Of a stretch of 64,000 nucleotides of DNA, positions 1-64,000 are shown one piece after another. This DNA comes from Kordia periserrulae (GTDB lineage: Bacteria > Bacteroidota > Bacteroidia > Flavobacteriales > Flavobacteriaceae). The notes under the pieces are model-generated. The model worked only from the letters and a program-made list of their open reading frames with translations, was not told the origin of the DNA and made no database searches. Position numbers and translations under genes: made by a program. The stretch is taken from positions 124,001-188,000 of the forward strand of contig NZ_QBKT01000007.1 in the NCBI RefSeq assembly GCF_003054265.1, written 5' to 3'. The stretch's first letter is position 1; each line of letters starts with the position of its first letter.

Positions 1-82
1 GTGTTTGCCTATTTTAGACAATGATTATTTAGTGGGAATTTTCACAAAGAATGATCTTTTAAAAATTCAGAAGAACAATTAA
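1..82 (+). CDS. C-terminal end of a CBS-domain protein (partial)
   Basis: An open frame runs in from the left edge and stops with TAA at 80-82, leaving 26 residues. They read like the last strand and helix of a CBS domain: a PI-LD-ND-YLVGIF-TKNDLL pattern, as in the usual 'G(I/V)(I/F)T..DLL' ending. CBS domains bind adenosyl ligands and regulate attached or partner proteins. The gene ends 21 bases before the deacylase start on the same strand, so the two are probably co-transcribed. The rest of the protein is outside the window. Confidence 0.6.
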   Translation, partial: CLPILDNDYLVGIFTKNDLLKIQKNN

Positions 83-103
83 TTCAACTTTGGAACTAGA
101 AAC

Positions 104-1237
104 ATGCAAGATGCTTTTTTAGAGTTAGATCGTATTATTTACAAACAAATCAATCTGGAAGCTACTACAACCTTGATTTTTATTGGCGGCATTCACGGTA
201 ATGAACCTGCGGGAATTCTTGGTTTGCATCGCGTTATTGAAACGATTCGCAATCACGACTTAACATTGCAAGGAAACTTTTATGTCTTAGCGGGAAATTT
301 GAATGCGATTCAAAAAAATATTCGGTATGAAAACACGGACCTCAACCGATTGTGGACGCATGAAAATATTCAAAAAATAACTACTAAAACTACGTTCAAT
401 TCGCAAGAAGAAAAAGAATTAGCAGAATTATATCAGTGTATTAACAACATTTTAAACACACATTCAGGAACATTTATTTTTATAGATTTACATACAACCT
501 CATCAAAAACGATTCCTTTTGTCACGATTAGCGATTCGTTAAAAAACAGAAAATTTGTGTCCAATTTTCAATTGCCCATCATTTTAGGAATTGAAGAATA
601 CCTTGACGGACCTTTATTGACCTACATCAACGAATTTGGTCACATCGCTTTAGGATTCGAAGCAGGACAACACGAAGATTCTGAAGCCATAAAAAATTGC
701 GAAAGCTTTATTTGGCAAGTACTCATCACTGCCAAAGCAGTATCTAAAAATGCAGTAGCGCAATTGAACCTAAGCTTGAATGGCTTTCAAAAATTAGACA
801 CGAATGCTAATTTTTACGAAATCAGTTATCGTTATCAATTGGACAAAGAGGAAAATTTTACCATGAAACCTGGCTTTGTCAATTTTGATACGATTCAAAA
901 ATCAGAAGTATTGGCAATTAGCAATGAAAAAGCTGTAAAAGCGAGTGTTAGCGGAAAAATATTTATGCCTTTATATCAAAAAAAAGGCGATGATGGTTTT
1001 TTTATTATTACTAAAATTTCAATGTTTTGGCTGAAACTTTCTAGCAGTATTCGAAAATTGCGATTACACCATATTTTACGAATGTTACCTGGCGTGCGAC
1101 AAGATAAATTAAATAGCAACGCCTTATTCGTCAATCCTAAAATTGCTGCTTTTTTAACAACAAAGATTTTCCATTTGTTTGGCTATCGAAAAAAAGTACT
1201 CAAAGCGAATCAATGGTATTTTATCAAAAGAGATTAG
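104..1237 (+). CDS. Succinylglutamate desuccinylase/aspartoacylase family protein
   Basis: This 377-residue protein belongs to the zinc-dependent AstE/AspA branch of the M14 carboxypeptidase fold, which hydrolyses N-acyl amino acids. The expected zinc ligands are visible: H31 and E34 in an HGNEPAG motif and H130 in a DLHTT motif. A TDLNR segment near residue 80 corresponds to the substrate-binding Asn-Arg region. There is no signal peptide, so it should be cytoplasmic. It follows a CBS-domain gene by 21 bases and converges on the SafE-like gene, overlapping it by 4 bases. The length is slightly above AstE (about 320) because of a C-terminal extension. The actual substrate cannot be told from the sequence. 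Confidence 0.85.
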   Translation: MQDAFLELDRIIYKQINLEATTTLIFIGGIHGNEPAGILGLHRVIETIRNHDLTLQGNFYVLAGNLNAIQKNIRYENTDLNRLWTHENIQKITTKTTFNSQEEKELAELYQCINNILNTHSGTFIFIDLHTTSSKTIPFVTISDSLKNRKFVSNFQLPIILGIEEYLDGPLLTYINEFGHIALGFEAGQHEDSEAIKNCESFIWQVLITAKAVSKNAVAQLNLSLNGFQKLDTNANFYEISYRYQLDKEENFTMKPGFVNFDTIQKSEVLAISNEKAVKASVSGKIFMPLYQKKGDDGFFIITKISMFWLKLSSSIRKLRLHHILRMLPGVRQDKLNSNALFVNPKIAAFLTTKIFHLFGYRKKVLKANQWYFIKRD

Positions 1238-1935
1238 TGACAATTCATCGTATTGGTCACCATGCCTGCGTTGGGTTTTGGAGAAATGTACGGAATGCCC
1301 AAACCTAAGCCGCGAAGAATAAATAACATTCCAATAATGACCACAAATACAGGAATTGCTTTCTGAATGCGACGTTTGATAGAAGTATTCAAGAATTTTC
1401 CAATGTAGATTGCGGTTGTCATTAGCGGAATGGTTCCCAAGCCAAAAAAGAGCATGTAGATACTTCCTTGCCACATACTTCCTGTAGCCACAGCACCAAA
1501 AACCGCCATGTAGACCAATCCGCAAGGTAAAAAACCGTTTAAAAATCCGATGGTAAAAAAGGTATCTAAGGTTTTCTTTTTAAACTGTTTTCCCAAACTC
1601 GATTTCACGTTAGAGATGAGTCTATATATAGGTTTTGAAAAGTTGTACTTATTAAAAGTTTTGTACGGAATGAGAATCACCACAATCATCAAAATACCAA
1701 TGGCAATGGACAGTCGTTGTTGCATCCCGAAGATGTACAGACTTTTTCCGAGCAGTCCAAAAATGAATCCAATCGTTGCATACGACAGCAAGCGACCTGC
1801 GTGATACAGCAAAATTTGCGCTACTTTTTTATAGGTATTTGAGCGATCAACAGGCAACATAAAAGCAATAGGACCGCACATTCCCACACAGTGAAAACTT
1901 CCTAATAACCCTAATATAAAACCTGCGTATAACAT
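1234..1935 (-). CDS. Sulfite exporter TauE/SafE family membrane protein of the cbb3 locus
   Basis: The product is a 233-residue polytopic membrane protein with about six hydrophobic segments. It has two internally related motifs, a GSFHCVGMCGP near residue 12 and an LNGFLPCGLVY near residue 133, typical of the DsbD/CcdA-like SafE family found next to cytochrome oxidase genes. The conserved cysteines suggest metal (copper) handling or thiol chemistry in oxidase assembly, but this is inference. It is the last gene of the minus-strand cco operon, after ccoH, separated from it by 128 bases that hold a dispersed repeat. Its 3' end overlaps the convergent deacylase gene. Confidence 0.85.
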   Translation of the reverse strand: MLYAGFILGLLGSFHCVGMCGPIAFMLPVDRSNTYKKVAQILLYHAGRLLSYATIGFIFGLLGKSLYIFGMQQRLSIAIGILMIVVILIPYKTFNKYNFSKPIYRLISNVKSSLGKQFKKKTLDTFFTIGFLNGFLPCGLVYMAVFGAVATGSMWQGSIYMLFFGLGTIPLMTTAIYIGKFLNTSIKRRIQKAIPVFVVIIGMLFILRGLGLGIPYISPKPNAGMVTNTMNCH

Positions 1936-1954
1936 CTTTTAATTACTTTCTTTT

Positions 1955-2052
1955 TGTCATTGTCATTCCACACTTGATGCGGAATCTACTTTAAACTTAT
2001 TGGATTCCTGCCTTACTTCGACAAGCCCAGTAAAAACTTCAGGAATGACACA
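1955..2052. repeat. Dispersed intergenic inverted-repeat element
   Basis: The gap between the SafE-like gene and ccoH holds GTCATTCC near its left end and GGAATGAC near its right end, enclosing a 'cttcgacaagcccag' segment. Very similar short blocks (cgacaagctcag) make up the tandem array at 11248-11546. Such blocks are common as dispersed intergenic repeats in Bacteroidota genomes. No gene is seen here. Confidence 0.5.
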
Positions 2053-2063
2053 CCATACCTAAT

Positions 2064-2510
2064 CTAATATCGAATTTGTTTTTTGAATAAATATTCTGTC
2101 GTACCATCGCTCCAATCAATTCTAATGTTCCAACGACCACCCAACAAACGACTGTCAGGTATGAGCAATGTGTGATGAGACAACGAAATAGGCATTTCGA
2201 AATCAAATTGTTTGTTTGATGGTCGATATAGGAACACTTTTCCTTGTATGCTGTTGCTATTTATTGCTTTTGGAAATTGAATTTCAATGCCCGATTTGGT
2301 ATGCGTTAAGCGAACATTTTCCGCTAGTTTTTGTGCATTGCGCTCTTTGTTAATATCCGATTGATATTTCAATTCAGCTTCATAATAATTGTCTGTCACC
2401 AAGTCGTGATCGTACTTTTCTTGCACATTCATATTGATTACGAAATACATGATAAAACTGATAAACGCTACAAACGCGATGACAATTCCTGTTCCCCAAT
2501 TTATTTTCAT
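2064..2510 (-). CDS. ccoH: FixH/CcoH family cbb3 oxidase assembly protein
   Basis: This 148-residue protein has one N-terminal membrane helix (about residues 6-27) starting with the KINWGTGI pattern typical of FixH proteins, then a periplasmic domain. After the helix comes a conserved 'LVTDNYYEAELKYQ' stretch also characteristic of the family. FixH/CcoH stabilises the assembling cbb3-type cytochrome c oxidase in the membrane. It lies downstream of ccoG on the minus strand, 277 bases away across a repeat-filled gap, and upstream of the SafE-like gene, matching the usual flavobacterial cco order. Confidence 0.88.
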   Translation of the reverse strand: MKINWGTGIVIAFVAFISFIMYFVINMNVQEKYDHDLVTDNYYEAELKYQSDINKERNAQKLAENVRLTHTKSGIEIQFPKAINSNSIQGKVFLYRPSNKQFDFEMPISLSHHTLLIPDSRLLGGRWNIRIDWSDGTTEYLFKKQIRY

Positions 2511-2787
2511 TTGTTCTATTTTTTTTTTGGCATTTCCACCATTTTAGATGGTGGTCGGGCTTTTGGCAGTCGCTTTTGTTCGTCATGCTGAACTTGATTC
2601 AGCATCTCTCAAAGAGCTCCAACAATGCCGCAATCCCTAATGCAGTTTCCTATTTATATTGTTTCAAAGTTGTTCTCGATACAACAAATCTTCGATTTGC
2701 CACTCGAACTGACGTATTTTGTTAGATTCAGGAGTCAGGATTCTAGAATCAGGACAAACCCAACACCCAAAACCTAACACCCAACAC
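2511..2787. repeat. Repeat-rich intergenic region between ccoG and ccoH
   Basis: No gene is visible in this gap. It holds a hairpin-forming block (GCTGAA-cttga-TTCAGC, about 2588-2606) that starts with 'gtcatgctgaa', a common dispersed repeat of Bacteroidota. Near 2752-2790 there is a run of imperfect AACACCCA-like units directly downstream of ccoG. The region separates two genes that are otherwise in one operon. Confidence 0.5.
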
Positions 2788-4212
2788 CTAATTATAACTC
2801 GACGGTCCCATGAAATTTACGGTTGCGGTTTCTATTAGTTTTTCTTCGCTGTACACGTCAATTGTGAGTTTTTTTCTTCCGTTTTCAATTTCATCTTCAG
2901 GAATTTCAATAAAGAGCGTTCCTTCTGCAATTCCTTGTTTTGGGATGATGAATTCATTGGTTGTAGACACCAATTTGATGGTTCCAGGCACTTTTCGAAT
3001 TCTGAATTGTACATGCGGAATTTCCTCCGTGGTTTTGTTGACTACTTTGTACGTAAACACATTGCTGATGATGTTGTTTGCCTTCTTTTCGTATAACTGT
3101 CCGCGCAATCGTAAAATATTAGCTTCTACATCGTTTCGCAATAGCAACATTCCAATTAATACAGCGATTAAAATTCCTAAAACTGCAGTATATCCTTTTA
3201 ACCGTGGTGTAAACTTGAATTTTTCTTTCTTTTCAATATTTGCTTCACTTGCATAGCGAATCAATCCTTTTGGCAAATTGACTTTTTCCATGATGGTATC
3301 ACATTCGTCAATACACGCGGTACAGTTAACACATTCCAATTGTGTTCCGTTTCGAATGTCAATTCCCGTAGGACATACATGTACACATTGTAAGCAGTCA
3401 ATACAATCGCCAAAACCAAGTTCGGCTCTGTCTTCGTTTTTGCGGAATTTTTTACGTCCGTTTTCACCTTCTCCGCGTTTATGGTCGTACGCAACTACAA
3501 TCGATTTGTCATCTAATAATACACCTTGCAATCTTCCGTAAGGACACGCAATGATGCATACTTGCTCGCGAAACCATGCAAAGACAAAGTAAAATACAGC
3601 TGTGAAAATGAGCAACGGAAATAAGGTTCCTAAGTGCTTTTGCGGTCCGTCTAAAATATCTTGAATGAGTTCATCGCTCCCAATTAAATACGCTAAAAAC
3701 ACATTCGCAATAATGAAGGAAATCAACAGAAATACAGACCATTTTAAGATTCTTTTTTTGATTTTTTCTGCGTCCCATGCTTGTTTGTCTAAGCGCATTT
3801 GTTTTCCACGATCGCCTTCAATCCAGTATTCAATGCGTCGAAAGACCATTTCCATGAAAATGGTTTGCGGACAAATCCAACCACAAAATATACGTCCAAA
3901 TGCCACCGTAAATAGCGTCACAAATATGACTCCGATAATCATGGAGATAACCACCATGTGAAAATCTTGTGGCCAAAACGGAAATCCGAAGATATTGAAA
4001 CGGCGTTCTAATACGTTGAACAGTAAAAACTGGTTCCCGTTAATTTTGACAAAAGGAGCAGCAAATAGAAAGAGTAACAGGATATAACTAACAATTTTGC
4101 GCCACTCATAATATTTGCCGCTTGGCTTTTTTGGATACACCCAAGCACGTTTCCCTTCTTCATTGATAGTTCCGATAGAATCTCTGAATTTTTCGTTTTC
4201 TGGTGTTTCCAC
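2788..4212 (-). CDS. ccoG: Cytochrome c oxidase accessory protein CcoG
   Basis: The 474-residue product is a polytopic membrane iron-sulfur protein of the CcoG/FixG/RdxA family. It shows several membrane helices in the first 220 residues, a CGWICPQT motif and a CPYGRLQ motif in the membrane part. A ferredoxin-like region follows with two Cys clusters (CIDCLQCVHVCP and CVNCTACIDECD) for two 4Fe-4S centres, then another helix and a C-terminal Ig-like periplasmic domain. CcoG acts in copper reduction and delivery for cbb3 oxidase assembly. It starts 18 bases after ccoP in the same minus-strand operon. Confidence 0.95.
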   Translation of the reverse strand: METPENEKFRDSIGTINEEGKRAWVYPKKPSGKYYEWRKIVSYILLLFLFAAPFVKINGNQFLLFNVLERRFNIFGFPFWPQDFHMVVISMIIGVIFVTLFTVAFGRIFCGWICPQTIFMEMVFRRIEYWIEGDRGKQMRLDKQAWDAEKIKKRILKWSVFLLISFIIANVFLAYLIGSDELIQDILDGPQKHLGTLFPLLIFTAVFYFVFAWFREQVCIIACPYGRLQGVLLDDKSIVVAYDHKRGEGENGRKKFRKNEDRAELGFGDCIDCLQCVHVCPTGIDIRNGTQLECVNCTACIDECDTIMEKVNLPKGLIRYASEANIEKKEKFKFTPRLKGYTAVLGILIAVLIGMLLLRNDVEANILRLRGQLYEKKANNIISNVFTYKVVNKTTEEIPHVQFRIRKVPGTIKLVSTTNEFIIPKQGIAEGTLFIEIPEDEIENGRKKLTIDVYSEEKLIETATVNFMGPSSYN

Positions 4213-4230
4213 AATCTTTGTATTTACAGA

Positions 4231-5199
4231 TTATTTTATTTCTTCTTTTTCTAATTGAATGGTATCAATAACTTTGATAGTATCAATCAACTTTTCACCT
4301 TTTACATGGTCTTCTGGCACTACCCAAATTTCTCCTTCTGCTGGCTTTGCATTGGGTCCAGGTGTGGTTCCTTGAAACGTGAGCACATAACTAGCTACTT
4401 GCTGAATTTGTGATGCTTTGAGCCCTTTTCGTGTCCAAGATTCCATTCCTTTTCCTGGTCGTCCACCTTGTGAAATGGTTTTGAATACATTTTTGATGCC
4501 GCCACCTAAAATCCAGTATTCATCAGTTAGGTTGGCTCCAATTCCTCCGCCACCATCGATTCTATGGCAAGACACACAGTTTTTGACAAAAATTTGTTTT
4601 CCTGCACTGATGTCAGAAGCGTCTGTGAGTAATTCAATTGCGTCAAAATCGATGACTTCTTTATCTTTATTGAGCGCATTGTATCTGTCAATTTTCACTT
4701 GTGCTTCTGCGTATTGTTGCTCAAGTTCAACAAGTTGTCCGTCACCATCAAACACATGGTATTTTAACATATAAATCACCCCAAAAATGATGGTTGCGTA
4801 GAATCCGTACAACCACCAAGGTGGTAAGTTGTTGTCCAATTCTTTGATACCGTCGTAGTTGTGGTCGAGAATAATTTCTCCTTCTTCTTCCACAGGTTTG
4901 GAATCGACAAGCTTATGATATATTTTCTTAAGTTTTGTGAACTTTGGCTTTTTTGCTTTGTTTTCCAGGTAGCGTTCTTTTCCTTTTTCATCCAAGCTAT
5001 TGAATAGAACATTTTCAACAGCTGCCACAATTCCTTCTATAGCAATTAAGAAAAGTAACACTAGCAATAGGAACAGCATTATCATAGGGTTTTCTATAAA
5101 TGCTGGTCTGTCGCCAGATTCGATGAACAATTCGATTCCTATCATAATTAGGAAAAAGACGACGAGTACGCGTACCCAAGATGGAATGGTATTTTTCAT
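4231..5199 (-). CDS. ccoP: cbb3-type cytochrome c oxidase subunit III, single-heme form
   Basis: This 322-residue subunit has two N-terminal helices (about 8-25 and 38-60), a linker, and the canonical CcoP segment YDGI-ELDN-LPPWW leading into a third helix near residue 130. Only one c-type heme motif, CVSCH, is present, followed by a G-M-ESW methionine ligand region. Classical proteobacterial CcoP has two hemes, so this is a reduced, mono-heme version. It passes electrons to the CcoN active site. The start overlaps the end of ccoQ by 4 bases, so the two are translationally coupled. The charged C-terminal tail is unusual in being Lys/Glu-rich. Confidence 0.93.
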   Translation of the reverse strand: MKNTIPSWVRVLVVFFLIMIGIELFIESGDRPAFIENPMIMLFLLLVLLFLIAIEGIVAAVENVLFNSLDEKGKERYLENKAKKPKFTKLKKIYHKLVDSKPVEEEGEIILDHNYDGIKELDNNLPPWWLYGFYATIIFGVIYMLKYHVFDGDGQLVELEQQYAEAQVKIDRYNALNKDKEVIDFDAIELLTDASDISAGKQIFVKNCVSCHRIDGGGGIGANLTDEYWILGGGIKNVFKTISQGGRPGKGMESWTRKGLKASQIQQVASYVLTFQGTTPGPNAKPAEGEIWVVPEDHVKGEKLIDTIKVIDTIQLEKEEIK

Positions 5200-5384
5200 G
5201 GCGTTTGGTTATTTTCAGAGTTATCTAATGGTATATTGCTCACCTTTGTGATGTATTCTTTTTTGGCAGTCAAAACCCACCAAAACAACACCACAAAAAA
5301 GGTAAAGAAGATGACTAGGGAAATTAGCGGGTAAATTTCAATACCCGTGATGGTTTCCATATGATTTTTTACAAATTTCAACAT
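5196..5384 (-). CDS. ccoQ: CcoQ-like small cbb3 oxidase subunit
   Basis: A 62-residue protein with one membrane helix (about residues 17-39), ending in a short polar tail. Its position between the ccoNO fusion and ccoP, with a 4-base overlap with ccoP and a 5-base gap to ccoNO, and a 'FVVLFWWVL..KKEY' motif after the helix support assignment as CcoQ/FixQ. This subunit stabilises the core complex. Sequence conservation in this family is low, so context carries much of the call. Confidence 0.8.
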   Translation of the reverse strand: MLKFVKNHMETITGIEIYPLISLVIFFTFFVVLFWWVLTAKKEYITKVSNIPLDNSENNQTP

Positions 5385-5389
5385 GATGA

Positions 5390-7609
5390 TTACTTTTTAG
5401 TTTGTGATGCTACTTCTTTTGAATCTTTGACTTGTATGTCTGTTCCCAATCGTTGTAAGTAAGCAATAAGCGCTACAATTTCACGATCTTTGATTTCAAT
5501 AAATTCTCTTCCGTCTTTCGCAGCTTCTGCTCTTCCTTTTTTAAACGATGCTAATAAGTCAGGATCTTGTTTTAGATTTTCAACAATTCCCAAAGCTTGT
5601 TCGTCCATGTATTGCAAGGCATCTGCAATTTCTTGTTCTGTATAAGGAACCCCAAGCGTGACCATAGCGCGCATTTTGTCTTGTGTTCCTGATTTGTCAA
5701 GTTCACTTCGAATTAACCAAGGATACGATGGCATGATAGAGTTTTGCTCAATCCCTCTTGGGTTGTACATATGTTTGTAATGCCACGCATCATTTTTTCG
5801 CAAAGCATCTGTTCCTTCACGGTGTAAGTCGGGTCCTGTACGTTTACTTCCCCAAAGGAATGGATGGTCGTACACAAACTCTCCAGCTTTTGAGTATTCT
5901 CCATAGCGTTCTACTTCACTTCTAAACGGACGTACCATTTGTGAGTGACAACCCACACAACCTTCTCGTATGTAAATGTCTCTTCCTTCCAACTCAAGTG
6001 GTGTGTATGGTTTTACTTCCGTGATGGTTGGAATGTTGGAATCAATCATAATGGTAGGTACTATTTGCACAATTCCTCCAATTAGAATAGCAATCGTAGC
6101 ATAGATAGTTAGTTTGATTGGTTTGCGCTCCAACCATGTGTGCCATCCTTCTCCTTTTACACGTCTTTTAGAAACACGTTGCAACGCTGGTGCTTCCGCT
6201 AATTCGTCAGTTACTTTATTTCTAGACCTAGCGATGGTAACAACAATATTGTATGCTAGTAATAACATTCCGATGATGTATAATGTCCCTCCAATCGCAC
6301 GCATCCAATACATTGGAATGATTTCTGAAACCGTTTCAATGAAGTTTGGATATAGTAAGTCTTCTCCACTTGGCTCAAATTGTTTCCACATAAATGCTTG
6401 TGTAAATCCTGCTACGTACATTGGCAATGCGTACATTACAATTCCCAAGGTTCCAATCCAGAAGTGTGCATTTGCCAAACCTCTTGAATATAGTTTTGTT
6501 TTGAATAGTCGCGGTACTAACCAATACACCATACCAAAGGTTAGGAATCCGTTCCAAGCTAATGCTCCTACGTGAACGTGCGCAATAATCCAATCGGTAA
6601 AGTGTGCAATGGCATTTACATTTTTCAACGAAAGCATTGGTCCTTCAAACGTTGCCATACCATATCCAGTAATCGCAACTACCATAAATTTCAACACAGG
6701 ATCGGTTCGTACTTTATCCCACGCACCACGTAAGGTGAGCAATCCGTTGATCATTCCTCCCCAAGAAGGCATGATTAACATTACAGAGAAGGCAACTCCT
6801 AAGTTTTGTGCCCATTCTGGCAATGCTGTATATAATAAGTGGTGTGGTCCTGCCCAGATATAGATAAAGATTAATGACCAAAAGTGTACAATGGATAATC
6901 TATACGAATAAATAGGTCTGTTGGCTGCTTTTGGCACAAAGTAGTACATCAATCCTAAAAATGGTGTGGTAAGGAAAAAGGCAACCGCGTTATGTCCGTA
7001 CCACCATTGCACTAAGGCATCTTGCACACCTGCATACACTGAGTAACTTTTTAATGCACTTACAGGTAATTCCAAACTATTAAAGATGTGCAATACCGCA
7101 ACGGTGACAAACGTTGCCAAGTAGAACCAAATAGCAACGTATAAGTGACGTTGTCTTCTTTTTAAAATGGTCCAAATCATGTTGACACCAAAGGCAACCC
7201 AAATTAAAGCGATTGCAATGTCAAAAGGCCATTCGAGTTCTGCATATTCTTTGGATGTGGTGTATCCTAACGGTAATGTTATGGCAGCTCCTACTATGAT
7301 AAGTTGCCATCCCCAAAAGTTGACTTTACTTAAAAAGTCGCTAGCCATTCTCGCTTTTAATAAACGTTGCAGTGAGTAATAGACTCCTGCAAAAATGGCG
7401 TTTCCTACAAAGGCAAAAATCACGGCGTTGGTGTGCAATGGACGTAAACGACCAAAACTTAGCCAAGAAATTCCTTCTCCCATCGTTGGAAACATAAATA
7501 AGAATGCCAATAACAATCCTACTAACATTCCTACAATACCCCAAACTATGGTTGCATAGATGAAGTTTCTAACGATTTTATTATCGTAATAAAATTGTTG
7601 CATTTCCAT
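5390..7609 (-). CDS. ccoNO: Fused cbb3-type cytochrome c oxidase subunits I and II (CcoN-CcoO)
   Basis: This 739-residue protein joins the catalytic CcoN subunit (about residues 1-480, about 12 helices) to the mono-heme CcoO subunit (about 500-739). CcoN ligands are visible: PLHTNA (heme His), WWYGHNAV (copper His), AGPHHLLY (copper His pair) and DWIIAHVHVGALAW (heme ligands). CcoO has its helix near residue 505 and the CVGCHSQMVRPF heme c motif. The enzyme reduces oxygen to water at low oxygen tension and pumps protons. Fusion of CcoN and CcoO is the common arrangement in Bacteroidota. It begins 6 bases after ccoS. Confidence 0.97.
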   Translation of the reverse strand: MEMQQFYYDNKIVRNFIYATIVWGIVGMLVGLLLAFLFMFPTMGEGISWLSFGRLRPLHTNAVIFAFVGNAIFAGVYYSLQRLLKARMASDFLSKVNFWGWQLIIVGAAITLPLGYTTSKEYAELEWPFDIAIALIWVAFGVNMIWTILKRRQRHLYVAIWFYLATFVTVAVLHIFNSLELPVSALKSYSVYAGVQDALVQWWYGHNAVAFFLTTPFLGLMYYFVPKAANRPIYSYRLSIVHFWSLIFIYIWAGPHHLLYTALPEWAQNLGVAFSVMLIMPSWGGMINGLLTLRGAWDKVRTDPVLKFMVVAITGYGMATFEGPMLSLKNVNAIAHFTDWIIAHVHVGALAWNGFLTFGMVYWLVPRLFKTKLYSRGLANAHFWIGTLGIVMYALPMYVAGFTQAFMWKQFEPSGEDLLYPNFIETVSEIIPMYWMRAIGGTLYIIGMLLLAYNIVVTIARSRNKVTDELAEAPALQRVSKRRVKGEGWHTWLERKPIKLTIYATIAILIGGIVQIVPTIMIDSNIPTITEVKPYTPLELEGRDIYIREGCVGCHSQMVRPFRSEVERYGEYSKAGEFVYDHPFLWGSKRTGPDLHREGTDALRKNDAWHYKHMYNPRGIEQNSIMPSYPWLIRSELDKSGTQDKMRAMVTLGVPYTEQEIADALQYMDEQALGIVENLKQDPDLLASFKKGRAEAAKDGREFIEIKDREIVALIAYLQRLGTDIQVKDSKEVASQTKK

Positions 7610-7615
7610 AATAAA

Positions 7616-7804
7616 CTATTTATTTGTCTTATTAGTTAGTTTAATTTTTGATTTTTCTTTCACCAATTCATCCTCAAATAGCATGCGCACCGACGGCGTA
7701 TAACTATCGTCAAATTGTCCGTTTTTTACCGCCATGATAAAGGCGACAAAGAAGAGTATTGCGACCACAATACTAATGGTTAGTAAAACATATATAACAC
7801 TCAT
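7616..7804 (-). CDS. ccoS: cbb3 oxidase maturation protein CcoS
   Basis: A 62-residue protein with one N-terminal membrane helix (about residues 4-25), followed by the family signature 'GQFDD..TPS.RMLFEDE'. CcoS is needed to insert heme and copper cofactors into CcoN. It is the first gene of the minus-strand operon ccoS-NO-Q-P-G-H-SafE. The promoter directly upstream (7824-7867) carries a -7 box and a Crp/Fnr-type palindrome. Confidence 0.93.
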   Translation of the reverse strand: MSVIYVLLTISIVVAILFFVAFIMAVKNGQFDDSYTPSVRMLFEDELVKEKSKIKLTNKTNK

Positions 7805-7823
7805 ACCTATTGAAGTTATGATT

Positions 7824-7831
7824 CAAAAGTA
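7824..7831 (-). promoter_or_regulatory. Predicted -7 box of the cco operon
   Basis: The minus strand reads TACTTTTG here, a perfect match to the Bacteroidota -7 consensus TAnnTTTG, 20 bases before the ccoS start codon. The palindrome at 7854-7867 is centred exactly 33 bases upstream of this box, which would put it near -41, the usual position for class II activation by Crp/Fnr proteins. Confidence 0.65.
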
Positions 7832-7853
7832 CTGTGACACGTGTTGCCAAAAA

Positions 7854-7867
7854 ATGACTTTTGTCAT
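7854..7867 (-). promoter_or_regulatory. Crp/Fnr-type binding site upstream of ccoS
   Basis: ATGACTTTTGTCAT is a perfect 5-4-5 inverted repeat. It has the half-site layout of Crp/Fnr family operators (TGAC-N4-GTCA core) and recurs, with one changed base in a half-site, in the ccoI-fnr intergenic region at 10520-10533. It most likely binds the Fnr-like protein encoded at 10570. Assignment is by pattern and position only. Confidence 0.65.
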
Positions 7868-8097
7868 GTTTAGATTTTTTTTTGAAGTTGAACTCGAATT
7901 TGAACTCGAAATTGATTGTTATGTATGCTAAATTTACCTCACTCCTAGATTTGTTAGCATGTCATTTCTGCCTGCGCAGAAATCCAATTTGTATCTTAAG
8001 TTTTTCTTGGCTTTACTGAAAACAATCAATGAAATCGTCTTGATTCCTGATTCCTGATTCCTGATTCCTGATTCCTGATTCCAAAAATCTTATTTTT
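7868..8097. repeat. Intergenic repeats, including TGATTCC tandem array (8041-8082)
   Basis: Between ccoI and the ccoS promoter there is no gene. A short hairpin block (TTTCTGC-ctgc-GCAGAAA type, about 7963-7985) beginning 'gtcatttctgcctgcgcag' is followed by six exact copies of the 7-mer TGATTCC at 8041-8082, just downstream of the ccoI stop codon. The heptamer array is a simple sequence repeat that could vary in copy number by slippage. Confidence 0.7.
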
Positions 8098-10479
8098 TTA
8101 CTGTAACTTTCTTCCTAAAAACGTTGTACAAACCGTCGTAAATACTACAATACTGATAGAACTCAACGGCATTAAAATAGCAGCAATAACAGGCGATAGT
8201 TGTCCTGTGACTGCAAAGTACAATCCGATGGTATTGTAGATGAACGAGAGTACAAAACTCCATTTGATGATTTTAATGGCAGATTTGGAAGCATTCATAA
8301 ATTTGTCGAGTTGATTGAATTTGGAAGCATCCAAAATAGCGTCGCAGGCAGGCGAAAACACATTTACATTTTCTGAAAGTGCAATTCCCACGTCACTTTG
8401 CGCAAGTGCTCCTGCGTCGTTCAATCCGTCACCGACCATGAGTACTTTAGCGCCTTCTTTTTGATGATAGGCTATATATTCAAGCTTGTCATGTGGTTTC
8501 TGATTGAAGATGAGTTTTGTTTTTGCCGGCAATAGTTTTTTCAAGTTTTCGCGTTCGCCTTCGTTATCTCCCGAAAGGATTGCCAAATCAAAGTTCTTTT
8601 TTAAGTTATTAAAGAGTTTTGAAAGTCCTTTTCGGTAACTGTTATAGAAGGTATATTTTCCTTTATACGAATTATTTGCACTGATGTGAACCGTTGTATT
8701 GAGCACTTTTGCCTCTTCTTGATGCCCTACAAAAGTTGCCGCACCAACTTTGATATTGTTGTTGTGATAGCTCGCCGTCATGCCTTTTCCAACGTGTTCT
8801 TCGAAGGAATCAAGCGTTACGATATTTTGTTCGTCTAAAATATTGTACAACGTTCTACTCAACGGATGATTGGAACCGCGCAAGGTACTTTTGAGCAATG
8901 CTGATTCTTCCATAGTTAATTGTTCTCCTTCGTAATTTGCGGTACTTTTTTTGTTGGATGTAATCGTTCCAGTTTTGTCAAAAATAATGGTGTTGATATG
9001 CGCTAATTGTTCTAAAATACTCGCGTTTTTTACATAAAATTTTAGCTTTCCAAAGATTCGTAATAGGTTTCCAAAGGTAAATGGCGCAGCTAAGGCAATC
9101 GCGCACGGACAGGCAATAATTAAAACTGCCGTAAAAACATTCATGGCTTTGGAAGCATCCACAATTAACCAAAAAGAGGTTGCTATGATTGCAATGGTCA
9201 ATACTGTAACCGTGAAATGTTTACTGATTTTATTGGTGAGATTGGTGAAGCTTTCTTCTTTGTTTTTTTCGAACACATCATTGCTCCACAATTGTGTGAG
9301 GTAACTTTGCTCTACCGATTTGATGGCTTCTATTTCGATGATTCCTGAGGTTTGTTTTCCGCCAGCAAATAGGTTGTCGCCCGATTGTTTTTGCACCGTT
9401 TCCGATTCGCCCGTGACAAAACTGTAATCAATCGCGGCATTTCCATTGATGAGGATTCCGTCAACGGGAATCAATTCTTCGTTTCGAATGAGCAAACGAT
9501 CCCCTTTTTTGATATCGTAGACTTGAATAGGCGTTTCTTTTCCTTTCAAAATTTTGGTAACCGCAATTGGAAAGTACGATTTGTAATCGCGCTCAAAAGA
9601 CAGGAATGAGTATGTTTTTTGCTGGAAAAATTTCCCTAGTAATAGAAAAAAGACCAATCCCGTAAGGCTATCAAAAAATCCTGAACCCAAATCAAACATG
9701 ATTTCCACAGAGCTTCTCACGAATAAGACTAAAATTCCCAACGCAATAGGCACATCAATGTTTAAGATTTTTGCACGCAGTCCTTTAAAAGCAGAGATGA
9801 AATAATCTTGCGCCGCATAAAAAACTACAGGAAGCGAAAAGGCAAACATCAGCCAACGAAAGACCACTTTGTATTGTTCAATCCAAAAACCACTGACTTG
9901 AAAATATTCAGGAAACGAAAGAAACATCACGTTTCCAAAGGCAAAACCAGCAATACCTAGTTTGTAAATTAGCGAGCGATTGACGTTGCGATTTCCCGTT
10001 GTATAATCTTCCAAACTGATGTACGGTTCGTAACCAATTCTGCTTAACAACAACACCGCTTCTTTGAGGGAAAAGTTGCTGGCATCGTAGGTGATACGTA
10101 CCGTTTTTTTGCCAAAATTCACCTGCGAATCTGTGATTTCAGTCTTGAGTTTGTGCAAGTTTTCTAAAATCCAAATACAGGAGCTGCAATGAATGTGCGG
10201 AATGTATAAGGTTACTATTTGCTTGCTATCATCGTTAAATTCCAATAATTTATCAATGATGTTTTGCTGTGTTAAAAAGTCGTATTTCCCTGCTATTTCT
10301 TTTGGCGTAGCGCCTGGCGCGGTTTCTAAATCGTAATAGCACGCCAAATCGTTTTCTGAAAATAGTTCGTAGACTGTTTTGCATCCGTAACAACAAAAAG
10401 ATTTTTCGTCGTGTTGAATAATTTCGTCACAGACATCACCACAGTGAAAACATGTAGTTTCGTTCATAATATTGCTCAT
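8098..10479 (-). CDS. ccoI: Heavy-metal (copper) translocating P-type ATPase CcoI/FixI
   Basis: The 793-residue product has an N-terminal Cys cluster (CFHCGDVC, CCYGC), a heavy-metal-associated domain with HIHCSSCIW near residue 95, eight membrane helices, the CPC copper-binding motif in CPCAIALA, the phosphorylation motif DKTGT and the hinge GDGLNDAGAL. FixI-type ATPases export copper for cbb3 assembly. The gene lies upstream of ccoS on the same strand and is divergent from fnr. The ATG at 10479 leaves only a few bases to the predicted promoter. The in-frame ATG at 10467 (fifth codon) is an alternative start. Confidence 0.95.
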   Translation of the reverse strand: MSNIMNETTCFHCGDVCDEIIQHDEKSFCCYGCKTVYELFSENDLACYYDLETAPGATPKEIAGKYDFLTQQNIIDKLLEFNDDSKQIVTLYIPHIHCSSCIWILENLHKLKTEITDSQVNFGKKTVRITYDASNFSLKEAVLLLSRIGYEPYISLEDYTTGNRNVNRSLIYKLGIAGFAFGNVMFLSFPEYFQVSGFWIEQYKVVFRWLMFAFSLPVVFYAAQDYFISAFKGLRAKILNIDVPIALGILVLFVRSSVEIMFDLGSGFFDSLTGLVFFLLLGKFFQQKTYSFLSFERDYKSYFPIAVTKILKGKETPIQVYDIKKGDRLLIRNEELIPVDGILINGNAAIDYSFVTGESETVQKQSGDNLFAGGKQTSGIIEIEAIKSVEQSYLTQLWSNDVFEKNKEESFTNLTNKISKHFTVTVLTIAIIATSFWLIVDASKAMNVFTAVLIIACPCAIALAAPFTFGNLLRIFGKLKFYVKNASILEQLAHINTIIFDKTGTITSNKKSTANYEGEQLTMEESALLKSTLRGSNHPLSRTLYNILDEQNIVTLDSFEEHVGKGMTASYHNNNIKVGAATFVGHQEEAKVLNTTVHISANNSYKGKYTFYNSYRKGLSKLFNNLKKNFDLAILSGDNEGERENLKKLLPAKTKLIFNQKPHDKLEYIAYHQKEGAKVLMVGDGLNDAGALAQSDVGIALSENVNVFSPACDAILDASKFNQLDKFMNASKSAIKIIKWSFVLSFIYNTIGLYFAVTGQLSPVIAAILMPLSSISIVVFTTVCTTFLGRKLQ

Positions 10480-10489
10480 TTACCTGTAA

Positions 10490-10497
10490 CAAAGGTT
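10490..10497 (-). promoter_or_regulatory. Predicted -7 box of ccoI
   Basis: The minus strand reads AACCTTTG, one mismatch from TAnnTTTG. Its centre lies exactly 33 bases downstream of the centre of the palindrome at 10520-10533, the same spacing as in the ccoS promoter. If used, the mRNA leader before the first ATG would be very short. Confidence 0.5.
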
Positions 10498-10519
10498 GCA
10501 AACGATTCCGATTTAAAAT

Positions 10520-10533
10520 ATGATATTTGTCAT
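10520..10533. promoter_or_regulatory. Crp/Fnr-type binding site between ccoI and fnr
   Basis: ATGATATTTGTCAT differs from the ccoS site at two positions and keeps the ATGA(C/T)-N4-GTCAT layout. It lies in the divergent ccoI/fnr region. Toward ccoI it sits in an activating position (33 bases from the -7 box). Toward fnr it lies just upstream of a TACCTTTA -7-like box at 10542-10549, where binding would more likely repress, suggesting autoregulation. Confidence 0.6.
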
Positions 10534-10569
10534 AGTTTAAGTACCTTTATCAACACCTAATTTTCCACT

Positions 10570-11247
10570 ATGAGCAATTGTGAACAGTGTATTGTACGAC
10601 AGTTTAATTCTTTGAAATCGTTGACCAAAGATGAGCTGATTCGGATTTCTGGATGTAAAACTTCGAAAACGATTAAAAAAGGACAGTTGATTTTTGACGA
10701 AGGTGAAAATGTGAATGGCGTGTATTGCATTCGCGAAGGTATTTGTAAGTTGACTAAATTGAGTGCGAATGGACGCGATCAAATTGTAAAACTGGTGGTA
10801 AAAGGTGATTTGATGGGACAACGCTCGTTGGTGAGTGAAGAAGTGACGAATTTAAGTGCGACGGCGCTGAGTGAGATGGAAGTGTGTTTTATTCCGAAGC
10901 ATGAAATCATGAAAGATTTACAGGGAAATTCTAACTTTTCGTTGGATGTTTTGCAACACATGGCAAAGGATTTGCGAGAAGCGGATAATGTGATTGTAAA
11001 CATGGCGCAAAAATCGGTACGACAACGTTTGGCAGAAGCGTTATTGTATATACATCGTACTTTTGGCACAACAGACGAAGGCATGTTGCGCGTGATTCTT
11101 TCGCGAGAAGATTACGCCAATATTGTAGGAACGGCAACAGAATCGATCATTCGAATTTTATCGCAGTTTAAAAAAGATGATTTAATCACCACAAAAGGCA
11201 AACAGATTAAAATTGAAGATTTGGAAGCTTTGGGAAGAATAGAATAG
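10570..11247 (+). CDS. Crp/Fnr family transcriptional regulator
   Basis: A 225-residue protein with an N-terminal cyclic-nucleotide-binding-like beta-roll (about 30-140), a long dimer helix (about 125-155) and a C-terminal winged helix-turn-helix containing the 'SREDYANIVGTATESIIRILSQF' type recognition region. Cysteines at positions 4, 7 and 29 could bind an iron-sulfur cluster as in Fnr, though the spacing differs from E. coli Fnr. It is divergent from ccoI, and two matching palindromes lie in front of ccoI and ccoS, so it is the likely oxygen-responsive activator of the cbb3 oxidase. A GTG or earlier start is not needed, as the ATG at 10570 gives the full domain. Confidence 0.88.
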   Translation: MSNCEQCIVRQFNSLKSLTKDELIRISGCKTSKTIKKGQLIFDEGENVNGVYCIREGICKLTKLSANGRDQIVKLVVKGDLMGQRSLVSEEVTNLSATALSEMEVCFIPKHEIMKDLQGNSNFSLDVLQHMAKDLREADNVIVNMAQKSVRQRLAEALLYIHRTFGTTDEGMLRVILSREDYANIVGTATESIIRILSQFKKDDLITTKGKQIKIEDLEALGRIE

Positions 11248-11546
11248 CTTCGACAAGCTCAGCTACATTTTTTCAACAAGCTCAGCTACATTTTTTCAAC
11301 AAGCTCGGCTACATTTTTTCGACAAGCTCAGCTACATTTCTCAACAAACTCAGCTACATTTCTCAACAAGCTCAGCTACATTTTTCCAACAAGCTCAACT
11401 ACATTTTCTCGACAGGCTCAGCTACTTTTTTTCGACAGACTCAGCTACATTTTTCAACAAGCTCAGCTACATTTTTTCAAAAGGCTCAGCTATATTTTTT
11501 CGACAGGCTCAACTACATTTTTTCGACAAGCTTAGCTATACTTTTT
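11248..11546. repeat. Thirteen-copy 23-bp tandem repeat
   Basis: Starting one base after the fnr stop codon, about 13 imperfect units run head to tail over 299 bases. A typical unit reads TCAACAAGCTCAGCTACA followed by a tract of 3-7 T. Changes are mostly single substitutions (caa/cga, aag/agg, agc/aac) and T-tract length. The unit length of 22-24 is not a multiple of three, and no open frame spans the array, so it is non-coding. The core 'cgacaagctcag' matches the dispersed repeat at 1955-2052. Confidence 0.9.
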
Positions 11547-11659
11547 GATTTGACTTGCTGATTTTTGAATAAATTTTTGTTGATTTTCAGTCGACTAGCT
11601 TTCGTTTTCAATCTTTTCGTTACCTTTAGTCCGACCAACATAACCGTAAATCAATCAGT

Positions 11660-12367
11660 ATGGAAGCTGTCCAAAAGCAAAAACTAAAAGAAATCATCAT
11701 CATTATTGTAGTCATTATTATTTTGACAGCTATCGGAATTTTCTTTTTACGCAAACACGCTAATCAACAAGGAAAAGAATTGATGAGTTCTATGGATGAA
11801 GTGAGTCGTATTTATGAGGAAGAAGGGATTAAAAATTGTGTCAATCTTACGGAAGCTCAATCCAAGCGATTGTTTATTTTAAATAAAAGTTTACAGAAAT
11901 ATAAAGAGCAACACGAGATTACGTTTTTAAAGTTATACACCTATCATTTTACCTCAACAACGCTGTTTTTATTTTTCTCCATCCTTTCTGCGTTGACCAT
12001 TTTTGTGATTACACAAGAAGGTTGGAAAGGAACTGCACAAACGGTAAAAGTATTGTTTTTAGTCTTTACCGCACTTTCGTCTTTTTTCGGCTTGTCGGCA
12101 AGCACATTTGACCAAGAAACGAGCATTCACCGAAACGGAAAAGCGTATATCAATTACGATAATTTACAGAAAACGTTGGGAAATTTTTGTGCAACAGGCA
12201 TGACGATTTCGGGCGATTCTATCTCGTTTAATCAATTGCATTCAGAAATCATGAGAAAAGCTACGGAGCTTCATGATTTTTATTTAGAGTTTGATGAGCA
12301 GAGTTTGGATACAAAAGGTATTTTTAATTTGACAAAAGAGGAAAAAGAAGAGCCTTCTAACGAATAA
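11660..12367 (+). CDS. Membrane protein of unknown function with SLATT-like layout
   Basis: The 235-residue product has one very hydrophobic N-terminal helix (about 12-29), a charged linker, a closely spaced helix pair (about 97-117 and 128-147) and a cytoplasmic C-terminal domain rich in charged residues. Paired helices followed by a soluble helical region recall SLATT/DUF4231-type proteins, but no defining motif was recognised. It stands alone between the tandem repeat and a convergent small gene. A -7-like TACCTTTA lies about 30 bases before the start. A strong terminator follows. Confidence 0.6.
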   Translation: MEAVQKQKLKEIIIIIVVIIILTAIGIFFLRKHANQQGKELMSSMDEVSRIYEEEGIKNCVNLTEAQSKRLFILNKSLQKYKEQHEITFLKLYTYHFTSTTLFLFFSILSALTIFVITQEGWKGTAQTVKVLFLVFTALSSFFGLSASTFDQETSIHRNGKAYINYDNLQKTLGNFCATGMTISGDSISFNQLHSEIMRKATELHDFYLEFDEQSLDTKGIFNLTKEEKEEPSNE

Positions 12368-12435
12368 AGATATGCTGTATTTGATAAAACAGATACCATA
12401 CACTTGCTAAACTAAATGCACTATTTATAAAAAAA

Positions 12436-12469
12436 GAAATCTCAGAAAAAGCATTTTTTCTGAGATTTC
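12436..12469. terminator. Bidirectional terminator
   Basis: A near-perfect inverted repeat with 15-base arms (GAAATCTCAGAAAAA and its complement) and a very short loop lies between two convergent genes. A-rich and T-rich arm ends provide a U-tract in both directions. Confidence 0.8.
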
Positions 12470-12510
12470 AACAGTAAAGACTATGTATTTGGTGTTTTTA
12501 AAACACGTAA

Positions 12511-12672
12511 TTACTTTTTCTTTTTAGCCTGCGATACTAAAGAAGGGCCTTTTTTATTGGATTTTGTTACCACAGCTTTTGCTTTCGCATCTCTAGTGGC
12601 TTTCTTTTTAGCTTTTAATGCTTCTGCCTTTTTCTTTGCATCGTTTGATTTGCTAATTTTTGCTACTCCCAT
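12511..12672 (-). CDS. Small Lys/Ala-rich basic protein, 53 aa
   Basis: The minus strand encodes a 53-residue protein starting MGVAKISKSNDAKKKAEALK and ending in KKKK. About 38% of residues are Lys and the rest mostly Ala, Ser and Thr, like histone-H1-type tails. It could bind nucleic acid, but no family was recognised. The call rests on a clear start codon, a sensible composition, and an upstream promoter motif (12729-12752, minus strand) shared with three other small genes around the ECF sigma factor. It is convergent with the 235-aa membrane protein and shares its terminator. Confidence 0.65.
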   Translation of the reverse strand: MGVAKISKSNDAKKKAEALKAKKKATRDAKAKAVVTKSNKKGPSLVSQAKKKK

Positions 12673-12728
12673 TGTATAATCCTTTTAATTGTTGGTTTAA
12701 ATAATTTTTGTTTCAATTGTAATCTTAT

Positions 12729-12752
12729 GACACCAAAAAATAAAAAGGTCAC
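12729..12752 (-). promoter_or_regulatory. ECF-type promoter motif (14-base spacer) for the 53-aa gene
   Basis: Reading the minus strand, GTGAC is followed after 14 bases by GTGTCATA, and 57 bases later by the start codon of the small basic protein. The same two blocks, with a 15-base spacer, precede three genes on the plus strand at 13695, 13985 and 14515. The pattern fits a -35/-10 promoter of an alternative sigma factor. Confidence 0.5.
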
Positions 12753-12928
12753 CTCAAAAAATCATTTTTTTGAAATTTATTTTAAGCCAAGTTATTTATC
12801 TAATTATCAATTGATTAGTTTGCGTTTTAATTTGAACAAAAGTACTTTCTGTTATAATTTTCTTGGTGATGATTTCTCAAAACTTTATCTTTTTTGCGTA
12901 AATTGAATTCAGAGTGAAGTCGCGCGTT

Positions 12929-13543
12929 ATGAAAAGAATACTCGTCTTATTTAGTGCAACTCTCGGCAAAGACAAAAAGTCATTATCGGATGAAGCATTG
13001 GTACAATTGATTGTTGAAACGAACGATCCTGCGCTTTTTGGAATTTTGTATGATCGGTATGGGAAAAAAATTTACAACAAATGCTACAGTTTTGTAAAAG
13101 ACAAGGACGAAACCCAAGATTTGACCCAAGATATTTTTCTAAAACTATTCATGCAACTTCACAAATACCAAGGACGCGCAAAGTTTTCAACATGGTTGTA
13201 TTCGTTTACGTATAACTTTTTAGTCAATTATAAAAAAAGAGATACGAGCAAAAAACTGGGCGAACGCTGGGAAAATTTAAACAAAAATGAAAAACACGTA
13301 ACGCAAGTTGAAGATGTAGAAGATGAAGATGTTTTTGAGTTGAAAGTCTCAGGGTTGGAAAAAGCAATTGACCTTATTGACCCCGCAGATAAAGCGTTAT
13401 TACTACTCAAATATCAAGATGATGTTTCTGTGAAAGATTTACAAAACCTTTTACATATTAATGAAAGTGCTGTAAAAATGCGTTTGAAAAGAGCGCGTAT
13501 CAAACTGATTTCAGTATATCAAAAACTACAAGAAAATGAGTGA
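12929..13543 (+). CDS. ECF-type RNA polymerase sigma factor
   Basis: A roughly 204-residue sigma-70 family protein. Region 2 is recognisable (LYDRYGKKIYNKCYSFV, then DLTQDIFLKLF and FSTWLYSFTYNFLVNYKK), and region 4 near the C-terminus has the helix-turn-helix 'LQNLLHINESAVKMRLKRAR'. An acidic linker joins them. The ATG at 12929 is preferred; an in-frame GTG at 12914 would add five residues. The last codons overlap the start of a 46-aa gene by 8 bases, so the two are coupled. Four nearby genes carry a common two-block promoter motif, making them the likely regulon. Confidence 0.9.
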   Translation: MKRILVLFSATLGKDKKSLSDEALVQLIVETNDPALFGILYDRYGKKIYNKCYSFVKDKDETQDLTQDIFLKLFMQLHKYQGRAKFSTWLYSFTYNFLVNYKKRDTSKKLGERWENLNKNEKHVTQVEDVEDEDVFELKVSGLEKAIDLIDPADKALLLLKYQDDVSVKDLQNLLHINESAVKMRLKRARIKLISVYQKLQENE

Positions 13544-13676
13544 GCAAAATCCTTTTAAAGAAATAGAACCTGAAATAAAACTTCCCGAAAAATTAAAAGA
13601 AGACATTCTTCAAGAAATCAAGGAAATTGTAGAAGAACAACAAGATAATGATGCTTCTACAACTACTTCTAACTAA
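13536..13676 (+). CDS. Small acidic protein, 46 aa, coupled to the sigma factor
   Basis: The start codon lies inside the end of the sigma gene (8-base overlap), implying translational coupling. The product begins MSEQNPFKEIEPEIKLPEKL and is rich in Glu and Lys. It aligns with the next gene's product over NPFK-x-I-x(4)-K-x2-P-x2-LKE, so the two are tandem paralogs. No membrane helix or zinc motif is present, so it is not a classical anti-sigma factor, though a regulatory interaction with the sigma factor is a reasonable guess. Confidence 0.7.
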   Translation: MSEQNPFKEIEPEIKLPEKLKEDILQEIKEIVEEQQDNDASTTTSN

Positions 13677-13694
13677 CCTTTTGAGTTTTACCAA

Positions 13695-13719
13695 GTGACG
13701 CAATCTTGTATTTCGTGTC
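13695..13719 (+). promoter_or_regulatory. ECF-type promoter motif, copy A
   Basis: GTGAC (13695-13699) and GTGTC (13715-13719) are separated by 15 bases and followed by TTATCATTGTAAT. The start codon of the 50-aa gene lies 29 bases beyond. The blocks and spacing are identical to copy B. Confidence 0.65.
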
Positions 13720-13748
13720 TTATCATTGTAATGATTAATTTGAAATAC

Positions 13749-13901
13749 ATGAAGCATCACAATCCTTTTAAATGTATAGGAAAACCATTAAAAGAAGTCC
13801 CAAAAAACCTAAAAGAAGTAGTCATGACTAAAATTAGCTCTTCTATGACTTCGGTTGACGCTTCTTTACAAGCGAATGGTGAAGAAAATCCTCCTAAATA
13901 A
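13749..13901 (+). CDS. Small protein, 50 aa, paralog of the sigma-coupled peptide
   Basis: A 50-residue protein beginning MKHHNPFKCIGKPLKEVPKN. It shares the NPFK-x-I ... K-x2-P-x2-LKE pattern with the 46-aa protein encoded just upstream, pointing to a local duplication. The frame is open further upstream from a GTG at 13695, but that would place the start inside the promoter motif, so the ATG at 13749 is chosen. No known domain. Expression is probably under the neighbouring ECF sigma factor. Confidence 0.65.
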   Translation: MKHHNPFKCIGKPLKEVPKNLKEVVMTKISSSMTSVDASLQANGEENPPK

Positions 13902-13984
13902 TACCGCAACAAACCTTTACATACTTCTTGATTCCATCCTTCATTTTCTATTTCATATTTTCAAAATACCTTAGATTAAAAAAA

Positions 13985-14009
13985 GTGACCTTACTACCAT
14001 TTTGGTGTC
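13985..14009 (+). promoter_or_regulatory. ECF-type promoter motif, copy B
   Basis: GTGAC (13985-13989), 15-base spacer, GTGTC (14005-14009), then TTACTACTGTAAT. It lies 27 bases before the ATG at 14037. It agrees with copy A over both blocks and most of the downstream 13 bases. Confidence 0.65.
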
Positions 14010-14036
14010 TTACTACTGTAATCAATCTAATTTTTA

Positions 14037-14510
14037 ATGCGTATGACACGTGTAGTATATCTAGAAAAACAGACTCCTGAAAATGTATTAATTACAAAAA
14101 ATTCCAATCTTGAGGTAGCACTAGCGCATCTTTTTTATGCAATGGCAATGGGAGATAAAGCGATTACTCGCGATGAGAAATTAAAAATTGCTTCGTGCAC
14201 ACACAAAATTTGGAATGAATCGACTGCTGGAAAAGAAACGGATGACGTCATTTCGAAAACGCTTAAAGAGCTAATCGCAAGAAACGTAGAAGCACAAAAG
14301 GCGTTTTTAGTATTCTCAGAATTCTTCTATAAAAATCGAAAACTTTTTGAGAATTCATTCAAGTCGCAAATCAACGCTACGTGCAATGCAATTGGAGTAA
14401 AAAAAGGCAAACGCTCTAAAATGGAGTTGATTTTCATATCCAAACTCAATTCCTTTTTTAATCCGCCAGAAGATCTTACACCGTTGAGTTTTTACAAAGA
14501 TGAAGATTAA
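14037..14510 (+). CDS. Unknown 157-aa helical protein, possibly TerB-like
   Basis: The product is soluble and mostly helical. The segment 'LEVALAHLFYAMAMGDKAITRDEKLKI' near residues 28-54 resembles the start of TerB/DjlA-type all-helical domains, where an acidic-loop 'aDG.i...E' motif binds metal, but the match is weak (here GDKAITRDE). Either ATG at 14037 or the one two codons later could be used. The gene follows ECF-type promoter copy B, so it is a likely member of the sigma regulon. No neighbouring ter genes were seen. Confidence 0.6.
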   Translation: MRMTRVVYLEKQTPENVLITKNSNLEVALAHLFYAMAMGDKAITRDEKLKIASCTHKIWNESTAGKETDDVISKTLKELIARNVEAQKAFLVFSEFFYKNRKLFENSFKSQINATCNAIGVKKGKRSKMELIFISKLNSFFNPPEDLTPLSFYKDED

Positions 14511-14514
14511 AATT

Positions 14515-14539
14515 GTGACGTTAACAGCATTTTGATGTC
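14515..14539 (+). promoter_or_regulatory. ECF-type promoter motif, copy C
   Basis: GTGAC (14515-14519), 15-base spacer, ATGTC (14535-14539), then CTATTAATTG. It lies 69 bases before the ATG of the secreted acidic protein at 14609. One base of the second block differs from copies A and B. Confidence 0.6.
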
Positions 14540-14608
14540 CTATTAATTGCCTTAAAAAAGCATTGAATTTAAAACCCTATAAACAACAAAACTTTTAACT
14601 TGAAAACC

Positions 14609-14992
14609 ATGAAAAAATTAAAATTAGTACCGTTATTTCTTTTTGCCTTTTTAGTAAGCTCTTATACGTGTATCGCACAGGAAACAGAAGAAGAAGTTGA
14701 AGAAGCGGTTGAAGAAATAGAAGTAGAGGAAGAACCTGCTGTAATTACGGCTACGTACACTAGCATGGAAGGTACCTCTTTTGTATTTACCTACATTGAT
14801 GAAGATGGCGAAGAAAGTGAAATTACTTTTGAAAAAATGGCTCCTGATGTGAAAAAAGCATTCAATTTGGCTGATAAATCACTTTTAGGGAAGAAATTCA
14901 AAATCACGTACACTACCGAAAATATTACAGATGACGACGATGAAGACATGTTGGTCAGTATTCGTGTCATCATTGCTATGGAAAAATTATAG
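14609..14992 (+). CDS. Secreted acidic protein of unknown function
   Basis: A 127-residue protein with a signal peptide (about residues 1-24, cleavage after CIAQ) followed by a run rich in Glu and Val (about 25-42) and a small beta-rich domain with acidic patches such as DDDDED near the C-terminus. No family was recognised. The ATG at 14609 is chosen over an in-frame TTG at 14600. It is preceded by ECF-type promoter copy C and ends just before a strong terminator. Confidence 0.75.
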   Translation: MKKLKLVPLFLFAFLVSSYTCIAQETEEEVEEAVEEIEVEEEPAVITATYTSMEGTSFVFTYIDEDGEESEITFEKMAPDVKKAFNLADKSLLGKKFKITYTTENITDDDDEDMLVSIRVIIAMEKL

Positions 14993-15035
14993 TCAAAAAT
15001 ATTTCCATTCTAAAATTTCGAGAATTCATTGAAAG

Positions 15036-15074
15036 GAGAAAGCCGTTTCACTCTATGTTGAAACGGCTTTTCTC
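15036..15074. terminator. Bidirectional terminator
   Basis: Inverted repeat with arms around AAGCCGTTTCA and TGAAACGGCTT and flanking A/T, between the secreted acidic protein (plus) and ssb (minus). Confidence 0.85.
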
Positions 15075-15150
15075 GTGATAGTATTCAAAAAAAAGAGACT
15101 GATTCTACCCAAAACCAGCCTCTTCACAGATGAGCAATAGACTCCCAAAT

Positions 15151-15483
15151 CTATCTGCCTAACATTAAAATTTCGTTTACCAATACTTCGGTTACATACT
15201 TTTTTTCACCTTCCTCAGTTTCATACGAACGATTCGTAAGTTTTCCTTCAATGGCGATTTCTTTTCCTTTGAGTAAATATTTTTCCACAATTTCAGCCGT
15301 TTTATTCCATGCGATGAGGTTGTGCCAATACGTGTTCTCTACTTTATCACCTTGTGCGTTTTTATAAGTTTCATTTGTCGCGAGTGAAAACTTTGCAATC
15401 TTTTTACCATCTTCTAAATTGATGATTTCTGGGTCGTTTCCTAAGTTTCCGATTAACTGTACTTTGTTGCGTAATGTGTTCAT
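15151..15483 (-). CDS. ssb: Single-stranded DNA-binding protein, short form
   Basis: A 110-residue OB-fold protein beginning MNTLRNKVQLIGNLGNDPEI, with the family pattern 'FSLATNE', 'TYWHNLIAW', 'YLLKGKEIAIEGKL' and 'YVTEVLVNEI'. It binds single-stranded DNA in replication and repair. It ends right after the OB fold and lacks the flexible tail and acidic tip (DDDxPF) used to recruit partner proteins, so it is probably an accessory SSB rather than the main replication SSB. It is transcribed divergently from the GNAT gene. Confidence 0.9.
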   Translation of the reverse strand: MNTLRNKVQLIGNLGNDPEIINLEDGKKIAKFSLATNETYKNAQGDKVENTYWHNLIAWNKTAEIVEKYLLKGKEIAIEGKLTNRSYETEEGEKKYVTEVLVNEILMLGR

Positions 15484-15667
15484 AATGTATATGATTTAAA
15501 AATTATTATTTGTGTTTGCGTTAAAATCGTTGTGATGATTCAACAGTGCAAATATGAAACGACTTGCAAATTTTATTCGGTTACAACGCACTTACTTTCG
15601 TTTACAAATATTTGTAGTCGTTTGTAAATGGATAAAATTTACTATCTTAGTCGTTTAGAAGTTTACC

Positions 15668-16201
15668 ATGAACATTCACTTAGAAACCGAGCGACTCATC
15701 ATCCGAGACCTTACCATACAAGACCTCGACGGAATGTTTGCGCTGGATTCCAATCCCGAAGTACACCGCTATTTAGGTAATAAACCTATCAAAGAGAAAG
15801 CGGAAGCATTAAACTATATTAACGATGTACAAAAGCAATATAAAGAACGTGGAATCGGACGTTGGGCAGTAGAATTAAAAGATTCTGGCGAATTCATAGG
15901 TTGGTGTGGCTTGCGATTGTACAATGATTATACGTTTAACAATCACAGCAATTTTTACGATATCGGCTATCGTTTACTGCCAAAATTTTGGGGAAAAGGA
16001 TATGCCACCGAAGCTTCAAAAGCATGTTTACAATATGCTTGGAATGTGCTAAAACTGGATACCATTTATGGAATCACAGAAATCGAAAATGAAGCGTCGC
16101 ATCGTATTTTGTTGAAAATTGGACTTAACTATGTGGAAGATTTCTATTATGAAGCTGAAAATATGCAACTGCGTTGGTATGAACTCAAAAATCCAAATTG
16201 A
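15668..16201 (+). CDS. GNAT family N-acetyltransferase (RimJ/RimL-like)
   Basis: A 177-residue acetyltransferase of the RimJ/RimL group. It starts with the typical 'ETERLIIRDLTIQDL' and contains 'IGYRLLPKFWGKGYATEAS', whose G-K-G-Y-A loop binds the acetyl-CoA pyrophosphate, and 'ENEASHRILLKIGL' in the C-terminal helix. It transfers an acetyl group to an amine, but the substrate is unknown. Its TGA overlaps the start of the next gene by one base, so the pair is likely co-transcribed. Confidence 0.9.
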   Translation: MNIHLETERLIIRDLTIQDLDGMFALDSNPEVHRYLGNKPIKEKAEALNYINDVQKQYKERGIGRWAVELKDSGEFIGWCGLRLYNDYTFNNHSNFYDIGYRLLPKFWGKGYATEASKACLQYAWNVLKLDTIYGITEIENEASHRILLKIGLNYVEDFYYEAENMQLRWYELKNPN

Positions 16202-16554
16202 TGATGGAAAAAAAATGTTTAGAATGTGGCGATTCGTTCAAAGGTCGCGTCGATAAAAAGTTTTGCAGCGATTATTGCAGAAACGCGTATAACAACCGAC
16301 TGAATAAAGACGGGAAAAATCTTATTCGAAATATCAACAATCGCTTGCGTAAAAATTGGCGTATTTTGGAAGAACTCAATACAAGCGGAAAAACCAAAAC
16401 CACCAAAGCCAAACTCATTGAAAAAGGATTCGATTTTACCTATTTTACGTCAATATATGTAACAAAATCAAATTCTACCTACTATTATGTGTACGACCAA
16501 GGCTATTTAGCGTTGGACAACGATTTTTATTTGTTGGTGAAAAAGAATGCATGA
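16201..16554 (+). CDS. Zinc-ribbon DNA-binding-like small protein
   Basis: The product is about 117 residues. It starts with a C-x2-C ... C-x3-C zinc motif (CLECGDSF ... FCSDYCRNAYNNR), which is followed by basic helices. This type occurs as a short conserved protein in Bacteroidota and may bind nucleic acid. Function is not known. The ATG at 16201 overlaps the GNAT stop codon, and a second ATG follows directly at 16204. Confidence 0.75.
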   Translation: MMEKKCLECGDSFKGRVDKKFCSDYCRNAYNNRLNKDGKNLIRNINNRLRKNWRILEELNTSGKTKTTKAKLIEKGFDFTYFTSIYVTKSNSTYYYVYDQGYLALDNDFYLLVKKNA

Positions 16555-16584
16555 CAAACCTATCTTTATTTAAATGAGTTATTT

Positions 16585-17283
16585 ATGGAAAACTATTCAG
16601 AATATATAATTCCAGCAATTCTTGTAGTTGCTGTGATTCTAATCATTGTCATCAGTTATTATTATAGTCCAAAATCCAGAATCATGCGTCAGCTCAAAAA
16701 AGTACGACGCAAACCTATTCATAGTGTGCGTGAAAACGAATATGTCAAAATCGTGGGAAAGGCAAAAAATAAAACTTCCGTTACACCACTTTCTGCTCCA
16801 TTAAGCAAGCGTCCGTGCGTTTACTATCATGTAAAAGTGGAAAAGAAAGGTGATAAAAGTTGGCATACAATTATTGATGATATTTTGTTTCAAGACTTCT
16901 ATATTCAAACTACTTCAGAAAGTGCATTGGTTGAATTGAATCTTACGCGAAAAAAACAAAAATTAGTTCATTTAGTTGCCGACCACAATGCTAAATCTGG
17001 GTTTTTAAAAGATGCAGATAATACACTTGAACAATATTTACAGCAACACAATAAAAAAAGCACCAACTTTTTGGGACTCAATAGAACATTGCGTTATACC
17101 GAACGTATTATTGAAATTGACGAAGAAATCGCAGTCATGGGTATTGGAAAATGGAAAACAATAGACACACCATTAGACAGTTATTCCGATTCCCGAATAG
17201 TAACCTTATCGGGAACAGAAAAACAAAAATTACTGGTGACTGACGAACCGAAAGCAATGGAGCCTGTAAGACGAAAATTATAA
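16585..17283 (+). CDS. GIDE-domain-like membrane protein
   Basis: A 232-residue protein with one N-terminal helix (about residues 9-27) and a cytoplasmic domain. It shows features of GIDE/MULAN-type domains: a KIVGKAKN strand, 'PLSAPLSKRPCVYYHVKVE', a central 'FYIQTTSESALVEL', then 'RYTERIIEIDEEIAVMGIGKW'. In eukaryotes this domain sits in mitochondrial E3 ligases. No RING is present here, and the bacterial role is unknown. It lies 30 bases after the zinc-ribbon gene. Confidence 0.65.
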   Translation: MENYSEYIIPAILVVAVILIIVISYYYSPKSRIMRQLKKVRRKPIHSVRENEYVKIVGKAKNKTSVTPLSAPLSKRPCVYYHVKVEKKGDKSWHTIIDDILFQDFYIQTTSESALVELNLTRKKQKLVHLVADHNAKSGFLKDADNTLEQYLQQHNKKSTNFLGLNRTLRYTERIIEIDEEIAVMGIGKWKTIDTPLDSYSDSRIVTLSGTEKQKLLVTDEPKAMEPVRRKL

Positions 17284-17311
17284 GTTATACCATTTTAGGG
17301 TTGAATTGGGA

Positions 17312-17782
17312 TTACTTCCAACTCTGTCCTTTCAACTTCATCGCAGCTTTTAAAATGTCTTTTTGACTAATTTGACCGACTAACCTGCCATTTTCAACAA
17401 TAGGAAAACGACGTATTTTAGATTGAATAAACTTATCAGCGGCATCAAAAATATTCATGTCTCCATCAATCGTTTCTACATTTTTTGCCATGTGCGCTTC
17501 TATTTTGTTATGCTCAAATGGCATATTGTAATAACGACTGTCCGAAATTTGCTTGATGCAATCTCCTTCCGAAATAATACCTACCAATTCATTCTGATCA
17601 TTGACCACAGGACCACCCGAAATTTTATGCTGAATCAGTTTTTGAATGACTTCCTCAACCGTTTGTTCGGGTTTAAACGTGATTAATTTTCGCGTCATAT
17701 AATCACTAACTTTAAATGCTTCTGCCTTTGCAGTGCTGCCCGATTGTGCCTTTCGAGCACCTTGAAAACTTTTTACTGCCAT
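17312..17782 (-). CDS. CBS-domain pair protein
   Basis: A 156-residue cytoplasmic protein consisting almost wholly of two CBS domains (about 25-85 and 90-150). Both show the usual endings, 'LVGIISEGDCIKQI' and 'LVGQISQKDILKA'. A basic N-terminus of about 20 residues precedes. Stand-alone CBS pairs sense AMP, ATP or similar ligands and modulate partner proteins, and the partner is not evident here. Divergent from the M28 peptidase. Confidence 0.88.
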   Translation of the reverse strand: MAVKSFQGARKAQSGSTAKAEAFKVSDYMTRKLITFKPEQTVEEVIQKLIQHKISGGPVVNDQNELVGIISEGDCIKQISDSRYYNMPFEHNKIEAHMAKNVETIDGDMNIFDAADKFIQSKIRRFPIVENGRLVGQISQKDILKAAMKLKGQSWK

Positions 17783-17905
17783 GATTTAGGTGTTTTAGAT
17801 TCTTTTAAAGTTACTCATTTTTAATTAGTTAACCTAAAAAGATACTTTCAAACCTGTTGCAAGCATGTTTTTTACTATTTTTAGGCAACCATTCAACCAA
17901 TCCAA

Positions 17906-20182
17906 ATGACTACACCCAAAGCACGTTATACATTTTTATCATTTTTAGTACTTGCCGTAGCGGTTTATTATAGCTTTCACAGCGATATGCCGCAAGCACT
18001 TTCCGAAGAAAACATTCCTGTAGAAGAATTTTCAACCGTTCGTGCGTTTGCTCATGTAAATGAAATGGCGAAAGAACCACATTACGTGGGCTCCAAAGCA
18101 CATGCGGAAGTCCGTGCATATATCATTGCCGAACTTGAAAAATTAGGACTGCAACCAAGCGTTCAAGAAGGATTTACGTTAGACAATTCAGGGAATATGT
18201 CGAAGCCTAAAAATGTATTGGCGCGAATTCAAGGAAAAAATCCAACAAAAGCTTTATTAGTATTGTCACATTACGATAGTGACCCACATTCAGCTGTTGG
18301 CGCTAGCGATGCTGCAAGTGGTGTTGCTACGATTTTGGAAGGAATCCGTGCATTTTTAGCCAAAGGCGAACAACCCGAAAACGATATCATTATTTTATTA
18401 TCTGACGGAGAAGAACTTGGATTGAATGGTGCCGAATTGTTTGTAAATGAACATCCGTGGGCAAAAGATGTAGGGTTGGTTTTAAACTTTGAAGCTCGTG
18501 GAAGTGGCGGACCAGGCATTATGCTTCTCGAAACCAATAACGGAAATGCCAAACTCATCAAAGGATTTCAAAATGCGGGTTTGTCATATCCTGTAGGAAA
18601 TTCGCTTGCGTATAGCGTCTATAAAATGATGCCGAACGACACAGATTTGACCGTTTTTAGAGAAGATGGCAATACTCAAGGATTTAACTTTGCATTTATT
18701 GACGACCATTACGATTATCACACACAAAATGACACGCCTGAAAATTTAGATTTTAATACGTTGACGCATCAAGGAATGTACATGACAACCTTGCTTGACT
18801 ATTTTTCCAAACAAGATTTAACCCAAATCACAACCGATGATGATTTAATTTATTTCAATACGCCTGTTGGTTTTCACACCTATCCATTTAGCTGGATTAT
18901 TCCGTCATTAATTCTGATTTTACTATTATTCATCGCAGTACTTGTGTATGGATTTAAAGAAAAAATGCTGTCAACCAAAGGGATTTTTAAAGGTTTTATA
19001 CCTTTTTTAGTTGCACTTATTGCGAGTTGTGGCGTCACTATTTTAGGTTGGATGTTCATAAAATGGTTATATCCGCATTATAGAGAAATGCTACACGGAT
19101 TTACGTATAATGGATATACCTATATTCTATTATTTGCCTTTTTATCGTTGGGAATTTCCTTTTATTCCTATCATAAATTCGGGAAAAAAATCACGCCCGC
19201 CAATCTAGCCATTGCGCCAGCGTTTATTTGGGTTGTAATTTGTATAGCCTTAGGAATCTATCTAAAAGGCGCGAGTTTCTTTGTGGTTCCTGTAGTATTT
19301 ATGTTGGTTTCCATATTAATTTTGATTAAACAAAAAAGCTATCCTACAACCATCATTTACACAATTTTAGCCTTGCCTGCCATTTTCATATTAGCGCCAT
19401 TTATACGATTATTTCCTGTCGGATTGGGCTTGAAAATTTTAGTCGTGGTTCCATTATTGGTGGTGCTGATTTTAGGATTAATCACACCTGTTTTCGGGTT
19501 GTACCAACGTAAAAAATGGACAGCATACTTATTTTTTGTATTGACAATTGTTGCCTTTTTTGTGGCGCATTCGCGATCGGATTTTACGGAAGAACGCCAA
19601 AAACCAAATAGTTTGGTGTATATTTTAAATGCTGATGCGCAAAAAGCGAGTTGGAACACGTATGATTTGTTTTTGGACGATTGGACGCGAAATTACATCA
19701 AAGAAGAGCAAGCTTCCACTTCAGAAGCGGTGATGGATAGCAAATACAAGTCTGCTTTTACGTATACACAAGAAGCGCCTGTAAAACCAATTCCGATGCC
19801 GTTGGTAGAGACGCTACAAGATACTACTTACAACAATTTGCGTCATATTCATGTAAAAATCACGCCGCAGCGAATGGTAAATCGCATAGAAGTATTTAGC
19901 AATGATACCCAATTTACTGCTGTAAAAGTGAATGGCTTGCCGCTAGAATATCCAAATAACAGATGGAATCGATTGACGAGTTATTATGTGTCAGACAATG
20001 AACCGTTAGAACTCGAATGTACCGTAGCGCCAAATGCAAAACCAGAATTGATTTTATATGAAGCCTCTTTTGATTTGCTAGAAAATCCGTTGTTTTCCAT
20101 CCCGAAAAGGGCCAAAAACATGATGCCAACACCGTTTGTATTAAACGACGCAGTAATTGTGAAGAAGAAGATTGTGCTTTAG
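17906..20182 (+). CDS. M28 family metallopeptidase with C-terminal membrane domain
   Basis: The 758-residue product has an N-terminal helix, an extracytoplasmic M28 zinc aminopeptidase domain (about 40-300), and a membrane domain with about eight or nine helices (about 328-555), followed by a soluble C-terminal domain. Metal and catalytic residues are visible: H122 in LSHYDSDPHS, D135 in ASDAASG, the E169-E170 pair in DGEELGLNG, and a later FIDDHYDYHTQNDTPE histidine. The layout resembles the ER metallopeptidase-1 group. It likely trims peptides in the periplasm. Confidence 0.9.
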   Translation: MTTPKARYTFLSFLVLAVAVYYSFHSDMPQALSEENIPVEEFSTVRAFAHVNEMAKEPHYVGSKAHAEVRAYIIAELEKLGLQPSVQEGFTLDNSGNMSKPKNVLARIQGKNPTKALLVLSHYDSDPHSAVGASDAASGVATILEGIRAFLAKGEQPENDIIILLSDGEELGLNGAELFVNEHPWAKDVGLVLNFEARGSGGPGIMLLETNNGNAKLIKGFQNAGLSYPVGNSLAYSVYKMMPNDTDLTVFREDGNTQGFNFAFIDDHYDYHTQNDTPENLDFNTLTHQGMYMTTLLDYFSKQDLTQITTDDDLIYFNTPVGFHTYPFSWIIPSLILILLLFIAVLVYGFKEKMLSTKGIFKGFIPFLVALIASCGVTILGWMFIKWLYPHYREMLHGFTYNGYTYILLFAFLSLGISFYSYHKFGKKITPANLAIAPAFIWVVICIALGIYLKGASFFVVPVVFMLVSILILIKQKSYPTTIIYTILALPAIFILAPFIRLFPVGLGLKILVVVPLLVVLILGLITPVFGLYQRKKWTAYLFFVLTIVAFFVAHSRSDFTEERQKPNSLVYILNADAQKASWNTYDLFLDDWTRNYIKEEQASTSEAVMDSKYKSAFTYTQEAPVKPIPMPLVETLQDTTYNNLRHIHVKITPQRMVNRIEVFSNDTQFTAVKVNGLPLEYPNNRWNRLTSYYVSDNEPLELECTVAPNAKPELILYEASFDLLENPLFSIPKRAKNMMPTPFVLNDAVIVKKKIVL

Positions 20183-20538
20183 ATTTTAAAGAAGTATGTT
20201 CTCTTGTCACTGAGTAAAGTCTTATTCATATTACGATTCTTATATAACAAGCGTTCCACATAAGAAAGGTTTCACAAGATTGATAATTTACTAAAAATAA
20301 CACCTTGTAAGGTCGAGCGCAGTCGAGAACATTGGAAAAACTAGCGTTTCAATTAAATCTCGACTGCGCTCGATTTGACATTTTCTGTATATTTTTCAAA
20401 ATAAATTGCAAGACAAAATAGTTGTATCAAATTCAGAATGATATATTTTGTAATACTTGGACATACACGAGACGTATTCATAAAAAAAACCTGAATGCAT
20501 ACACATTCAGGCTTTTTAGTTTTATAAGAGTTTGGCGT
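20183..20538. repeat. Intergenic region with a 16-bp inverted repeat (arms 20313-20328 and 20358-20373)
   Basis: No gene is supported in these 356 bases. TCGAGCGCAGTCGAGA at 20313-20328 has an exact reverse complement at 20358-20373, separated by 29 AT-rich bases. The arms are more GC-rich than their surroundings and resemble a known style of dispersed Bacteroidota repeat. The region separates two convergent peptidase genes. The terminator of the minus-strand gene lies at its right end. Confidence 0.7.
20490..20511 (-). terminator. Terminator of the M13 peptidase gene
   Basis: CCTGAATG and CATTCAGG form a hairpin with a 6-base loop. On the minus strand it is followed by a run of eight T. It lies 28 bases beyond the M13 gene stop. 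Confidence 0.8.
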
Positions 20539-22605
20539 TTACCAAATACGAACTCTTTCTTCAGGAGCGATGTACATTTTGTCTCCTTCTTTGATATCGA
20601 ATGCTGTATAAAAAGCATCAATATTTTGTAAAGGCACATATCCTCTGTATTGTCCTGGCGAATGCGTGTCTGTTTTGATACGAGTACGCAATGCTTCTTC
20701 GCGCATTTTGGTTCTCCAAACCGTTGCCCATGATATAAAGAAACGTTGTTCTGGTGTGAATCCGTCAATTTTATCTGGACGACCGTTTTCTTTCATGTGA
20801 CGTTGTAATCCGTCGTATGCACCTAACACACCACCTAAATCTCCAATGTTTTCTCCTAAGGTAAATTTACCGTTGATAAATACATCTGGCAATACTTCAA
20901 TAGCGCTGTATTGTGCTGCAAGTTTGTCTCCACGCTCTGTAAATTGTTTTAAATCGTCTTCTGTCCACCAGTTTGTCAAGTTTCCATCGGCATCAAAACG
21001 TGCTCCAGAATCGTCAAACGCATGTGAAATTTCATGACCAATCACAGCTCCGATTCCACCATAATTCACAGCATCATCCGCTTGATAGTTGTAGAAAGGT
21101 GGTTGTAAAATTGCCGCTGGGAATACAATTTCGTTGTTTAGTGGATTGAAATAGGCATTTACCGTTTGTGGCGACATTCCCCATTCTGTTTTGTCAACTG
21201 GCTCGTTGATTTTATCCAAGTTTTTCTTGAAGGACCAATTTCCAATTGCCACCATGTTTTCATAGTACGAGTTTCCTTTGTTCACTTCTAAGTTAGAATA
21301 ATCTTCCCATTTGTCAGGATAACCAATTTTTACAGTAAATTTGTCTAATTTTTCAACTGCTTTTTCTTTGGTTTCTGGACTCATCCAGTCTAACTTCATA
21401 ATTCTGTCTTTATACGCAGCAATGACATTCATAATCATTTTTTCTGCTTTTTCTTTCGCTTCTGGCGGAAACTTTGCATCTACATACAGTTGTCCAATTG
21501 CTTCTCCAACCGTATTGTTAACTGTTGCCAACGCTCTTTCTTTTGGATCGCGTTGTTTTTTTGCTCCGTTTAATTCTTTCGCGTAAAATTCCCAGTTTGC
21601 TTTGTCAATTTCAGTCGTCAAATATCCTGTATTGCTGTTTAAGGTTGACCAGCGCATTAAGGTTTTGATATCTTCAATACTTTCGTTTTTTAAGATATCT
21701 TGCAACGCCATCATGTATTTTGGCTGTGTTACAATTACCGTGTCAATTGGCTTCATTTCCATATCAGCCATAAACTTTCTCCAATCAATTACTGGAGTCA
21801 TTTCAGCTAATTGTTCAATAGTTCTTGGATTGTTAAAGTTACGTGCATCTCTACTTTCCACTTTGTCTAAACGCGGTGCTGCAAGTTTTGTTTCTAAGGC
21901 TAAAATCGTTTCTGCATCTTTTCTTGCTTTGGTAGGCTCATCCCCTAAAAACTGCAACATACGTGTAATATGATCTACATATTTTTCACGAATTTCTACT
22001 GATTTTTCATCTTTCTCCAAGTAATAATCTCTTTCTGGTAAGCCTAAATCGCCCGCACCTACGTATCCAGCATTCATGCTGCTATCGCTTAAATTCGCGA
22101 AAGCAGATAATCCCATAAAAGGCGCTGAAATCGTTACAGGGTTTTTCGCTAAAACAGTTTGCATATCCGCAATAGAGTTGATACTTGCAATTTTGTCCAA
22201 TGCTGGTTGCAACGGCTTGATGCCTGCTTCATTTCTTGCAACGGTATCTAAAATAGAATTGAAAATCATCAAGGCTTTCGCTTGATCGGTATCTTCTGCG
22301 TATTTTCCGCTTTTTGTAGCTTCGTCTATAATTTCTAGTACGTCAGCGTCGGTCTTTTTACGCAATACTTGAAATCCTCCCCAAGAAGTTCTATCATCAG
22401 GAATTTTAGCCGTTTCCAGCCATTTTCCATTCACATATTTATAAAAATCTTCATTTGGGCTTACAGAAGTGTCCATGTATTCCAGATTGATTCCTGGAAC
22501 CTGTGCCACTTCTTTTTTTGTATCTTCTTTTTTTTCGCCTGCACACGAAAAAAGAAGTGCACTCGCTGTAAAGCATAATGCAAGTTTTAGAGTGTTAGTC
22601 TTCAT
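20539..22605 (-). CDS. M13 family zinc metallopeptidase lipoprotein (PepO/neprilysin-like)
   Basis: A 688-residue lipoprotein with lipobox Cys near residue 21 (LLFSCAG). The M13 C-terminal catalytic domain has NAYFNPLNNEIVFPA, H524-E-I-S-H528 in GHEISHAFDD, and GENIGDLGG supplying the third zinc ligand. The N-terminal half is the helical M13_N domain that forms the size-limiting cap. It cleaves short peptides in the periplasm or at the surface. The protein ends with a CxxW-like 'RVRIW' in place of the usual 'CRVW', so a disulfide is missing. A 95-base gap separates it from the upstream NTF2-like gene. Confidence 0.93.
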   Translation of the reverse strand: MKTNTLKLALCFTASALLFSCAGEKKEDTKKEVAQVPGINLEYMDTSVSPNEDFYKYVNGKWLETAKIPDDRTSWGGFQVLRKKTDADVLEIIDEATKSGKYAEDTDQAKALMIFNSILDTVARNEAGIKPLQPALDKIASINSIADMQTVLAKNPVTISAPFMGLSAFANLSDSSMNAGYVGAGDLGLPERDYYLEKDEKSVEIREKYVDHITRMLQFLGDEPTKARKDAETILALETKLAAPRLDKVESRDARNFNNPRTIEQLAEMTPVIDWRKFMADMEMKPIDTVIVTQPKYMMALQDILKNESIEDIKTLMRWSTLNSNTGYLTTEIDKANWEFYAKELNGAKKQRDPKERALATVNNTVGEAIGQLYVDAKFPPEAKEKAEKMIMNVIAAYKDRIMKLDWMSPETKEKAVEKLDKFTVKIGYPDKWEDYSNLEVNKGNSYYENMVAIGNWSFKKNLDKINEPVDKTEWGMSPQTVNAYFNPLNNEIVFPAAILQPPFYNYQADDAVNYGGIGAVIGHEISHAFDDSGARFDADGNLTNWWTEDDLKQFTERGDKLAAQYSAIEVLPDVFINGKFTLGENIGDLGGVLGAYDGLQRHMKENGRPDKIDGFTPEQRFFISWATVWRTKMREEALRTRIKTDTHSPGQYRGYVPLQNIDAFYTAFDIKEGDKMYIAPEERVRIW

Positions 22606-22700
22606 TTTTTGGTTTTTGTTTAATTTTAGTTTTGAGTATAGTACTTAAAGTAATGCTAATGTTACATAATTATGCAGCATTAACATTTTTTTATGACATT

Positions 22701-23219
22701 TTATAGTTTCGATTTGACAATGGAGTCGTTTTGTTTTTTTAGTGCCACCACTTCCTTTACATTGTCATTTGGAACTGCAATAGAGAGTACATAATGTGCA
22801 ATTTTCCACTCATCGCCTACTTTTTTAACAACGCCAGAGCCTCTACACAATTCCATTTGTGTATCAAGCAATTCGTCAAACCAAGCGATATCGCCATATT
22901 CAGACACAAAAACATTGCGCTCTAACGCCGTAAAACTCCAAGCTTTTCCTTTGTCAAAATACGGTTTTGAGAAGGCTTTAAATTCGGCATTTTTCCAGTT
23001 TTCGGTAGCATCTGTTCCTATGAAAATGGCATCATCGGTCATTTTGGAAAAGTACGCATCAAATTTTGCATCAGCCGCAGCTTTATGCCAAGCATCTAAC
23101 ACCGAATTGATAGCAGTTTTGCTTTGCGCGATGCGAAATTCTTCTACTTTTTGGCGTGCTTTTTCCGTATTACACGAAATACATGCCACTAAAACGATAA
23201 ATAGGACTAGTTTTTTCAA
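22701..23219 (-). CDS. NTF2-like/SnoaL-fold lipoprotein
   Basis: A 172-residue lipoprotein (lipobox VACISC near residue 16). The mature part has the cone-like NTF2 pattern: 'AINSVLDAWHKAAADAKFDAYFSKMTDDAIFIGTDATENW' at the start and 'GSGVVKKVGDEWKIAHYVLS' near the end, as in DUF4440 proteins. These bind small ligands or act as enzymes, but the ligand here is unknown. It starts 3 bases after the preceding minus-strand gene, suggesting an operon. Confidence 0.82.
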   Translation of the reverse strand: MKKLVLFIVLVACISCNTEKARQKVEEFRIAQSKTAINSVLDAWHKAAADAKFDAYFSKMTDDAIFIGTDATENWKNAEFKAFSKPYFDKGKAWSFTALERNVFVSEYGDIAWFDELLDTQMELCRGSGVVKKVGDEWKIAHYVLSIAVPNDNVKEVVALKKQNDSIVKSKL

Positions 23220-23222
23220 CGT

Positions 23223-23879
23223 TTATTGGTTTTCTGGGTCTACTTCTTGAAAAGGCTTTTTGGGTACTTCTTCTTTGGTTGCCTTTGGTGTTGGTTTATT
23301 TTCTTTTTCAAGTTTTACTTTTTCGGCAGCAGCAATACTATCGGCGGTTTTATATACATCGCCAAGTATTTCTTCAGGCTTCATGTCGCGCGCGGTGGTT
23401 TGCTCTATTTGATATAAAATCGCTGCAAACGCTTTGTTCATTTCTACGATTTCTTTTTCAATAGTTTCGTTGGTAACACTGTCGTCAGTAGCATCGTCTT
23501 GTAATTTGAGTGCTTTAGTTTTAAGCACTAACAAGCGACTGCGAATTTGCATGACGTCGAATCCTTCAGGGAATTTTTTAGTTTGAAGCGTTTCAATATT
23601 CGACGCAAGTTGCCCTAAATCTTCAATAATAGAGAAACGTGTACTTCCGTTGATGAGCTTCATGTTTTCATGAATCGCAGTAAACTCTAGCCAATCTTGC
23701 ACGAGTTTTTTTTGACTAGGCGTGATGGTTTTTAATTGGTCCTTTGCGGGAATATTTAATTTATTTTTTTCCAAATATTCTTCTTGACTTTGCGTTTGGG
23801 CAGTACGCGTCGCTTCTTCCTCTTTCATACAAGCAAAAAGAGTAACACCAATGAGAACAGATAGTATGGTTTTCTTCAT
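23223..23879 (-). CDS. Lipoprotein of unknown function
   Basis: A 218-residue lipoprotein starting MKKTILSVLIGVTLFACMKE, with lipobox Cys near residue 17. An ATG further upstream (23912) would add 11 residues before the signal peptide and is unlikely. The mature part is charged and helical with coiled-coil-like stretches, ending in a Lys/Pro/Glu-rich tail. No family recognised. It shares an operon with the NTF2-like lipoprotein (3-base gap). Confidence 0.75.
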   Translation of the reverse strand: MKKTILSVLIGVTLFACMKEEEATRTAQTQSQEEYLEKNKLNIPAKDQLKTITPSQKKLVQDWLEFTAIHENMKLINGSTRFSIIEDLGQLASNIETLQTKKFPEGFDVMQIRSRLLVLKTKALKLQDDATDDSVTNETIEKEIVEMNKAFAAILYQIEQTTARDMKPEEILGDVYKTADSIAAAEKVKLEKENKPTPKATKEEVPKKPFQEVDPENQ

Positions 23880-24050
23880 GAATTTCAAGCCTGTCAATTT
23901 TTGTGACAACAAGAAACAAATATAGGCAGTTTTTTAAGTCTGTATGTATTTTTAACAAAGTTTACCATGCTAAGCCATTGTATTTTATGAATTTATCAAA
24001 ATTTTGGTGCTTTTCTTTAATTTTTCACATTTACACGTATTAGAATTCTT

Positions 24051-24058
24051 TATATTTG
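24051..24058 (+). promoter_or_regulatory. Predicted -7 box of tdh
   Basis: TATATTTG matches TAnnTTTG exactly, 22 bases before the start codon. Confidence 0.5.
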
Positions 24059-24080
24059 TCTTCCTATCAGCATTTTTTGG

Positions 24081-25031
24081 ATGAGCACAAAAGTTTTAAT
24101 TATTGGTGCCTGCGGGCAGATTGGTACAGAGTTGACAACTGCGTTGCGAAAAACGTATGGTTTTTCAAATGTCGTGGCTTCGGATATTCGAAAAAGCGAT
24201 AACGAAGTTTTTAACCAAGGAGCATTTGAAGTGTTGGATGCACGCGATAAAGATGCAATTAAAGCGTGTGTGGAAAAGTATGCAATTACCGATGTGTATT
24301 TGATGGCAGCTTTATTGTCTGCCACTGCTGAAAAACAACCTGATTTTGCTTGGGACTTGAACATGAATTCGTTGTTTCATGTGTTGAATTTGGCAAAGGA
24401 AAAAGTCATTCAAAAAGTATTTTGGCCAAGTTCCATTGCGGTTTTTGGTGAAAATTCTCCAAAGAAAAACACACCTCAACATACCATTATGGAGCCTTCT
24501 ACCGTATATGGCATTAGCAAACTAGCTGGCGAACGTTGGTGTGAATATTACCATAAAAATCACGGTGTAGATGTGCGTAGCATTCGCTATCCTGGATTGA
24601 TTAGCTGGAAGGCAAATCCTGGTGGTGGCACGACTGATTACGCTGTTGAAATTTTTCATGAAGCCGTTCAAAAAGGTTCGTATACTTGTTTTTTGCGTGA
24701 AGATACTTCGCTTCCTATGATGTTTATGGACGATGCCGTTCGCGCTACTATTGACATTATGAATGCAGATGCGGAAAGCGTTAAAGTTCGTTCTTCGTAT
24801 AATATTGCTGCGTTGAGTTTTACGCCAAAAGAATTGGCAGAAGCCATTCAAGAGTTTATTCCAAATTTTACCATTGCGTACGCACCAGATTCTAGACAAA
24901 AGATTGCCGATTCGTGGCCAGAAAGCATTGACGATACTACCGCAACTACCGATTGGAATTGGTCGCATACGTTTGATATGAAAGCGATGGTTTCTGAAAT
25001 GATTACGAATTTGCAAAGAGAATTGGTGTAA
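24081..25031 (+). CDS. tdh: L-threonine 3-dehydrogenase, short-chain (SDR) type
   Basis: A 316-residue extended short-chain dehydrogenase with the NAD-binding GACGQIG at residues 9-15 and the Y143-x3-K147 catalytic pair in TVYGISK. Features of the SDR-type threonine dehydrogenase include 'RSIRYPGLISW', 'PGGGTTDYAVEIFHEA' and 'LPMMFMDDAVRATI'. It oxidises L-threonine to 2-amino-3-ketobutyrate in the cytoplasm. It is a single gene between minus-strand genes, with a good -7 box. General epimerase is the alternative, but these motifs favour tdh. Confidence 0.88.
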   Translation: MSTKVLIIGACGQIGTELTTALRKTYGFSNVVASDIRKSDNEVFNQGAFEVLDARDKDAIKACVEKYAITDVYLMAALLSATAEKQPDFAWDLNMNSLFHVLNLAKEKVIQKVFWPSSIAVFGENSPKKNTPQHTIMEPSTVYGISKLAGERWCEYYHKNHGVDVRSIRYPGLISWKANPGGGTTDYAVEIFHEAVQKGSYTCFLREDTSLPMMFMDDAVRATIDIMNADAESVKVRSSYNIAALSFTPKELAEAIQEFIPNFTIAYAPDSRQKIADSWPESIDDTTATTDWNWSHTFDMKAMVSEMITNLQRELV

Positions 25032-25092
25032 GTTGTTGAAGTTTAATCTTTCAATTTTTAAATCCTTCAATCTTTTAATTTCTAGTGTAGAT

Positions 25093-27858
25093 TTAAGCGC
25101 TTTTTTTATCCCTTCTTTTGAATCGAATAAACACAATCATTCCTGAGAGAACTATTCCGCCTAAAAGATAATACCAATACGAGTTTTGGGAGATTTCAAT
25201 GGGAGTTTCATCGCCCGTAAGCGTCAACGCACTCCAATAATACGGCGATGCTTCGCTGGTATTTTTATGATTTTGGATATAGGCAATTTTTGCTTTTTGT
25301 AAAGCTTCCGATTTTGTATCGCCAGCCACCATATTTTTATAGAATTCTTGAATGATTTCCGTACTTGCTTTTTCGTTGATATCCCACAACGAAGAAACGA
25401 CACTTTTGGCACCTGCATTGAAAAATCCTCTTGCCAAACTCATCACACCTTCTCCTTTTTTGAGTTCTCCATCCGAGGTTTTACACGCACTTAACACGAC
25501 CAAATCTGCGCGGTTTTTAGTGAAATACAATTCATCAAGCGTTAGTTTTTCGTCATAAAAAGCCACCCAAGGAACCGTATTGTCGATACCGCCGTGTGTG
25601 GATAAGTGTATGATTTTGTAGTTGCCATACGCCGATGTGAATTGCGCTTTGCTCGCTTTTTCGTACTGAAAATGAGTTGCATCAAAAATATTAGTTAGTT
25701 TTTTGAGTTCTTCAGAACTTGTTGCCAACGTACTAAATTGCTCATTTTTGAAAGTTGTGGGTGCTATTGCAATAAAGTTTTTGTGAATTTCAGTATCATT
25801 TTGTCGTGACTGCGCTGCGGAAGACAAGGAATAATTGTACTGAATTTGCGCTTTTTCAATTAGATATTCTTTCCTATCAGTTAGCAACGCTTCAAAAGGA
25901 ATGTATTGCAACATTCCGTCAGCAATGATGGTAATTTTTTTGTTTTCAATACTCTTTTCTTGTGCAAACGGAATGAGTTGTTGATACAGTTGTTGCGCTA
26001 CTTTTTCGTACTCTTTTTTATCATCCGTGCTAACAAACGGTTTGGAAACCGCATTTTTATAGGAATTGATGAGATTTTGTAAGACTTCTGTTTTAGGCAG
26101 TTGTTGCAATTGAATCTTTTTCGCTGTAATGAGCGTAACAAAACCATTTTCTTTCCCAATAATGTATTGCAAAATGAGTTCGTCGTTTTGTAAATTTTGC
26201 TGCACTTCGGAAAGCGCAATAATGTTGATGTTTTTTTTGTATGTATAATATTTTGGATAGTTCGTTTCGAGCGAATCTATAAAAGTGTTGTATTCATTTT
26301 TGTAATTGAACACACTGTTTTTTAACGCTTCTATTTGTGTACTATTTGTGTGAGGTGTAGCCTGTATTTCCGATTCAAGCGTTTTGATTTCCTTGATGAG
26401 GTTTTGCTCACGAATCAGTACATTTTCTGGTAATTTGGAAAGGCGTTTGGCAGTCGCATCAGTCATGTTTTCGAGCAATAGCATGGCTTTGTTTTTTTCC
26501 ATGAAGAAGAACGCTTTTTCAGGTTGTTGCAAACGGTAGCATACTTCTACTGCTTTTGGATAGAATGTCGCACTTTTTTTTCGCCAAAATAATTTTGATA
26601 AGTCTTCGCGACTTTCCACATAAATAACATCAATTAACTTGTCTGCCAATGTAAATGTTTCTAGTGCGTATTGAAGGTATGTAGTATTATTTTCAGATTC
26701 ATAAAAAGCAATCCAGCCATTGGCTTTGTCGATTAAATATCCTAAAATATCCAGTTTGTTGGGTGAATATTCAATCGCTTCAAAATTGGGCAATGTTTGA
26801 TAGTCTAACGTTTCAATTTTTAATGCTTGTGTGATGGCTTTTTGGTACTGAATAAGTGCTTGTTGGTGGTTGTTTTCTAGCTGGTAAATATCCGCTAAAT
26901 TGTTCGCCATAACTGCATTTAACGCATCGTCATCATCAATATATTTTGAAGCTTCTTGAATATAGGCTTTGCTTTCTTGTATGTTGCCATTGTTTTTGTG
27001 AATACTGCTCAAATTCAGCATGCTTCCTGCCATAGCCAATGTATCCTTATTTTCTTTACTGAGCACATACGCATTTTTGTATTTAGAAATTGCGGTATTG
27101 TATTCCTTCCGATAATCATAAAAAACACCTAAGTTTAAACTCAACGCAAATTCGTTTCCATAACTTAGGTTTTCTGTTTTTTTGAGTGCTTCAATCGCTT
27201 TTTCTAAGTATAAAATTTCGTCAGAATAGCTTTCATCATACAAATTGACTAAAGTTTCTAGTTTGGAAATGTAGGTGAGTAGCAAATCGGCATCACTGTT
27301 GAACGATTTTAAAATAAAGATGGATTTGTCATAATTTTGAAACGCTTGTTCGTAATCTCCTAAATCACTGTATATATTTCCTAATTGACGATACACTTTT
27401 CCACGTTGCCAATCTTTTTCAGGATATCTTTCTAAGTAAATTTCCACTTCTTTGATAGCTCTATAAAATTGCTGATCTCTGTACAAGAACATAATTTTAT
27501 TGCGATGGTTTTTCTGCACATCTTCCGTTTGTAGATTCTTGGATAGTTTGGCAATTTCCGTTACTTTTTCTGTTAGTTGAATGGACTTTTTAAGATTTGA
27601 AAAGCGCATTTCTTGGATGATGCTGCGATAGGTTTTTATCAATTGAAGGGAATCAATCACAAAGTCTTTTTGTTGTAATAAACTATCTAGCAATTGTTCT
27701 TTTTGTTGATGCGATAGGTCTCTTTTTGCAACTTCTTGATGGTACACATCAACGAGGTCTTTTTGCTGTGCGTTCATCACACAAAAAAAAGTTAGAAATA
27801 AAGACAGACTATAAAATTTAGCAAACTTCATACGCGCTATAGTCATGAACAAAAACAT
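25093..27858 (-). CDS. CHAT-domain protein with TPR repeats and C-terminal anchor
   Basis: The product is 921 residues; the in-frame ATG at residue 10 gives a better signal peptide (MKFAKFYSLSLFLTFF). Tetratricopeptide repeats fill about residues 130-460, a coiled coil follows near 480-520, and a CHAT domain covers about 620-880 with the caspase-like dyad H755 (HLSTHGG) and C792 (LSACKTS). A single helix near residue 890 and a basic tail (FKRRDKK) end the protein. CHAT proteins are caspase-related proteases. Here the protease would face the periplasm. It is a single gene. Confidence 0.88.
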   Translation of the reverse strand: MFLFMTIARMKFAKFYSLSLFLTFFCVMNAQQKDLVDVYHQEVAKRDLSHQQKEQLLDSLLQQKDFVIDSLQLIKTYRSIIQEMRFSNLKKSIQLTEKVTEIAKLSKNLQTEDVQKNHRNKIMFLYRDQQFYRAIKEVEIYLERYPEKDWQRGKVYRQLGNIYSDLGDYEQAFQNYDKSIFILKSFNSDADLLLTYISKLETLVNLYDESYSDEILYLEKAIEALKKTENLSYGNEFALSLNLGVFYDYRKEYNTAISKYKNAYVLSKENKDTLAMAGSMLNLSSIHKNNGNIQESKAYIQEASKYIDDDDALNAVMANNLADIYQLENNHQQALIQYQKAITQALKIETLDYQTLPNFEAIEYSPNKLDILGYLIDKANGWIAFYESENNTTYLQYALETFTLADKLIDVIYVESREDLSKLFWRKKSATFYPKAVEVCYRLQQPEKAFFFMEKNKAMLLLENMTDATAKRLSKLPENVLIREQNLIKEIKTLESEIQATPHTNSTQIEALKNSVFNYKNEYNTFIDSLETNYPKYYTYKKNINIIALSEVQQNLQNDELILQYIIGKENGFVTLITAKKIQLQQLPKTEVLQNLINSYKNAVSKPFVSTDDKKEYEKVAQQLYQQLIPFAQEKSIENKKITIIADGMLQYIPFEALLTDRKEYLIEKAQIQYNYSLSSAAQSRQNDTEIHKNFIAIAPTTFKNEQFSTLATSSEELKKLTNIFDATHFQYEKASKAQFTSAYGNYKIIHLSTHGGIDNTVPWVAFYDEKLTLDELYFTKNRADLVVLSACKTSDGELKKGEGVMSLARGFFNAGAKSVVSSLWDINEKASTEIIQEFYKNMVAGDTKSEALQKAKIAYIQNHKNTSEASPYYWSALTLTGDETPIEISQNSYWYYLLGGIVLSGMIVFIRFKRRDKKSA

Positions 27859-28151
27859 TCATTTTTTAGGTCAACTACTTCGGGGCAAGCCCACGAAGCA
27901 TTCAGTAGCAACTATTAAAACATTTCGACGCAAGCGTCGGAGCATTATAAATCTCGATTATCGAGTAAAAGGGTAAAAATCAACGAAAAAGTGCTTTATT
28001 TTTTAAGTTTTCTGTACATAAAATTTTACTTTACGCAGAAAACCATAAAGCTTTTTTACAAGTTAAAAAATTAAATAAAAGAGGAGTTGACGAGGCTCCT
28101 CTTTTTTATAGTCTAAATGCAAGATTACCTAAACCTAATTTAAACTATGTG
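27859..28151. repeat. Intergenic region with dispersed palindromic element (27872-27971)
   Basis: A 100-base element at 27872-27971 contains three hairpins: CTTCGGGGC-aa-GCCC-a-CGAAG, CGACGC-aa-GCGTCG and CTCGAT-t-ATCGAG. A second copy of the same length, about 80% identical, lies at 53841-53940, where the first two stems are decayed. No gene is present. A terminator for the minus-strand subtilase follows at 28077-28105. Confidence 0.8.
28077..28105 (-). terminator. Terminator of the subtilase gene
   Basis: AAAAGAGGAG pairs with CTCCTCTTTT around a 9-base loop, 46 bases beyond the stop codon, with T-rich sequence following on the minus strand. Confidence 0.8.
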
Positions 28152-29477
28152 CTAATCTGGAATGTGTTTTGAATATTGGATTTCTGACAAGTCTGGATGG
28201 TAAATGGAGTTTTGAATGATGGTGTTTTTTAGCATTAGTCCAGTCATTCCATTGGTATGTAAAACGCCTCCATACCCAGAAGTTAATGCTGCAGAATAGG
28301 AAGTTCCGCTGATGTAGAACACTTCATTATTGTACGTAAAAGGCAAGTATTCGCCTGGTGCGGCAATGTCTACAGAAATGACACCTCTGTTTGAAAATCC
28401 TGCCAAAGCAGTGTTTCCACCAGTTCCGCCATTAAAGCCTGTCATTCCTACGTGTGTATAAATATCTGCATTGTTTCCTTGCGAATTGAGCGCAGATAAA
28501 GCTGCTACAGCTACTACATTATCAGATTCATAAGATGATGGAAAATGCGGTACTACGTCGTTATTTTGTCCTGTATTTCCTGCGGAAGTTACTACTAAAA
28601 TATCGTTTGCTTCTTCAATGAAGTATTGCAATAATTCGCGTTGTTGATACGTCCAGCCAAAACTCATATTAATTACATCCACATCACCTTTGTTGGCAGC
28701 ATATTGAAAACCACATAAAGCATCAAAATAACTAATATTTCCATGGCGATTGGCTACTTTAACAGGCAAAATTTGATAGCTAACACTTGCCGCATCAAGT
28801 TTAGAAGTGATAAGTTTGGTGACAATCGTACCGTGTCTTCCATAGTGGTCATCATACGGATTGTTGTTTTGATCGACGAAATTCCAGCCAAACTCTTCTT
28901 GAAAGCCATTTTCGGAACAACCATTTGCTGAACTGTTGTATAAAAATGGACTGACAAAATCAGGATAGTCGTACATAATACCTGTATCTAGTACGGCAAC
29001 CGTCACGCCTTGATTGACAGCTACACGTTTGAGGATGCCATCGCTAACACTTCCTATGCCTGCAAAATCGATAAATTGGTCTTCTTGTATTTTAATGTTT
29101 GGATTGTATTCGGCACCTTCTATTTCTTCATCGGCTTTTGCGGTTACTTTTTTGTCTTCAATATCGCTTCCTGAATCGGAAGTATCGTCTTTTTCGAAAA
29201 TCCAAAGTTCTAAATTAGGATCGGCACATTCACATTTTTTATAATCAACTACTTGGTATTCAGCTCTTTTTAAGATTTTTTCTGCTTCGGTAGTTCCATC
29301 GGGATATAAGATAATAAGCTCGTTTCCGTCACTATCGGTTGTGTTTGAAGCACCGTTTTTTTGTGTGATTGCTGGTTCTTTTGCACTATCAGTTTCTTCA
29401 CTGTTCAGGGTTTCTTTTTGACAACTTACAAGAGTCATCAAAAGCAAAGCAAAACAATATACTGTTACTTTTTTCAT
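28152..29477 (-). CDS. S8 family (subtilisin-like) serine peptidase lipoprotein
   Basis: A 441-residue lipoprotein (lipobox TLVSC near residue 19) with a low-complexity acidic linker, a short prodomain-like region, and a subtilase domain. The triad is visible: Asp in VAVLDTGIM, His in RHGTIVT and Ser in SGTSYSAALTSG; the oxyanion Asn region is VTSAGNTGQN. The GTSYSA serine motif departs from the usual GTSMA(S/T)P by lacking Met and Pro. It probably acts on the cell surface or in the periplasm. Single gene with its own terminator. Confidence 0.9.
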   Translation of the reverse strand: MKKVTVYCFALLLMTLVSCQKETLNSEETDSAKEPAITQKNGASNTTDSDGNELIILYPDGTTEAEKILKRAEYQVVDYKKCECADPNLELWIFEKDDTSDSGSDIEDKKVTAKADEEIEGAEYNPNIKIQEDQFIDFAGIGSVSDGILKRVAVNQGVTVAVLDTGIMYDYPDFVSPFLYNSSANGCSENGFQEEFGWNFVDQNNNPYDDHYGRHGTIVTKLITSKLDAASVSYQILPVKVANRHGNISYFDALCGFQYAANKGDVDVINMSFGWTYQQRELLQYFIEEANDILVVTSAGNTGQNNDVVPHFPSSYESDNVVAVAALSALNSQGNNADIYTHVGMTGFNGGTGGNTALAGFSNRGVISVDIAAPGEYLPFTYNNEVFYISGTSYSAALTSGYGGVLHTNGMTGLMLKNTIIQNSIYHPDLSEIQYSKHIPD

Positions 29478-29539
29478 ATTTCTTTATAGTTTAAATTAGC
29501 AGTAAGATAAATAATAATGATTGGTTTAGGTATGATAAA

Positions 29540-29569
29540 AATTCCAGTCAATCGAAATTGACTGGAATT
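29540..29569 (-). terminator. Terminator of the T9SS protein gene
   Basis: Inverted repeat with arms AATTCCAGTCAAT and ATTGACTGGAATT, followed on the minus strand by TTTTTAT. It lies 17 bases beyond the stop codon of the 969-aa gene. Confidence 0.85.
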
Positions 29570-29586
29570 CTCTTGCATTATTACTG

Positions 29587-32496
29587 TTATTTGATAACAA
29601 CTTTTTTGGTGATGGTTTCAGTGTCTGTAGTAATCACGAAGAAATACATCCCCGGTGTTAGTACAGATTTACCATTCCACGTTAAAATTGTTTTGTTATT
29701 TTCTATACGATTTTTATCGAAAGTCTTGATAAGCATTCCGTCAAAACGGTACACATTGAGTGTGAAATTCGTTTTATCTGCTCCTGAAATTTCGATATTC
29801 ATATGACCGTCGTTTGGATTTGGTGAAATCTTAGCCGATGTTTTCGTGTCTGACGGTGTTGGTTCTGTTGGGAATGATATACAGTCGCTACATGCATAAT
29901 CTGTCCATATCACTCCTTCTTCTGGACAAACTGTACCGATTCTCCAACTAAAGCATCCTGAGAGATTGATATATGGCAATTGGAAAGAAGTTCCTGAAAC
30001 ATTCCAGTAATTTGGTCCTGATCCTCCGTCCGATCTACAACATCTTGGATCGTCCCAAGTGACTTCAACGATGTAATTACTTACATCAGCTATGGCATTC
30101 CAACTTAATATACTTGATCTACAATCATAACGTAAGCCTGTAGTTGCTCCACAAGGTTCAGGACATTCATATATAAATGTATCGGTATATACACATTCGT
30201 CCATTCCTTCATTTACTTTTTGAACTACGGTTACAGTATATGTTGTATTAACAGTTCCTAATCGGATATTTTCATCCGTTGCCAATCCATCTCCCCAAAC
30301 GATACTTTCAAAATCTGTAACTAAATTACCTTGTCCATCAACCACTCGTAAGACTACTAAACCTATTTCACAAGGATCACAATCTTCTTTTTGGTTTTTA
30401 TCAATATTTTCATTGTACGCATCGATTAACTCCAAGTATTTTTCGTAGTTTTCATTTGGTGTACTTGCGTTCTTAGCTTTTATATTTGATTGTAAGTTAG
30501 CTATAAGTTCATCATTTGGACATTCATCTATTTCTATATGAATATCTTCTTCACAACATATTTGCTTGTATGTCATTCTGTAGATGCATCCATCTGGATA
30601 GGTAACTGTTAGTTCCCATTCTTCAAAAGGTTCTGCATATACTACATCACTAGAACTGGTATCACCAGAAGAGCTTGACCATGAAAAAGTTACTCCATCA
30701 GATAATTGCACATGATTCCCTTGAGCATCTAAAACTCTTATTGGCCATGAATTTAACTCACATACATTTTCTGAAGCGCAGAATTCCCAATATGGCTCTA
30801 TGTAAGGATTATCATTGCAACAATCACGATCCAATGGTTTTCTTGTTTCTTGCCAAGGACAATTTGCCGTCCATACTCCATGCTTGATGTAATAGAATTT
30901 ATAAGGATCTAAATTTGTAAATGTTGCCGTAGTGATTCCCAATTGCGTTTCAATAAGAGGAAATATGGTGTTTGCATCACTTGTAGAGCCTTCCACACTT
31001 GTTTCATAGAGTCCCCACCATTGACTCGGATCTATATCTTCTGCAGTTACAGTGACATCGTAAACTCCATCATGGCAATAATAATTAACTATAGTAAAGT
31101 TTGATGACATTTCACCTTCTAGATAGGTAAATCTTCTTACTTCAGAAACCCATCCACATTCTGGATCGTTTATGGCTAATTTTACTTCGTAAGTAACACC
31201 TGCTTGAAATGTTACTGGATTATTCATATCATTTACAAACCGTTCCGTAATATTGATATTTACTGGACTTCCTGTTCTCCACCCACTTGACAATCCAGGA
31301 CTTGGATCTTGCGCCGACAACCAGCTAAGTGAGTTATCTGCATTTACTCTCCAAATGTCTAAATAATAACTTCCTGTATTAAGGGTTGCGCTTCCGTCTA
31401 AAAACACATCTTCACATAAATTGAACTCAGTTTGCTCTACTTGATTTACATCTTCTAAATGAAAATCTACAGAATCTCCTGTTGCATTTTTTACCGTTAC
31501 CGTATCGGATACAGTAATTGCATTTCCGTCGCAATTTGTATAAACAGCTCTAGCTGTATAGGTAGTTTCGCCTTCTTCTGGACAAACTGTGATATTTGGT
31601 GAGTTTCCAATAGATTGCCCCAGACTATTTAACCAAGTGAATTGTACATTTGAAGCTCCATTTGGAGTAAAACGCCATGCTTCACTAGACGCAACCCAGT
31701 TTCCTGTATTTCTTCCTGGAGCAACCGTTGCCTGCGTTCCTCCTTGATTTTGAATTCCTAAGACAGCATTTCCATTATTCCAAGTTGTACATTCATTCGT
31801 TCTATCTGTCAAATAAATCTCTACTACATTCGTAGTTTCATACATCACAATTTGAGTTGTCATTGTATATTGATTACATTCTGAACTATAGTATGGAATG
31901 TTGTTATAATTTACAACCATTGTTCGACATGGAGCAGTTCCAAATACTGTCCAGTTAATGATTCCTGAACCTTCTACAGAAGGATCAATGTCCATATATG
32001 GCCCAAAAATAGTGGCTGAAAATAAATTAGGGCTAGGCAATGTATCCGTAAATGACCATTGACAGAGTCCTCCTGGACTATTGCTGCTTAAATCAAACGT
32101 CACTACACCATTTGAACCTACAAGCATTTGTGTATAATTTTGTCCATAAAAACAAAAATTAAATGGTAAATCAATTGCATTAGACCATCTATCATCCATA
32201 TTAACAGAAACAGGATTTCCTCCGGTAGCTGGAAATGGGGGACTAAAAGGTATAGGTGTAACTGAGTAACTAGTTGTTTCTCCTGTTTGCAAAAATGTTG
32301 CTGACAAATTTGTACAATCTTCATCACAAGATATCTCAACATCATCACCAGCATTTACATTGGGACAACCTGGAGCTTGTGCAAAACTATTTGTTGTGAT
32401 TAAAAAAGTTATCACACACAACATCTGTCTCATATTTCTATTATTCAAACCTACATATTTGATTAGTTTATCAAGAAATTTTCCTTGTTTTTTCAT
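29587..32496 (-). CDS. Large secreted protein with T9SS type A sorting domain
   Basis: The 969-residue product has an N-terminal signal (cleavage near SFAQA, with a basic 23-residue extension before the helix) and a Cys-rich adhesin-like body. The last about 80 residues form a typical type A sorting domain: 'ISPNPNDGHMNIEI', 'LNVYRFDGMLIKTF', 'PGMYFFVITT' and 'KKVVIK'. The protein would be exported by Sec and T9SS to the surface or medium. The body resembles gliding-associated and cell-surface proteins with Ig-like repeats, and no enzyme domain was seen. It follows the 132-aa gene by 2 bases. Confidence 0.88.
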   Translation of the reverse strand: MKKQGKFLDKLIKYVGLNNRNMRQMLCVITFLITTNSFAQAPGCPNVNAGDDVEISCDEDCTNLSATFLQTGETTSYSVTPIPFSPPFPATGGNPVSVNMDDRWSNAIDLPFNFCFYGQNYTQMLVGSNGVVTFDLSSNSPGGLCQWSFTDTLPSPNLFSATIFGPYMDIDPSVEGSGIINWTVFGTAPCRTMVVNYNNIPYYSSECNQYTMTTQIVMYETTNVVEIYLTDRTNECTTWNNGNAVLGIQNQGGTQATVAPGRNTGNWVASSEAWRFTPNGASNVQFTWLNSLGQSIGNSPNITVCPEEGETTYTARAVYTNCDGNAITVSDTVTVKNATGDSVDFHLEDVNQVEQTEFNLCEDVFLDGSATLNTGSYYLDIWRVNADNSLSWLSAQDPSPGLSSGWRTGSPVNINITERFVNDMNNPVTFQAGVTYEVKLAINDPECGWVSEVRRFTYLEGEMSSNFTIVNYYCHDGVYDVTVTAEDIDPSQWWGLYETSVEGSTSDANTIFPLIETQLGITTATFTNLDPYKFYYIKHGVWTANCPWQETRKPLDRDCCNDNPYIEPYWEFCASENVCELNSWPIRVLDAQGNHVQLSDGVTFSWSSSSGDTSSSDVVYAEPFEEWELTVTYPDGCIYRMTYKQICCEEDIHIEIDECPNDELIANLQSNIKAKNASTPNENYEKYLELIDAYNENIDKNQKEDCDPCEIGLVVLRVVDGQGNLVTDFESIVWGDGLATDENIRLGTVNTTYTVTVVQKVNEGMDECVYTDTFIYECPEPCGATTGLRYDCRSSILSWNAIADVSNYIVEVTWDDPRCCRSDGGSGPNYWNVSGTSFQLPYINLSGCFSWRIGTVCPEEGVIWTDYACSDCISFPTEPTPSDTKTSAKISPNPNDGHMNIEISGADKTNFTLNVYRFDGMLIKTFDKNRIENNKTILTWNGKSVLTPGMYFFVITTDTETITKKVVIK

Positions 32497-32498
32497 AA

Positions 32499-32897
32499 TT
32501 ACTCAGATTTTATAGCATTGTATGTGTTTTTTAATTTTCTTGATACATCAACTAAATATTGATTCAAACTAGCAATGGTCATATTGCTTTTTTCAAGCAT
32601 TTCTTTGTCAAAGTGAACTTCTATGATTTTGGCATCAAAATTTGCTTTAAACTTATGGAAGCCGCCAGAAGAAAACGCGCAAAATTGTTTCATATCTTTT
32701 TCGGATGTAAAATTGAATTCAGAAAAATCTATTTCATAATGATCTAATACTTGATCGATACTTTTTTCTTGTAACGAGATTACAAACTGGTCATTTATTG
32801 ATATTTTGTTACTATCTTCTGCTTTTTGCGCTTGCAAGCTAAAAGACATTAATAGCAACATAATTGCCGTAAGGTGTATACTTTTTTTCATGTTCAA
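32499..32897 (-). CDS. Small secreted protein co-transcribed with the T9SS protein
   Basis: A 132-residue protein with a signal peptide (cleavage near SLQAQ). The mature part is about 110 residues, mixed alpha/beta, and has one Cys (MKQFCAFS). No family was recognised. It ends 2 bases before the T9SS protein gene and is the first gene of that operon, divergent from the ECF sigma gene. A role as a partner or processing factor of the large protein is possible but not shown. Confidence 0.7.
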   Translation of the reverse strand: MNMKKSIHLTAIMLLLMSFSLQAQKAEDSNKISINDQFVISLQEKSIDQVLDHYEIDFSEFNFTSEKDMKQFCAFSSGGFHKFKANFDAKIIEVHFDKEMLEKSNMTIASLNQYLVDVSRKLKNTYNAIKSE

Positions 32898-33055
32898 AAT
32901 ATGTTGATTAAACCGTTATTTCCTACTCTATTTTTTAAGGTTTTTCGGATTCCACCTATAGAATGAATCGATTCATTAGATAGTTACAAGCAAGAAGTTT
33001 TGTTACCCGATTTATTTCATTATTTTTAGAACAGCTATATAGTGATCCCTGTTTT

Positions 33056-33613
33056 ATGTCAAATGATGCTTATTTTATTGAAGGTCTGCGTACCGGAGAA
33101 CAAACTGTATTGGAAGAAATATATGACTGCTTTTTTGTAAAGGTGAAGATATTTGTTTTGCAAAATAAAGGAGTGGTGTCTGATGCAGAAGATGTTTTTC
33201 ACAACGCATTGATTCAATTATACATTCGTCTCAAAAATAGAGAGTTAACCATAAAATCTTCTTTCGAAGCGTATCTTTTTACTACCTGCAAAAATCTTTG
33301 GCGACGAGAATTAAATAAAAAACGGGTAACAAATTCCAACGTTATTGAACTTGAAGATACAGAAACCGAAAATGCGTTTGCATTATTAGAACAGGAACAA
33401 TGGGAATTGTACATAAAAAAGTTTCAACTACTCTCTGAAAATTGTAGAAAAGTATTGACACTTTTGTTCAATGGCACTTCGTATGACGATATTGTAAAAA
33501 CATTTTCATACGCATCTAAAGTGGTTGCCCGACAACGTGTTTTTAAATGCAAAACTAAATTAACAAAGCTAATACAGGAAGACCAAACGTTTTCCAAAAT
33601 AAAGAACCTATGA
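33056..33613 (+). CDS. ECF-type RNA polymerase sigma factor upstream of the lanthipeptide locus
   Basis: A 185-residue sigma-70 family protein: region 2 with 'VSDAEDVFHNALIQLYIRL' and 'SFEAYLFTTCKNLWRRELNK', and region 4 with 'LTLLFNGTSYDDIVKTFSY' and a following recognition helix. Region 4 is less typical than in most ECF factors. Its stop codon overlaps the next start (ATGA), so it is coupled to the anti-sigma-like gene. The pair lies directly upstream of lanC on the same strand and may control it, though a 139-base gap with its own promoter motif suggests separate transcription. Confidence 0.88.
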   Translation: MSNDAYFIEGLRTGEQTVLEEIYDCFFVKVKIFVLQNKGVVSDAEDVFHNALIQLYIRLKNRELTIKSSFEAYLFTTCKNLWRRELNKKRVTNSNVIELEDTETENAFALLEQEQWELYIKKFQLLSENCRKVLTLLFNGTSYDDIVKTFSYASKVVARQRVFKCKTKLTKLIQEDQTFSKIKNL

Positions 33614-34419
33614 GTTTTGATGACAGCACTTACGAGAAAATAGGCTTGTATATTGACAATCAAATGAGCGACGCTGAAAGAACTGCCTTTGAAGAAGTAT
33701 TGAAAAACGACACCGAACTCGCTGCATTTGTGGACACATTAACATCACTTGAAAGTGTGTATAATGAAGATACGTGGAATATAAAGAGTAATGCTTCTGC
33801 CGAAGAAATTAAAGCGCTTGCTAATGAATTTCGCGCAGATGATGTTGTGGCATTATCACAAAAAATACGCAGCATCCAACAGCAAAAAAACACAGCATTT
33901 CCTAAAAAAAGGAACAAATCATACTTTTACATCATTTCTTCTGCGGTTGCGATTGCCGCTGTAATGACGTTGTTTTATTTCACTTTTATGCAATCTATTA
34001 CTGCGAGTGAAGCTTTTGAGCAATACCACGATTGGAGCACGCTACCTTCTTTTGTAGAAAAAGGAGTTACGGACGATAATCGCGTGAAAGCACAAGCGTT
34101 GTTCCAAGACGGAAACTATCAAGAAGCATTGCACATTTTTATGGAAACGGCAAAAGATACAACCTACGACCCAAAAGTGCAGTTGTATATCGGAATTTGC
34201 TATTTAGAACTACAAAACTATCACGAAGCTATTCAAACTTTTGACGAATTGCGCAATAGCAACACACTCGACAATCACAAAGCGTATTGGTACACGGCAC
34301 TTGTCTATTTAAAACAAAACAATGCGGAAACAGCGAAGAAAGTTTTGCAAACTTTAGTGCAAGATACTGGCAACTACAATTATGAAAAAGCGAAAGAATT
34401 GCTAAAAAAATTAGAATAA
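33610..34419 (+). CDS. Anti-sigma-like membrane protein with C-terminal TPRs
   Basis: A 269-residue protein. The N-terminal about 100 residues resemble the cytoplasmic part of zinc-less anti-sigma proteins ('IGLYIDNQMSDAERTAFEEVL' and 'ELAAFVDTLTSLE'). A single helix follows (about 102-123), then two or three TPRs on the outside (about 160-265). This topology suits sensing in the periplasm and sequestering the sigma factor in the cytoplasm. It overlaps the sigma gene by 4 bases. Identification as an anti-sigma factor is inferred from topology and context. Confidence 0.75.
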   Translation: MSFDDSTYEKIGLYIDNQMSDAERTAFEEVLKNDTELAAFVDTLTSLESVYNEDTWNIKSNASAEEIKALANEFRADDVVALSQKIRSIQQQKNTAFPKKRNKSYFYIISSAVAIAAVMTLFYFTFMQSITASEAFEQYHDWSTLPSFVEKGVTDDNRVKAQALFQDGNYQEALHIFMETAKDTTYDPKVQLYIGICYLELQNYHEAIQTFDELRNSNTLDNHKAYWYTALVYLKQNNAETAKKVLQTLVQDTGNYNYEKAKELLKKLE

Positions 34420-34488
34420 CACATTCATCTTCCTCTTTTTTATAAATTTCGATAACATATTTCCAATTTTCTGGGTGATTCCTGTTGC

Positions 34489-34508
34489 TTATTCTTGTAA
34501 TCGAATAA
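34489..34508 (+). promoter_or_regulatory. Palindromic operator candidate upstream of lanC
   Basis: TTATTC and GAATAA form an inverted repeat with an 8-base spacer, 9 bases before a TTAATTTG -7-like box (34518-34525) and 50 bases before the lanC start. The same layout recurs upstream of the second TPR-AraC gene at 41251-41270, and a decayed form occurs upstream of the first at about 39041-39060. It may be the binding site of the TPR-AraC regulators. Confidence 0.5.
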
Positions 34509-34558
34509 AAAAAGTCTTTAATTTGAAGTAGACCAAAACTTGAACTATTTGAAAAATT

Positions 34559-35776
34559 ATGAATAAGGAACTATTAGAAAAAAAGTTAAAAGAAATTGAC
34601 CAAATCATTCAATCAAAATACAAAGAAGAAACTCAAATTGGAGTCCTAGCAGGATTAGCAGGAATCTCTTTATTTGAGTTTTACTATTCTAAATATTTGG
34701 ATATTGATGACCACGCTGACATCGGCGTAGAAATGCTAACCGATTGTATCGATAAAATTAATGAAGGCTACAGTTATCCTACATTCTGTACCGGAATTGC
34801 AGGTGCTGGCTGGGTATTGGACCACTTAGAACAAGAAGAGTTCATGGATGCCGATAATGACGATTTATTGCCTGAACTCGACCAATACATTTACACCTTT
34901 ATGGTGACCGATATGAAGAATGGAAACTACGACTTTCTTCACGGCGCTATCGGATATGCCTTTTACTTCTTAAATCGCTACCGAAACACCAAATCGGACG
35001 AATTGAAAGAAAAGTACAAAGGTTTTTTAATTGAATTTTTAGACTTGCTCGAAGGCTTATCAGAAGATGCAGGCGACGGAAAAGTTCGCTGGGAATCTGA
35101 GTTGAGTATTGAAACCAAAGAAAGAGGTTACAATCTTAGCCTATCACACGGAATGTCGAGCATTGTCGGAATCTTAACAAAACTCCACGAACACGACGCT
35201 TTTAAAGAAAAAGCGGAACCAATGCTCAAAGGAGCTGTCAACTATATTCTAAGCTTTAAAAGCGAAGAAGAAAATCCGTTTTCTATCTTCCCAAGTTGGG
35301 TAACCGACAACAAAGAAGACCAAAACTCACAAAGTCGCTTGGCTTGGTGTTATGGTGACTTGGGTGTGGCGATGCGTTTTTGGTATGCTTCCAAAACACT
35401 CAATGACGAAGCACTCGGAAAAACGGCGTTAGAAGTCTTAAAACATGCTGCTAAAAGAACCAAAGTAGAAGACAGTTTGGTGCGCGATGCAGGTGTGTGT
35501 CACGGCTCGTATGGAAATGCACAAATGTTCTACAGAATGTATAAAGAAACGGGCGACCAAGACTTTAAAGATGCGTTTGAATTTTGGATGCAAGACGGAA
35601 TCAACAGAGCAACTTTTGAAGACGGTTATGCAGGTTACATGCAATGGAAAGGTGTTGACAAAAGCTGGGCGCCAGAAGTATCGGTCTTAGAAGGTATTGC
35701 TGGAATCGGATTGACCATTCTCGATTATTTGGCAGACTACAACACCAATTGGGATGAATGTTTAATGATAAGCTAA
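34559..35776 (+). CDS. lanC: LanC-type lanthionine cyclase
   Basis: A 405-residue alpha-toroid cyclase. The zinc ligands are C264 (AWCYGDLG), C314 and H315 (GVCHGSYGNA), and the catalytic His is H197 (LSHGMSS). These match the order and spacing of NisC (212, 284, 330/331). LanC adds Cys thiols to dehydrated Ser/Thr to make lanthionine rings. It is the first gene of lanC-lanB-lanB(C), 6 bases before lanB. A lone LanC-like protein could act as a glutathione-adding enzyme, but the split LanB beside it makes a biosynthetic role much more likely. Confidence 0.93.
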   Translation: MNKELLEKKLKEIDQIIQSKYKEETQIGVLAGLAGISLFEFYYSKYLDIDDHADIGVEMLTDCIDKINEGYSYPTFCTGIAGAGWVLDHLEQEEFMDADNDDLLPELDQYIYTFMVTDMKNGNYDFLHGAIGYAFYFLNRYRNTKSDELKEKYKGFLIEFLDLLEGLSEDAGDGKVRWESELSIETKERGYNLSLSHGMSSIVGILTKLHEHDAFKEKAEPMLKGAVNYILSFKSEEENPFSIFPSWVTDNKEDQNSQSRLAWCYGDLGVAMRFWYASKTLNDEALGKTALEVLKHAAKRTKVEDSLVRDAGVCHGSYGNAQMFYRMYKETGDQDFKDAFEFWMQDGINRATFEDGYAGYMQWKGVDKSWAPEVSVLEGIAGIGLTILDYLADYNTNWDECLMIS

Positions 35777-35782
35777 CAACAG

Positions 35783-38038
35783 ATGAGTAATAATCCATAT
35801 AAGAATTTTTCAAAATACATATTACGAACACCGCTTTTCTCATTCAGTTCCTATCAAGATTTGACCAAAAACCAAGAAATCTCCGATGAAGATTTTAAAA
35901 CGGTTTGTGAAAATCCTGTCGTGAGAGAAGCTTTATTTTTAGCCTCGCCATCATTATTTGAAGAAATGAATCGTTGGCTTGAAGGCGAAAAAGATGATCC
36001 TAAAAAAGAGGAAAAACTAAAATATTCCATCTTAAAATATATCTCTAGAATGTCTTCCCGTTGTACGCCTTTTGGACTCTTTGCAGGATGTTCGGTAGGT
36101 GAATTTGGCGAAGAAACGGACATTCAACTCAAAGGTTCGGCGCAAAACAAGCGTCATACGCGTTTGGACATGAACTATTTGGTAGCGCTTTCGCAAGATT
36201 TGGTACGCAATAAACGAATTAGAGAGCAATTGCGTTTCTATCCAAACTCTAGTATCTACAAGGCTGGACCGCAATTGCGCTATATCGAATACAAATATTT
36301 TAACAGTAGACGTCACCACCATATTGTAGCGGTTGATGATACCGAATATTTGGCAGTTGTGCTAGAAAAAGCGTCACATGGAGCATTATTGTCTGAATTG
36401 GCAGCTTTGTTAGTAGATGATGAAATCACGATTGAAGAATCTACAGAATTTATAGAAGAATTAGTATCGAGTCAGTTACTGATTAGCGAACTAGAACCTT
36501 CGGTTTCTGGACCTGAATTCTTAGAGCAAATCTGCTCTGTATTAGAGCGTTTGGAAGGTGTTGAAGGTATTTTGGCTGCGCTGAAAGAAGCTGATAGCAA
36601 AATCAACAAAATTGACCAATCTATCGGAAACAATCCGCAAGTATACTTAGATTTGAGCGAGTTTTTGCAACAATTGGACACAGACTTTGAATTGAAGTTT
36701 ATGTTTCAAACGGACATGGTATTGCAAAACACCAAAAATACGCTCGATAGTGCTATTGTAGAAGACATTCAAAAAGGATTTGCCTTGCTAAATCGCATGA
36801 CGTTTCCACAAAATACCACCACGCTTACCAAATTTAGAGATGCCTTTCACGAGCGTTTCGAAGAACGCGAAGTACCATTATCTACGGCACTTGACGTGGA
36901 AATCGGAATTGGTTACAAGCAAGATCAAGGTGCTGGAGACGTAAATCCGTTGGTGGATAATATTGTCATTCCAGGCAGACAAGCTAAAAACCCAATGATG
37001 GAAGTTCGTTGGTCTTCATTAAATGGTTACTTTCAAAACAAACTGATTGAAGCCTTTAAAAACGACGATTACGTGATTACAATCGACGATAAAGATTTTG
37101 AGCAATACGACCTAAACTGGAACGATTTGCCAGACACATTATCGTGCATGATTGAAATTTTGGAAGATGCCAACGGGGAACACAAAATCAAATTCAGCGG
37201 CGGTGGCGGATCGAGTGCAGCCAACTTGCTTGGACGTTTTTGTCATGGTGATGAAGAATTATTCGCGTACACACAAGAAATGGTCGATATGGAAGCGGAG
37301 ATGAACAAAGATAAAATCTTAGCAGAAATTGTGCATTTACCAGAATCGAGAGTTGGAAACATTTTAATGCGCCCTGATTTGCGTAAACATGAAATTCCAT
37401 ACTTAGCTAAATCGATTAAAGACGAAGAAGATCAATTGCCAATTGACGATTTAATGGTGTCGGTAAAAGGAATGAGTAAAGTGTTGCTTCGCTCCAAAAA
37501 AAACAACAAAGAAGTCGTGCCACATTTAACAAATGCACATAACTATTCGCATAATTCCTTACCAATCTATCACTTTTTAGCGGATATGCAAACGCAAGGA
37601 ATTCGCAGTGGAGTTGGTTTCGGTTTGGGACCTTTTGCCAATGAATTTGCCTTTTTGCCACGTGTAGAATACAAAAATTTAATTCTGCATGATGCCACTT
37701 GGAACTTAAAGAAAAGTCACATAGAGCCATTATTAAAAAATATGGACGACAACGACAAACTCACGGAAGCCATACAAACCTTGCGCGATAGTTTAAAAAT
37801 TCCGCAATACGTCATGCTTGCCGATGGTGATAATGAATTGCTTGTAAACTTTGGAAATCTTACTTCGGTACGCATGTTATTAGATACCGTAAGTAAACGA
37901 GGTTCATTCAAACTAACCGAGTTCCTGTTTAGCGAACGCGGAGTTGTAAAAGAAGGAAATGAATATTACACCAACCAAGTCGTAATTTCATTTTATAACG
38001 AACAAAAATTAACACAAAGCAAGCAGAGCAATGAGTAA
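35783..38038 (+). CDS. Lantibiotic dehydratase, N-terminal (glutamylation) domain protein
   Basis: The 751-residue product matches the N-terminal part of class I LanB: 'ILRTPLFSFSSY' at the start, 'ISRMSSRCTPFGLFAGCSVGEF' near residue 95, 'RLDMNYLVAL' soon after, and 'HNSLPIYHFLADMQTQG' near residue 600. These enzymes transfer glutamate from Glu-tRNA to Ser/Thr of the precursor. The elimination domain is missing from this polypeptide and is supplied by the next gene, which overlaps it by 8 bases. Split LanB is the arrangement described for pinensins of Chitinophaga. The two parts add up to the length of a whole LanB (about 1050). Confidence 0.93.
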   Translation: MSNNPYKNFSKYILRTPLFSFSSYQDLTKNQEISDEDFKTVCENPVVREALFLASPSLFEEMNRWLEGEKDDPKKEEKLKYSILKYISRMSSRCTPFGLFAGCSVGEFGEETDIQLKGSAQNKRHTRLDMNYLVALSQDLVRNKRIREQLRFYPNSSIYKAGPQLRYIEYKYFNSRRHHHIVAVDDTEYLAVVLEKASHGALLSELAALLVDDEITIEESTEFIEELVSSQLLISELEPSVSGPEFLEQICSVLERLEGVEGILAALKEADSKINKIDQSIGNNPQVYLDLSEFLQQLDTDFELKFMFQTDMVLQNTKNTLDSAIVEDIQKGFALLNRMTFPQNTTTLTKFRDAFHERFEEREVPLSTALDVEIGIGYKQDQGAGDVNPLVDNIVIPGRQAKNPMMEVRWSSLNGYFQNKLIEAFKNDDYVITIDDKDFEQYDLNWNDLPDTLSCMIEILEDANGEHKIKFSGGGGSSAANLLGRFCHGDEELFAYTQEMVDMEAEMNKDKILAEIVHLPESRVGNILMRPDLRKHEIPYLAKSIKDEEDQLPIDDLMVSVKGMSKVLLRSKKNNKEVVPHLTNAHNYSHNSLPIYHFLADMQTQGIRSGVGFGLGPFANEFAFLPRVEYKNLILHDATWNLKKSHIEPLLKNMDDNDKLTEAIQTLRDSLKIPQYVMLADGDNELLVNFGNLTSVRMLLDTVSKRGSFKLTEFLFSERGVVKEGNEYYTNQVVISFYNEQKLTQSKQSNE

Positions 38039-38939
38039 CGAAATACAAAGAAATTTTATCCTAGGAGACAGTTGGCTGTATTATAAAATTTATACAGGCC
38101 CAAAAACCTGTGATGCTGTGTTAACGGAAATTATCAAGCCTGTTGCAGAGCAATTAATCGCACACGGAATTATAGATAAATGGTTTTTTATTCGCTACGC
38201 CGACCCGAAACATCATGTACGCGTGCGTTTTCACTATACAAAACCAGAAAATGTGGGTATGATTATCAACGGATTGTACCCAAAATTTAAAGAATTTATT
38301 GATCAGGATTTGATTTATAAAATTCAAATTGACACCTATCAGCGCGAAATAGAACGCTACGGCGCAAATACGATGGAATTAGCGGAAACGTTATTTTATC
38401 ACGATAGTAAAATGATTGTGGACTTTGTGGACATGATTGAAGGTGACGAAGGCGAAGAACTGCGTTGGTTGTTTTCATTGCGAGCGATGGACTCACATTT
38501 GTCAAGTTACGGCTATACAGACGATGAAAAGCTAGAAATTATGGATCGCTTAAAAACAGGATTCGGAAACGAATTTGGCATGGCGCGACCGTTAAAGAAG
38601 CAATTGGACGACAAATTTAGAGCCGAGCGTAAAAAAATTGAAGAATTTATGGTGTTTACCGCTGAGGAAAACCCCGATTATTCCCCAATTTTAGACGTAC
38701 TACAAGAAAAAGAAGAAGGCATTGCAGAAACGGCAGCTGCTATCATCAAACACAAAGAAGAGGAAACACTCATGATGCCTCTCAACGATTTGATGGGAAG
38801 TTATTTGCACATGTTGATGAATCGCTTGTTCAAGTCTAAAAACCGTATTCATGAAATGGTATGTTACGACTTTTTATATCGTTATTACAAATCCATGATT
38901 GCACGTAAAAAGCACATGAACAAGAATAAACAGAAGTAA
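38031..38939 (+). CDS. LanB C-terminal (elimination) domain, thiopeptide-type bacteriocin protein
   Basis: A 302-residue protein of the SpaB-C/thiopeptide-type bacteriocin biosynthesis family. Near the start it has 'WLYYKIYTGPKTCDAVL', then 'FFIRYADPKHHVRVRFH', the typical R-Y-x-D-P-x2-H-x-R-x-R-F motif, and 'QIDTYQREIERYG'. It removes glutamate from glutamylated Ser/Thr to give dehydroamino acids. The start lies within the lanB reading frame (8-base overlap), so the two halves are coupled and not a frameshifted gene. A terminator follows. Confidence 0.93.
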   Translation: MSNEIQRNFILGDSWLYYKIYTGPKTCDAVLTEIIKPVAEQLIAHGIIDKWFFIRYADPKHHVRVRFHYTKPENVGMIINGLYPKFKEFIDQDLIYKIQIDTYQREIERYGANTMELAETLFYHDSKMIVDFVDMIEGDEGEELRWLFSLRAMDSHLSSYGYTDDEKLEIMDRLKTGFGNEFGMARPLKKQLDDKFRAERKKIEEFMVFTAEENPDYSPILDVLQEKEEGIAETAAAIIKHKEEETLMMPLNDLMGSYLHMLMNRLFKSKNRIHEMVCYDFLYRYYKSMIARKKHMNKNKQK

Positions 38940-38961
38940 ATTATATTACATAAATTATAAG

Positions 38962-38998
38962 GCTGTTTGAAACCATCTATTTTCAAACAGCTTTTTTT
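38962..38998 (+). terminator. Terminator after the lanC-lanB operon
   Basis: GCTGTTTGAAA and TTTCAAACAGC form an 11-bp stem followed by seven T, 22 bases after the stop codon. Confidence 0.9.
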
Positions 38999-39067
38999 AT
39001 GCAAAACCTTTAATACTTCAACTGTTGTTGTTTGTCCCACTTATTTTTTTTCTCGGTAGAAAACCGT

Positions 39068-39075
39068 TATTATTG
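39068..39075 (+). promoter_or_regulatory. Predicted -7 box of the first TPR-AraC gene
   Basis: TATTATTG, one mismatch from TAnnTTTG, 30 bases before the ATG. The region from about 39041 aligns with the corresponding promoter of the second TPR-AraC gene (from 41251), including the TTATTTTTTT tract and CTC-CG core, showing the promoters were duplicated with the genes. Confidence 0.5.
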
Positions 39076-39105
39076 TACTAGTTGCTGGTCATTAATTCCT
39101 CTAGT

Positions 39106-40830
39106 ATGCAAAACCCAAAAACCATTTTCTCGCTAATTTGCACGTTCGTATTCTTGTGTTCGCTATCGCTGAATGCACAAGTCGATTCGTTGCAAGGAAA
39201 ATCGTATGAGGAGTTGATAACGCTATTTGAAGCCACCATGCATACCAATGCTACAAGTGCTGAAATATATGCGCAGGAAGCATATCAAAAAGCTAATATT
39301 TTAAAAGACCAGAAAAAAATAGGAACTGCGTTGTATGCCATAGCAGCTTCCAAGTATTACTTGGGAAAATATGAAGAAACGCTGCAATATACTGATAAGT
39401 CGTTGCAAATTGCAAAAGCAATCGAGAATAACAAATTACTTTTTGACAATTACACTCTGGAAGGAAATGCATATTCTAATTTAAAAGAAGAATTTAAGGC
39501 ATTAGACCAATATCTTCTGGCAAAAAAATATGCTGATTTGTTGCAAGAACCTATCAATATCATCACCGTTTCTGTCAACATAGCTTATTTAAAAAAACTT
39601 CATTACGACCACCAAGAAGCCTTAGAAATACTAAAAGAAAATTTGATTCAAGTCGAAAAAATACCTGAAAATCATCCAAGAAAACAACTTTATGAGCGTA
39701 TTTTATTGATGAATATTGCAGATACGTATTTACGTATTAACAATCCTATAGAAGCAGCTCGTTACAATGACATCGCTATGAATTCTTGTGAAAATGACGA
39801 ACTCAATACGGCTTGTGTTGTTATTTTAATGAATGATGCTATTATTAAGTATCAAAAACAAGAGTATGACAAAGCTATTGAAATCAGTACCGAAGTAAAA
39901 AATAGCTTTCTAACGTTAAAAAGTGAAAATATGACGGTGACACCTTATTTTTACTTAGGAAAGAGTTTTTACAAGAAAAAACAATATAAAAAAGCCATAG
40001 AAAATCTTGAAAAAGCCATACAATTAAGCATTGATAAAGACGTTGCCTTTACCGACCAAAAGGAAGCTCATAAAATATTGTACCAAGCATATACTGAACT
40101 AGGTAATACAGAAAAAGCAAAAGAAAATTTTAATCATTACAGCACGTTGGATGTTAAGAATGACAGTATCAACATGCAACTCAACAATACTATTCATAAA
40201 AAGTATGATATTGTTCCGCTTCAAGATGAGGTAGCACTTTTGGATAGTACCAATCAAAAACAACGAAAGCTTACTAAGTATTTGTACATTTCATTGGCGT
40301 TTTTAGTAGTCTTTTTAGTCGGATTTTTTATCTGGTTTAAACGAAAACAAGGACAAAACAAACTTCGTTTTCAAAAGCTACTAGTCAAAATTGATGCGCT
40401 GGAACAACAGAAAAAAGAAACGAATTCCCAAGAAGAAGTTTCCAAAGAACATACCAATCCTGTCACAGACGAAAATGTACTTCAAATTTTAAAAGGACTG
40501 GAAGCCTTTGAAGAAAAAGAATGGTATTTGCGACAAGATTGTACACTCAGTTACGTTGCCAAAAAATTAAAAACCAATACCTCATATTTGTCAAATGTTA
40601 TCAATACCTATAAAGAAAAACCGTTTCGTTCCTATCTTTCAGAATTGCGAATTAATGCCGCATTGATAAAACTTAAAAATGATGACAAATTGCGTTCGTA
40701 TACTATCAAAGCCATCGCCAATGAATTTGGTTTTAAGCGCTCTGAAACCTTCTCAAGAGTATTTAAAGCACATACAGAAATGTATCCCTCAGATTATATA
40801 AAAAGTCTTGAAAATCAAAAAAATAAGTAG
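39106..40830 (+). CDS. Membrane TPR-AraC regulator, copy 1
   Basis: The ATG at 39106 gives 574 residues; an in-frame TTG at 39082 would start before the signal peptide and inside the leader. Layout: signal peptide (about 1-25, ending SLNAQ), TPRs (about 40-340), one helix (about 391-412), a short coiled coil, and a C-terminal AraC-type double helix-turn-helix (about 470-570) with 'LSYVAKKLKTNTSYLSNVIN' and 'IKAIANEFGFKRSETFSRVFK'. The TPR part should lie outside and the DNA-binding part inside, so it is a one-component transmembrane regulator. It is followed by precursor 1. It is a paralog of the gene at 41316. Confidence 0.88.
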   Translation: MQNPKTIFSLICTFVFLCSLSLNAQVDSLQGKSYEELITLFEATMHTNATSAEIYAQEAYQKANILKDQKKIGTALYAIAASKYYLGKYEETLQYTDKSLQIAKAIENNKLLFDNYTLEGNAYSNLKEEFKALDQYLLAKKYADLLQEPINIITVSVNIAYLKKLHYDHQEALEILKENLIQVEKIPENHPRKQLYERILLMNIADTYLRINNPIEAARYNDIAMNSCENDELNTACVVILMNDAIIKYQKQEYDKAIEISTEVKNSFLTLKSENMTVTPYFYLGKSFYKKKQYKKAIENLEKAIQLSIDKDVAFTDQKEAHKILYQAYTELGNTEKAKENFNHYSTLDVKNDSINMQLNNTIHKKYDIVPLQDEVALLDSTNQKQRKLTKYLYISLAFLVVFLVGFFIWFKRKQGQNKLRFQKLLVKIDALEQQKKETNSQEEVSKEHTNPVTDENVLQILKGLEAFEEKEWYLRQDCTLSYVAKKLKTNTSYLSNVINTYKEKPFRSYLSELRINAALIKLKNDDKLRSYTIKAIANEFGFKRSETFSRVFKAHTEMYPSDYIKSLENQKNK

Positions 40831-40916
40831 TGACATTTTATAAAAACTCACTCATAAAAGCTGTTATTTTCCTAAAAATTTCGGATATTCATACTGTTAA
40901 CTAAACACATAGAATT

Positions 40917-41159
40917 ATGAAATCGTTAAAACTTAAGAAAGTAAAAATTTCTAGAGTCACAAACTTGCACTTGATATTGGGAGGTGTTAACGGCGCTGCT
41001 GGACAAACGACTCAAGAGCCGCAACACCCAGAAACCTATACTTTAGATACAAAATATGATGACTCCTGTATTCCAGGAACCAATGGCGCAACATTGCGAA
41101 CCATTGGAGCGCCTATAGATAACAATGTAACTAGTAACTTGAATAATTCGGGCGATTAA
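40917..41159 (+). CDS. Putative RiPP precursor peptide 1 (GG leader, Cys-poor)
   Basis: An 80-residue peptide starting MKSLKLKKVKISR with a GG site at residues 22-23 (LILGG). The leader has the pattern L4-x-L6-x-K8-x2-I11-S12-x-V14. The core of 57 residues has about ten Thr, four Ser (counting all hydroxyl residues outside the leader) and a single Cys near its middle (DDSC), so at most one lanthionine could form. It sits 86 bases after regulator 1 and is followed by its own terminator. It may be a signal peptide or a dehydrated, mostly linear product rather than a polycyclic lantibiotic. Confidence 0.75.
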   Translation: MKSLKLKKVKISRVTNLHLILGGVNGAAGQTTQEPQHPETYTLDTKYDDSCIPGTNGATLRTIGAPIDNNVTSNLNNSGD

Positions 41160-41185
41160 CTACCTAACATATCGTTGATACAGAT

Positions 41186-41217
41186 GCTATCTCAAAAATT
41201 GGGATAGCTTTTTTTAT
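41186..41217 (+). terminator. Terminator after precursor 1
   Basis: GCTATC and GATAGC arms (41186-41208), extended by one more C-G pair, followed by a run of T. Confidence 0.8.
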
Positions 41218-41250
41218 GCTTTTTCCCAAAAACATGTTCTTTCGTGTTGC

Positions 41251-41270
41251 TTATTTTTTTCTCCGAATAA
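41251..41270 (+). promoter_or_regulatory. Palindromic operator candidate upstream of the second TPR-AraC gene
   Basis: TTATTT and GAATAA with an 8-base spacer, preceded by GTTGC as in the lanC promoter. It lies 7 bases before a TATACTTG -7 box (41278-41285) that precedes the ATG by 30 bases. Confidence 0.5.
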
Positions 41271-41315
41271 AAACTGCTATACTTGTATAGACCGATTCAA
41301 CCAAATATTTTGAGA

Positions 41316-43025
41316 ATGCATCTTAAAAAACTTTCTTCTTTACAACTATATCTTCTACCTATTATCCTTCTTTTCTGTTCGCTTTCGCTGAATGGACAAA
41401 CGGATTCTCTAAAGGGAAAATCGTATAAAGAGTTGCTGTCATTATACGATGCCACTTTTTACAAAAACACTTCCCAAGCAGAAATCTATGCAATCGCAGC
41501 TTACAAACTCGCAAAAAAAGAGGATAACAAAGCGCAAATGGCATGGGCAAAATATAACGTAGCACACGTAAAGTATGCATTGTTATTGTATGATGAATCT
41601 ATAAAAGATTTGGAGGAAGTCATACATTTAGCAACAGAATTAAATGACAACCTATTGCTCTATAAAAGTTACAGCTTAAAAGGTAATAATTACTTTGATA
41701 TAAATAGAAACAATGAAAGTTTTGATAATTATCTAAATGCAAAAAAATATGCAAAGCTTACAAAAAATCCGCTCAACTTATCTATAATAAATATTAACAT
41801 ATCCTTTATAAAAAAAATTCATAAAGATTATGAAGAAGCTATTAATATTTTACTTGAAAGTTTAGATATCCTTCAAAAAGTTGATAACAGTGAAAAAAGA
41901 AAAGCAGAAAACGAGTGTACTGTTTTAATGCAACTAGCAGATACTTATCTTAGAATTAACCAAACTAAAAAAGCACAACAGTACAACGATTTAGCTTTAA
42001 ATTTAGCTACAAAAGAAGAGTTTCATGATGCTTACAATTGGGCTTTAATGAGCAAAAGTATTATTGAATATCAAAACAAAAATTTTGCACAAAGTATTGA
42101 TATATGTAGAGAAGTAGAAAAGTATTACAAAAGCAAAAACGAACTTTCCAATTTAGCAACTCCTTATTTTTACATTGGAAAAAGTTTATATGAATTGGGG
42201 AAAAATACTCAGGCTACAGAATATCTTGAAAAAACAATTGCTATTTGTGACGAATTCAATTTGGATTTTCAAGAAAAAAAGGAAGTATATAGATATTTAC
42301 GATTGTCTCATTCTGCATTAGGAAACTTCAAAAAAGCCAATCAATATGCCAACAAATTTTACGAGTTAGACAGAAGAATTGATAGCTTAGACATTTCCCT
42401 AAATAACAGACTTCATAAGGAACATGACATTATTCCTTTGAAAGAAGAGATACAATCTTTAGGCGAAAATAACAAATATTTATACAGCGTTTCTGCTTTT
42501 CTTTTAATACTGTTGATTGGTTTCTATCTTTGGTATAGACAAAAACAAAAACGAAATAAAAAGCGCTTTCAAGAATTGTTGGTTACTATTGAAAAGCTGG
42601 AACGTCCAAAAGAAAAAATCATTTCTGAAACAGAAGTCAAAGAAGCTACTAACACTATTACTGACGAAAATGTGTTGCAAATTTTACAAGACTTGGAAAC
42701 ATTTGAAGAAAAAAAATTATACCTACGACAAGATTGTACTCTGGGTAACGTAGCTAAAAAATTAAAAACAAATACCACCTATTTGTCCAATGTCATCAAC
42801 ACCTATAAAGAAAAATCATTCAAATCGTATCTCTCCGAATTACGTATCAATGATGCGTTGATACAACTTAAAAATGATTCTAAATTACGTTCGTACACTA
42901 TTAAGGCCATTGCAGAAGAGTTTGGTTTTAAACGTGCAGAAACCTTTTCAAAAGCCTTTAAAGCACAAACCAATATGCTACCATCATATTACATTAAAAG
43001 TCTTGAAAAACAGAGAGTTACATAA
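41316..43025 (+). CDS. Membrane TPR-AraC regulator, copy 2
   Basis: A 569-residue paralog of the regulator at 39106 with the same layout: signal peptide ending SLNGQ, TPRs, helix at about 387-408, and C-terminal AraC helix-turn-helix. The DNA-binding region is nearly identical ('LGNVAKKLKTNTTYLSNVIN', 'IKAIAEEFGFKRAETFSKAF'), while the TPR part has diverged, suggesting the same DNA target but different periplasmic inputs. The ATG at 41316 is chosen; an upstream TTG at 41283 lies inside the -7 box. It is followed by precursor 2 with 89 bases between. Confidence 0.88.
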   Translation: MHLKKLSSLQLYLLPIILLFCSLSLNGQTDSLKGKSYKELLSLYDATFYKNTSQAEIYAIAAYKLAKKEDNKAQMAWAKYNVAHVKYALLLYDESIKDLEEVIHLATELNDNLLLYKSYSLKGNNYFDINRNNESFDNYLNAKKYAKLTKNPLNLSIININISFIKKIHKDYEEAINILLESLDILQKVDNSEKRKAENECTVLMQLADTYLRINQTKKAQQYNDLALNLATKEEFHDAYNWALMSKSIIEYQNKNFAQSIDICREVEKYYKSKNELSNLATPYFYIGKSLYELGKNTQATEYLEKTIAICDEFNLDFQEKKEVYRYLRLSHSALGNFKKANQYANKFYELDRRIDSLDISLNNRLHKEHDIIPLKEEIQSLGENNKYLYSVSAFLLILLIGFYLWYRQKQKRNKKRFQELLVTIEKLERPKEKIISETEVKEATNTITDENVLQILQDLETFEEKKLYLRQDCTLGNVAKKLKTNTTYLSNVINTYKEKSFKSYLSELRINDALIQLKNDSKLRSYTIKAIAEEFGFKRAETFSKAFKAQTNMLPSYYIKSLEKQRVT

Positions 43026-43114
43026 TTGACGCTTTATAAAACATCAATAGTATCTTTTAGATATTTATCTTTTTTTTTAGACTTTAGCAGTGTATAACTA
43101 AAACAAAGATTATT

Positions 43115-43354
43115 ATGAAATCACTAAAACTGAGAAAAGTAAAAATTTCAAGAATAGGAAATCCCCATATCCTATTTGGAGGAGCTACAACAGAAACACA
43201 AGAACAAGCTTGTAATCCTGCATACACAAATGATTTATATTGTAAAACCAGAGACCCTAAAGACACAGATTGCGATACCGTAACAAATACGACTGGTAGT
43301 CGCACTACTAATCCAGATCAAAATACAGATACTTGTGATGGTCTTGGAGGTTAG
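43115..43354 (+). CDS. Putative RiPP precursor peptide 2 (GG leader)
   Basis: A 79-residue peptide beginning MKSLKLRKVKISRIGN with the GG site at residues 22-23 (LFGG). The leader is nearly the same as in precursor 1 and keeps L-x-L-x-K-x2-I-S-x-I. The 56-residue core has four Cys (QAC, LYC, TDC, DTC) and many Thr and few Ser, enough for up to four thioether rings. It ends in GLGG. It pairs with regulator 2 as precursor 1 pairs with regulator 1. Confidence 0.78.
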   Translation: MKSLKLRKVKISRIGNPHILFGGATTETQEQACNPAYTNDLYCKTRDPKDTDCDTVTNTTGSRTTNPDQNTDTCDGLGG

Positions 43355-43377
43355 AATAAATTTACAAACCGTTTTTT

Positions 43378-43410
43378 AAAGTCTTTAGCAATTTGTTAAA
43401 GGCTTTTTTT
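43378..43410 (+). terminator. Terminator after precursor 2
   Basis: Imperfect hairpin (AAAGTCTTTA with TTAAAGGCTTT) ending in eight T, 24 bases after the stop codon. Confidence 0.7.
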
Positions 43411-43524
43411 ATGAATTAACAATTCTAAAACACTATTTCTCTTATTAGTTCGTTATCTTTATAAGTGTAATTTCCCAAATTCCTAATACATGTATTTTTT
43501 TATAAACTATAAAAAAATTAAATC

Positions 43525-43800
43525 ATGAAAAAACAAAAATTAGGAGTACACAAACTAGCGTTAACAAAGTCGAGAATTGCAGAGTTAAATACTGCCAATC
43601 TAAAAGGTGGTAATGGAACTGTTTCAACAAATCCAGACTGTATCGCAACAGGTCCTTATGACGGATGTGATGTAACTGCCAATTGTAACACCGCTGATCA
43701 TTGCGGAAATACCAACAACGGTTGTCAAACCAATGGTTGTACTGATGGTTGTGGTGCTACACAAACAAGACAATTTATTTCCTGCTACGAAGCATGTTAA
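43525..43800 (+). CDS. Putative class I lanthipeptide precursor 3 (Cys-rich)
   Basis: A 91-residue peptide. The leader starts MKKQKLGVHKLALTKSRIAE, showing L11-x-L13-x-K15-x2-I18-A19-x-L21, the form usual for Bacteroidota class I lanthipeptides, and has a GG site at 28-29. The core of 62 residues has nine Cys, with Asp/Gly/Asn-Cys spacing of 4-10 residues, and more than a dozen Ser/Thr, almost all Thr. This is the best candidate for multi-ring modification by LanB/LanC. A TATCTTTA -7-like box lies about 64 bases upstream. It converges on the exporter operon. Confidence 0.85.
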   Translation: MKKQKLGVHKLALTKSRIAELNTANLKGGNGTVSTNPDCIATGPYDGCDVTANCNTADHCGNTNNGCQTNGCTDGCGATQTRQFISCYEAC

Positions 43801-43807
43801 TACATAC

Positions 43808-43839
43808 AAAAGCCTCAACACAATTTTGTTGAGGCTTTT
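43808..43839. terminator. Bidirectional terminator
   Basis: AAAAGCCTCAACA and TGTTGAGGCTTTT form a 13-bp stem with a 6-base loop between precursor 3 (plus) and the HlyD gene (minus). Confidence 0.9.
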
Positions 43840-43867
43840 TCTATATAATCATGAAAAAATAAGATGT

Positions 43868-45223
43868 TTATTTTCTGCTAAACACTTCTCGCAACTGATA
43901 AAAAATACGTTGCATTACGGTAAGTTCTTCTACGACAATCTCCGCTGTTCCTTCCATTTCTTGTTTGAAATTGATATCCTTTTCAAACGAACTCGTTAAC
44001 GAATCTACTCTTAAGTACGCTACGTACATTGGCGGACCACCTTGTGTGCTCAACTGTGGCACACCTGAAATATTGATGATTTCTCCCGATAAACTTCCCC
44101 ATTCTTGATACGGATAGCTGTCTAATTTGATAATAACGCGTTGTCCAACTTCAATTTTTCCTGAATTTGCTACCGGAAACGAAACTCTCCCAATAATACC
44201 TTCAATCTCATCTGGAATCACCGTAAATAAATCTTGTCCAACGTTTACATTTTGGTATTTCGACCAAATATCAAAAACGGTGACTTCTCCTTTTATGGGC
44301 GATTTGAGCACGAATTGCTGTTCCCACTGTAAAATTTGATTCTCCAAATCTTGTTTGGCTTGTTCCAAATTTTGATCGGTAGAAATTTCTGAGCTTTTAT
44401 CACCTACAGATGCTTGACGTAAAGTTCCTTCGAGTGTAATAATAGAATTTTGATCACTTTCTATGCTAGACAACGTTCCTTCGTACGCGCGTTTTGCAGC
44501 GTAATAAATATTTTCTTGATCTTTAAACTCTCGCTCAGAAACACTTCTGCTAGCATACAAACGCTTGAATTTTTCATACCTCTTTTTGGTATTGGCAACT
44601 TCTAATTTTTGATATTCGAGCTGATTTTTACTGTTACGCAATCGGTTACGAACTCTGTTCAATTGCAAACGAATATTGGCTGCTTGATTTTTCTCGTTAT
44701 TAAAAATTGTATAGTTTAAATACGACAAATATTGCGCTCTAAACTGATTGTATGCAGGCTGAATAGAACCTAGTTTTAACTTTGTTGGGAAACGAAAATT
44801 AAGGGAGTCAAAATCGTTATCACTTGGAATAAAATCTTTTAGCTTTTTTTTGAGCAATTGTACATCGTCAAAATTTGCGGTGTTTTCAATCACGGCTAAC
44901 ACTTCGTCTGCTGCTACTTTTTGTCCAGCTTCCACAAAAATACTGGTCAATTTTCCAGAAGCTTTTGCCGTTAAATGTGCTGGTGGATTTTCAGATGTAA
45001 TCGTCACGCGTGCAGGAATGATGTCGTTATAACTCAACAGCGCCGATCCTACCAAAAAGAGAATGATAATAATAAACACTACGGAAATTCCCCATTGAAT
45101 TACCCAATTCGGAGCCTGGCCCAAAATTTCCTTTACCTGATCGGAACGTTCGTCAAGATCATTGATTTTCTTGCGTCTCTCTTCCTTTTTTTCTTCTGGT
45201 TTTTTGTCTTTCTTCTTAGCCAT
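43868..45223 (-). CDS. HlyD-family periplasmic adaptor of the peptide exporter
   Basis: A 451-residue membrane fusion protein: a Lys/Glu-rich cytoplasmic start, one helix (about 45-66), a lipoyl-type half-domain ('GKLTSIFVEAGQKVAADEVLAVIE'), long coiled-coil arms (about 130-290), then the second lipoyl half and beta-barrel ('LKSPIKGEVTVFDIW', 'VGQDLFTVIP'). It links the inner-membrane ABC exporter with an outer-membrane channel. It lies one base after the C39-ABC gene on the minus strand. No TolC-like gene is in the window. Confidence 0.9.
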   Translation of the reverse strand: MAKKKDKKPEEKKEERRKKINDLDERSDQVKEILGQAPNWVIQWGISVVFIIIILFLVGSALLSYNDIIPARVTITSENPPAHLTAKASGKLTSIFVEAGQKVAADEVLAVIENTANFDDVQLLKKKLKDFIPSDNDFDSLNFRFPTKLKLGSIQPAYNQFRAQYLSYLNYTIFNNEKNQAANIRLQLNRVRNRLRNSKNQLEYQKLEVANTKKRYEKFKRLYASRSVSEREFKDQENIYYAAKRAYEGTLSSIESDQNSIITLEGTLRQASVGDKSSEISTDQNLEQAKQDLENQILQWEQQFVLKSPIKGEVTVFDIWSKYQNVNVGQDLFTVIPDEIEGIIGRVSFPVANSGKIEVGQRVIIKLDSYPYQEWGSLSGEIINISGVPQLSTQGGPPMYVAYLRVDSLTSSFEKDINFKQEMEGTAEIVVEELTVMQRIFYQLREVFSRK

Positions 45224-45224
45224 A

Positions 45225-47432
45225 TTAGTTTCCTAGCTCTAATTGATTTTTTACTAATGTATAATATGCTCCGCGTTTTGCGGTAAGTTCTTCGTGGTTT
45301 CCTAATTCGATAATTTTTCCTTTATCCAACACGATAATTTGGTCTGCATTTTTTACCGTACTCAAACGATGCGCTACCACAACAACGGTTTTTCCTTTGT
45401 AGAATTCTTGTAAATTCTCCATAATGACCTTTTCATTGTTCGCATCTAGGGCACTGGTTGCCTCATCAAAGAAAATATATTTTGGATCTTTGTACACAGA
45501 GCGTGCAATTAAAATTCGCTGTTTCTGTCCACCCGAAACATTCACACCACTCGAACCAATTTTAGTATTATAACCTGATGGCAATTCTTCGATAAAATCT
45601 TCAATATTTGCCACTTTTACGGCGTGAATCAAACGTTGCTTGTCAATAATTCCTTCCGAATCAGATTCTGTAATATTTCTTGCAATGGTATCTCCAAACA
45701 AGAAACCATCTTGCATTACCGAACCACACGCTCTACGCCAAGTTTTGGTACTAATATCACCTAGTTTGTGCGGTCCAATATGAAGAGAACCTTCGTTAAA
45801 TTCGTAAAATTTGAGTAATAATTTAATCAAAGTCGTTTTTCCACTTCCGCTGGCTCCTACAATTGCGGTTACTTTCCCTTCTGGAATGTCAACCGTGATA
45901 TCGTCTAAGATTAACGGTGAACTTTTTCCGCCGTAACGGAAACTTGCATTGGTAATTTTAATAGTTTTATCTTCTGGTAATTCTTTAATGTTTTCTTCAA
46001 AACGATCTTCCTCATCGTCTTTATTGTGAATTTCAGACAAACGCTCCAAACTGATTTTCGCATCTTGTCCCGACTGAATAAATGTAATGAAGTTGTTGAT
46101 TGGTAAGTTTAATTGCCCAATGATATACTGTACCGACAGCATCATACCTAAGGTAAACAACGGATCGTCAATTACAGACGTTGCCGCGATATAGGTTATG
46201 ATGATATTTTTCAATTCGTTGATAAATCGTCCACCTGTATTTTGTGTTTGCGAAAGCGCCAATCCTTTGATGGAAATTTTAAATAAGCGCACCTGAATGG
46301 CTTCCCATTCCCAACGTCTTCTTCGTTCAGAACCGTTCAGTTTAATTTCTTGCATTCCCGAAATCAGCTGATACAAACTACTTTGGTTGTCGGATGATTG
46401 ATCGAATCGTTTGTAATCGAGTTCCGCACGTTTCTTCATAAATAAAAGTGTCCAACCAATGTACAGGGCTGATCCCACAAAGAAAACGACAAAGATTTGC
46501 ATGTTATAATACGCCAAAACTCCACCAAAAATGAACATATTAAACGCAGAAAACAACGTATTTAAAGTTGTAGACGACAAGAAACTCTGAATTCGGTTGT
46601 GGTCGTAAATACGCTGAATAATATCTCCCGTATTTTTAGAATCGAAAAAGGCAATCGGCAAACGCATCAACTTGATTAAGAAATCAGAAATCAGGTTAAT
46701 GTTGATACGACTCGTCATGTGAAGTAGAATCCAACCTCGAATCAATTCGACCGTAGTTTGCGAAATAAACAGGGTTAATTGCGCAATTAAGATGAGAAAG
46801 ACAAAGTTTTTATTCTGATAATTAATACCATAATCCACAACCGATTGCGTTAAAAACGGAAATATTAATTGCAGCAAACTCCCGACCAGCAATCCTAAAA
46901 TTAATTGAAGAATGTATTTTTTATACGGTTTAAAATACCAAAACAGGAACTTGAAACCATATTCTTTCTTTTCTTCCTTCTCCATTTCATAAAACTCTGG
47001 AGTCGGTTCTAACAACAACAAATATCCTTCTGCTGATTCAGAATCGGCAGTAGAACCAATCCAACCTTTTATAAAATCTTCTTTTGAATATTTTACCAAA
47101 CCATGCGCTGGATCGGCAACATATACGGTATTTCTTTTTATTTTGTAGACGACTACGAAATGACGCTGACGCCAGTGTGCAATACACGGATACGGCACAT
47201 CATCTACTAACGTTTTGTAATCAACGCTTACTGCCAACGTATGTAGTCCGATTTCTTCCGCAGCTTCCGCAATTCCTCCCAAAGAAACTCCTTCTCTGGT
47301 GATGTTGGCTTTCTTTCGTAGAAAGTCAATTGCATAAGCACGTCCAAAATGCTTTGCTACCATACGCAAACACGTAGGTCCACAATCCATTTGATCTAAC
47401 TGTCGGTAAAAAGGAAACTCTCTCTTTATCAT
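45225..47432 (-). CDS. C39-peptidase ABC exporter (bacteriocin type)
   Basis: A 735-residue ABC exporter. The N-terminal C39 domain is complete: Q11 (oxyanion), C17 in MDCGPTCL, H91 in QRHFVVVY and D107 in VADPAHG. It is followed by six helices (about 165-440) and an ATPase domain with Walker A GASGSGKTT, signature NVSGGQKQR and Walker B YIFFDEATSALD. Such proteins cut the leader after GG and export the core peptide. All three nearby precursors have a GG site. It is in an operon with hlyD and convergent with the precursors. Confidence 0.95.
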   Translation of the reverse strand: MIKREFPFYRQLDQMDCGPTCLRMVAKHFGRAYAIDFLRKKANITREGVSLGGIAEAAEEIGLHTLAVSVDYKTLVDDVPYPCIAHWRQRHFVVVYKIKRNTVYVADPAHGLVKYSKEDFIKGWIGSTADSESAEGYLLLLEPTPEFYEMEKEEKKEYGFKFLFWYFKPYKKYILQLILGLLVGSLLQLIFPFLTQSVVDYGINYQNKNFVFLILIAQLTLFISQTTVELIRGWILLHMTSRININLISDFLIKLMRLPIAFFDSKNTGDIIQRIYDHNRIQSFLSSTTLNTLFSAFNMFIFGGVLAYYNMQIFVVFFVGSALYIGWTLLFMKKRAELDYKRFDQSSDNQSSLYQLISGMQEIKLNGSERRRRWEWEAIQVRLFKISIKGLALSQTQNTGGRFINELKNIIITYIAATSVIDDPLFTLGMMLSVQYIIGQLNLPINNFITFIQSGQDAKISLERLSEIHNKDDEEDRFEENIKELPEDKTIKITNASFRYGGKSSPLILDDITVDIPEGKVTAIVGASGSGKTTLIKLLLKFYEFNEGSLHIGPHKLGDISTKTWRRACGSVMQDGFLFGDTIARNITESDSEGIIDKQRLIHAVKVANIEDFIEELPSGYNTKIGSSGVNVSGGQKQRILIARSVYKDPKYIFFDEATSALDANNEKVIMENLQEFYKGKTVVVVAHRLSTVKNADQIIVLDKGKIIELGNHEELTAKRGAYYTLVKNQLELGN

Positions 47433-47639
47433 TAACTTTCTTTCTAAAGTAATTTATAGTTTTATGTATGTACGTAAAAATCAAACTTCCTTTTTCGCAT
47501 TTTCTAACAACCTATACGACATTTGCGATTTTTTCGTGAATTTTAATTGTTTTTCATTTAAAAAAATGCCTTTTATGAGAAAAACACGCACAAATATATA
47601 CTTTTATTTTATTCACGCAAAACAAAATTTGCCTTTTTG

Positions 47640-47654
47640 TACGATATTTTCGTA
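47640..47654 (+). promoter_or_regulatory. Operator-like inverted repeat in the ATPase gene promoter
   Basis: TACGATATTTTCGTA has 5-base arms (TACGA and TCGTA). It lies 8 bases upstream of a perfect TATATTTG -7 box at 47663-47670, where a bound protein would block the promoter. The ATG follows at 47699. Confidence 0.45.
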
Positions 47655-47662
47655 TAAAGTAA

Positions 47663-47670
47663 TATATTTG
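47663..47670 (+). promoter_or_regulatory. Predicted -7 box of the ATPase gene
   Basis: TATATTTG matches TAnnTTTG exactly, 28 bases before the start codon. A TTTG lies 23 bases upstream of it. Confidence 0.5.
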
Positions 47671-47698
47671 TATTGAATAAATTCTAAAAAACACCCAA

Positions 47699-48985
47699 AT
47701 GCTCGTAAAATTCACAGTAGAAAACTATTTATCTTTTAAAAATAGAATGACTATTGATTTCACAGCGACGTCACTTACGGAATTGCGAGATACGAATCTG
47801 CATCAAACCGACTTAAAAAATGTAACGTTGTTGAAGAGCATGGTTATTTACGGCGCCAACTCCAACGGAAAAAGTAACTTGTTTAAAGCCATTAAGTTTG
47901 CGCGAAAGTTTATTTTAAATTCTTCCAAAGATTCACAATCGGACGAACCGATAGAAGTCCAACCGTTTTGCTTGTCGACAGAAACATTGGAAAAACCAAG
48001 TTTTTTTGAGTTGGTATTTATTCACGAAGCTGTCAAATATCGTTATGGTTTTTTAGTAGATGATACCGAAATCCATAAAGAATGGTTGTATATGACCACA
48101 AAAAACAAGGAACAGCTTTTATTTGAGCGAGATTTTCAAAAGATTACCATCACCAAAAAATATGATGCCGCGAGTAGCAATTTGACCTCTATTACACGGA
48201 AAAATGCGCTATTTTTGTCTGTTTGTGCGCAATTCAATATTCCAACAGGAATGGCGATTTTAAAGGCATTAAGCGGCATCCATTATATTTCAGGAATGCA
48301 AGATCGGTACACGGTCAATTTTACCATTGATATGATGGACGATCCTGAGAAGAAAAAATATATTGACAATTTTATTGCGAATGCCGATTTAGGATTTACC
48401 GAAACCAAAGTAGAGCGTTTTAAACTCACCGAAGAGATTTTGGAAAAAGGAAATGTTCCGAAAGAAATTCGGAAGATGATTTTAGAATCGGATGAAGAAA
48501 ATGTTGTGGTGAGTACCAAACACATTATTTACGATGAAAATAACGAAGAAATTGATAGTATTTATTTCAATTTGTTCGTGAGCGAATCGTTGGGGACAGG
48601 AAAATATGTAGCACTTTCTGGACCTATTATAGATGCGCTAATTCATGGAAAAACGTTGATTATTGATGAGTTTGACGCACAATTGCATCCACATTTGAGC
48701 AAAGCGATTGTAGAATTCTTCAATTCCGCAGAGAACAATCCGAACGGTGCACAGTTAATTTTTGCTTCGCACAATCCGTCGTTAATCAATTCAAAACGTC
48801 GTTTGTTCCGTCGCGATCAAATCATTATTACGGAAAAAGACCCATTCGGCGTAACCACCATGGAATCTTTATATGATAAAAAAATTCGCAAAGATGCTTC
48901 TTTTGAAAAAGACTATCTCGAAGGCAAATACAATGGCATTCCAGATTTGAAAATTGGCAACGAACTTCAATTGTTTAAAAAATAA
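47699..48985 (+). CDS. AAA-type ATP-binding protein (RloA/AbiL-like, COG1106 type)
   Basis: A 428-residue ABC/SMC-like ATPase. It begins 'LVKFTVENYLSFKNRMTIDF', the usual start of this group, with Walker A in GANSNGKSNLFKA (near residue 54) and Walker B in TLIIDEFDAQLHP followed by an 'FASHNPSLIN' switch region. Related proteins (RloA, AbiL, OLD-like) act in phage defence, often with a partner RloB. No partner gene follows here, as 293 non-coding bases separate it from the next gene. It is therefore an orphan member and a defence role is unproven. Confidence 0.85.
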   Translation: MLVKFTVENYLSFKNRMTIDFTATSLTELRDTNLHQTDLKNVTLLKSMVIYGANSNGKSNLFKAIKFARKFILNSSKDSQSDEPIEVQPFCLSTETLEKPSFFELVFIHEAVKYRYGFLVDDTEIHKEWLYMTTKNKEQLLFERDFQKITITKKYDAASSNLTSITRKNALFLSVCAQFNIPTGMAILKALSGIHYISGMQDRYTVNFTIDMMDDPEKKKYIDNFIANADLGFTETKVERFKLTEEILEKGNVPKEIRKMILESDEENVVVSTKHIIYDENNEEIDSIYFNLFVSESLGTGKYVALSGPIIDALIHGKTLIIDEFDAQLHPHLSKAIVEFFNSAENNPNGAQLIFASHNPSLINSKRRLFRRDQIIITEKDPFGVTTMESLYDKKIRKDASFEKDYLEGKYNGIPDLKIGNELQLFKK

Positions 48986-49278
48986 CTGTCATTTCTTAAT
49001 TTAACTACTCAAACACACAACAAAAACATCTAAATACTACAACCAGTATTTTTGAAAATCTTTCCTTTTACAGAAACATTCAAAAATCATTTCTATCCTA
49101 TACATTCTGTGCATTCTTGTAAAATATAAAAGCGCAGCATCTCGCAATTTATATCTGAGTATAAATACGTGTTTTTTCAAATTAGTCAAAATACGTACTA
49201 AAATATGCGTTAATAGCCTCATATTTATAACATTACAATTTGTATCGTAATAACAACTAACGCAAAACCAATCATATC
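48986..49278. other. Intergenic region without recognised gene
   Basis: These 293 AT-rich bases hold no convincing gene on either strand. A 61-codon open frame on the minus strand has no family features or ribosome-binding context. The promoter of the decarboxylase operon is expected near the right end (AATTTG at about 49237). Confidence 0.5.
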
Positions 49279-50538
49279 ATGAAATTATCCAACAAAGATG
49301 CACACATGCCCGTAACAAACCGTATGGGAAATTGGCTGCCAACCAAACAAGATGCCGCAATATGGCTTGAAAGAACGAAAAAAGAGGCGAAAAAGAAAAA
49401 ACAAAAATTGGATCCTACTATTAAAAGCTTTAAAAAGTTAATTGAAACCGATCCTATTATCAATATGTATTTTACGCAAATGTTTCAGCAACAACCAAAA
49501 TTTGCACCGCCACCTAATAGTGGAGACGTAAAAATTGAAAACTATCAGGAAATGTTGCTTATCATGAATCATGTGTTAAAAACTGCACCTGAGTACAATA
49601 CAACTGGAATGGTTGGGTTTCCTATCAACGCAATTTTAGATTTTCCAATGATTACCCCAGCAGGCTTGGCAGCATTTGCAGACGCAAAAGTGAACAAAGC
49701 ACTTCGAAAAATCTTAAAAAAATGGCAAAAATACTTAGATTCTTCTGATTCATTATACGTACTCAACACTTCACCAACCGGATGGATGAGCAAAAGTGCT
49801 TACAAAGCGTTGAGCATGCAAGATTTTATTCACGATCCTAAAAAACCTTTTTGGGGTTTTAAGTCGTGGAATGATTTCTTTATTCGTCAATTTAAAAAAG
49901 GAAAAAGACCTGTTGCATCACCAAATGACAAAAAAGTAATTGTAAGTGCGTGTGAAGCAGCACCGCTTCGTATTAGCGATAACGTACAACGCACGAGTCA
50001 GTTTTGGATTAAAGGGCAGCCGTATTCACTACAACACATGCTCGACGGTCAACATGTAGACTATTACGAAGGCGGAACGGTGTATCAAGCATATTTAAGT
50101 GCTGAAAACTACCATCGCTGGCATGCTCCGATTGACGGGAAAATTGTAGAAGTACGTCACGTAGAAGGAACGTACTATTCAGAAGCCGCTTCCGAAGGTT
50201 TTGATCCAGCAGGACCAAACAATTCACAAGCATATTTGGCACAAGTTGCTGCAAGAGCTTTGATTTTTATTGACAGTGGCGACAAAAAACTAGGAAAAGT
50301 GTGCGTCATGCCGATTGGAATGGCAGAAGTATCTTCCTGCTTAATCACGGTAAAAGTGGGGCAAAAAGTAAAAAAAGGAGAACAAATTGGCTATTTCCAG
50401 TTTGGTGGTTCTACACATTGTGTATTATTCCAAAAAGGTGCTATTGCCAATTTTACGCTTCCAGCAATTCCGCAAGGAGAACAAGGAGCCGATTCAAAAA
50501 TTGTTCCTGTAAATTCTGCTATTGCTATTGCAAACTAA
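49279..50538 (+). CDS. Phosphatidylserine decarboxylase family protein (pyruvoyl enzyme, PsiD-like layout)
   Basis: A 419-residue PSD-family protein. The N-terminal about 190 residues form the extra domain found in PSD-related amino-acid decarboxylases, and the C-terminal half is the PSD core with 'YHRWHAPIDGKIVEV' (catalytic His), 'CVMPIGMAEVSSC' and FGGSTH, where S378 would become the pyruvoyl group by self-cleavage. There is no membrane segment, unlike true PSD. PsiD of the psilocybin pathway has the same two-part layout and decarboxylates tryptophan. The substrate here is unknown, but the context (an exported protein and a cytochrome) argues against phospholipid synthesis. Confidence 0.85.
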   Translation: MKLSNKDAHMPVTNRMGNWLPTKQDAAIWLERTKKEAKKKKQKLDPTIKSFKKLIETDPIINMYFTQMFQQQPKFAPPPNSGDVKIENYQEMLLIMNHVLKTAPEYNTTGMVGFPINAILDFPMITPAGLAAFADAKVNKALRKILKKWQKYLDSSDSLYVLNTSPTGWMSKSAYKALSMQDFIHDPKKPFWGFKSWNDFFIRQFKKGKRPVASPNDKKVIVSACEAAPLRISDNVQRTSQFWIKGQPYSLQHMLDGQHVDYYEGGTVYQAYLSAENYHRWHAPIDGKIVEVRHVEGTYYSEAASEGFDPAGPNNSQAYLAQVAARALIFIDSGDKKLGKVCVMPIGMAEVSSCLITVKVGQKVKKGEQIGYFQFGGSTHCVLFQKGAIANFTLPAIPQGEQGADSKIVPVNSAIAIAN

Positions 50539-50569
50539 GCTTTCTTAACTAACTCAAAATACCATTACA

Positions 50570-52399
50570 ATGAAAAGAGTCATTATCACCGTATTGCTGG
50601 TAGTTGTGTTCGGATTGTTACTGATGAACATGTCCGGCCCGCAAACAAACGACAGTACCTTTATGTTTGATACACCAGCGTATCAAGGCAATAAGGACTT
50701 TCAAGACCCTGAGAAAAGAGCTGCCTTTGCAGATGCTTGGGACAAATATGTACATCGATATACCGTAACGTCTGCTGATTATAATTTAAGCGGCGGCTAC
50801 GATTATACCGTTCCCGGGAAAACTTATGTAAATCCTAAAGAGCATCCTGATTTTTTTAAAGATGCCGCACAAATCGCTGTACGTTGGGAAGCATTTCCAG
50901 GGCGAGTGTTGTATTACTTAAAACAAAAATTTATTGACACTTATGGATTTGTAAAAGGTACAGATTTGATGTACAAAATGGTAGATATAGGACCAGAAGC
51001 ATATCAAGCAGCATACAAAGACAGTATTGTCTACATTCCGCAAAGTCCTTGCAATCCAAATCCTGAAAATTTGAAACTTTTTGATCCCTTAGGACCAAGA
51101 GGTTGGCTTGATGAGTATTGCGAAATGGGCATTAAGCGAAATACCGCTAAAAAAATTACCCGACTTCACTTTACATGTGAAAACCCAGAATATTATTGGA
51201 CAATGTGGAAGATAGACCCTAATAAAGTATTGGAAATTTATCAAAAAACACTCAACAATAACAATATTCAATTGGAAGATTTATACCTCACAGATGCACA
51301 AGGAAATGCCGTAATAGATAGAACCACACAATTGCCAGCGTACAATCCAATTAACAAATGGAACAGCGGAACCGAAATGAGTGATACCAAAGGCGGCGCT
51401 ATGCACTTAACAAGTCCGCCAAATGAATTGAGTGCTGAAATTGTACTTGCGGGCGGCGGAGCTGTGTTGCGCAGTTATAATGTAGAGGAAAACGCAGACG
51501 CTAACACATTGATTTGTTGCAGTAAGTACGGTAGACGTTTTCGTCATAGCGATCCGCACATTGGACAAAATGTGTATCAAGCTGTGCAAGAAGGATTGGA
51601 AGTTACGCTGTTAAACCCTGTTGGATTGTACTTGCAAGAGCCTTTGTATCAGTATTTTGAACTACCCGACAATGCTCCAGAAGGTGCTAAAATTCAGGAT
51701 TGTTTCAAATTTGTTCGCGGAGAAGTTCATAATAAAAAAGACCAAATGACCTATCCAAACAATATGATTTTACACATGATTATGGAAGTTCCTGAAAGTT
51801 GGGATCAAAGCATCACATTGGAAGATTTTAAAGTATTTGGGAAGAACATAAAATACGGCTCGCAGGTTATGGAAACCATCAAAGTTCAACTTGCCGCAGC
51901 GGGAAAACCTGCTTCTACCGAAACCAAAGCCAGAGAACTTGATTGTACTTCCGACAACGGAATTGTTGGCGTGGATTATTTTGTGGATGCCAATATTTTA
52001 AAAACTAGCATCAGCGAGTATAATAAATTGAATGTGTTTGCCAACGTCACATGCAATATTACACAAGTAGCACAAGGAACTACAGTAAATAATCTTGCGG
52101 TGGTTATCAGCAATGTTGTGGATGCCTACGGAAATGAAATTTCACCTAATGATTTTAAACCAGAAAACTTCAACATCAGCTTTCCCGATAGTAATATTGA
52201 AGTTTCCGCGCGTTATGCTGGAAACGACAAAGCCTTTGAAACACTTACAAAAGGAAATGAATACACCTTTATCATTAGTGTAAATGTTCCTGAAGATACG
52301 CCTGTTGGACAGTATAGTATTTTAGTAACGCAAAATAATTTTGGGCTCGCAGTACCGCACATGTTAGAAGTGGTCGCTGCTGATGCTTTAGCACAATAA
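50570..52399 (+). CDS. Unrecognised exported 609-aa protein
   Basis: The protein begins with a hydrophobic signal or anchor (about residues 4-21), and no lipobox is present. The main part (about 40-470) is rich in Trp, Tyr and Cys, with pairs such as YCEMGIK, HFTCENPEYYW and LICCSKYG, and conserved-looking segments 'TKGGAMHLTSPPNELSAEI'. The C-terminal about 140 residues look like an Ig-type beta domain. No family was recognised. It lies 31 bases after the decarboxylase gene and 11 before the cytochrome gene, so the three form an operon. Confidence 0.75.
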   Translation: MKRVIITVLLVVVFGLLLMNMSGPQTNDSTFMFDTPAYQGNKDFQDPEKRAAFADAWDKYVHRYTVTSADYNLSGGYDYTVPGKTYVNPKEHPDFFKDAAQIAVRWEAFPGRVLYYLKQKFIDTYGFVKGTDLMYKMVDIGPEAYQAAYKDSIVYIPQSPCNPNPENLKLFDPLGPRGWLDEYCEMGIKRNTAKKITRLHFTCENPEYYWTMWKIDPNKVLEIYQKTLNNNNIQLEDLYLTDAQGNAVIDRTTQLPAYNPINKWNSGTEMSDTKGGAMHLTSPPNELSAEIVLAGGGAVLRSYNVEENADANTLICCSKYGRRFRHSDPHIGQNVYQAVQEGLEVTLLNPVGLYLQEPLYQYFELPDNAPEGAKIQDCFKFVRGEVHNKKDQMTYPNNMILHMIMEVPESWDQSITLEDFKVFGKNIKYGSQVMETIKVQLAAAGKPASTETKARELDCTSDNGIVGVDYFVDANILKTSISEYNKLNVFANVTCNITQVAQGTTVNNLAVVISNVVDAYGNEISPNDFKPENFNISFPDSNIEVSARYAGNDKAFETLTKGNEYTFIISVNVPEDTPVGQYSILVTQNNFGLAVPHMLEVVAADALAQ

Positions 52400-52419
52400 T
52401 AACCATTAAAATGTATACA

Positions 52420-53820
52420 ATGAAGACAAAAATAATCAGTTTCGTAACTGTTGTAGCAATCCTTTTGGTTATTGGCTGCAATAAAAAAAATACTACATAT
52501 ACAGACTTGTCTGCCTCCAATGCATGCGGCGTTGGCTGCGATACATTGGTATTTTTACCAGACAATCCAATAGATGTAAAACTTCTGAATCAGCAATGTG
52601 CCAATACCTTTGCCTGGCAGTCTTTTATTGCGTTGACTTGGCCATCGAGTCCTGTAGAAGCAGGACAACCAGATCGTTCAAAAGGAATAAAAGATTGGGG
52701 GAAACCTGGAGATTTGACTCCTATGACGCTTGGAACGTATAAAAGTGCGGAAAGTATTTTTACCAAACACAAACCCACACAATGGGGAAGTAATTTGGAC
52801 AAGTTGATGGACACAAATCCCAATGATAATGTTTCGTACCGAGAAATCGCTGATTTTAGTAAGTTTGATGACGATGATGAAGTTGTAAACGAGTTGTTTC
52901 AAGCTTCTGGAGGAACTTCTTGGCTGACCGATCAAAATGGAAAGTTGATTTGGTACGAAATTAAAGTAAACCATACAGAGTTTGATTATATTTCAACACA
53001 GAAATTATACGATCCTGTATACCAAAATAAAATGGCAGAAAATGGCGGAATTTGGTTGCCGAACGGTTCTATTGAGATTAAAGCCTCTTGGCGTGAAATT
53101 TCTGATGCAGATTATGACAGATTGAAAAATCGTTATAAAATTATTACCGCTATGGTTCCACAAACAGTAAAAGTAAAAAGCAGAGATTCCGTGATTATGA
53201 AGGATTATAAAGAAACGAAACTCGGTTTGGTAGGATTGCATATTATTCAAAAGACTCCAACTATGCCGCAATTCCACTGGGCAACGTTTGAACATGTGGA
53301 TTTAGCTCCTGAGAAACCATTAAAAGAATCCGATGTAGATTGGTTGTTGTACAATCCTGAGAAATACATGGACACACCAAATCAGACACCAAACGTCAAA
53401 AAAGATTCCATTACCACACCTGTTCAGGTGATAAAAGAGCACGAAGCTACTGTTGGATTGGACGCGAAAGTATTGAACAAGTTTGTACACGAACGCATTG
53501 CTAAATTGGCTCCAGAAAGTGTTTTTAAATATTACAAATTAGTAGACAGTCAGTGGCCTTCTAGTGCTGTTTCTGATGATGATAATCTAACTTTTACACC
53601 GTTAAAAGACGGCGGAAAAACACCGATGATTATGACCAATGTTTCGATGGAAACCTATATTCAAAAGATTTCCTGTTTGGATTGTCATGTCGGTGCTGGA
53701 ATTAACCATACAAAAGACGGAAAAGAGTATGCATCTGACTATAGTTTTATTTTTGGAATGGCGCAAAGTCAAGATACTACTACGGTAATAACAAAGAAAA
53801 AGCTAAAAACACTAAAATAG
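52420..53820 (+). CDS. c-type cytochrome lipoprotein
   Basis: The ATG at 52420 gives 466 residues; one at 52411 adds three. The lipobox Cys lies in LLVIGCNKK. Most of the protein has no familiar fold, but near the C-terminus CLDCHVGAGINH is a heme c attachment site. The heme-proximal 'MTNVSMETYIQKIS' could supply a ligand. Trp-rich N-terminal 'FAWQSFIALTWP' segments recall proteins annotated as cytochrome c family in marine bacteria. As the third gene of the operon it could take electrons from a reaction of the 609-aa protein. Confidence 0.78.
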   Translation: MKTKIISFVTVVAILLVIGCNKKNTTYTDLSASNACGVGCDTLVFLPDNPIDVKLLNQQCANTFAWQSFIALTWPSSPVEAGQPDRSKGIKDWGKPGDLTPMTLGTYKSAESIFTKHKPTQWGSNLDKLMDTNPNDNVSYREIADFSKFDDDDEVVNELFQASGGTSWLTDQNGKLIWYEIKVNHTEFDYISTQKLYDPVYQNKMAENGGIWLPNGSIEIKASWREISDADYDRLKNRYKIITAMVPQTVKVKSRDSVIMKDYKETKLGLVGLHIIQKTPTMPQFHWATFEHVDLAPEKPLKESDVDWLLYNPEKYMDTPNQTPNVKKDSITTPVQVIKEHEATVGLDAKVLNKFVHERIAKLAPESVFKYYKLVDSQWPSSAVSDDDNLTFTPLKDGGKTPMIMTNVSMETYIQKISCLDCHVGAGINHTKDGKEYASDYSFIFGMAQSQDTTTVITKKKLKTLK

Positions 53821-53985
53821 TGTGATTATCAATAAAAAGGCAACTACTTGGGGCAAGCCCATGAAGTATCCAGTAGAAACCATTCAGACATTTTGACACA
53901 AACTTCGGAGCATTTTTAATGCTCGATTATCGAGTAAAAGTGTTGTTGTAATTAAAAATAATTATGAACTAATTTTTAAACATTT
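53821..53985. repeat. Dispersed palindromic element, second copy (53841-53940)
   Basis: A 100-base element about 80% identical to 27872-27971. The final hairpin CTCGAT-t-ATCGAG is kept exactly, while the first two stems carry several changes (for example CTTGGGGC-aa-GCCCATGAAG). No gene is present in this gap. Confidence 0.8.
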
Positions 53986-55524
53986 ATGAAACATTTACTC
54001 GTAGTATCATGCTTTTTATTGATTTTATCGACTAGTATTAACCGTGTATTTGCACAACAAACTATCCCAGAAGGAACTAAAATCGCCTTAGTAACCGACT
54101 TAAATCGATGGGCAACAGTTTGCAAAGACTGTCAAAAATTAAAATACACTTCCATCAACCTAACAGTAACGTCTAATACTAGCGCTTCTAGTAGAAAACC
54201 TAACAAGGAATCTATTTACACTGTAGAATATCAAGATGGGAAAATACGATTGCGCACCTATGCTGGCACATATCTTTCTGTATGTGGCGACTGTAGAAAA
54301 AAAGGCCCTAGTTTTCTTTTAGTTGCTTCAATGAAGAAAAAGTCCAATGGAAAAGTACCACGCTATTCATTATTTGATTTTATTCCTGTTAAGGACAGTG
54401 ATTTTTACATGATTAAAACTTATAATGGGAAATATATAACACGTTACCATCCAGGAAATGATCGTCCTGATATGCTAAAAGGCAAATCGCAAGTATTAGC
54501 GGGCTACTACGGAAAAACAGACAGAAGAGCTGGAAAATTTAATGTTATCGCTCTCAATAAAAGTTTTTCTAGAGGATTTGTTGCAGGAAATAAAATTCCA
54601 AAAGCTGTAAGACATGCTGATATTATAGGTTTTCAGTGGATGACTCAAACGTCAATAACAAAAAATAGTATTACTTATATACGAAAGAGCTTTGCAAACC
54701 AAGAAATATATGCCCCAACAATTCCATGTTTTGGGACTAATTCTGATTCTTTTTGTAGAACCTATATCATGGGAAATACTTCAACTATAAACGAAAGAAG
54801 CAAAAACATTTCCTTAAATTTTATCTATAAGATTGAATACTTTGGAGCTGATGCAGGATATAGAATTACAGCAAATGGAAGAGTATTGAGTCCAATTATG
54901 ACCTCCGATACAACACCTTATTTTGACAATGTTCTTGGTCAATTAGTGGTGTTTGAAAAATTGAAAAATACATCGCTACTAGATCAGTTTTGGAACATTG
55001 AGAAAATAAACAACGATTTTTATATTCTTCAAAATAGAGCTTCAGGATTGTATCTTGGAACTACTGGGAATTCAAAAAATGTACTTGTCAATAAAAAAGA
55101 CGCGCTTCCAATAGCTTTTGAAACATATATGCTAAACGAACTTCCTAAAACATACGAAAACGGATATACTTTTAATACTATTGATGTACCTAATAGTAAT
55201 GAAATGGTCGTGAATCCATTAAAACTTCCTTTTAGAACATGGCTAGAAACCAAGAATGCTTTTTCTCAAGGCAATTTTAGTTATTTAGGATATGACGATT
55301 GGCAAATAGCCACTAGAAAAAAAGTGGAAGAAATTACTAAAAAGTTTCAAAACACATTGTCTGAAAACTATTTAGATCTCTTTTCTTTAAGCCGCTTTTT
55401 TTATGTTACTGATTGGACTGGTAATGCTGAAGGACAATTAACAATCCATAGAAAAGGTAATACTCATTATACTTTTGGAAACTTATTAAAAGAAGGAAAA
55501 GTTGTATTGTGGCGAGAAAAATAA
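53986..55524 (+). CDS. Secreted beta-trefoil-like protein of unknown function
   Basis: A 512-residue protein with a signal peptide (cleavage near VFAQQ). The mature part has several repeats of the type 'TYAGTYLSVCGDC', 'TYNGKYITRYH', 'ANGRVLSPI' and 'NRASGLYLGTTGN', each with a hydrophobic strand and a Gly-Tyr turn, as in beta-trefoil (ricin-B or fascin-like) units. Two CxxC pairs (CKDC and CGDC) sit in the first two units. A lectin or adhesin role is possible. It has no T9SS tail. It stands alone after the repeat element. Confidence 0.7.
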   Translation: MKHLLVVSCFLLILSTSINRVFAQQTIPEGTKIALVTDLNRWATVCKDCQKLKYTSINLTVTSNTSASSRKPNKESIYTVEYQDGKIRLRTYAGTYLSVCGDCRKKGPSFLLVASMKKKSNGKVPRYSLFDFIPVKDSDFYMIKTYNGKYITRYHPGNDRPDMLKGKSQVLAGYYGKTDRRAGKFNVIALNKSFSRGFVAGNKIPKAVRHADIIGFQWMTQTSITKNSITYIRKSFANQEIYAPTIPCFGTNSDSFCRTYIMGNTSTINERSKNISLNFIYKIEYFGADAGYRITANGRVLSPIMTSDTTPYFDNVLGQLVVFEKLKNTSLLDQFWNIEKINNDFYILQNRASGLYLGTTGNSKNVLVNKKDALPIAFETYMLNELPKTYENGYTFNTIDVPNSNEMVVNPLKLPFRTWLETKNAFSQGNFSYLGYDDWQIATRKKVEEITKKFQNTLSENYLDLFSLSRFFYVTDWTGNAEGQLTIHRKGNTHYTFGNLLKEGKVVLWREK

Positions 55525-55645
55525 TAGCTTTAAAACCACTAAAAGTTATATCACGATAGGGTATGCTAAAAAGAAATTTTACACGTATTTTAGACAGTCT
55601 TTTTTTCTGTTTGAAATAGATAGATTGAGTCTTTACGCAAAAAAT

Positions 55646-55667
55646 AAAGCGAACCGAAGTCCGCTTT
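55646..55667 (-). terminator. Terminator after orphan precursor 4
   Basis: AAAGCG-a-AC and GT-c-CGCTTT form a hairpin with a CGAA loop. On the minus strand it is followed by ATTTTTTGC. It lies 15 bases beyond the stop codon. Confidence 0.75.
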
Positions 55668-55682
55668 ACCGATTACTTTCCT

Positions 55683-55874
55683 TTAGAAGCAACCTGTTCC
55701 ATCAAAGGTTTCGCAAGCGCGCTCTGCAGCGTCTGTAAACCATTCAACAGGATCGTCACTTGGAACGTCAGAACCTCCACAACCGTGAGTTTTTGGTGGT
55801 CGTCCGCCCAATAAACGAAGTGTTGCAATAGACTTTTTGTTGAGTCGTAATGCATTCAAGCTTCTTTTTTTCAT
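55683..55874 (-). CDS. Putative orphan lanthipeptide-type precursor 4
   Basis: A 63-residue peptide beginning MKKRSLNALRLNKKSIATLR with a GG site at residues 23-24. The leader has L9-x-L11-x-K13-x2-I16-A17-x-L19, as in precursors 1-3. The 39-residue core has three Cys (HGC, RAC, TGC) and six Ser/Thr. The start at 55874 is chosen because it gives a leader like that of precursor 3; an upstream ATG at 55910 would add 12 hydrophobic residues. No modification gene is adjacent, so it would depend on the enzymes at 34559-38939 and exporter at 45225. Confidence 0.72.
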   Translation of the reverse strand: MKKRSLNALRLNKKSIATLRLLGGRPPKTHGCGGSDVPSDDPVEWFTDAAERACETFDGTGCF

Positions 55875-55972
55875 AATAAAAAAATTTAAAGTTAATAGTA
55901 TAATGTTCACACATTTGGAAAGCGTTACCCAGAAGTATCGTATATTTTATTGACTTTATGTTCAATCCATAA

Positions 55973-56000
55973 AAAAAGACCGCCGTGAAGCGATCTTTTT
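55973..56000 (-). terminator. Terminator of the amylase gene
   Basis: AAAAAGA-c-CGC and GCG-a-TCTTTTT form an imperfect hairpin about 100 bases beyond the amylase stop codon, with T-rich sequence following on the minus strand. Confidence 0.65.
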
Positions 56001-56099
56001 AAAACATTTTCTTCTTAATTTTTAACGTCGTAATAACACACTAGCTACGAACAAGTTTAGTCAAATAATGATAGCTGATTCACGTATCAGAAAAAAATG

Positions 56100-58979
56100 T
56101 TATTCTATAAGTAATCTCTTAGTTGCCGTTCCTTGATTGGAAACGATTTTTACTAAGTATAATGCATTTGTCAATTCAGAAACATCAAACGAATGTCCTG
56201 CGTCAAATCCTCCTGTAAAGGTTTTTAGCTGTTTTCCTGTGATATCAAAAATCTGTACTTCTTCTACTTGTTTGTCTAGTTTGAAGCTGTCAGAAGCTGG
56301 ATTTGGATATAAGGAAAGCGTATTTGCTGTGTTTTGGAATTCTTCTGTGCTTAGAATTGATTGTTGATTTCCAAAGATTCTAAATTGTCCCGCAGGAATC
56401 GCAATTGGATCTGCCGTATTGGTAACGTTGATGCTGGTGTTTCCTGTTTCGTCCATCAAATCGTACCAAGTTCCTGTATATGGAAAGTCTGGAACAATCG
56501 TCAAATCTGCCACAGAGAAATTACACAAAATCACTACATTTTTTAAGTCTGTAGCAGGAAGTGCATCATCAAAAATATAAATTCGCTGACGAATGTCGTT
56601 GATGTATGGGCTAATGGCATAGTTTCCTTCAAATACAGGTTCGTCTATTTTGAGTTGAATCAATCGTGCCCAATCATTATAAATTTTTGCTCTGTTTGGA
56701 TCGCCCAACCAATTGTTTGTCCATTGTGGCTGTGGTTTGGTATCTAATTTACAATCACCTGGTGCTGGATCGCTTGGTGTGTTTACCGTTCCGTTGTTAC
56801 AGGTAAATATAGAATTCTCCATTCCCAACGCGCCAAAGTGCCAAATCATTTTTGGACCAGGAATTGTCAATGAAGCCGCTCCTAAAGCAGACATTCTTGA
56901 TAAGGCCGTGTTTAAATCTTGTACATTGTGAGACGATAATGCCGTATTTCCAAATTGAAGATTTCTATACATCAATCGTTCTTCATCGTGGCTTTCTGCA
57001 TATCCAACCAAACGTTTTCCGTTGAAACCTCTACTCGTGTGTCCCATTCTGGTAATATTTGCACTAGAAGCAAAGCCCATCGTTAATTGGTTATATTCAT
57101 TGGTCATTTTTCCCCATAACATGATTCCTTTTCCTTCATTTAAGCGATAGTCTGCCCATTCTTTTTCTTCATTGTCTTGTCCTAAATGCTCAAAGATGAC
57201 ATAATGTGTATCGTCTATTGACCAAGAATAGTCTGCATATTGCTTTAAGATGGCAACACGGTCGTTTCTGTAACCGTTGGTACAACCTTCATCACTTGCA
57301 GTACATTCTTGTGTGAATCCTTTGGTTAAATCCCAACGGAAACCGTCAATATTATATTCTTCAATCCAGTGCTTTACAACGCGTTCTGTATAATACTGTG
57401 TTCTTGCTTGTTGGTGATTAAAGTCAGAACCTACGCTATAACTGTGCGTTGCTACTTGATTGAAATATGGATTTTCAGCACTTGGATCGCCCCAACCGTC
57501 ACCATCTGGATCGTTCATCCACATACGAACCATAGGGTTTCTACCGAATGCATGATTTAAAGCAATATCTAAAATAACCGCAATTCCGTTTTGATGACAT
57601 AAGTCTACAAACTCTTTAAATTTGTCTGCCGTTCCGTAATATTTATCCAAAGCCATGTGAAATGACGTATTGTATCCCCAACTTTCGTTGCCTTCAAATT
57701 CCATGATTGGCATCAACTGAATGGCATTCACGTTTAAGTCTTTAAAGTAATCAATACGGTCAATAAGATCTTGATAATTTCTATCTGCATCAAAATCGCG
57801 AATTAATACTTCGTAAATGATTAAATCTTCTTTTTTAGGTTTTACAAAGTTGGTTACTTGCCAGTTGTACGGCGTTTGTCCCGTTTGCAATACCGTTACT
57901 TCACGTTCTTGTCCCGCAGGATACGCTGGAAGATTTGGATAGGTTGTTGCTGGAATAAATGGATCATCAAACGGAGATAATACTAAGGTTGAGTATGGAT
58001 CTGCCGTTTTTACCAATGCTGGTGAGTTCGCAATTGGCGTTTCGTCCACTACCCAATATTGATACGTATAGTTTTGTCCTGGCGTTAATCCTGTGAGTTC
58101 TAGCCAAAATTTTCCAGTGGCTCCGTCTTTTTTCATTGCATAGGTTGCGTCTGGTTGCCAGTTGTTGAAGCTTCCTGCAACATATACAAAGTCTTTATTT
58201 GGAGCGTCTAATACCAACGTTGCTTTAGACGTATCGGCATCGTAGTTGATTCCGTCTTCCAATCCTGCTGGTAAATTTTCAGTTACCGTTCCAGGATTGA
58301 TAACTACACTGAATGTTCGTGTAATAGTTGTTCCGCCAAGCGTTACTTCCAACTCGTAACTTTTGTTTTCAGTAATATTCATATCGGTGTATGAATAGGA
58401 AGTTCCGCTGTTAGAGTTGATGGTAGTACCATTAGCTTTTAGCACATATGTAGCGCTTCCACCTGTATTGTTTGCCGTAATGGTAAGGTTGGAACCTGAC
58501 GCTAAAATGGTAGTACTTCCGCTGTTTGGCGTTACTAACGTAGTTTGAAAAGCACCTACATCAAAGAAGAAATCAGAACAGCCCGTTGCTTTTAATTCTT
58601 GCGTACCTGTTTCGTTTCTAAACACCATTCCCATTTTGGTAATGGTTGCTGCTTGTGTTGCATTTAAACCGTAATAGGTTTCTGGTGTAATGGTTATTTG
58701 CCATAATCCACCGCCCATATCGGTCATTTCTCCAACGCCATCATCTTGTCCCCAGTTTCCGACAACATAGGTCCATGGATTGGCGTCTGTTCCTACACCT
58801 GAATGCAGGTATACTTTATTCGGACTGGTAATTCCGTCACAATCCGTCGCTGTGCTGTTGATGTCTACTGTAATGGTAATGGATTGGTTAACCTCAAAAG
58901 GATTGGGCGTGATAGTTACTTGCCCAAACGCAATACTTACAAACAGTAAACAGAGTAATATGTGTAATTTTTTTTGCAT
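56100..58979 (-). CDS. GH13 alpha-amylase family enzyme with starch-binding modules and T9SS tail
   Basis: A 959-residue secreted glycosidase. Signal peptide ends SIAFG; two N-terminal Ig/CBM-like modules (about 20-230) precede an E-set module ('FVYVAGSFNNWQPDATYAM'). The GH13 barrel (about 390-800) has DIALNHAFGRNP, GFRWDLTKGF (nucleophile Asp), VIFEHLGQ (acid Glu) and YAESHDEERL (third acid). The end is a type A T9SS sorting domain ('LYPNPASDSFKL' to 'TKRLLIE'). It hydrolyses alpha-glucans at the cell surface. It is the last gene of the Sus-like operon. Confidence 0.95.
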   Translation of the reverse strand: MQKKLHILLCLLFVSIAFGQVTITPNPFEVNQSITITVDINSTATDCDGITSPNKVYLHSGVGTDANPWTYVVGNWGQDDGVGEMTDMGGGLWQITITPETYYGLNATQAATITKMGMVFRNETGTQELKATGCSDFFFDVGAFQTTLVTPNSGSTTILASGSNLTITANNTGGSATYVLKANGTTINSNSGTSYSYTDMNITENKSYELEVTLGGTTITRTFSVVINPGTVTENLPAGLEDGINYDADTSKATLVLDAPNKDFVYVAGSFNNWQPDATYAMKKDGATGKFWLELTGLTPGQNYTYQYWVVDETPIANSPALVKTADPYSTLVLSPFDDPFIPATTYPNLPAYPAGQEREVTVLQTGQTPYNWQVTNFVKPKKEDLIIYEVLIRDFDADRNYQDLIDRIDYFKDLNVNAIQLMPIMEFEGNESWGYNTSFHMALDKYYGTADKFKEFVDLCHQNGIAVILDIALNHAFGRNPMVRMWMNDPDGDGWGDPSAENPYFNQVATHSYSVGSDFNHQQARTQYYTERVVKHWIEEYNIDGFRWDLTKGFTQECTASDEGCTNGYRNDRVAILKQYADYSWSIDDTHYVIFEHLGQDNEEKEWADYRLNEGKGIMLWGKMTNEYNQLTMGFASSANITRMGHTSRGFNGKRLVGYAESHDEERLMYRNLQFGNTALSSHNVQDLNTALSRMSALGAASLTIPGPKMIWHFGALGMENSIFTCNNGTVNTPSDPAPGDCKLDTKPQPQWTNNWLGDPNRAKIYNDWARLIQLKIDEPVFEGNYAISPYINDIRQRIYIFDDALPATDLKNVVILCNFSVADLTIVPDFPYTGTWYDLMDETGNTSINVTNTADPIAIPAGQFRIFGNQQSILSTEEFQNTANTLSLYPNPASDSFKLDKQVEEVQIFDITGKQLKTFTGGFDAGHSFDVSELTNALYLVKIVSNQGTATKRLLIE

Positions 58980-59075
58980 CTGTGTCTTTGTTTTTATCAG
59001 ATGGAATTTGTTATGAAGCTTTGAGGTTTCACAACATATTTCATAGCTATTATTTTGATTGTTTATTGTAAAGAC

Positions 59076-59111
59076 AAAAAAGGCTGTAACAATGATTGTT
59101 ACAGCCTTTTT
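59076..59111 (-). terminator. Terminator after the SusE-like gene
   Basis: A 16-bp stem around AAGGCTGTAACAAT with its complement and a minimal loop, ending in T runs, only 10 bases past the stop codon. It may partly insulate the amylase gene from the upstream sus genes. Confidence 0.9.
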
Positions 59112-59120
59112 AAGTGATTT

Positions 59121-60182
59121 CTAGTTTTGTGTTAACGTATATGTGTACTCTCTAGGATTACTTAAGTCTAACACTACTGTATAGTTTCCTGCTGCTGGTA
59201 CGGCAATATTATCTCCTCCTGGATTTAATCGTCCGTCCGCTCCAGTATCTCCATAGTTCCAGTCCCAACCATCATTTGCTCTAAACTTAATTTCGTCTGC
59301 TGTCAAATTGATAGTGATTGAGAATGTTTGTGTCGCTGGGTCATACGTCATATCGTTATCGCTATCCCAACCTGTTGGTGTAGCAGAACCGATTAATCCC
59401 CAGTTTGAATATTGTGTAGCACTGTATGTTAAGTTTTCAGTATCTACTTGTAAAAGGTAGTATCCTGGTGTTGCAGGTACGTTTGATTCTCCATCTACTG
59501 CAAGGATTCCTGAGAAACTTCCATCATCTCCCCAATCTGTATTTCCCCAAGCAAAGTTTCCTGCATCATCTGGAGCTACAAATTTGTATTCTGTTTCTAA
59601 CCAAACATATCCTTCATAGTCAGAAGCTCCAAAGTCTGAAGCAGCTAATCTTGGTGCTGTTGCAGGATCCCAACCTTGGTGGTTTCCAGGTACAGCAATC
59701 ATTGGTAATGATGTAGTGTATGGTGTTACGTTTAATGTTAACACATCAGACATTTGCTGTTGTGCATCTTGTGTTCCTATAGAAGAAACAATACGAATAT
59801 CTATATCTCCTGCTACAAATGGACTTAATCCTAATCCGATTACAGCGTCATTTAATTGCGTGTGTGTCCAAGAAAGGAATCTTTCGTTGGTAGAACCTGC
59901 GTTCACTGGTGCTGCAAATTCTGTTCCGCCTAAAGCGATTTGTACATCATACGTTATAGCAGTTTGCGTGTCGTAATCTGCATCATCCCACACAAGTGTA
60001 GTTGCTACATTTTGAGCGTTATCCGCATTTAAGATTAAAGCGGTTCCTGATGCAGGAGTTCGTAATTCTGGTCCACCTTGAGGAGAAGCAATGATTAGGT
60101 TGTCATCATCGCTACATGCGTTGAATCCAACAAAGGCTACGATTGCTAAAAAGCCTGTTGCTATTTTGTTTACTTTTTTCAT
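59121..60182 (-). CDS. SusE/SusF-type outer-membrane starch-binding lipoprotein
   Basis: A 353-residue lipoprotein (lipobox GFNACSDDD near residue 23). It has an N-terminal SusE-type Ig domain ('RTPASGTALILNADNA', 'TTLVWDDADYDT') and two C-terminal starch-binding modules of related sequence ('IAVPGNHQGWDPATAPRLA' and 'LIGSATPTGWDSDNDMTYDP', each with a G-W-D aromatic platform). SusE-like proteins bind starch at the surface next to SusCD. It starts 12 bases after susD. Confidence 0.92.
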   Translation of the reverse strand: MKKVNKIATGFLAIVAFVGFNACSDDDNLIIASPQGGPELRTPASGTALILNADNAQNVATTLVWDDADYDTQTAITYDVQIALGGTEFAAPVNAGSTNERFLSWTHTQLNDAVIGLGLSPFVAGDIDIRIVSSIGTQDAQQQMSDVLTLNVTPYTTSLPMIAVPGNHQGWDPATAPRLAASDFGASDYEGYVWLETEYKFVAPDDAGNFAWGNTDWGDDGSFSGILAVDGESNVPATPGYYLLQVDTENLTYSATQYSNWGLIGSATPTGWDSDNDMTYDPATQTFSITINLTADEIKFRANDGWDWNYGDTGADGRLNPGGDNIAVPAAGNYTVVLDLSNPREYTYTLTQN

Positions 60183-60194
60183 TTGAATATTTTT

Positions 60195-61778
60195 TTAGTA
60201 ACCTGGGTTTTGAGTTAAGTTAGGGTTTGCGGTAATGTCCGTAGAAGGAATTGGGAATAAGTCTCTAAAGGCTTCTGTTGTTGTTCCGTTTTCAACATTT
60301 CCCTTCCATGGCCATACACCTTGGTCTGAGAATTGTCCGAAACGAATTAAATCTGTTCTTCTGTGACCTTCCCAGTATAATTCTCTTGAACGTTCTGATA
60401 ATAAGAATTCGTCTGTGATTTCAGAGAAACCTCCAATTGGCGTAGCGTTTGAACGTTGTCTTACCAAATTCACATATTGTACTGCCAATCCTTGGTCGCC
60501 TTGTCCACTTCTTTTTACCGCTTCCGCATACATTAAGTACGCATCTGCCAAGCGGAATACAGGGAAATCTGTATCGATAAAGTCGCCCGAAGCATCCGAT
60601 CCTGGCACTCCTTGGCTCGTAACATTTTTAAATTTTTCTACTGCATATCCATCGTTGAAGTTGAATACATCTGCAATTTCTAATTCTTGACCATCTGTAA
60701 AGAAGTTGGCTCTATCATCTACAGACATTGCTCCATTAGGAAACTGATTCACGAACGTTTTTGTTGTTCTAATTCCGCCCCAACCTCCGTTGATACCGAA
60801 AGCTGCTGCGCTCATATTTCCACCAACTGGTGCGTGTACTAAGAACGTCATCGCTCCAAATCCTTGTGTGTTTAAACCATCAGAGTTGAAAGAGAAAATC
60901 ATTTCGTTTTGCGCTCCGTTGGTGTCATTATCTGCTAAGAATAATTCGTCATAATCTGTATGTAACGTATATCCAGCTCCGATAATGTTTTCCAAGTATG
61001 GAATTGCTTGTGCACTTTGGTCTGTACCTTTGTACACTTCTGCATTTAGGTGTAATTTTGCTAATAACATCCATACAGCCGCTTTGTCAGCTCTTCCGTA
61101 TACATTTTGACGTGCATCAATCATGATTGGCTCAATTGCTGTCAATTCAGAAACGATAAAGTCAAAAACTTCTGCTCTACTTCCTTGTGTAGGTAAGAAT
61201 GCTCCAATTGGGTCTTGTTCAGTTACAAACGGAACGTTTCCAAACATATCAATAGCATGCCAATAGCTTAATGCTCTTAAAAAGCGCACTTCAGCTTTGT
61301 AAGCTGCTGGCAAGAATTCTGATTCTGGCACATCAGCGGTTGCTCTTAGGAATTCATTCGAAATAGAGATTTGGAAATAAATTCTGTTGTACATTGCTGT
61401 GATAAATTCATTGGCTGGCGTCCAAACTTGCCAGTTAAGGTCATGAATTGTTCCATCATTCCAAGCAATTAACGCTTCATCAGTTGTTAATTGTTGGTGT
61501 TTCCAGTATTGTCTCAAATAGTTTGAGAATCCTTCATCAATTCCTGTAATATCAGGATTACCCGCAGGACCTTGTTGACCACTTACAACAAAACCTGCAT
61601 AAATTCTAGCAAGGAATTGCTCGTACGCCGCAGGATCGTCAAAAACGTTCGCTGCCGACTGCTCTACAATTGGCTCTAAGTCTAGCTGATCTTCACAAGA
61701 CGTGAAGCCTAAGCTAGCTACCAATACTAGTAGCGCAATACCTATACGATTTGATTGTTTTCTAATTGTTTTCATCAT
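60195..61778 (-). CDS. SusD/RagB-family outer-membrane lipoprotein
   Basis: A 527-residue lipoprotein with lipobox GFTSCED near residue 28, a TPR-like helical core typical of SusD proteins, and the conserved C-terminal region 'RSRELYWEGHRRTDLIRFG' followed by 'LFPIPSTDITANPNLTQNPGY'. It forms the lid of the SusC transporter and binds the oligosaccharide. It lies 25 bases after susC. The GH13 and SusE genes downstream indicate an alpha-glucan substrate. Confidence 0.96.
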   Translation of the reverse strand: MMKTIRKQSNRIGIALLVLVASLGFTSCEDQLDLEPIVEQSAANVFDDPAAYEQFLARIYAGFVVSGQQGPAGNPDITGIDEGFSNYLRQYWKHQQLTTDEALIAWNDGTIHDLNWQVWTPANEFITAMYNRIYFQISISNEFLRATADVPESEFLPAAYKAEVRFLRALSYWHAIDMFGNVPFVTEQDPIGAFLPTQGSRAEVFDFIVSELTAIEPIMIDARQNVYGRADKAAVWMLLAKLHLNAEVYKGTDQSAQAIPYLENIIGAGYTLHTDYDELFLADNDTNGAQNEMIFSFNSDGLNTQGFGAMTFLVHAPVGGNMSAAAFGINGGWGGIRTTKTFVNQFPNGAMSVDDRANFFTDGQELEIADVFNFNDGYAVEKFKNVTSQGVPGSDASGDFIDTDFPVFRLADAYLMYAEAVKRSGQGDQGLAVQYVNLVRQRSNATPIGGFSEITDEFLLSERSRELYWEGHRRTDLIRFGQFSDQGVWPWKGNVENGTTTEAFRDLFPIPSTDITANPNLTQNPGY

Positions 61779-61803
61779 TGTGTGTATATTTGGTATTACT
61801 TTA

Positions 61804-64000
61804 TTATAAATTTAAGTTAATTCCCATTAATATGTTTCTTGATCTTGGATAGAAGTTGTTGTCAATTCCGCCATCAATTTCAGGATCTAATCCGTCATAA
61901 TCTGTAAGTACGAATAAGTTTTGTCCTGTTGCATATACGCGTAAACGTGTGTTTTTGAACGCTTCTTCAAACGTATATCCGATTGTCAAGTTGTCTAACT
62001 TTAAGAATGAAGCATCTTGTACATAGTAATCAGAGAATAATTGCTGATTTTGGAAACCTGTATCTAAGATTGATGCATTAACGTTATTGATAGAGTTTGC
62101 ACCAAATAGAGATTGTACATTTCCAGTGTTAGATGCTACGTTATTATATGCAAAGTTACCTAAACTTGCGCGTAATGTAAAACTGAAATCAAAATTTCCG
62201 TATTGCATGTTTGAGTTGAAACCGAAAACTGCGTCCGCATTCGGGCTTTTGTAACGGTATCTATCATCAACGTCAACAACTCCGTCACCGTTAATATCTA
62301 CATACGCACCTTCAATTGGTGCTCCGTTTGCATCATAGATTTGCTTGAATACATAGAACGAGTTTGCTTCAAATCCTACAGAGTTGATTTGGATAGTGTT
62401 ACCAACTCCACCTGCAATTCCTCCTGTTAATGAACCTGGAGATGTTGGATCGTCTGTTAAGAATAGTTTCGTGATTTCGTTGTCGAAGAATGAAACGTTG
62501 AAGTTTGTATTCCACGAGAATTTTTCCGTATCAACAATCAACGTGTTTAAGTTGATTTCCAAACCTCTGTTTTCTAAGTTACCTACGTTTGTAAACAATG
62601 CGTTTGACAAGTTAGTTCCTGCTGGTACTGGAATAAAGTTGATTAAGTCTTCTACTTTACGCTCATATACTTCTACAGAACCTGTAATGCGGTCGTTTAA
62701 GAATCCGAAATCCAATCCTAAGTTGATGGTTTTAGAACGCTCCCAACGTAAGTTTTCGTCATATTCTTCTGGACGAATCGTGGTTACAAAACGAGGCGAA
62801 CCGTCAGGATTGTATCCAAATTGGTACTGAACTCGTCCGTCACCTGTGGTATAACGTGGAATGTATCCGTAGTCTTGACCAAATTCTTGCTGACCAGTTT
62901 CTCCGTACCCAGCTCTAAGTTTTAATTGCGAGAATACTTTTGAATTTTCCATGAATTTTTCCCCCATAATATTCCATCCTAAAGAAACACCTCCAAAAAT
63001 ATCAGAGCGATCATCTGGATTTAAACGTGAAGAAATATCATTTCTAAGGTTTAACGTAATTAAGTACTTGTCTGCAATAGAAACATTGGCTCTACCAAAG
63101 TAAGATTCTAAGGCGTTTTCAGTTTTAAATACATTTCCGTTCACTTCATCCAATCCTGTAACGTTTTGGAATCTGTTAGATCTGTAGAAACTTTGGAAAG
63201 AGTGACCTGCTGTAATATCAATGGTAGTGTTAATGCTTTCAATATCTTTTTTGTAAAAAGCAAATACATCTAGCAATTGCGTTCTGTTTAACGTGTTGTT
63301 GGTTCCGAACAATCCTTGGCTGTTAAAATTTGAAGCGGCAGTTGGTGGAATTACAAATCTTCCATCTACTTCATTATAGTCGTATCCACCTTTTACCGTT
63401 ACTTTTAAATCTCTAAAGAATGGTAAGGTATAATCAATCTTTAAACTTCCTGTACTTCTTTTTGTTTCAGCAGTACTATCATTTTGTTCTAATAATCCTA
63501 CTGGGTTTCGTACAGCAATGGTGTTGATAGTTCCGTCGTTGTTTACGTTTTCCGTGTATCCGCCAAAAGGACTGTTTGGATCGAATACGGATTGTGTAGG
63601 GTCAAAAGAAACCGCTGCTCCAATAGCACCTTGGTTTCCAAATTGGTCATTTAAAATAGCTCCTAATACATTAGCTTCAATTCGTAAATCATCGTTTAGC
63701 AAACGCTGTACAAACTTTAAAGAACCTGTCCAACGATCAACTTCTGAAGTACGTAATGTTCCTTCTTGCGTTACAAAACCAACAGACGCTCTATACGTTG
63801 AATTGTCAAAACCTCCAGAAACAGTTACGTTTGTATCATGCGTTAATGAACCTCTGTAAATTTCATCTTGCCAATCAGTACTTGTATTCCCTAATTGTGC
63901 AATTTGGTTTGCATTTCCATTTGCCAATACCAAATCTCTAAACTGAGTTGATGACAAGATATCAACTTCGTTTACATTGCTACCTACAGAAGTAAAGTGA
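61804..64000 (-). CDS. SusC/RagA-family TonB-dependent transporter (partial, N-terminus cut)
   Basis: The reading frame stays open to the window end, so the gene extends beyond 64000; the visible part is about 731 residues. It shows the end of the SusC plug ('SSTQFRDLVLANG') and the beta-barrel with typical segments such as 'NTDWQDEIYRGSLTHDTNVTVSGG', 'KLRAGYGETGQQEFG', 'RWERSKTINLGLDFGFLNDRI' and a C-terminal 'YPRSRNILMGINLNL'. It imports oligosaccharides across the outer membrane using TonB energy. First visible gene of the susC-susD-susE-amylase operon. Confidence 0.95.
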   Translation of the reverse strand, partial: HFTSVGSNVNEVDILSSTQFRDLVLANGNANQIAQLGNTSTDWQDEIYRGSLTHDTNVTVSGGFDNSTYRASVGFVTQEGTLRTSEVDRWTGSLKFVQRLLNDDLRIEANVLGAILNDQFGNQGAIGAAVSFDPTQSVFDPNSPFGGYTENVNNDGTINTIAVRNPVGLLEQNDSTAETKRSTGSLKIDYTLPFFRDLKVTVKGGYDYNEVDGRFVIPPTAASNFNSQGLFGTNNTLNRTQLLDVFAFYKKDIESINTTIDITAGHSFQSFYRSNRFQNVTGLDEVNGNVFKTENALESYFGRANVSIADKYLITLNLRNDISSRLNPDDRSDIFGGVSLGWNIMGEKFMENSKVFSQLKLRAGYGETGQQEFGQDYGYIPRYTTGDGRVQYQFGYNPDGSPRFVTTIRPEEYDENLRWERSKTINLGLDFGFLNDRITGSVEVYERKVEDLINFIPVPAGTNLSNALFTNVGNLENRGLEINLNTLIVDTEKFSWNTNFNVSFFDNEITKLFLTDDPTSPGSLTGGIAGGVGNTIQINSVGFEANSFYVFKQIYDANGAPIEGAYVDINGDGVVDVDDRYRYKSPNADAVFGFNSNMQYGNFDFSFTLRASLGNFAYNNVASNTGNVQSLFGANSINNVNASILDTGFQNQQLFSDYYVQDASFLKLDNLTIGYTFEEAFKNTRLRVYATGQNLFVLTDYDGLDPEIDGGIDNNFYPRSRNILMGINLNL

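Follow-up and report, generated by a model that had tools for sequence, protein, structure and literature searches.

A class I lanthipeptide locus of Kordia with a split LanB and recurring pairs of TPR-AraC regulator and precursor genes

RRNPP receptors of Firmicutes (Rap-Phr, NprR-NprX, Rgg-SHP) combine a TPR superhelix with an adjoining small peptide gene, occur as many paralogous pairs per genome, and are by definition cytoplasmic, with no transmembrane segment. In prochlorosin systems, one promiscuous LanM serves many scattered precursors. Closer in enzymology are the pinensin-type clusters of Bacteroidetes; as given in the available part of a 2020 survey (Walker et al., PMC7268733), "a number of" class I clusters have a split LanB, and the leaders of Bacteroidetes class I precursors end in GG and carry the motif LxLxKx5L. 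Class I lanthipeptides of Chryseobacterium and Runella have been made in E. coli, with seven dehydrations and three rings, and the available text of that paper (PMC9993889) contains neither "regulator" nor "AraC".

Positions 34559-47432 of the window (the analysed 64,000-nt stretch of DNA of the marine bacterium Kordia periserrulae) are a class I lanthipeptide locus with the standard enzyme set, its lanthionine product being predicted from the genes. Like the pinensin-type clusters in the accessible portion of the survey, it has LanC, a C39 protease, leaders that end in GG, and one protein each for glutamylation and elimination (PMC7268733); unlike them, it adds regulator-precursor cassettes that are hypervariable within the genus and have many unlinked copies. 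It is a Bacteroidota LanABC system, as are those of Chryseobacterium and Runella, which differ in having one precursor each in the portion of the paper available (PMC9993889). The regulator-precursor pairs resemble RRNPP systems in their predicted TPR superhelix (with a fold similar to NprR and Rap), adjoining peptide gene and many paralogs, but the Kordia regulators are membrane-bound, with a predicted periplasmic sensor, an AraC HTH, and a lanthipeptide-type GG-leader precursor. With prochlorosins the system shares one synthetase, a conserved leader, hypervariable cores, and unlinked precursors, but its enzymes are class I and every precursor is paired with a regulator of its own.

The new part is this regulator-precursor pair, which the available part of the survey does not mention (PMC7268733). 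The class I machinery with split LanB described in the earlier note holds, but the split does not distinguish this locus and was rejected as a novelty, since the same source already reports it for several clusters, together with GG-leader class I precursors of Bacteroidetes. A search of full-text literature, a scope covering a minority of subscription papers, found no comparable system of peptide pheromones in Bacteroidota. Our preferred reading, to which we give an even chance, is that the regulators are peptide receptors in the membrane and that each of them controls one lanthipeptide-type precursor; a single LanB/LanC set would most likely serve all of these precursors.

Enzymes, exporter and precursors

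The lanC gene (34559-35776, plus strand) encodes a lanthionine cyclase matching PF05147 (E 4e-46) and LanC-like proteins in the PDB. Direct reading of residues confirmed the complete set of zinc ligands (H197, C264, C314, and H315), which sit on LSHG, WCYG, and CHG motifs common to the solved LanC-like protein 8byk. LanB is divided between lanB1 (35783-38038, plus), the glutamylation part (PF04738, E 3e-150; NisB 4wd9, E 5e-23), and lanB2 (38031-38939, plus), the elimination part (PF14028, E 4e-74), which aligns solely with the C-terminal part of the full-length LanBs 9g04 and 5ehk. Both Pfam matches are far above cut-off, and the two genes, whose overlap the earlier note had described, share 8 nt and have one domain each. 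The locus has the genes that mark class I (both LanB domains, a separate LanC with zinc ligands, and adjoining precursors with a leader and a Ser/Thr/Cys core), and glutamylation and elimination lie on two proteins as in the pinensin type.

On the minus strand, a C39 peptidase-ABC exporter (45225-47432; PF03412, 3e-37, plus ABC domains) and an HlyD-type adaptor (43868-45223; PF13437, 3e-13; TIGR01843, 5e-25, under its cut-off) fill 43868-47432, in agreement with the exporter and HlyD proposed before. The exporter carries C17, H91, and D107 by direct reading, which we take to be the catalytic residues, and shows 93.5-98.5% identity among 11 Kordia loci. By their motifs, the enzymes and the exporter are all intact. 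LanB1 would glutamylate Ser/Thr and LanB2 eliminate, LanC would close the rings, and the C39-ABC/HlyD exporter would cleave at GG and export the peptide.

Three GG-leader peptides were confirmed on the plus strand: A1 (40917-41159; 57-aa core, one Cys), A2 (43115-43354; 56-aa core, four Cys), and A3 (43525-43800; Cys-rich). None reaches a family cut-off in NCBIfam or Pfam; A1 and A2 have chance-level Pfam matches or none, and A3 is near NF038153, the NCBIfam class I lanthipeptide leader (19.5 bits vs a cut-off of 22). The earlier suggestion that a single set of enzymes serves several unlike precursors is borne out. Each of the 11 Kordia genomes examined has a single lanB2 match. The locus holds two kinds of precursor, the Cys-rich A3 and the A1/A2 regulator-precursor cassette. 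Among the best 80 of at least 557 loci, relatives of A3 adjoin these enzymes in two further genera, where the regulators are absent.

The locus is syntenic in all 11 Kordia genomes examined and is therefore not a chance arrangement. Loss of precursors from otherwise conserved lanBC loci had been named in the earlier note as evidence against a lanthipeptide cluster; A1/A2-type precursors occur in 11/11 Kordia loci and A3-type precursors in 10/11, so this comparison does not refute the lanthipeptide reading. Two syntenic neighbours, both named by reading and on the plus strand, are in place in 11/11 loci: an ECF-type sigma factor gene (33056-33613; mean identity 85%), with a putative link to the cluster, and a gene for a putative anti-sigma factor with TPR-like repeats (33610-34419; 65%).

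Regulator-precursor pairs in the locus and across Kordia genomes

Regulators R1 (ORF 39082-40830, ATG 39106) and R2 (ORF 41283-43025, ATG 41316), both on the plus strand, have TPR repeats, an AraC-type HTH and one internal hydrophobic segment each, in keeping with the paired transmembrane TPR-AraC regulators reported earlier. R1 is laid out as an N-terminal hydrophobic helix, a predicted periplasmic TPR superhelix, one TM, and the AraC HTH (AlphaFold2 model, mean pLDDT 85.4). In fold searches, the TPR part of the predicted structure resembled LGN as well as RapI and NprR, which are pheromone receptors, although TPR superhelices are widespread and a like fold does not mean a like ligand. A single internal hydrophobic segment at 60-80% of length is found in 119 of the 120 regulators of the selected Kordia pairs, which sets them outside the RRNPP definition of no transmembrane segment. 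The earlier note overlooked that each regulator directly precedes its own precursor, that regulator and precursor vary in concert, and that further copies of the pair are numerous elsewhere in Kordia genomes, away from lanBC.

A promoter-like block before R1 (39040-39077, plus) is one copy of a direct repeat, D7, whose second copy (41250-41287) precedes R2, and the block is seen in the 15 aligned upstream regions of locus regulators. Imperfect palindromes with a TTTATAAA core, putative operators, lie in the R1-A1 gap (40829-40852, plus) and the R2-A2 gap (43026-43047, plus); the core is in 15/15 locus gaps. Outside the locus, 46 of 106 gaps hold palindromes at p 0.05 (peptide 60-140 nt away; a few non-Kordia gaps included). 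The lanC promoter region (34436-34520, plus) is conserved and has a TTTATAAATTTCG block, a possible regulator half-site, identical in 11/11 Kordia loci; a search for an operator shared by this promoter and the locus palindromes gave the TTTATAAA core as the sole common element. Each regulator may be a one-component membrane receptor whose periplasmic TPR superhelix would bind exported peptide; a long helix would carry the signal through the single TM, and the AraC HTH would then bind the intergenic palindrome and activate the precursor (autoinduction).

Pairs of this kind are found genome-wide in Kordia, and A1 and A2 as ordinary cluster precursors only was rejected on that ground. With leader model 2, a leader peptide lies within 300 nt after the regulator for 14/17, 42/44, and 12/13 regulators in three Kordia genomes, or 12/15, 41/43, and 11/12, respectively, without the locus pairs (2, 1, and 1). 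The total is 152/172 vs 3/146 controls, the 172 including locus pairs and the model being partly trained on peptides then counted. Leader model 1, built from locus precursors only and applied to 124 regulators that include some non-Kordia ones, gave 91/124 vs 0/146 controls at 2 bits and 94/124 vs 3/146 at 0 bits. Two of the control matches resemble genuine GG precursors.

The 120 selected pairs (105 outside the locus and 15 of the locus) comprise Kordia regulators with a candidate peptide up to 140 nt away (three exceptions), with leader/core cuts set by a pattern. Their cores contain Cys in 119/120 cases and are acidic (mean net charge -4.3). Many unlinked precursors with a common leader are also the mark of prochlorosin-type systems, and the set might be a combinatorial library of weapons or metabolites made by one synthetase, with the regulators merely timing expression by ordinary cues. 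Common leaders, hypervariable Cys-bearing cores, and a single LanB elimination domain per genome agree with this, but one dedicated sensor per precursor exceeds what timing needs and the acidic cores are unlike those of most membrane-active lantibiotics; we consider it quite improbable. Under the receptor reading, the scattered precursors would most likely be modified in trans by the locus enzymes. A single synthetase would then supply between a dozen and some forty private peptide channels in Kordia, comparable to the Rap-Phr or Rgg-SHP families except that the peptides are modified and the receptors sit in the membrane.

More tentatively, and with rather less than even confidence, Kordia may conduct multi-channel quorum sensing: a dozen to about forty membrane TPR-AraC receptors in a genome, a separate lanthionine pheromone and operator for each of them, one shared LanC/split-LanB machine for maturation and export, and sensors and pheromones exchanged between species like a self-recognition code. 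If the receptors do read the peptides, Flavobacteria possess a signalling language of many channels that would be the Gram-negative equivalent of Rap-Phr, based on modified peptides. The pairing also gives a search rule, in that inspecting downstream of each TPR-AraC gene leads to lanthipeptide-type precursors with no lan gene nearby. How one class I dehydratase could handle dozens of unlike cores also becomes a testable question.

Divergence of sensors and cores

Mean identity among Kordia loci is 88-96% for lanC, lanB1, lanB2, and the ABC exporter, 84.7% for the HTH and 44.6% for the TPR sensor, and the precursor cores are hypervariable (core score 17% of self). Across 15 locus pairs, TPR similarity tracks core similarity (Mantel r 0.57, p 1e-4; r 0.48 with HTH fixed) and does not track LanB1 (r 0.07, p 0.22); across the 120 Kordia pairs, r is 0.68 (partial 0.28). 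The HTH-core correlation is nearly as strong as the TPR-core correlation (0.49 and 0.61; partial 0.36 and 0.24), and therefore linkage accounts for part of the Mantel result. Six pairs examined for positive selection (NG86) gave no dN/dS above 1, the highest defined core ratios being about 0.93 (G008/G006) and 0.65 (G002a/G003).

Discordant pairs also occur. The TPR part of R2 is sharply unlike that of the closest species (57% identity, vs 97% for the HTH and 87% for the A2 core), with a dS of 2.46 vs 0.39-0.57 in HTH, core, and lanB1. In this species pair the sensor differs at two separate loci while HTH and precursor are kept, and besides R2/A2 four more pairings with unlike sensors and like cores are found among the 120 pairs. 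G002a has a G003-like sensor with a G000a-like HTH and core, and the reverse discordance (TPR 70-87%, core <35%) is present as well. These pairs led us to reject the idea that sensor and core are always inherited together, and sensor swaps beside an unchanged precursor are evidence against strict sensor-peptide pairing. The swaps in the closest species pair and in G002a favour receptors that sense other peptides (those of neighbours, other precursors, prey, or a host), the adjacent precursor being a response and not the signal. Against this, the TPR-core correlation persists within three bins above 70% HTH identity (r 0.56-0.68, from non-independent pairwise values), and we judge sensing of other peptides possible but rather unlikely. 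We infer that each sensor binds the peptide of its neighbour.

Candidate modifying enzymes and distribution beyond Kordia

In 394 other genomes of the order, TPR-AraC regulators occur in 50/57 with PF14028 vs 32/337 without (Fisher p 1e-33, phylogeny uncorrected), so that 7 of the 57 LanB-bearing genomes have no regulator and 32 genomes have a regulator without LanB. These 395-genome tables score three regulator candidates per genome and take two draws as identical genomes since their handles agree. By genus, in a nearer sample, regulators are found in 7/8 vs 5/81.

This co-occurrence bears on whether LanBC serves A1-A3 only, with the scattered peptides left unmodified or modified by other enzymes. 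The window's genome has a PF13575 (LanM) gene and a HopA1 gene adjoining a LanC-like gene (possibly class V), the two families occurring in 4/11 and 10/11 Kordia genomes, respectively; LanB is therefore not the sole candidate enzyme, and its recognition of scattered leaders is putative. Yet the leader model built from the locus detects most scattered leaders, the distribution of the regulator family in the order follows that of the LanB elimination domain, and PF13575 has no match in 7/11 Kordia genomes, including G007 (13 regulators) and G008 (38 regulators). A prochlorosin-type class II LanM thus does not fit as the shared enzyme, lanB2 by contrast being in 11/11, and we think a LanBC restricted to A1-A3 unlikely.

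LanB loci were compared as the best 80 of at least 557, among which the Chitinophaga loci L128 and L131 have a full-length LanB and no regulator match. Among the loci listed, those of genera other than Kordia have 13 such regulators, 12 of which are followed by a leader peptide; the figure is 10 of 14 if a narrower pattern is used and L103, a weak partial regulator match under threshold, is kept. Counting against the preferred reading, only 4 of 15 regulators from non-Kordia whole genomes have such a peptide: 3/5 of those lying about 6 kb or less from lanB2 and 1/10 of the others.

Cluster content and precedent

The lanthipeptide cluster at window 34559-47432 of Kordia periserrulae is of a known type with unusual regulation. 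All parts named in the earlier note were found where it had placed them, including LanC with its zinc ligands (H197, C264, C314 and H315), a split LanB with separate glutamylation (PF04738, lanB1) and elimination (PF14028, lanB2) proteins whose genes share 8 nt, and paired TPR-TM-AraC regulators of ~570-580 aa each (R1 and R2). One GG-leader precursor lies directly behind each regulator (A1 and A2, respectively), and A2 is followed by the Cys-rich A3 and then by HlyD and the C39-ABC exporter, on the opposite strand. The whole genome holds one match to PF14028, five to C39 and four LanC-like matches, one of these inside a LanM-type protein. Window 29587-32496, upstream of the cluster, encodes on the opposite strand a 969-aa secreted-looking protein with what, by eye, resembles a C-terminal sorting domain.

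Passages of earlier papers already describe split LanB as well as class I leaders ending in GG from Bacteroidetes (PMC7268733) and Bacteroidota LanABC sets that function in E. coli with Chryseobacterium tRNA-Glu and GluRS (PMC9993889). A survey of Bacteroidales RiPPs proposes that some clusters act in signalling and points out TPR genes in two (PMC10352776). TPR proteins whose role is unclear are among the associated genes listed in a survey of graspetides (PMC8939145). Full-text literature searches found no publication on pairs of a TPR-AraC regulator and a leader peptide. For the genus itself, parts of the Kordia antarctica genome paper report a lanthipeptide cluster by antiSMASH (PMC7477175), and a Flavobacteriaceae survey describes, in part, genus-specific RiPP clusters, the Kordia one being proteusin-like (PMC10734526).

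A conserved locus with a hypervariable middle

The lanB elimination gene is present in 11/11 Kordia genomes vs 12/108 other relatives, and synteny from sigma factor to AAA gene is kept in 11/11 Kordia loci. The locus is a core with a hypervariable middle: mean pairwise identity is 88.5% for lanC, 90.7% for lanB1, 92.0% for lanB2, 96.0% for ABC and 81.5% for hlyD, and 54.4% and 41.0% for the regulators and A1/A2-type precursors, respectively. Within the regulators, mean identity is 44.6% for the TPR part vs 84.7% for the HTH; precursor leaders average 68.4%, and cores reach 17% of self score. Each locus has one or two regulator-precursor cassettes (15 in total).

A3-type genes number 16 in 10/11 Kordia genomes; among the 11 loci, none was found in that of G003. 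In Leptobacterium flavescens (L063) and Flavobacteriaceae bacterium R38 (L064) the order is lanC-lanB1-lanB2-A3-like-hlyD-ABC, with no regulator or A1/A2 match in the 20 kb examined at each locus. A3 thus looks older than the cassettes, which, judged by this gene order, seem to have been inserted in the Kordia lineage.

A sigma factor and TPR-bearing anti-sigma pair (window 33056-34419, named by reading) is syntenic with the cluster in 11/11 loci, and its anti-sigma gene is likewise fast-evolving (65% identity). In three Kordia loci a further short GG-leader peptide, 44-46 aa long, lies in the gap from lanB2 to the first regulator (L034:10868-11008, L036:9193-9330 and L042:8998-9132); the 143-nt lanB2-R1 gap of the window lacks it.

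Regulator-precursor pairs, sensors and putative operators

With R1 as query, many regulators were found in each Kordia genome. By family profile, and counting the locus, full-length regulators number 17 in the window's genome, and another three genomes contain 44, 38 and 13 regulators (E <= 1e-80). Because each Kordia genome has one lanB2 match, the non-locus regulators stand apart from lanB2. Most regulators have a small leader peptide downstream, as a rule at 65-135 nt. A leader model built from locus precursors only placed a peptide (>=2 bits) after 91/124 non-locus regulators vs 0/146 control genes; a second model did so for 152/172 regulators vs 3/146 controls, two of the three control matches resembling genuine precursors. 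In three single genomes, the second model gave 14/17, 42/44 and 12/13, or 12/15, 41/43 and 11/12 with locus pairs removed. The pairs form a large, fast-evolving family. Unlike the hypervariable locus cassettes, one scattered pair family keeps the core end C-x4-C-Y/F in all 11 Kordia genomes (L166, L261, L264, L269, L271, L273, L275, L277, L279, L280 and L282).

Among 120 Kordia pairs (105 scattered, 15 locus), cores are acidic (net charge averaging -4.3), contain Cys in 119 cases, and average 16% Thr and 7.5% Cys; judged by composition, the peptides look like LANTHIPEPTIDE substrates.

Sensor similarity correlates with core similarity, which points to a sensor that reads its neighbouring peptide; LanB1 is clearly tracked by neither sensor (r 0.07) nor core (r 0.13). 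Compared with its closest relative, the window is mostly 85-98% identical in DNA, falling to 61-74% at ~41.5-42.7 kb, the R2 sensor, where dS is 2.46 (HTH 0.57, core 0.44, lanB1 0.39). Window 41500-42700 is read as a replacement of the R2 sensor domain only. That the HTH of R2 and A2 itself are barely altered beside this diverged sensor counts against reading of the adjacent peptide. The pattern repeats at another pair of these two genomes (TPR 42, HTH 99, core 69), so sensors have at least sometimes been swapped independently. A pheromone function is the most likely single mechanism, though unproven.

An imperfect palindrome of 22 bp is usually found <=30 nt past the regulator stop; its core is TTYATAAA-like, and its arms vary among regulator families. 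Against dinucleotide-preserving shuffles (p floor 0.01), 46 of 106 gaps reached p 0.05, 27 of them at the floor, and 60 fell short; the TTTATAAA core occurs in 15/15 regulator-precursor gaps of the locus. The palindrome would fit an AraC dimer site 5' of the precursor promoter. In the lanC promoter (window 34436-34520), the block TTTATAAATTTCG is invariant across 11/11 loci, and the putative half-site there is closer to the palindrome arms of other regulator families than to those that follow R1 and R2.

Association with LanB and other candidate enzymes

Among 394 other genomes of the order, the regulator family occurs in 50/57 with PF14028 vs 32/337 without; in a nearer sample the figures are 10/12 vs 5/96 by genome and 7/8 vs 5/81 by genus. 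A leader peptide follows 12/13 regulators in LanB loci of other genera (best 80 of at least 557 loci) and only 4/15 in non-Kordia whole genomes, where 3/5 regulators ~6 kb or less from lanB2 have one vs 1/10 elsewhere. PF13575 (LanM) matches in 4/11 Kordia genomes and HopA1-domain proteins in 10/11 count against a simple LanB story.

In the window's genome, a HopA1-domain protein adjoins a LanC-like gene (L001, C10:28867-30661), a pairing that resembles class V lanthipeptide synthetases. The same genome has a LanM-type gene with a 975-aa frame bearing PF13575 plus LanC (L002, C2:128329-130845) and a second PF13575 gene (C3:264513-265649).
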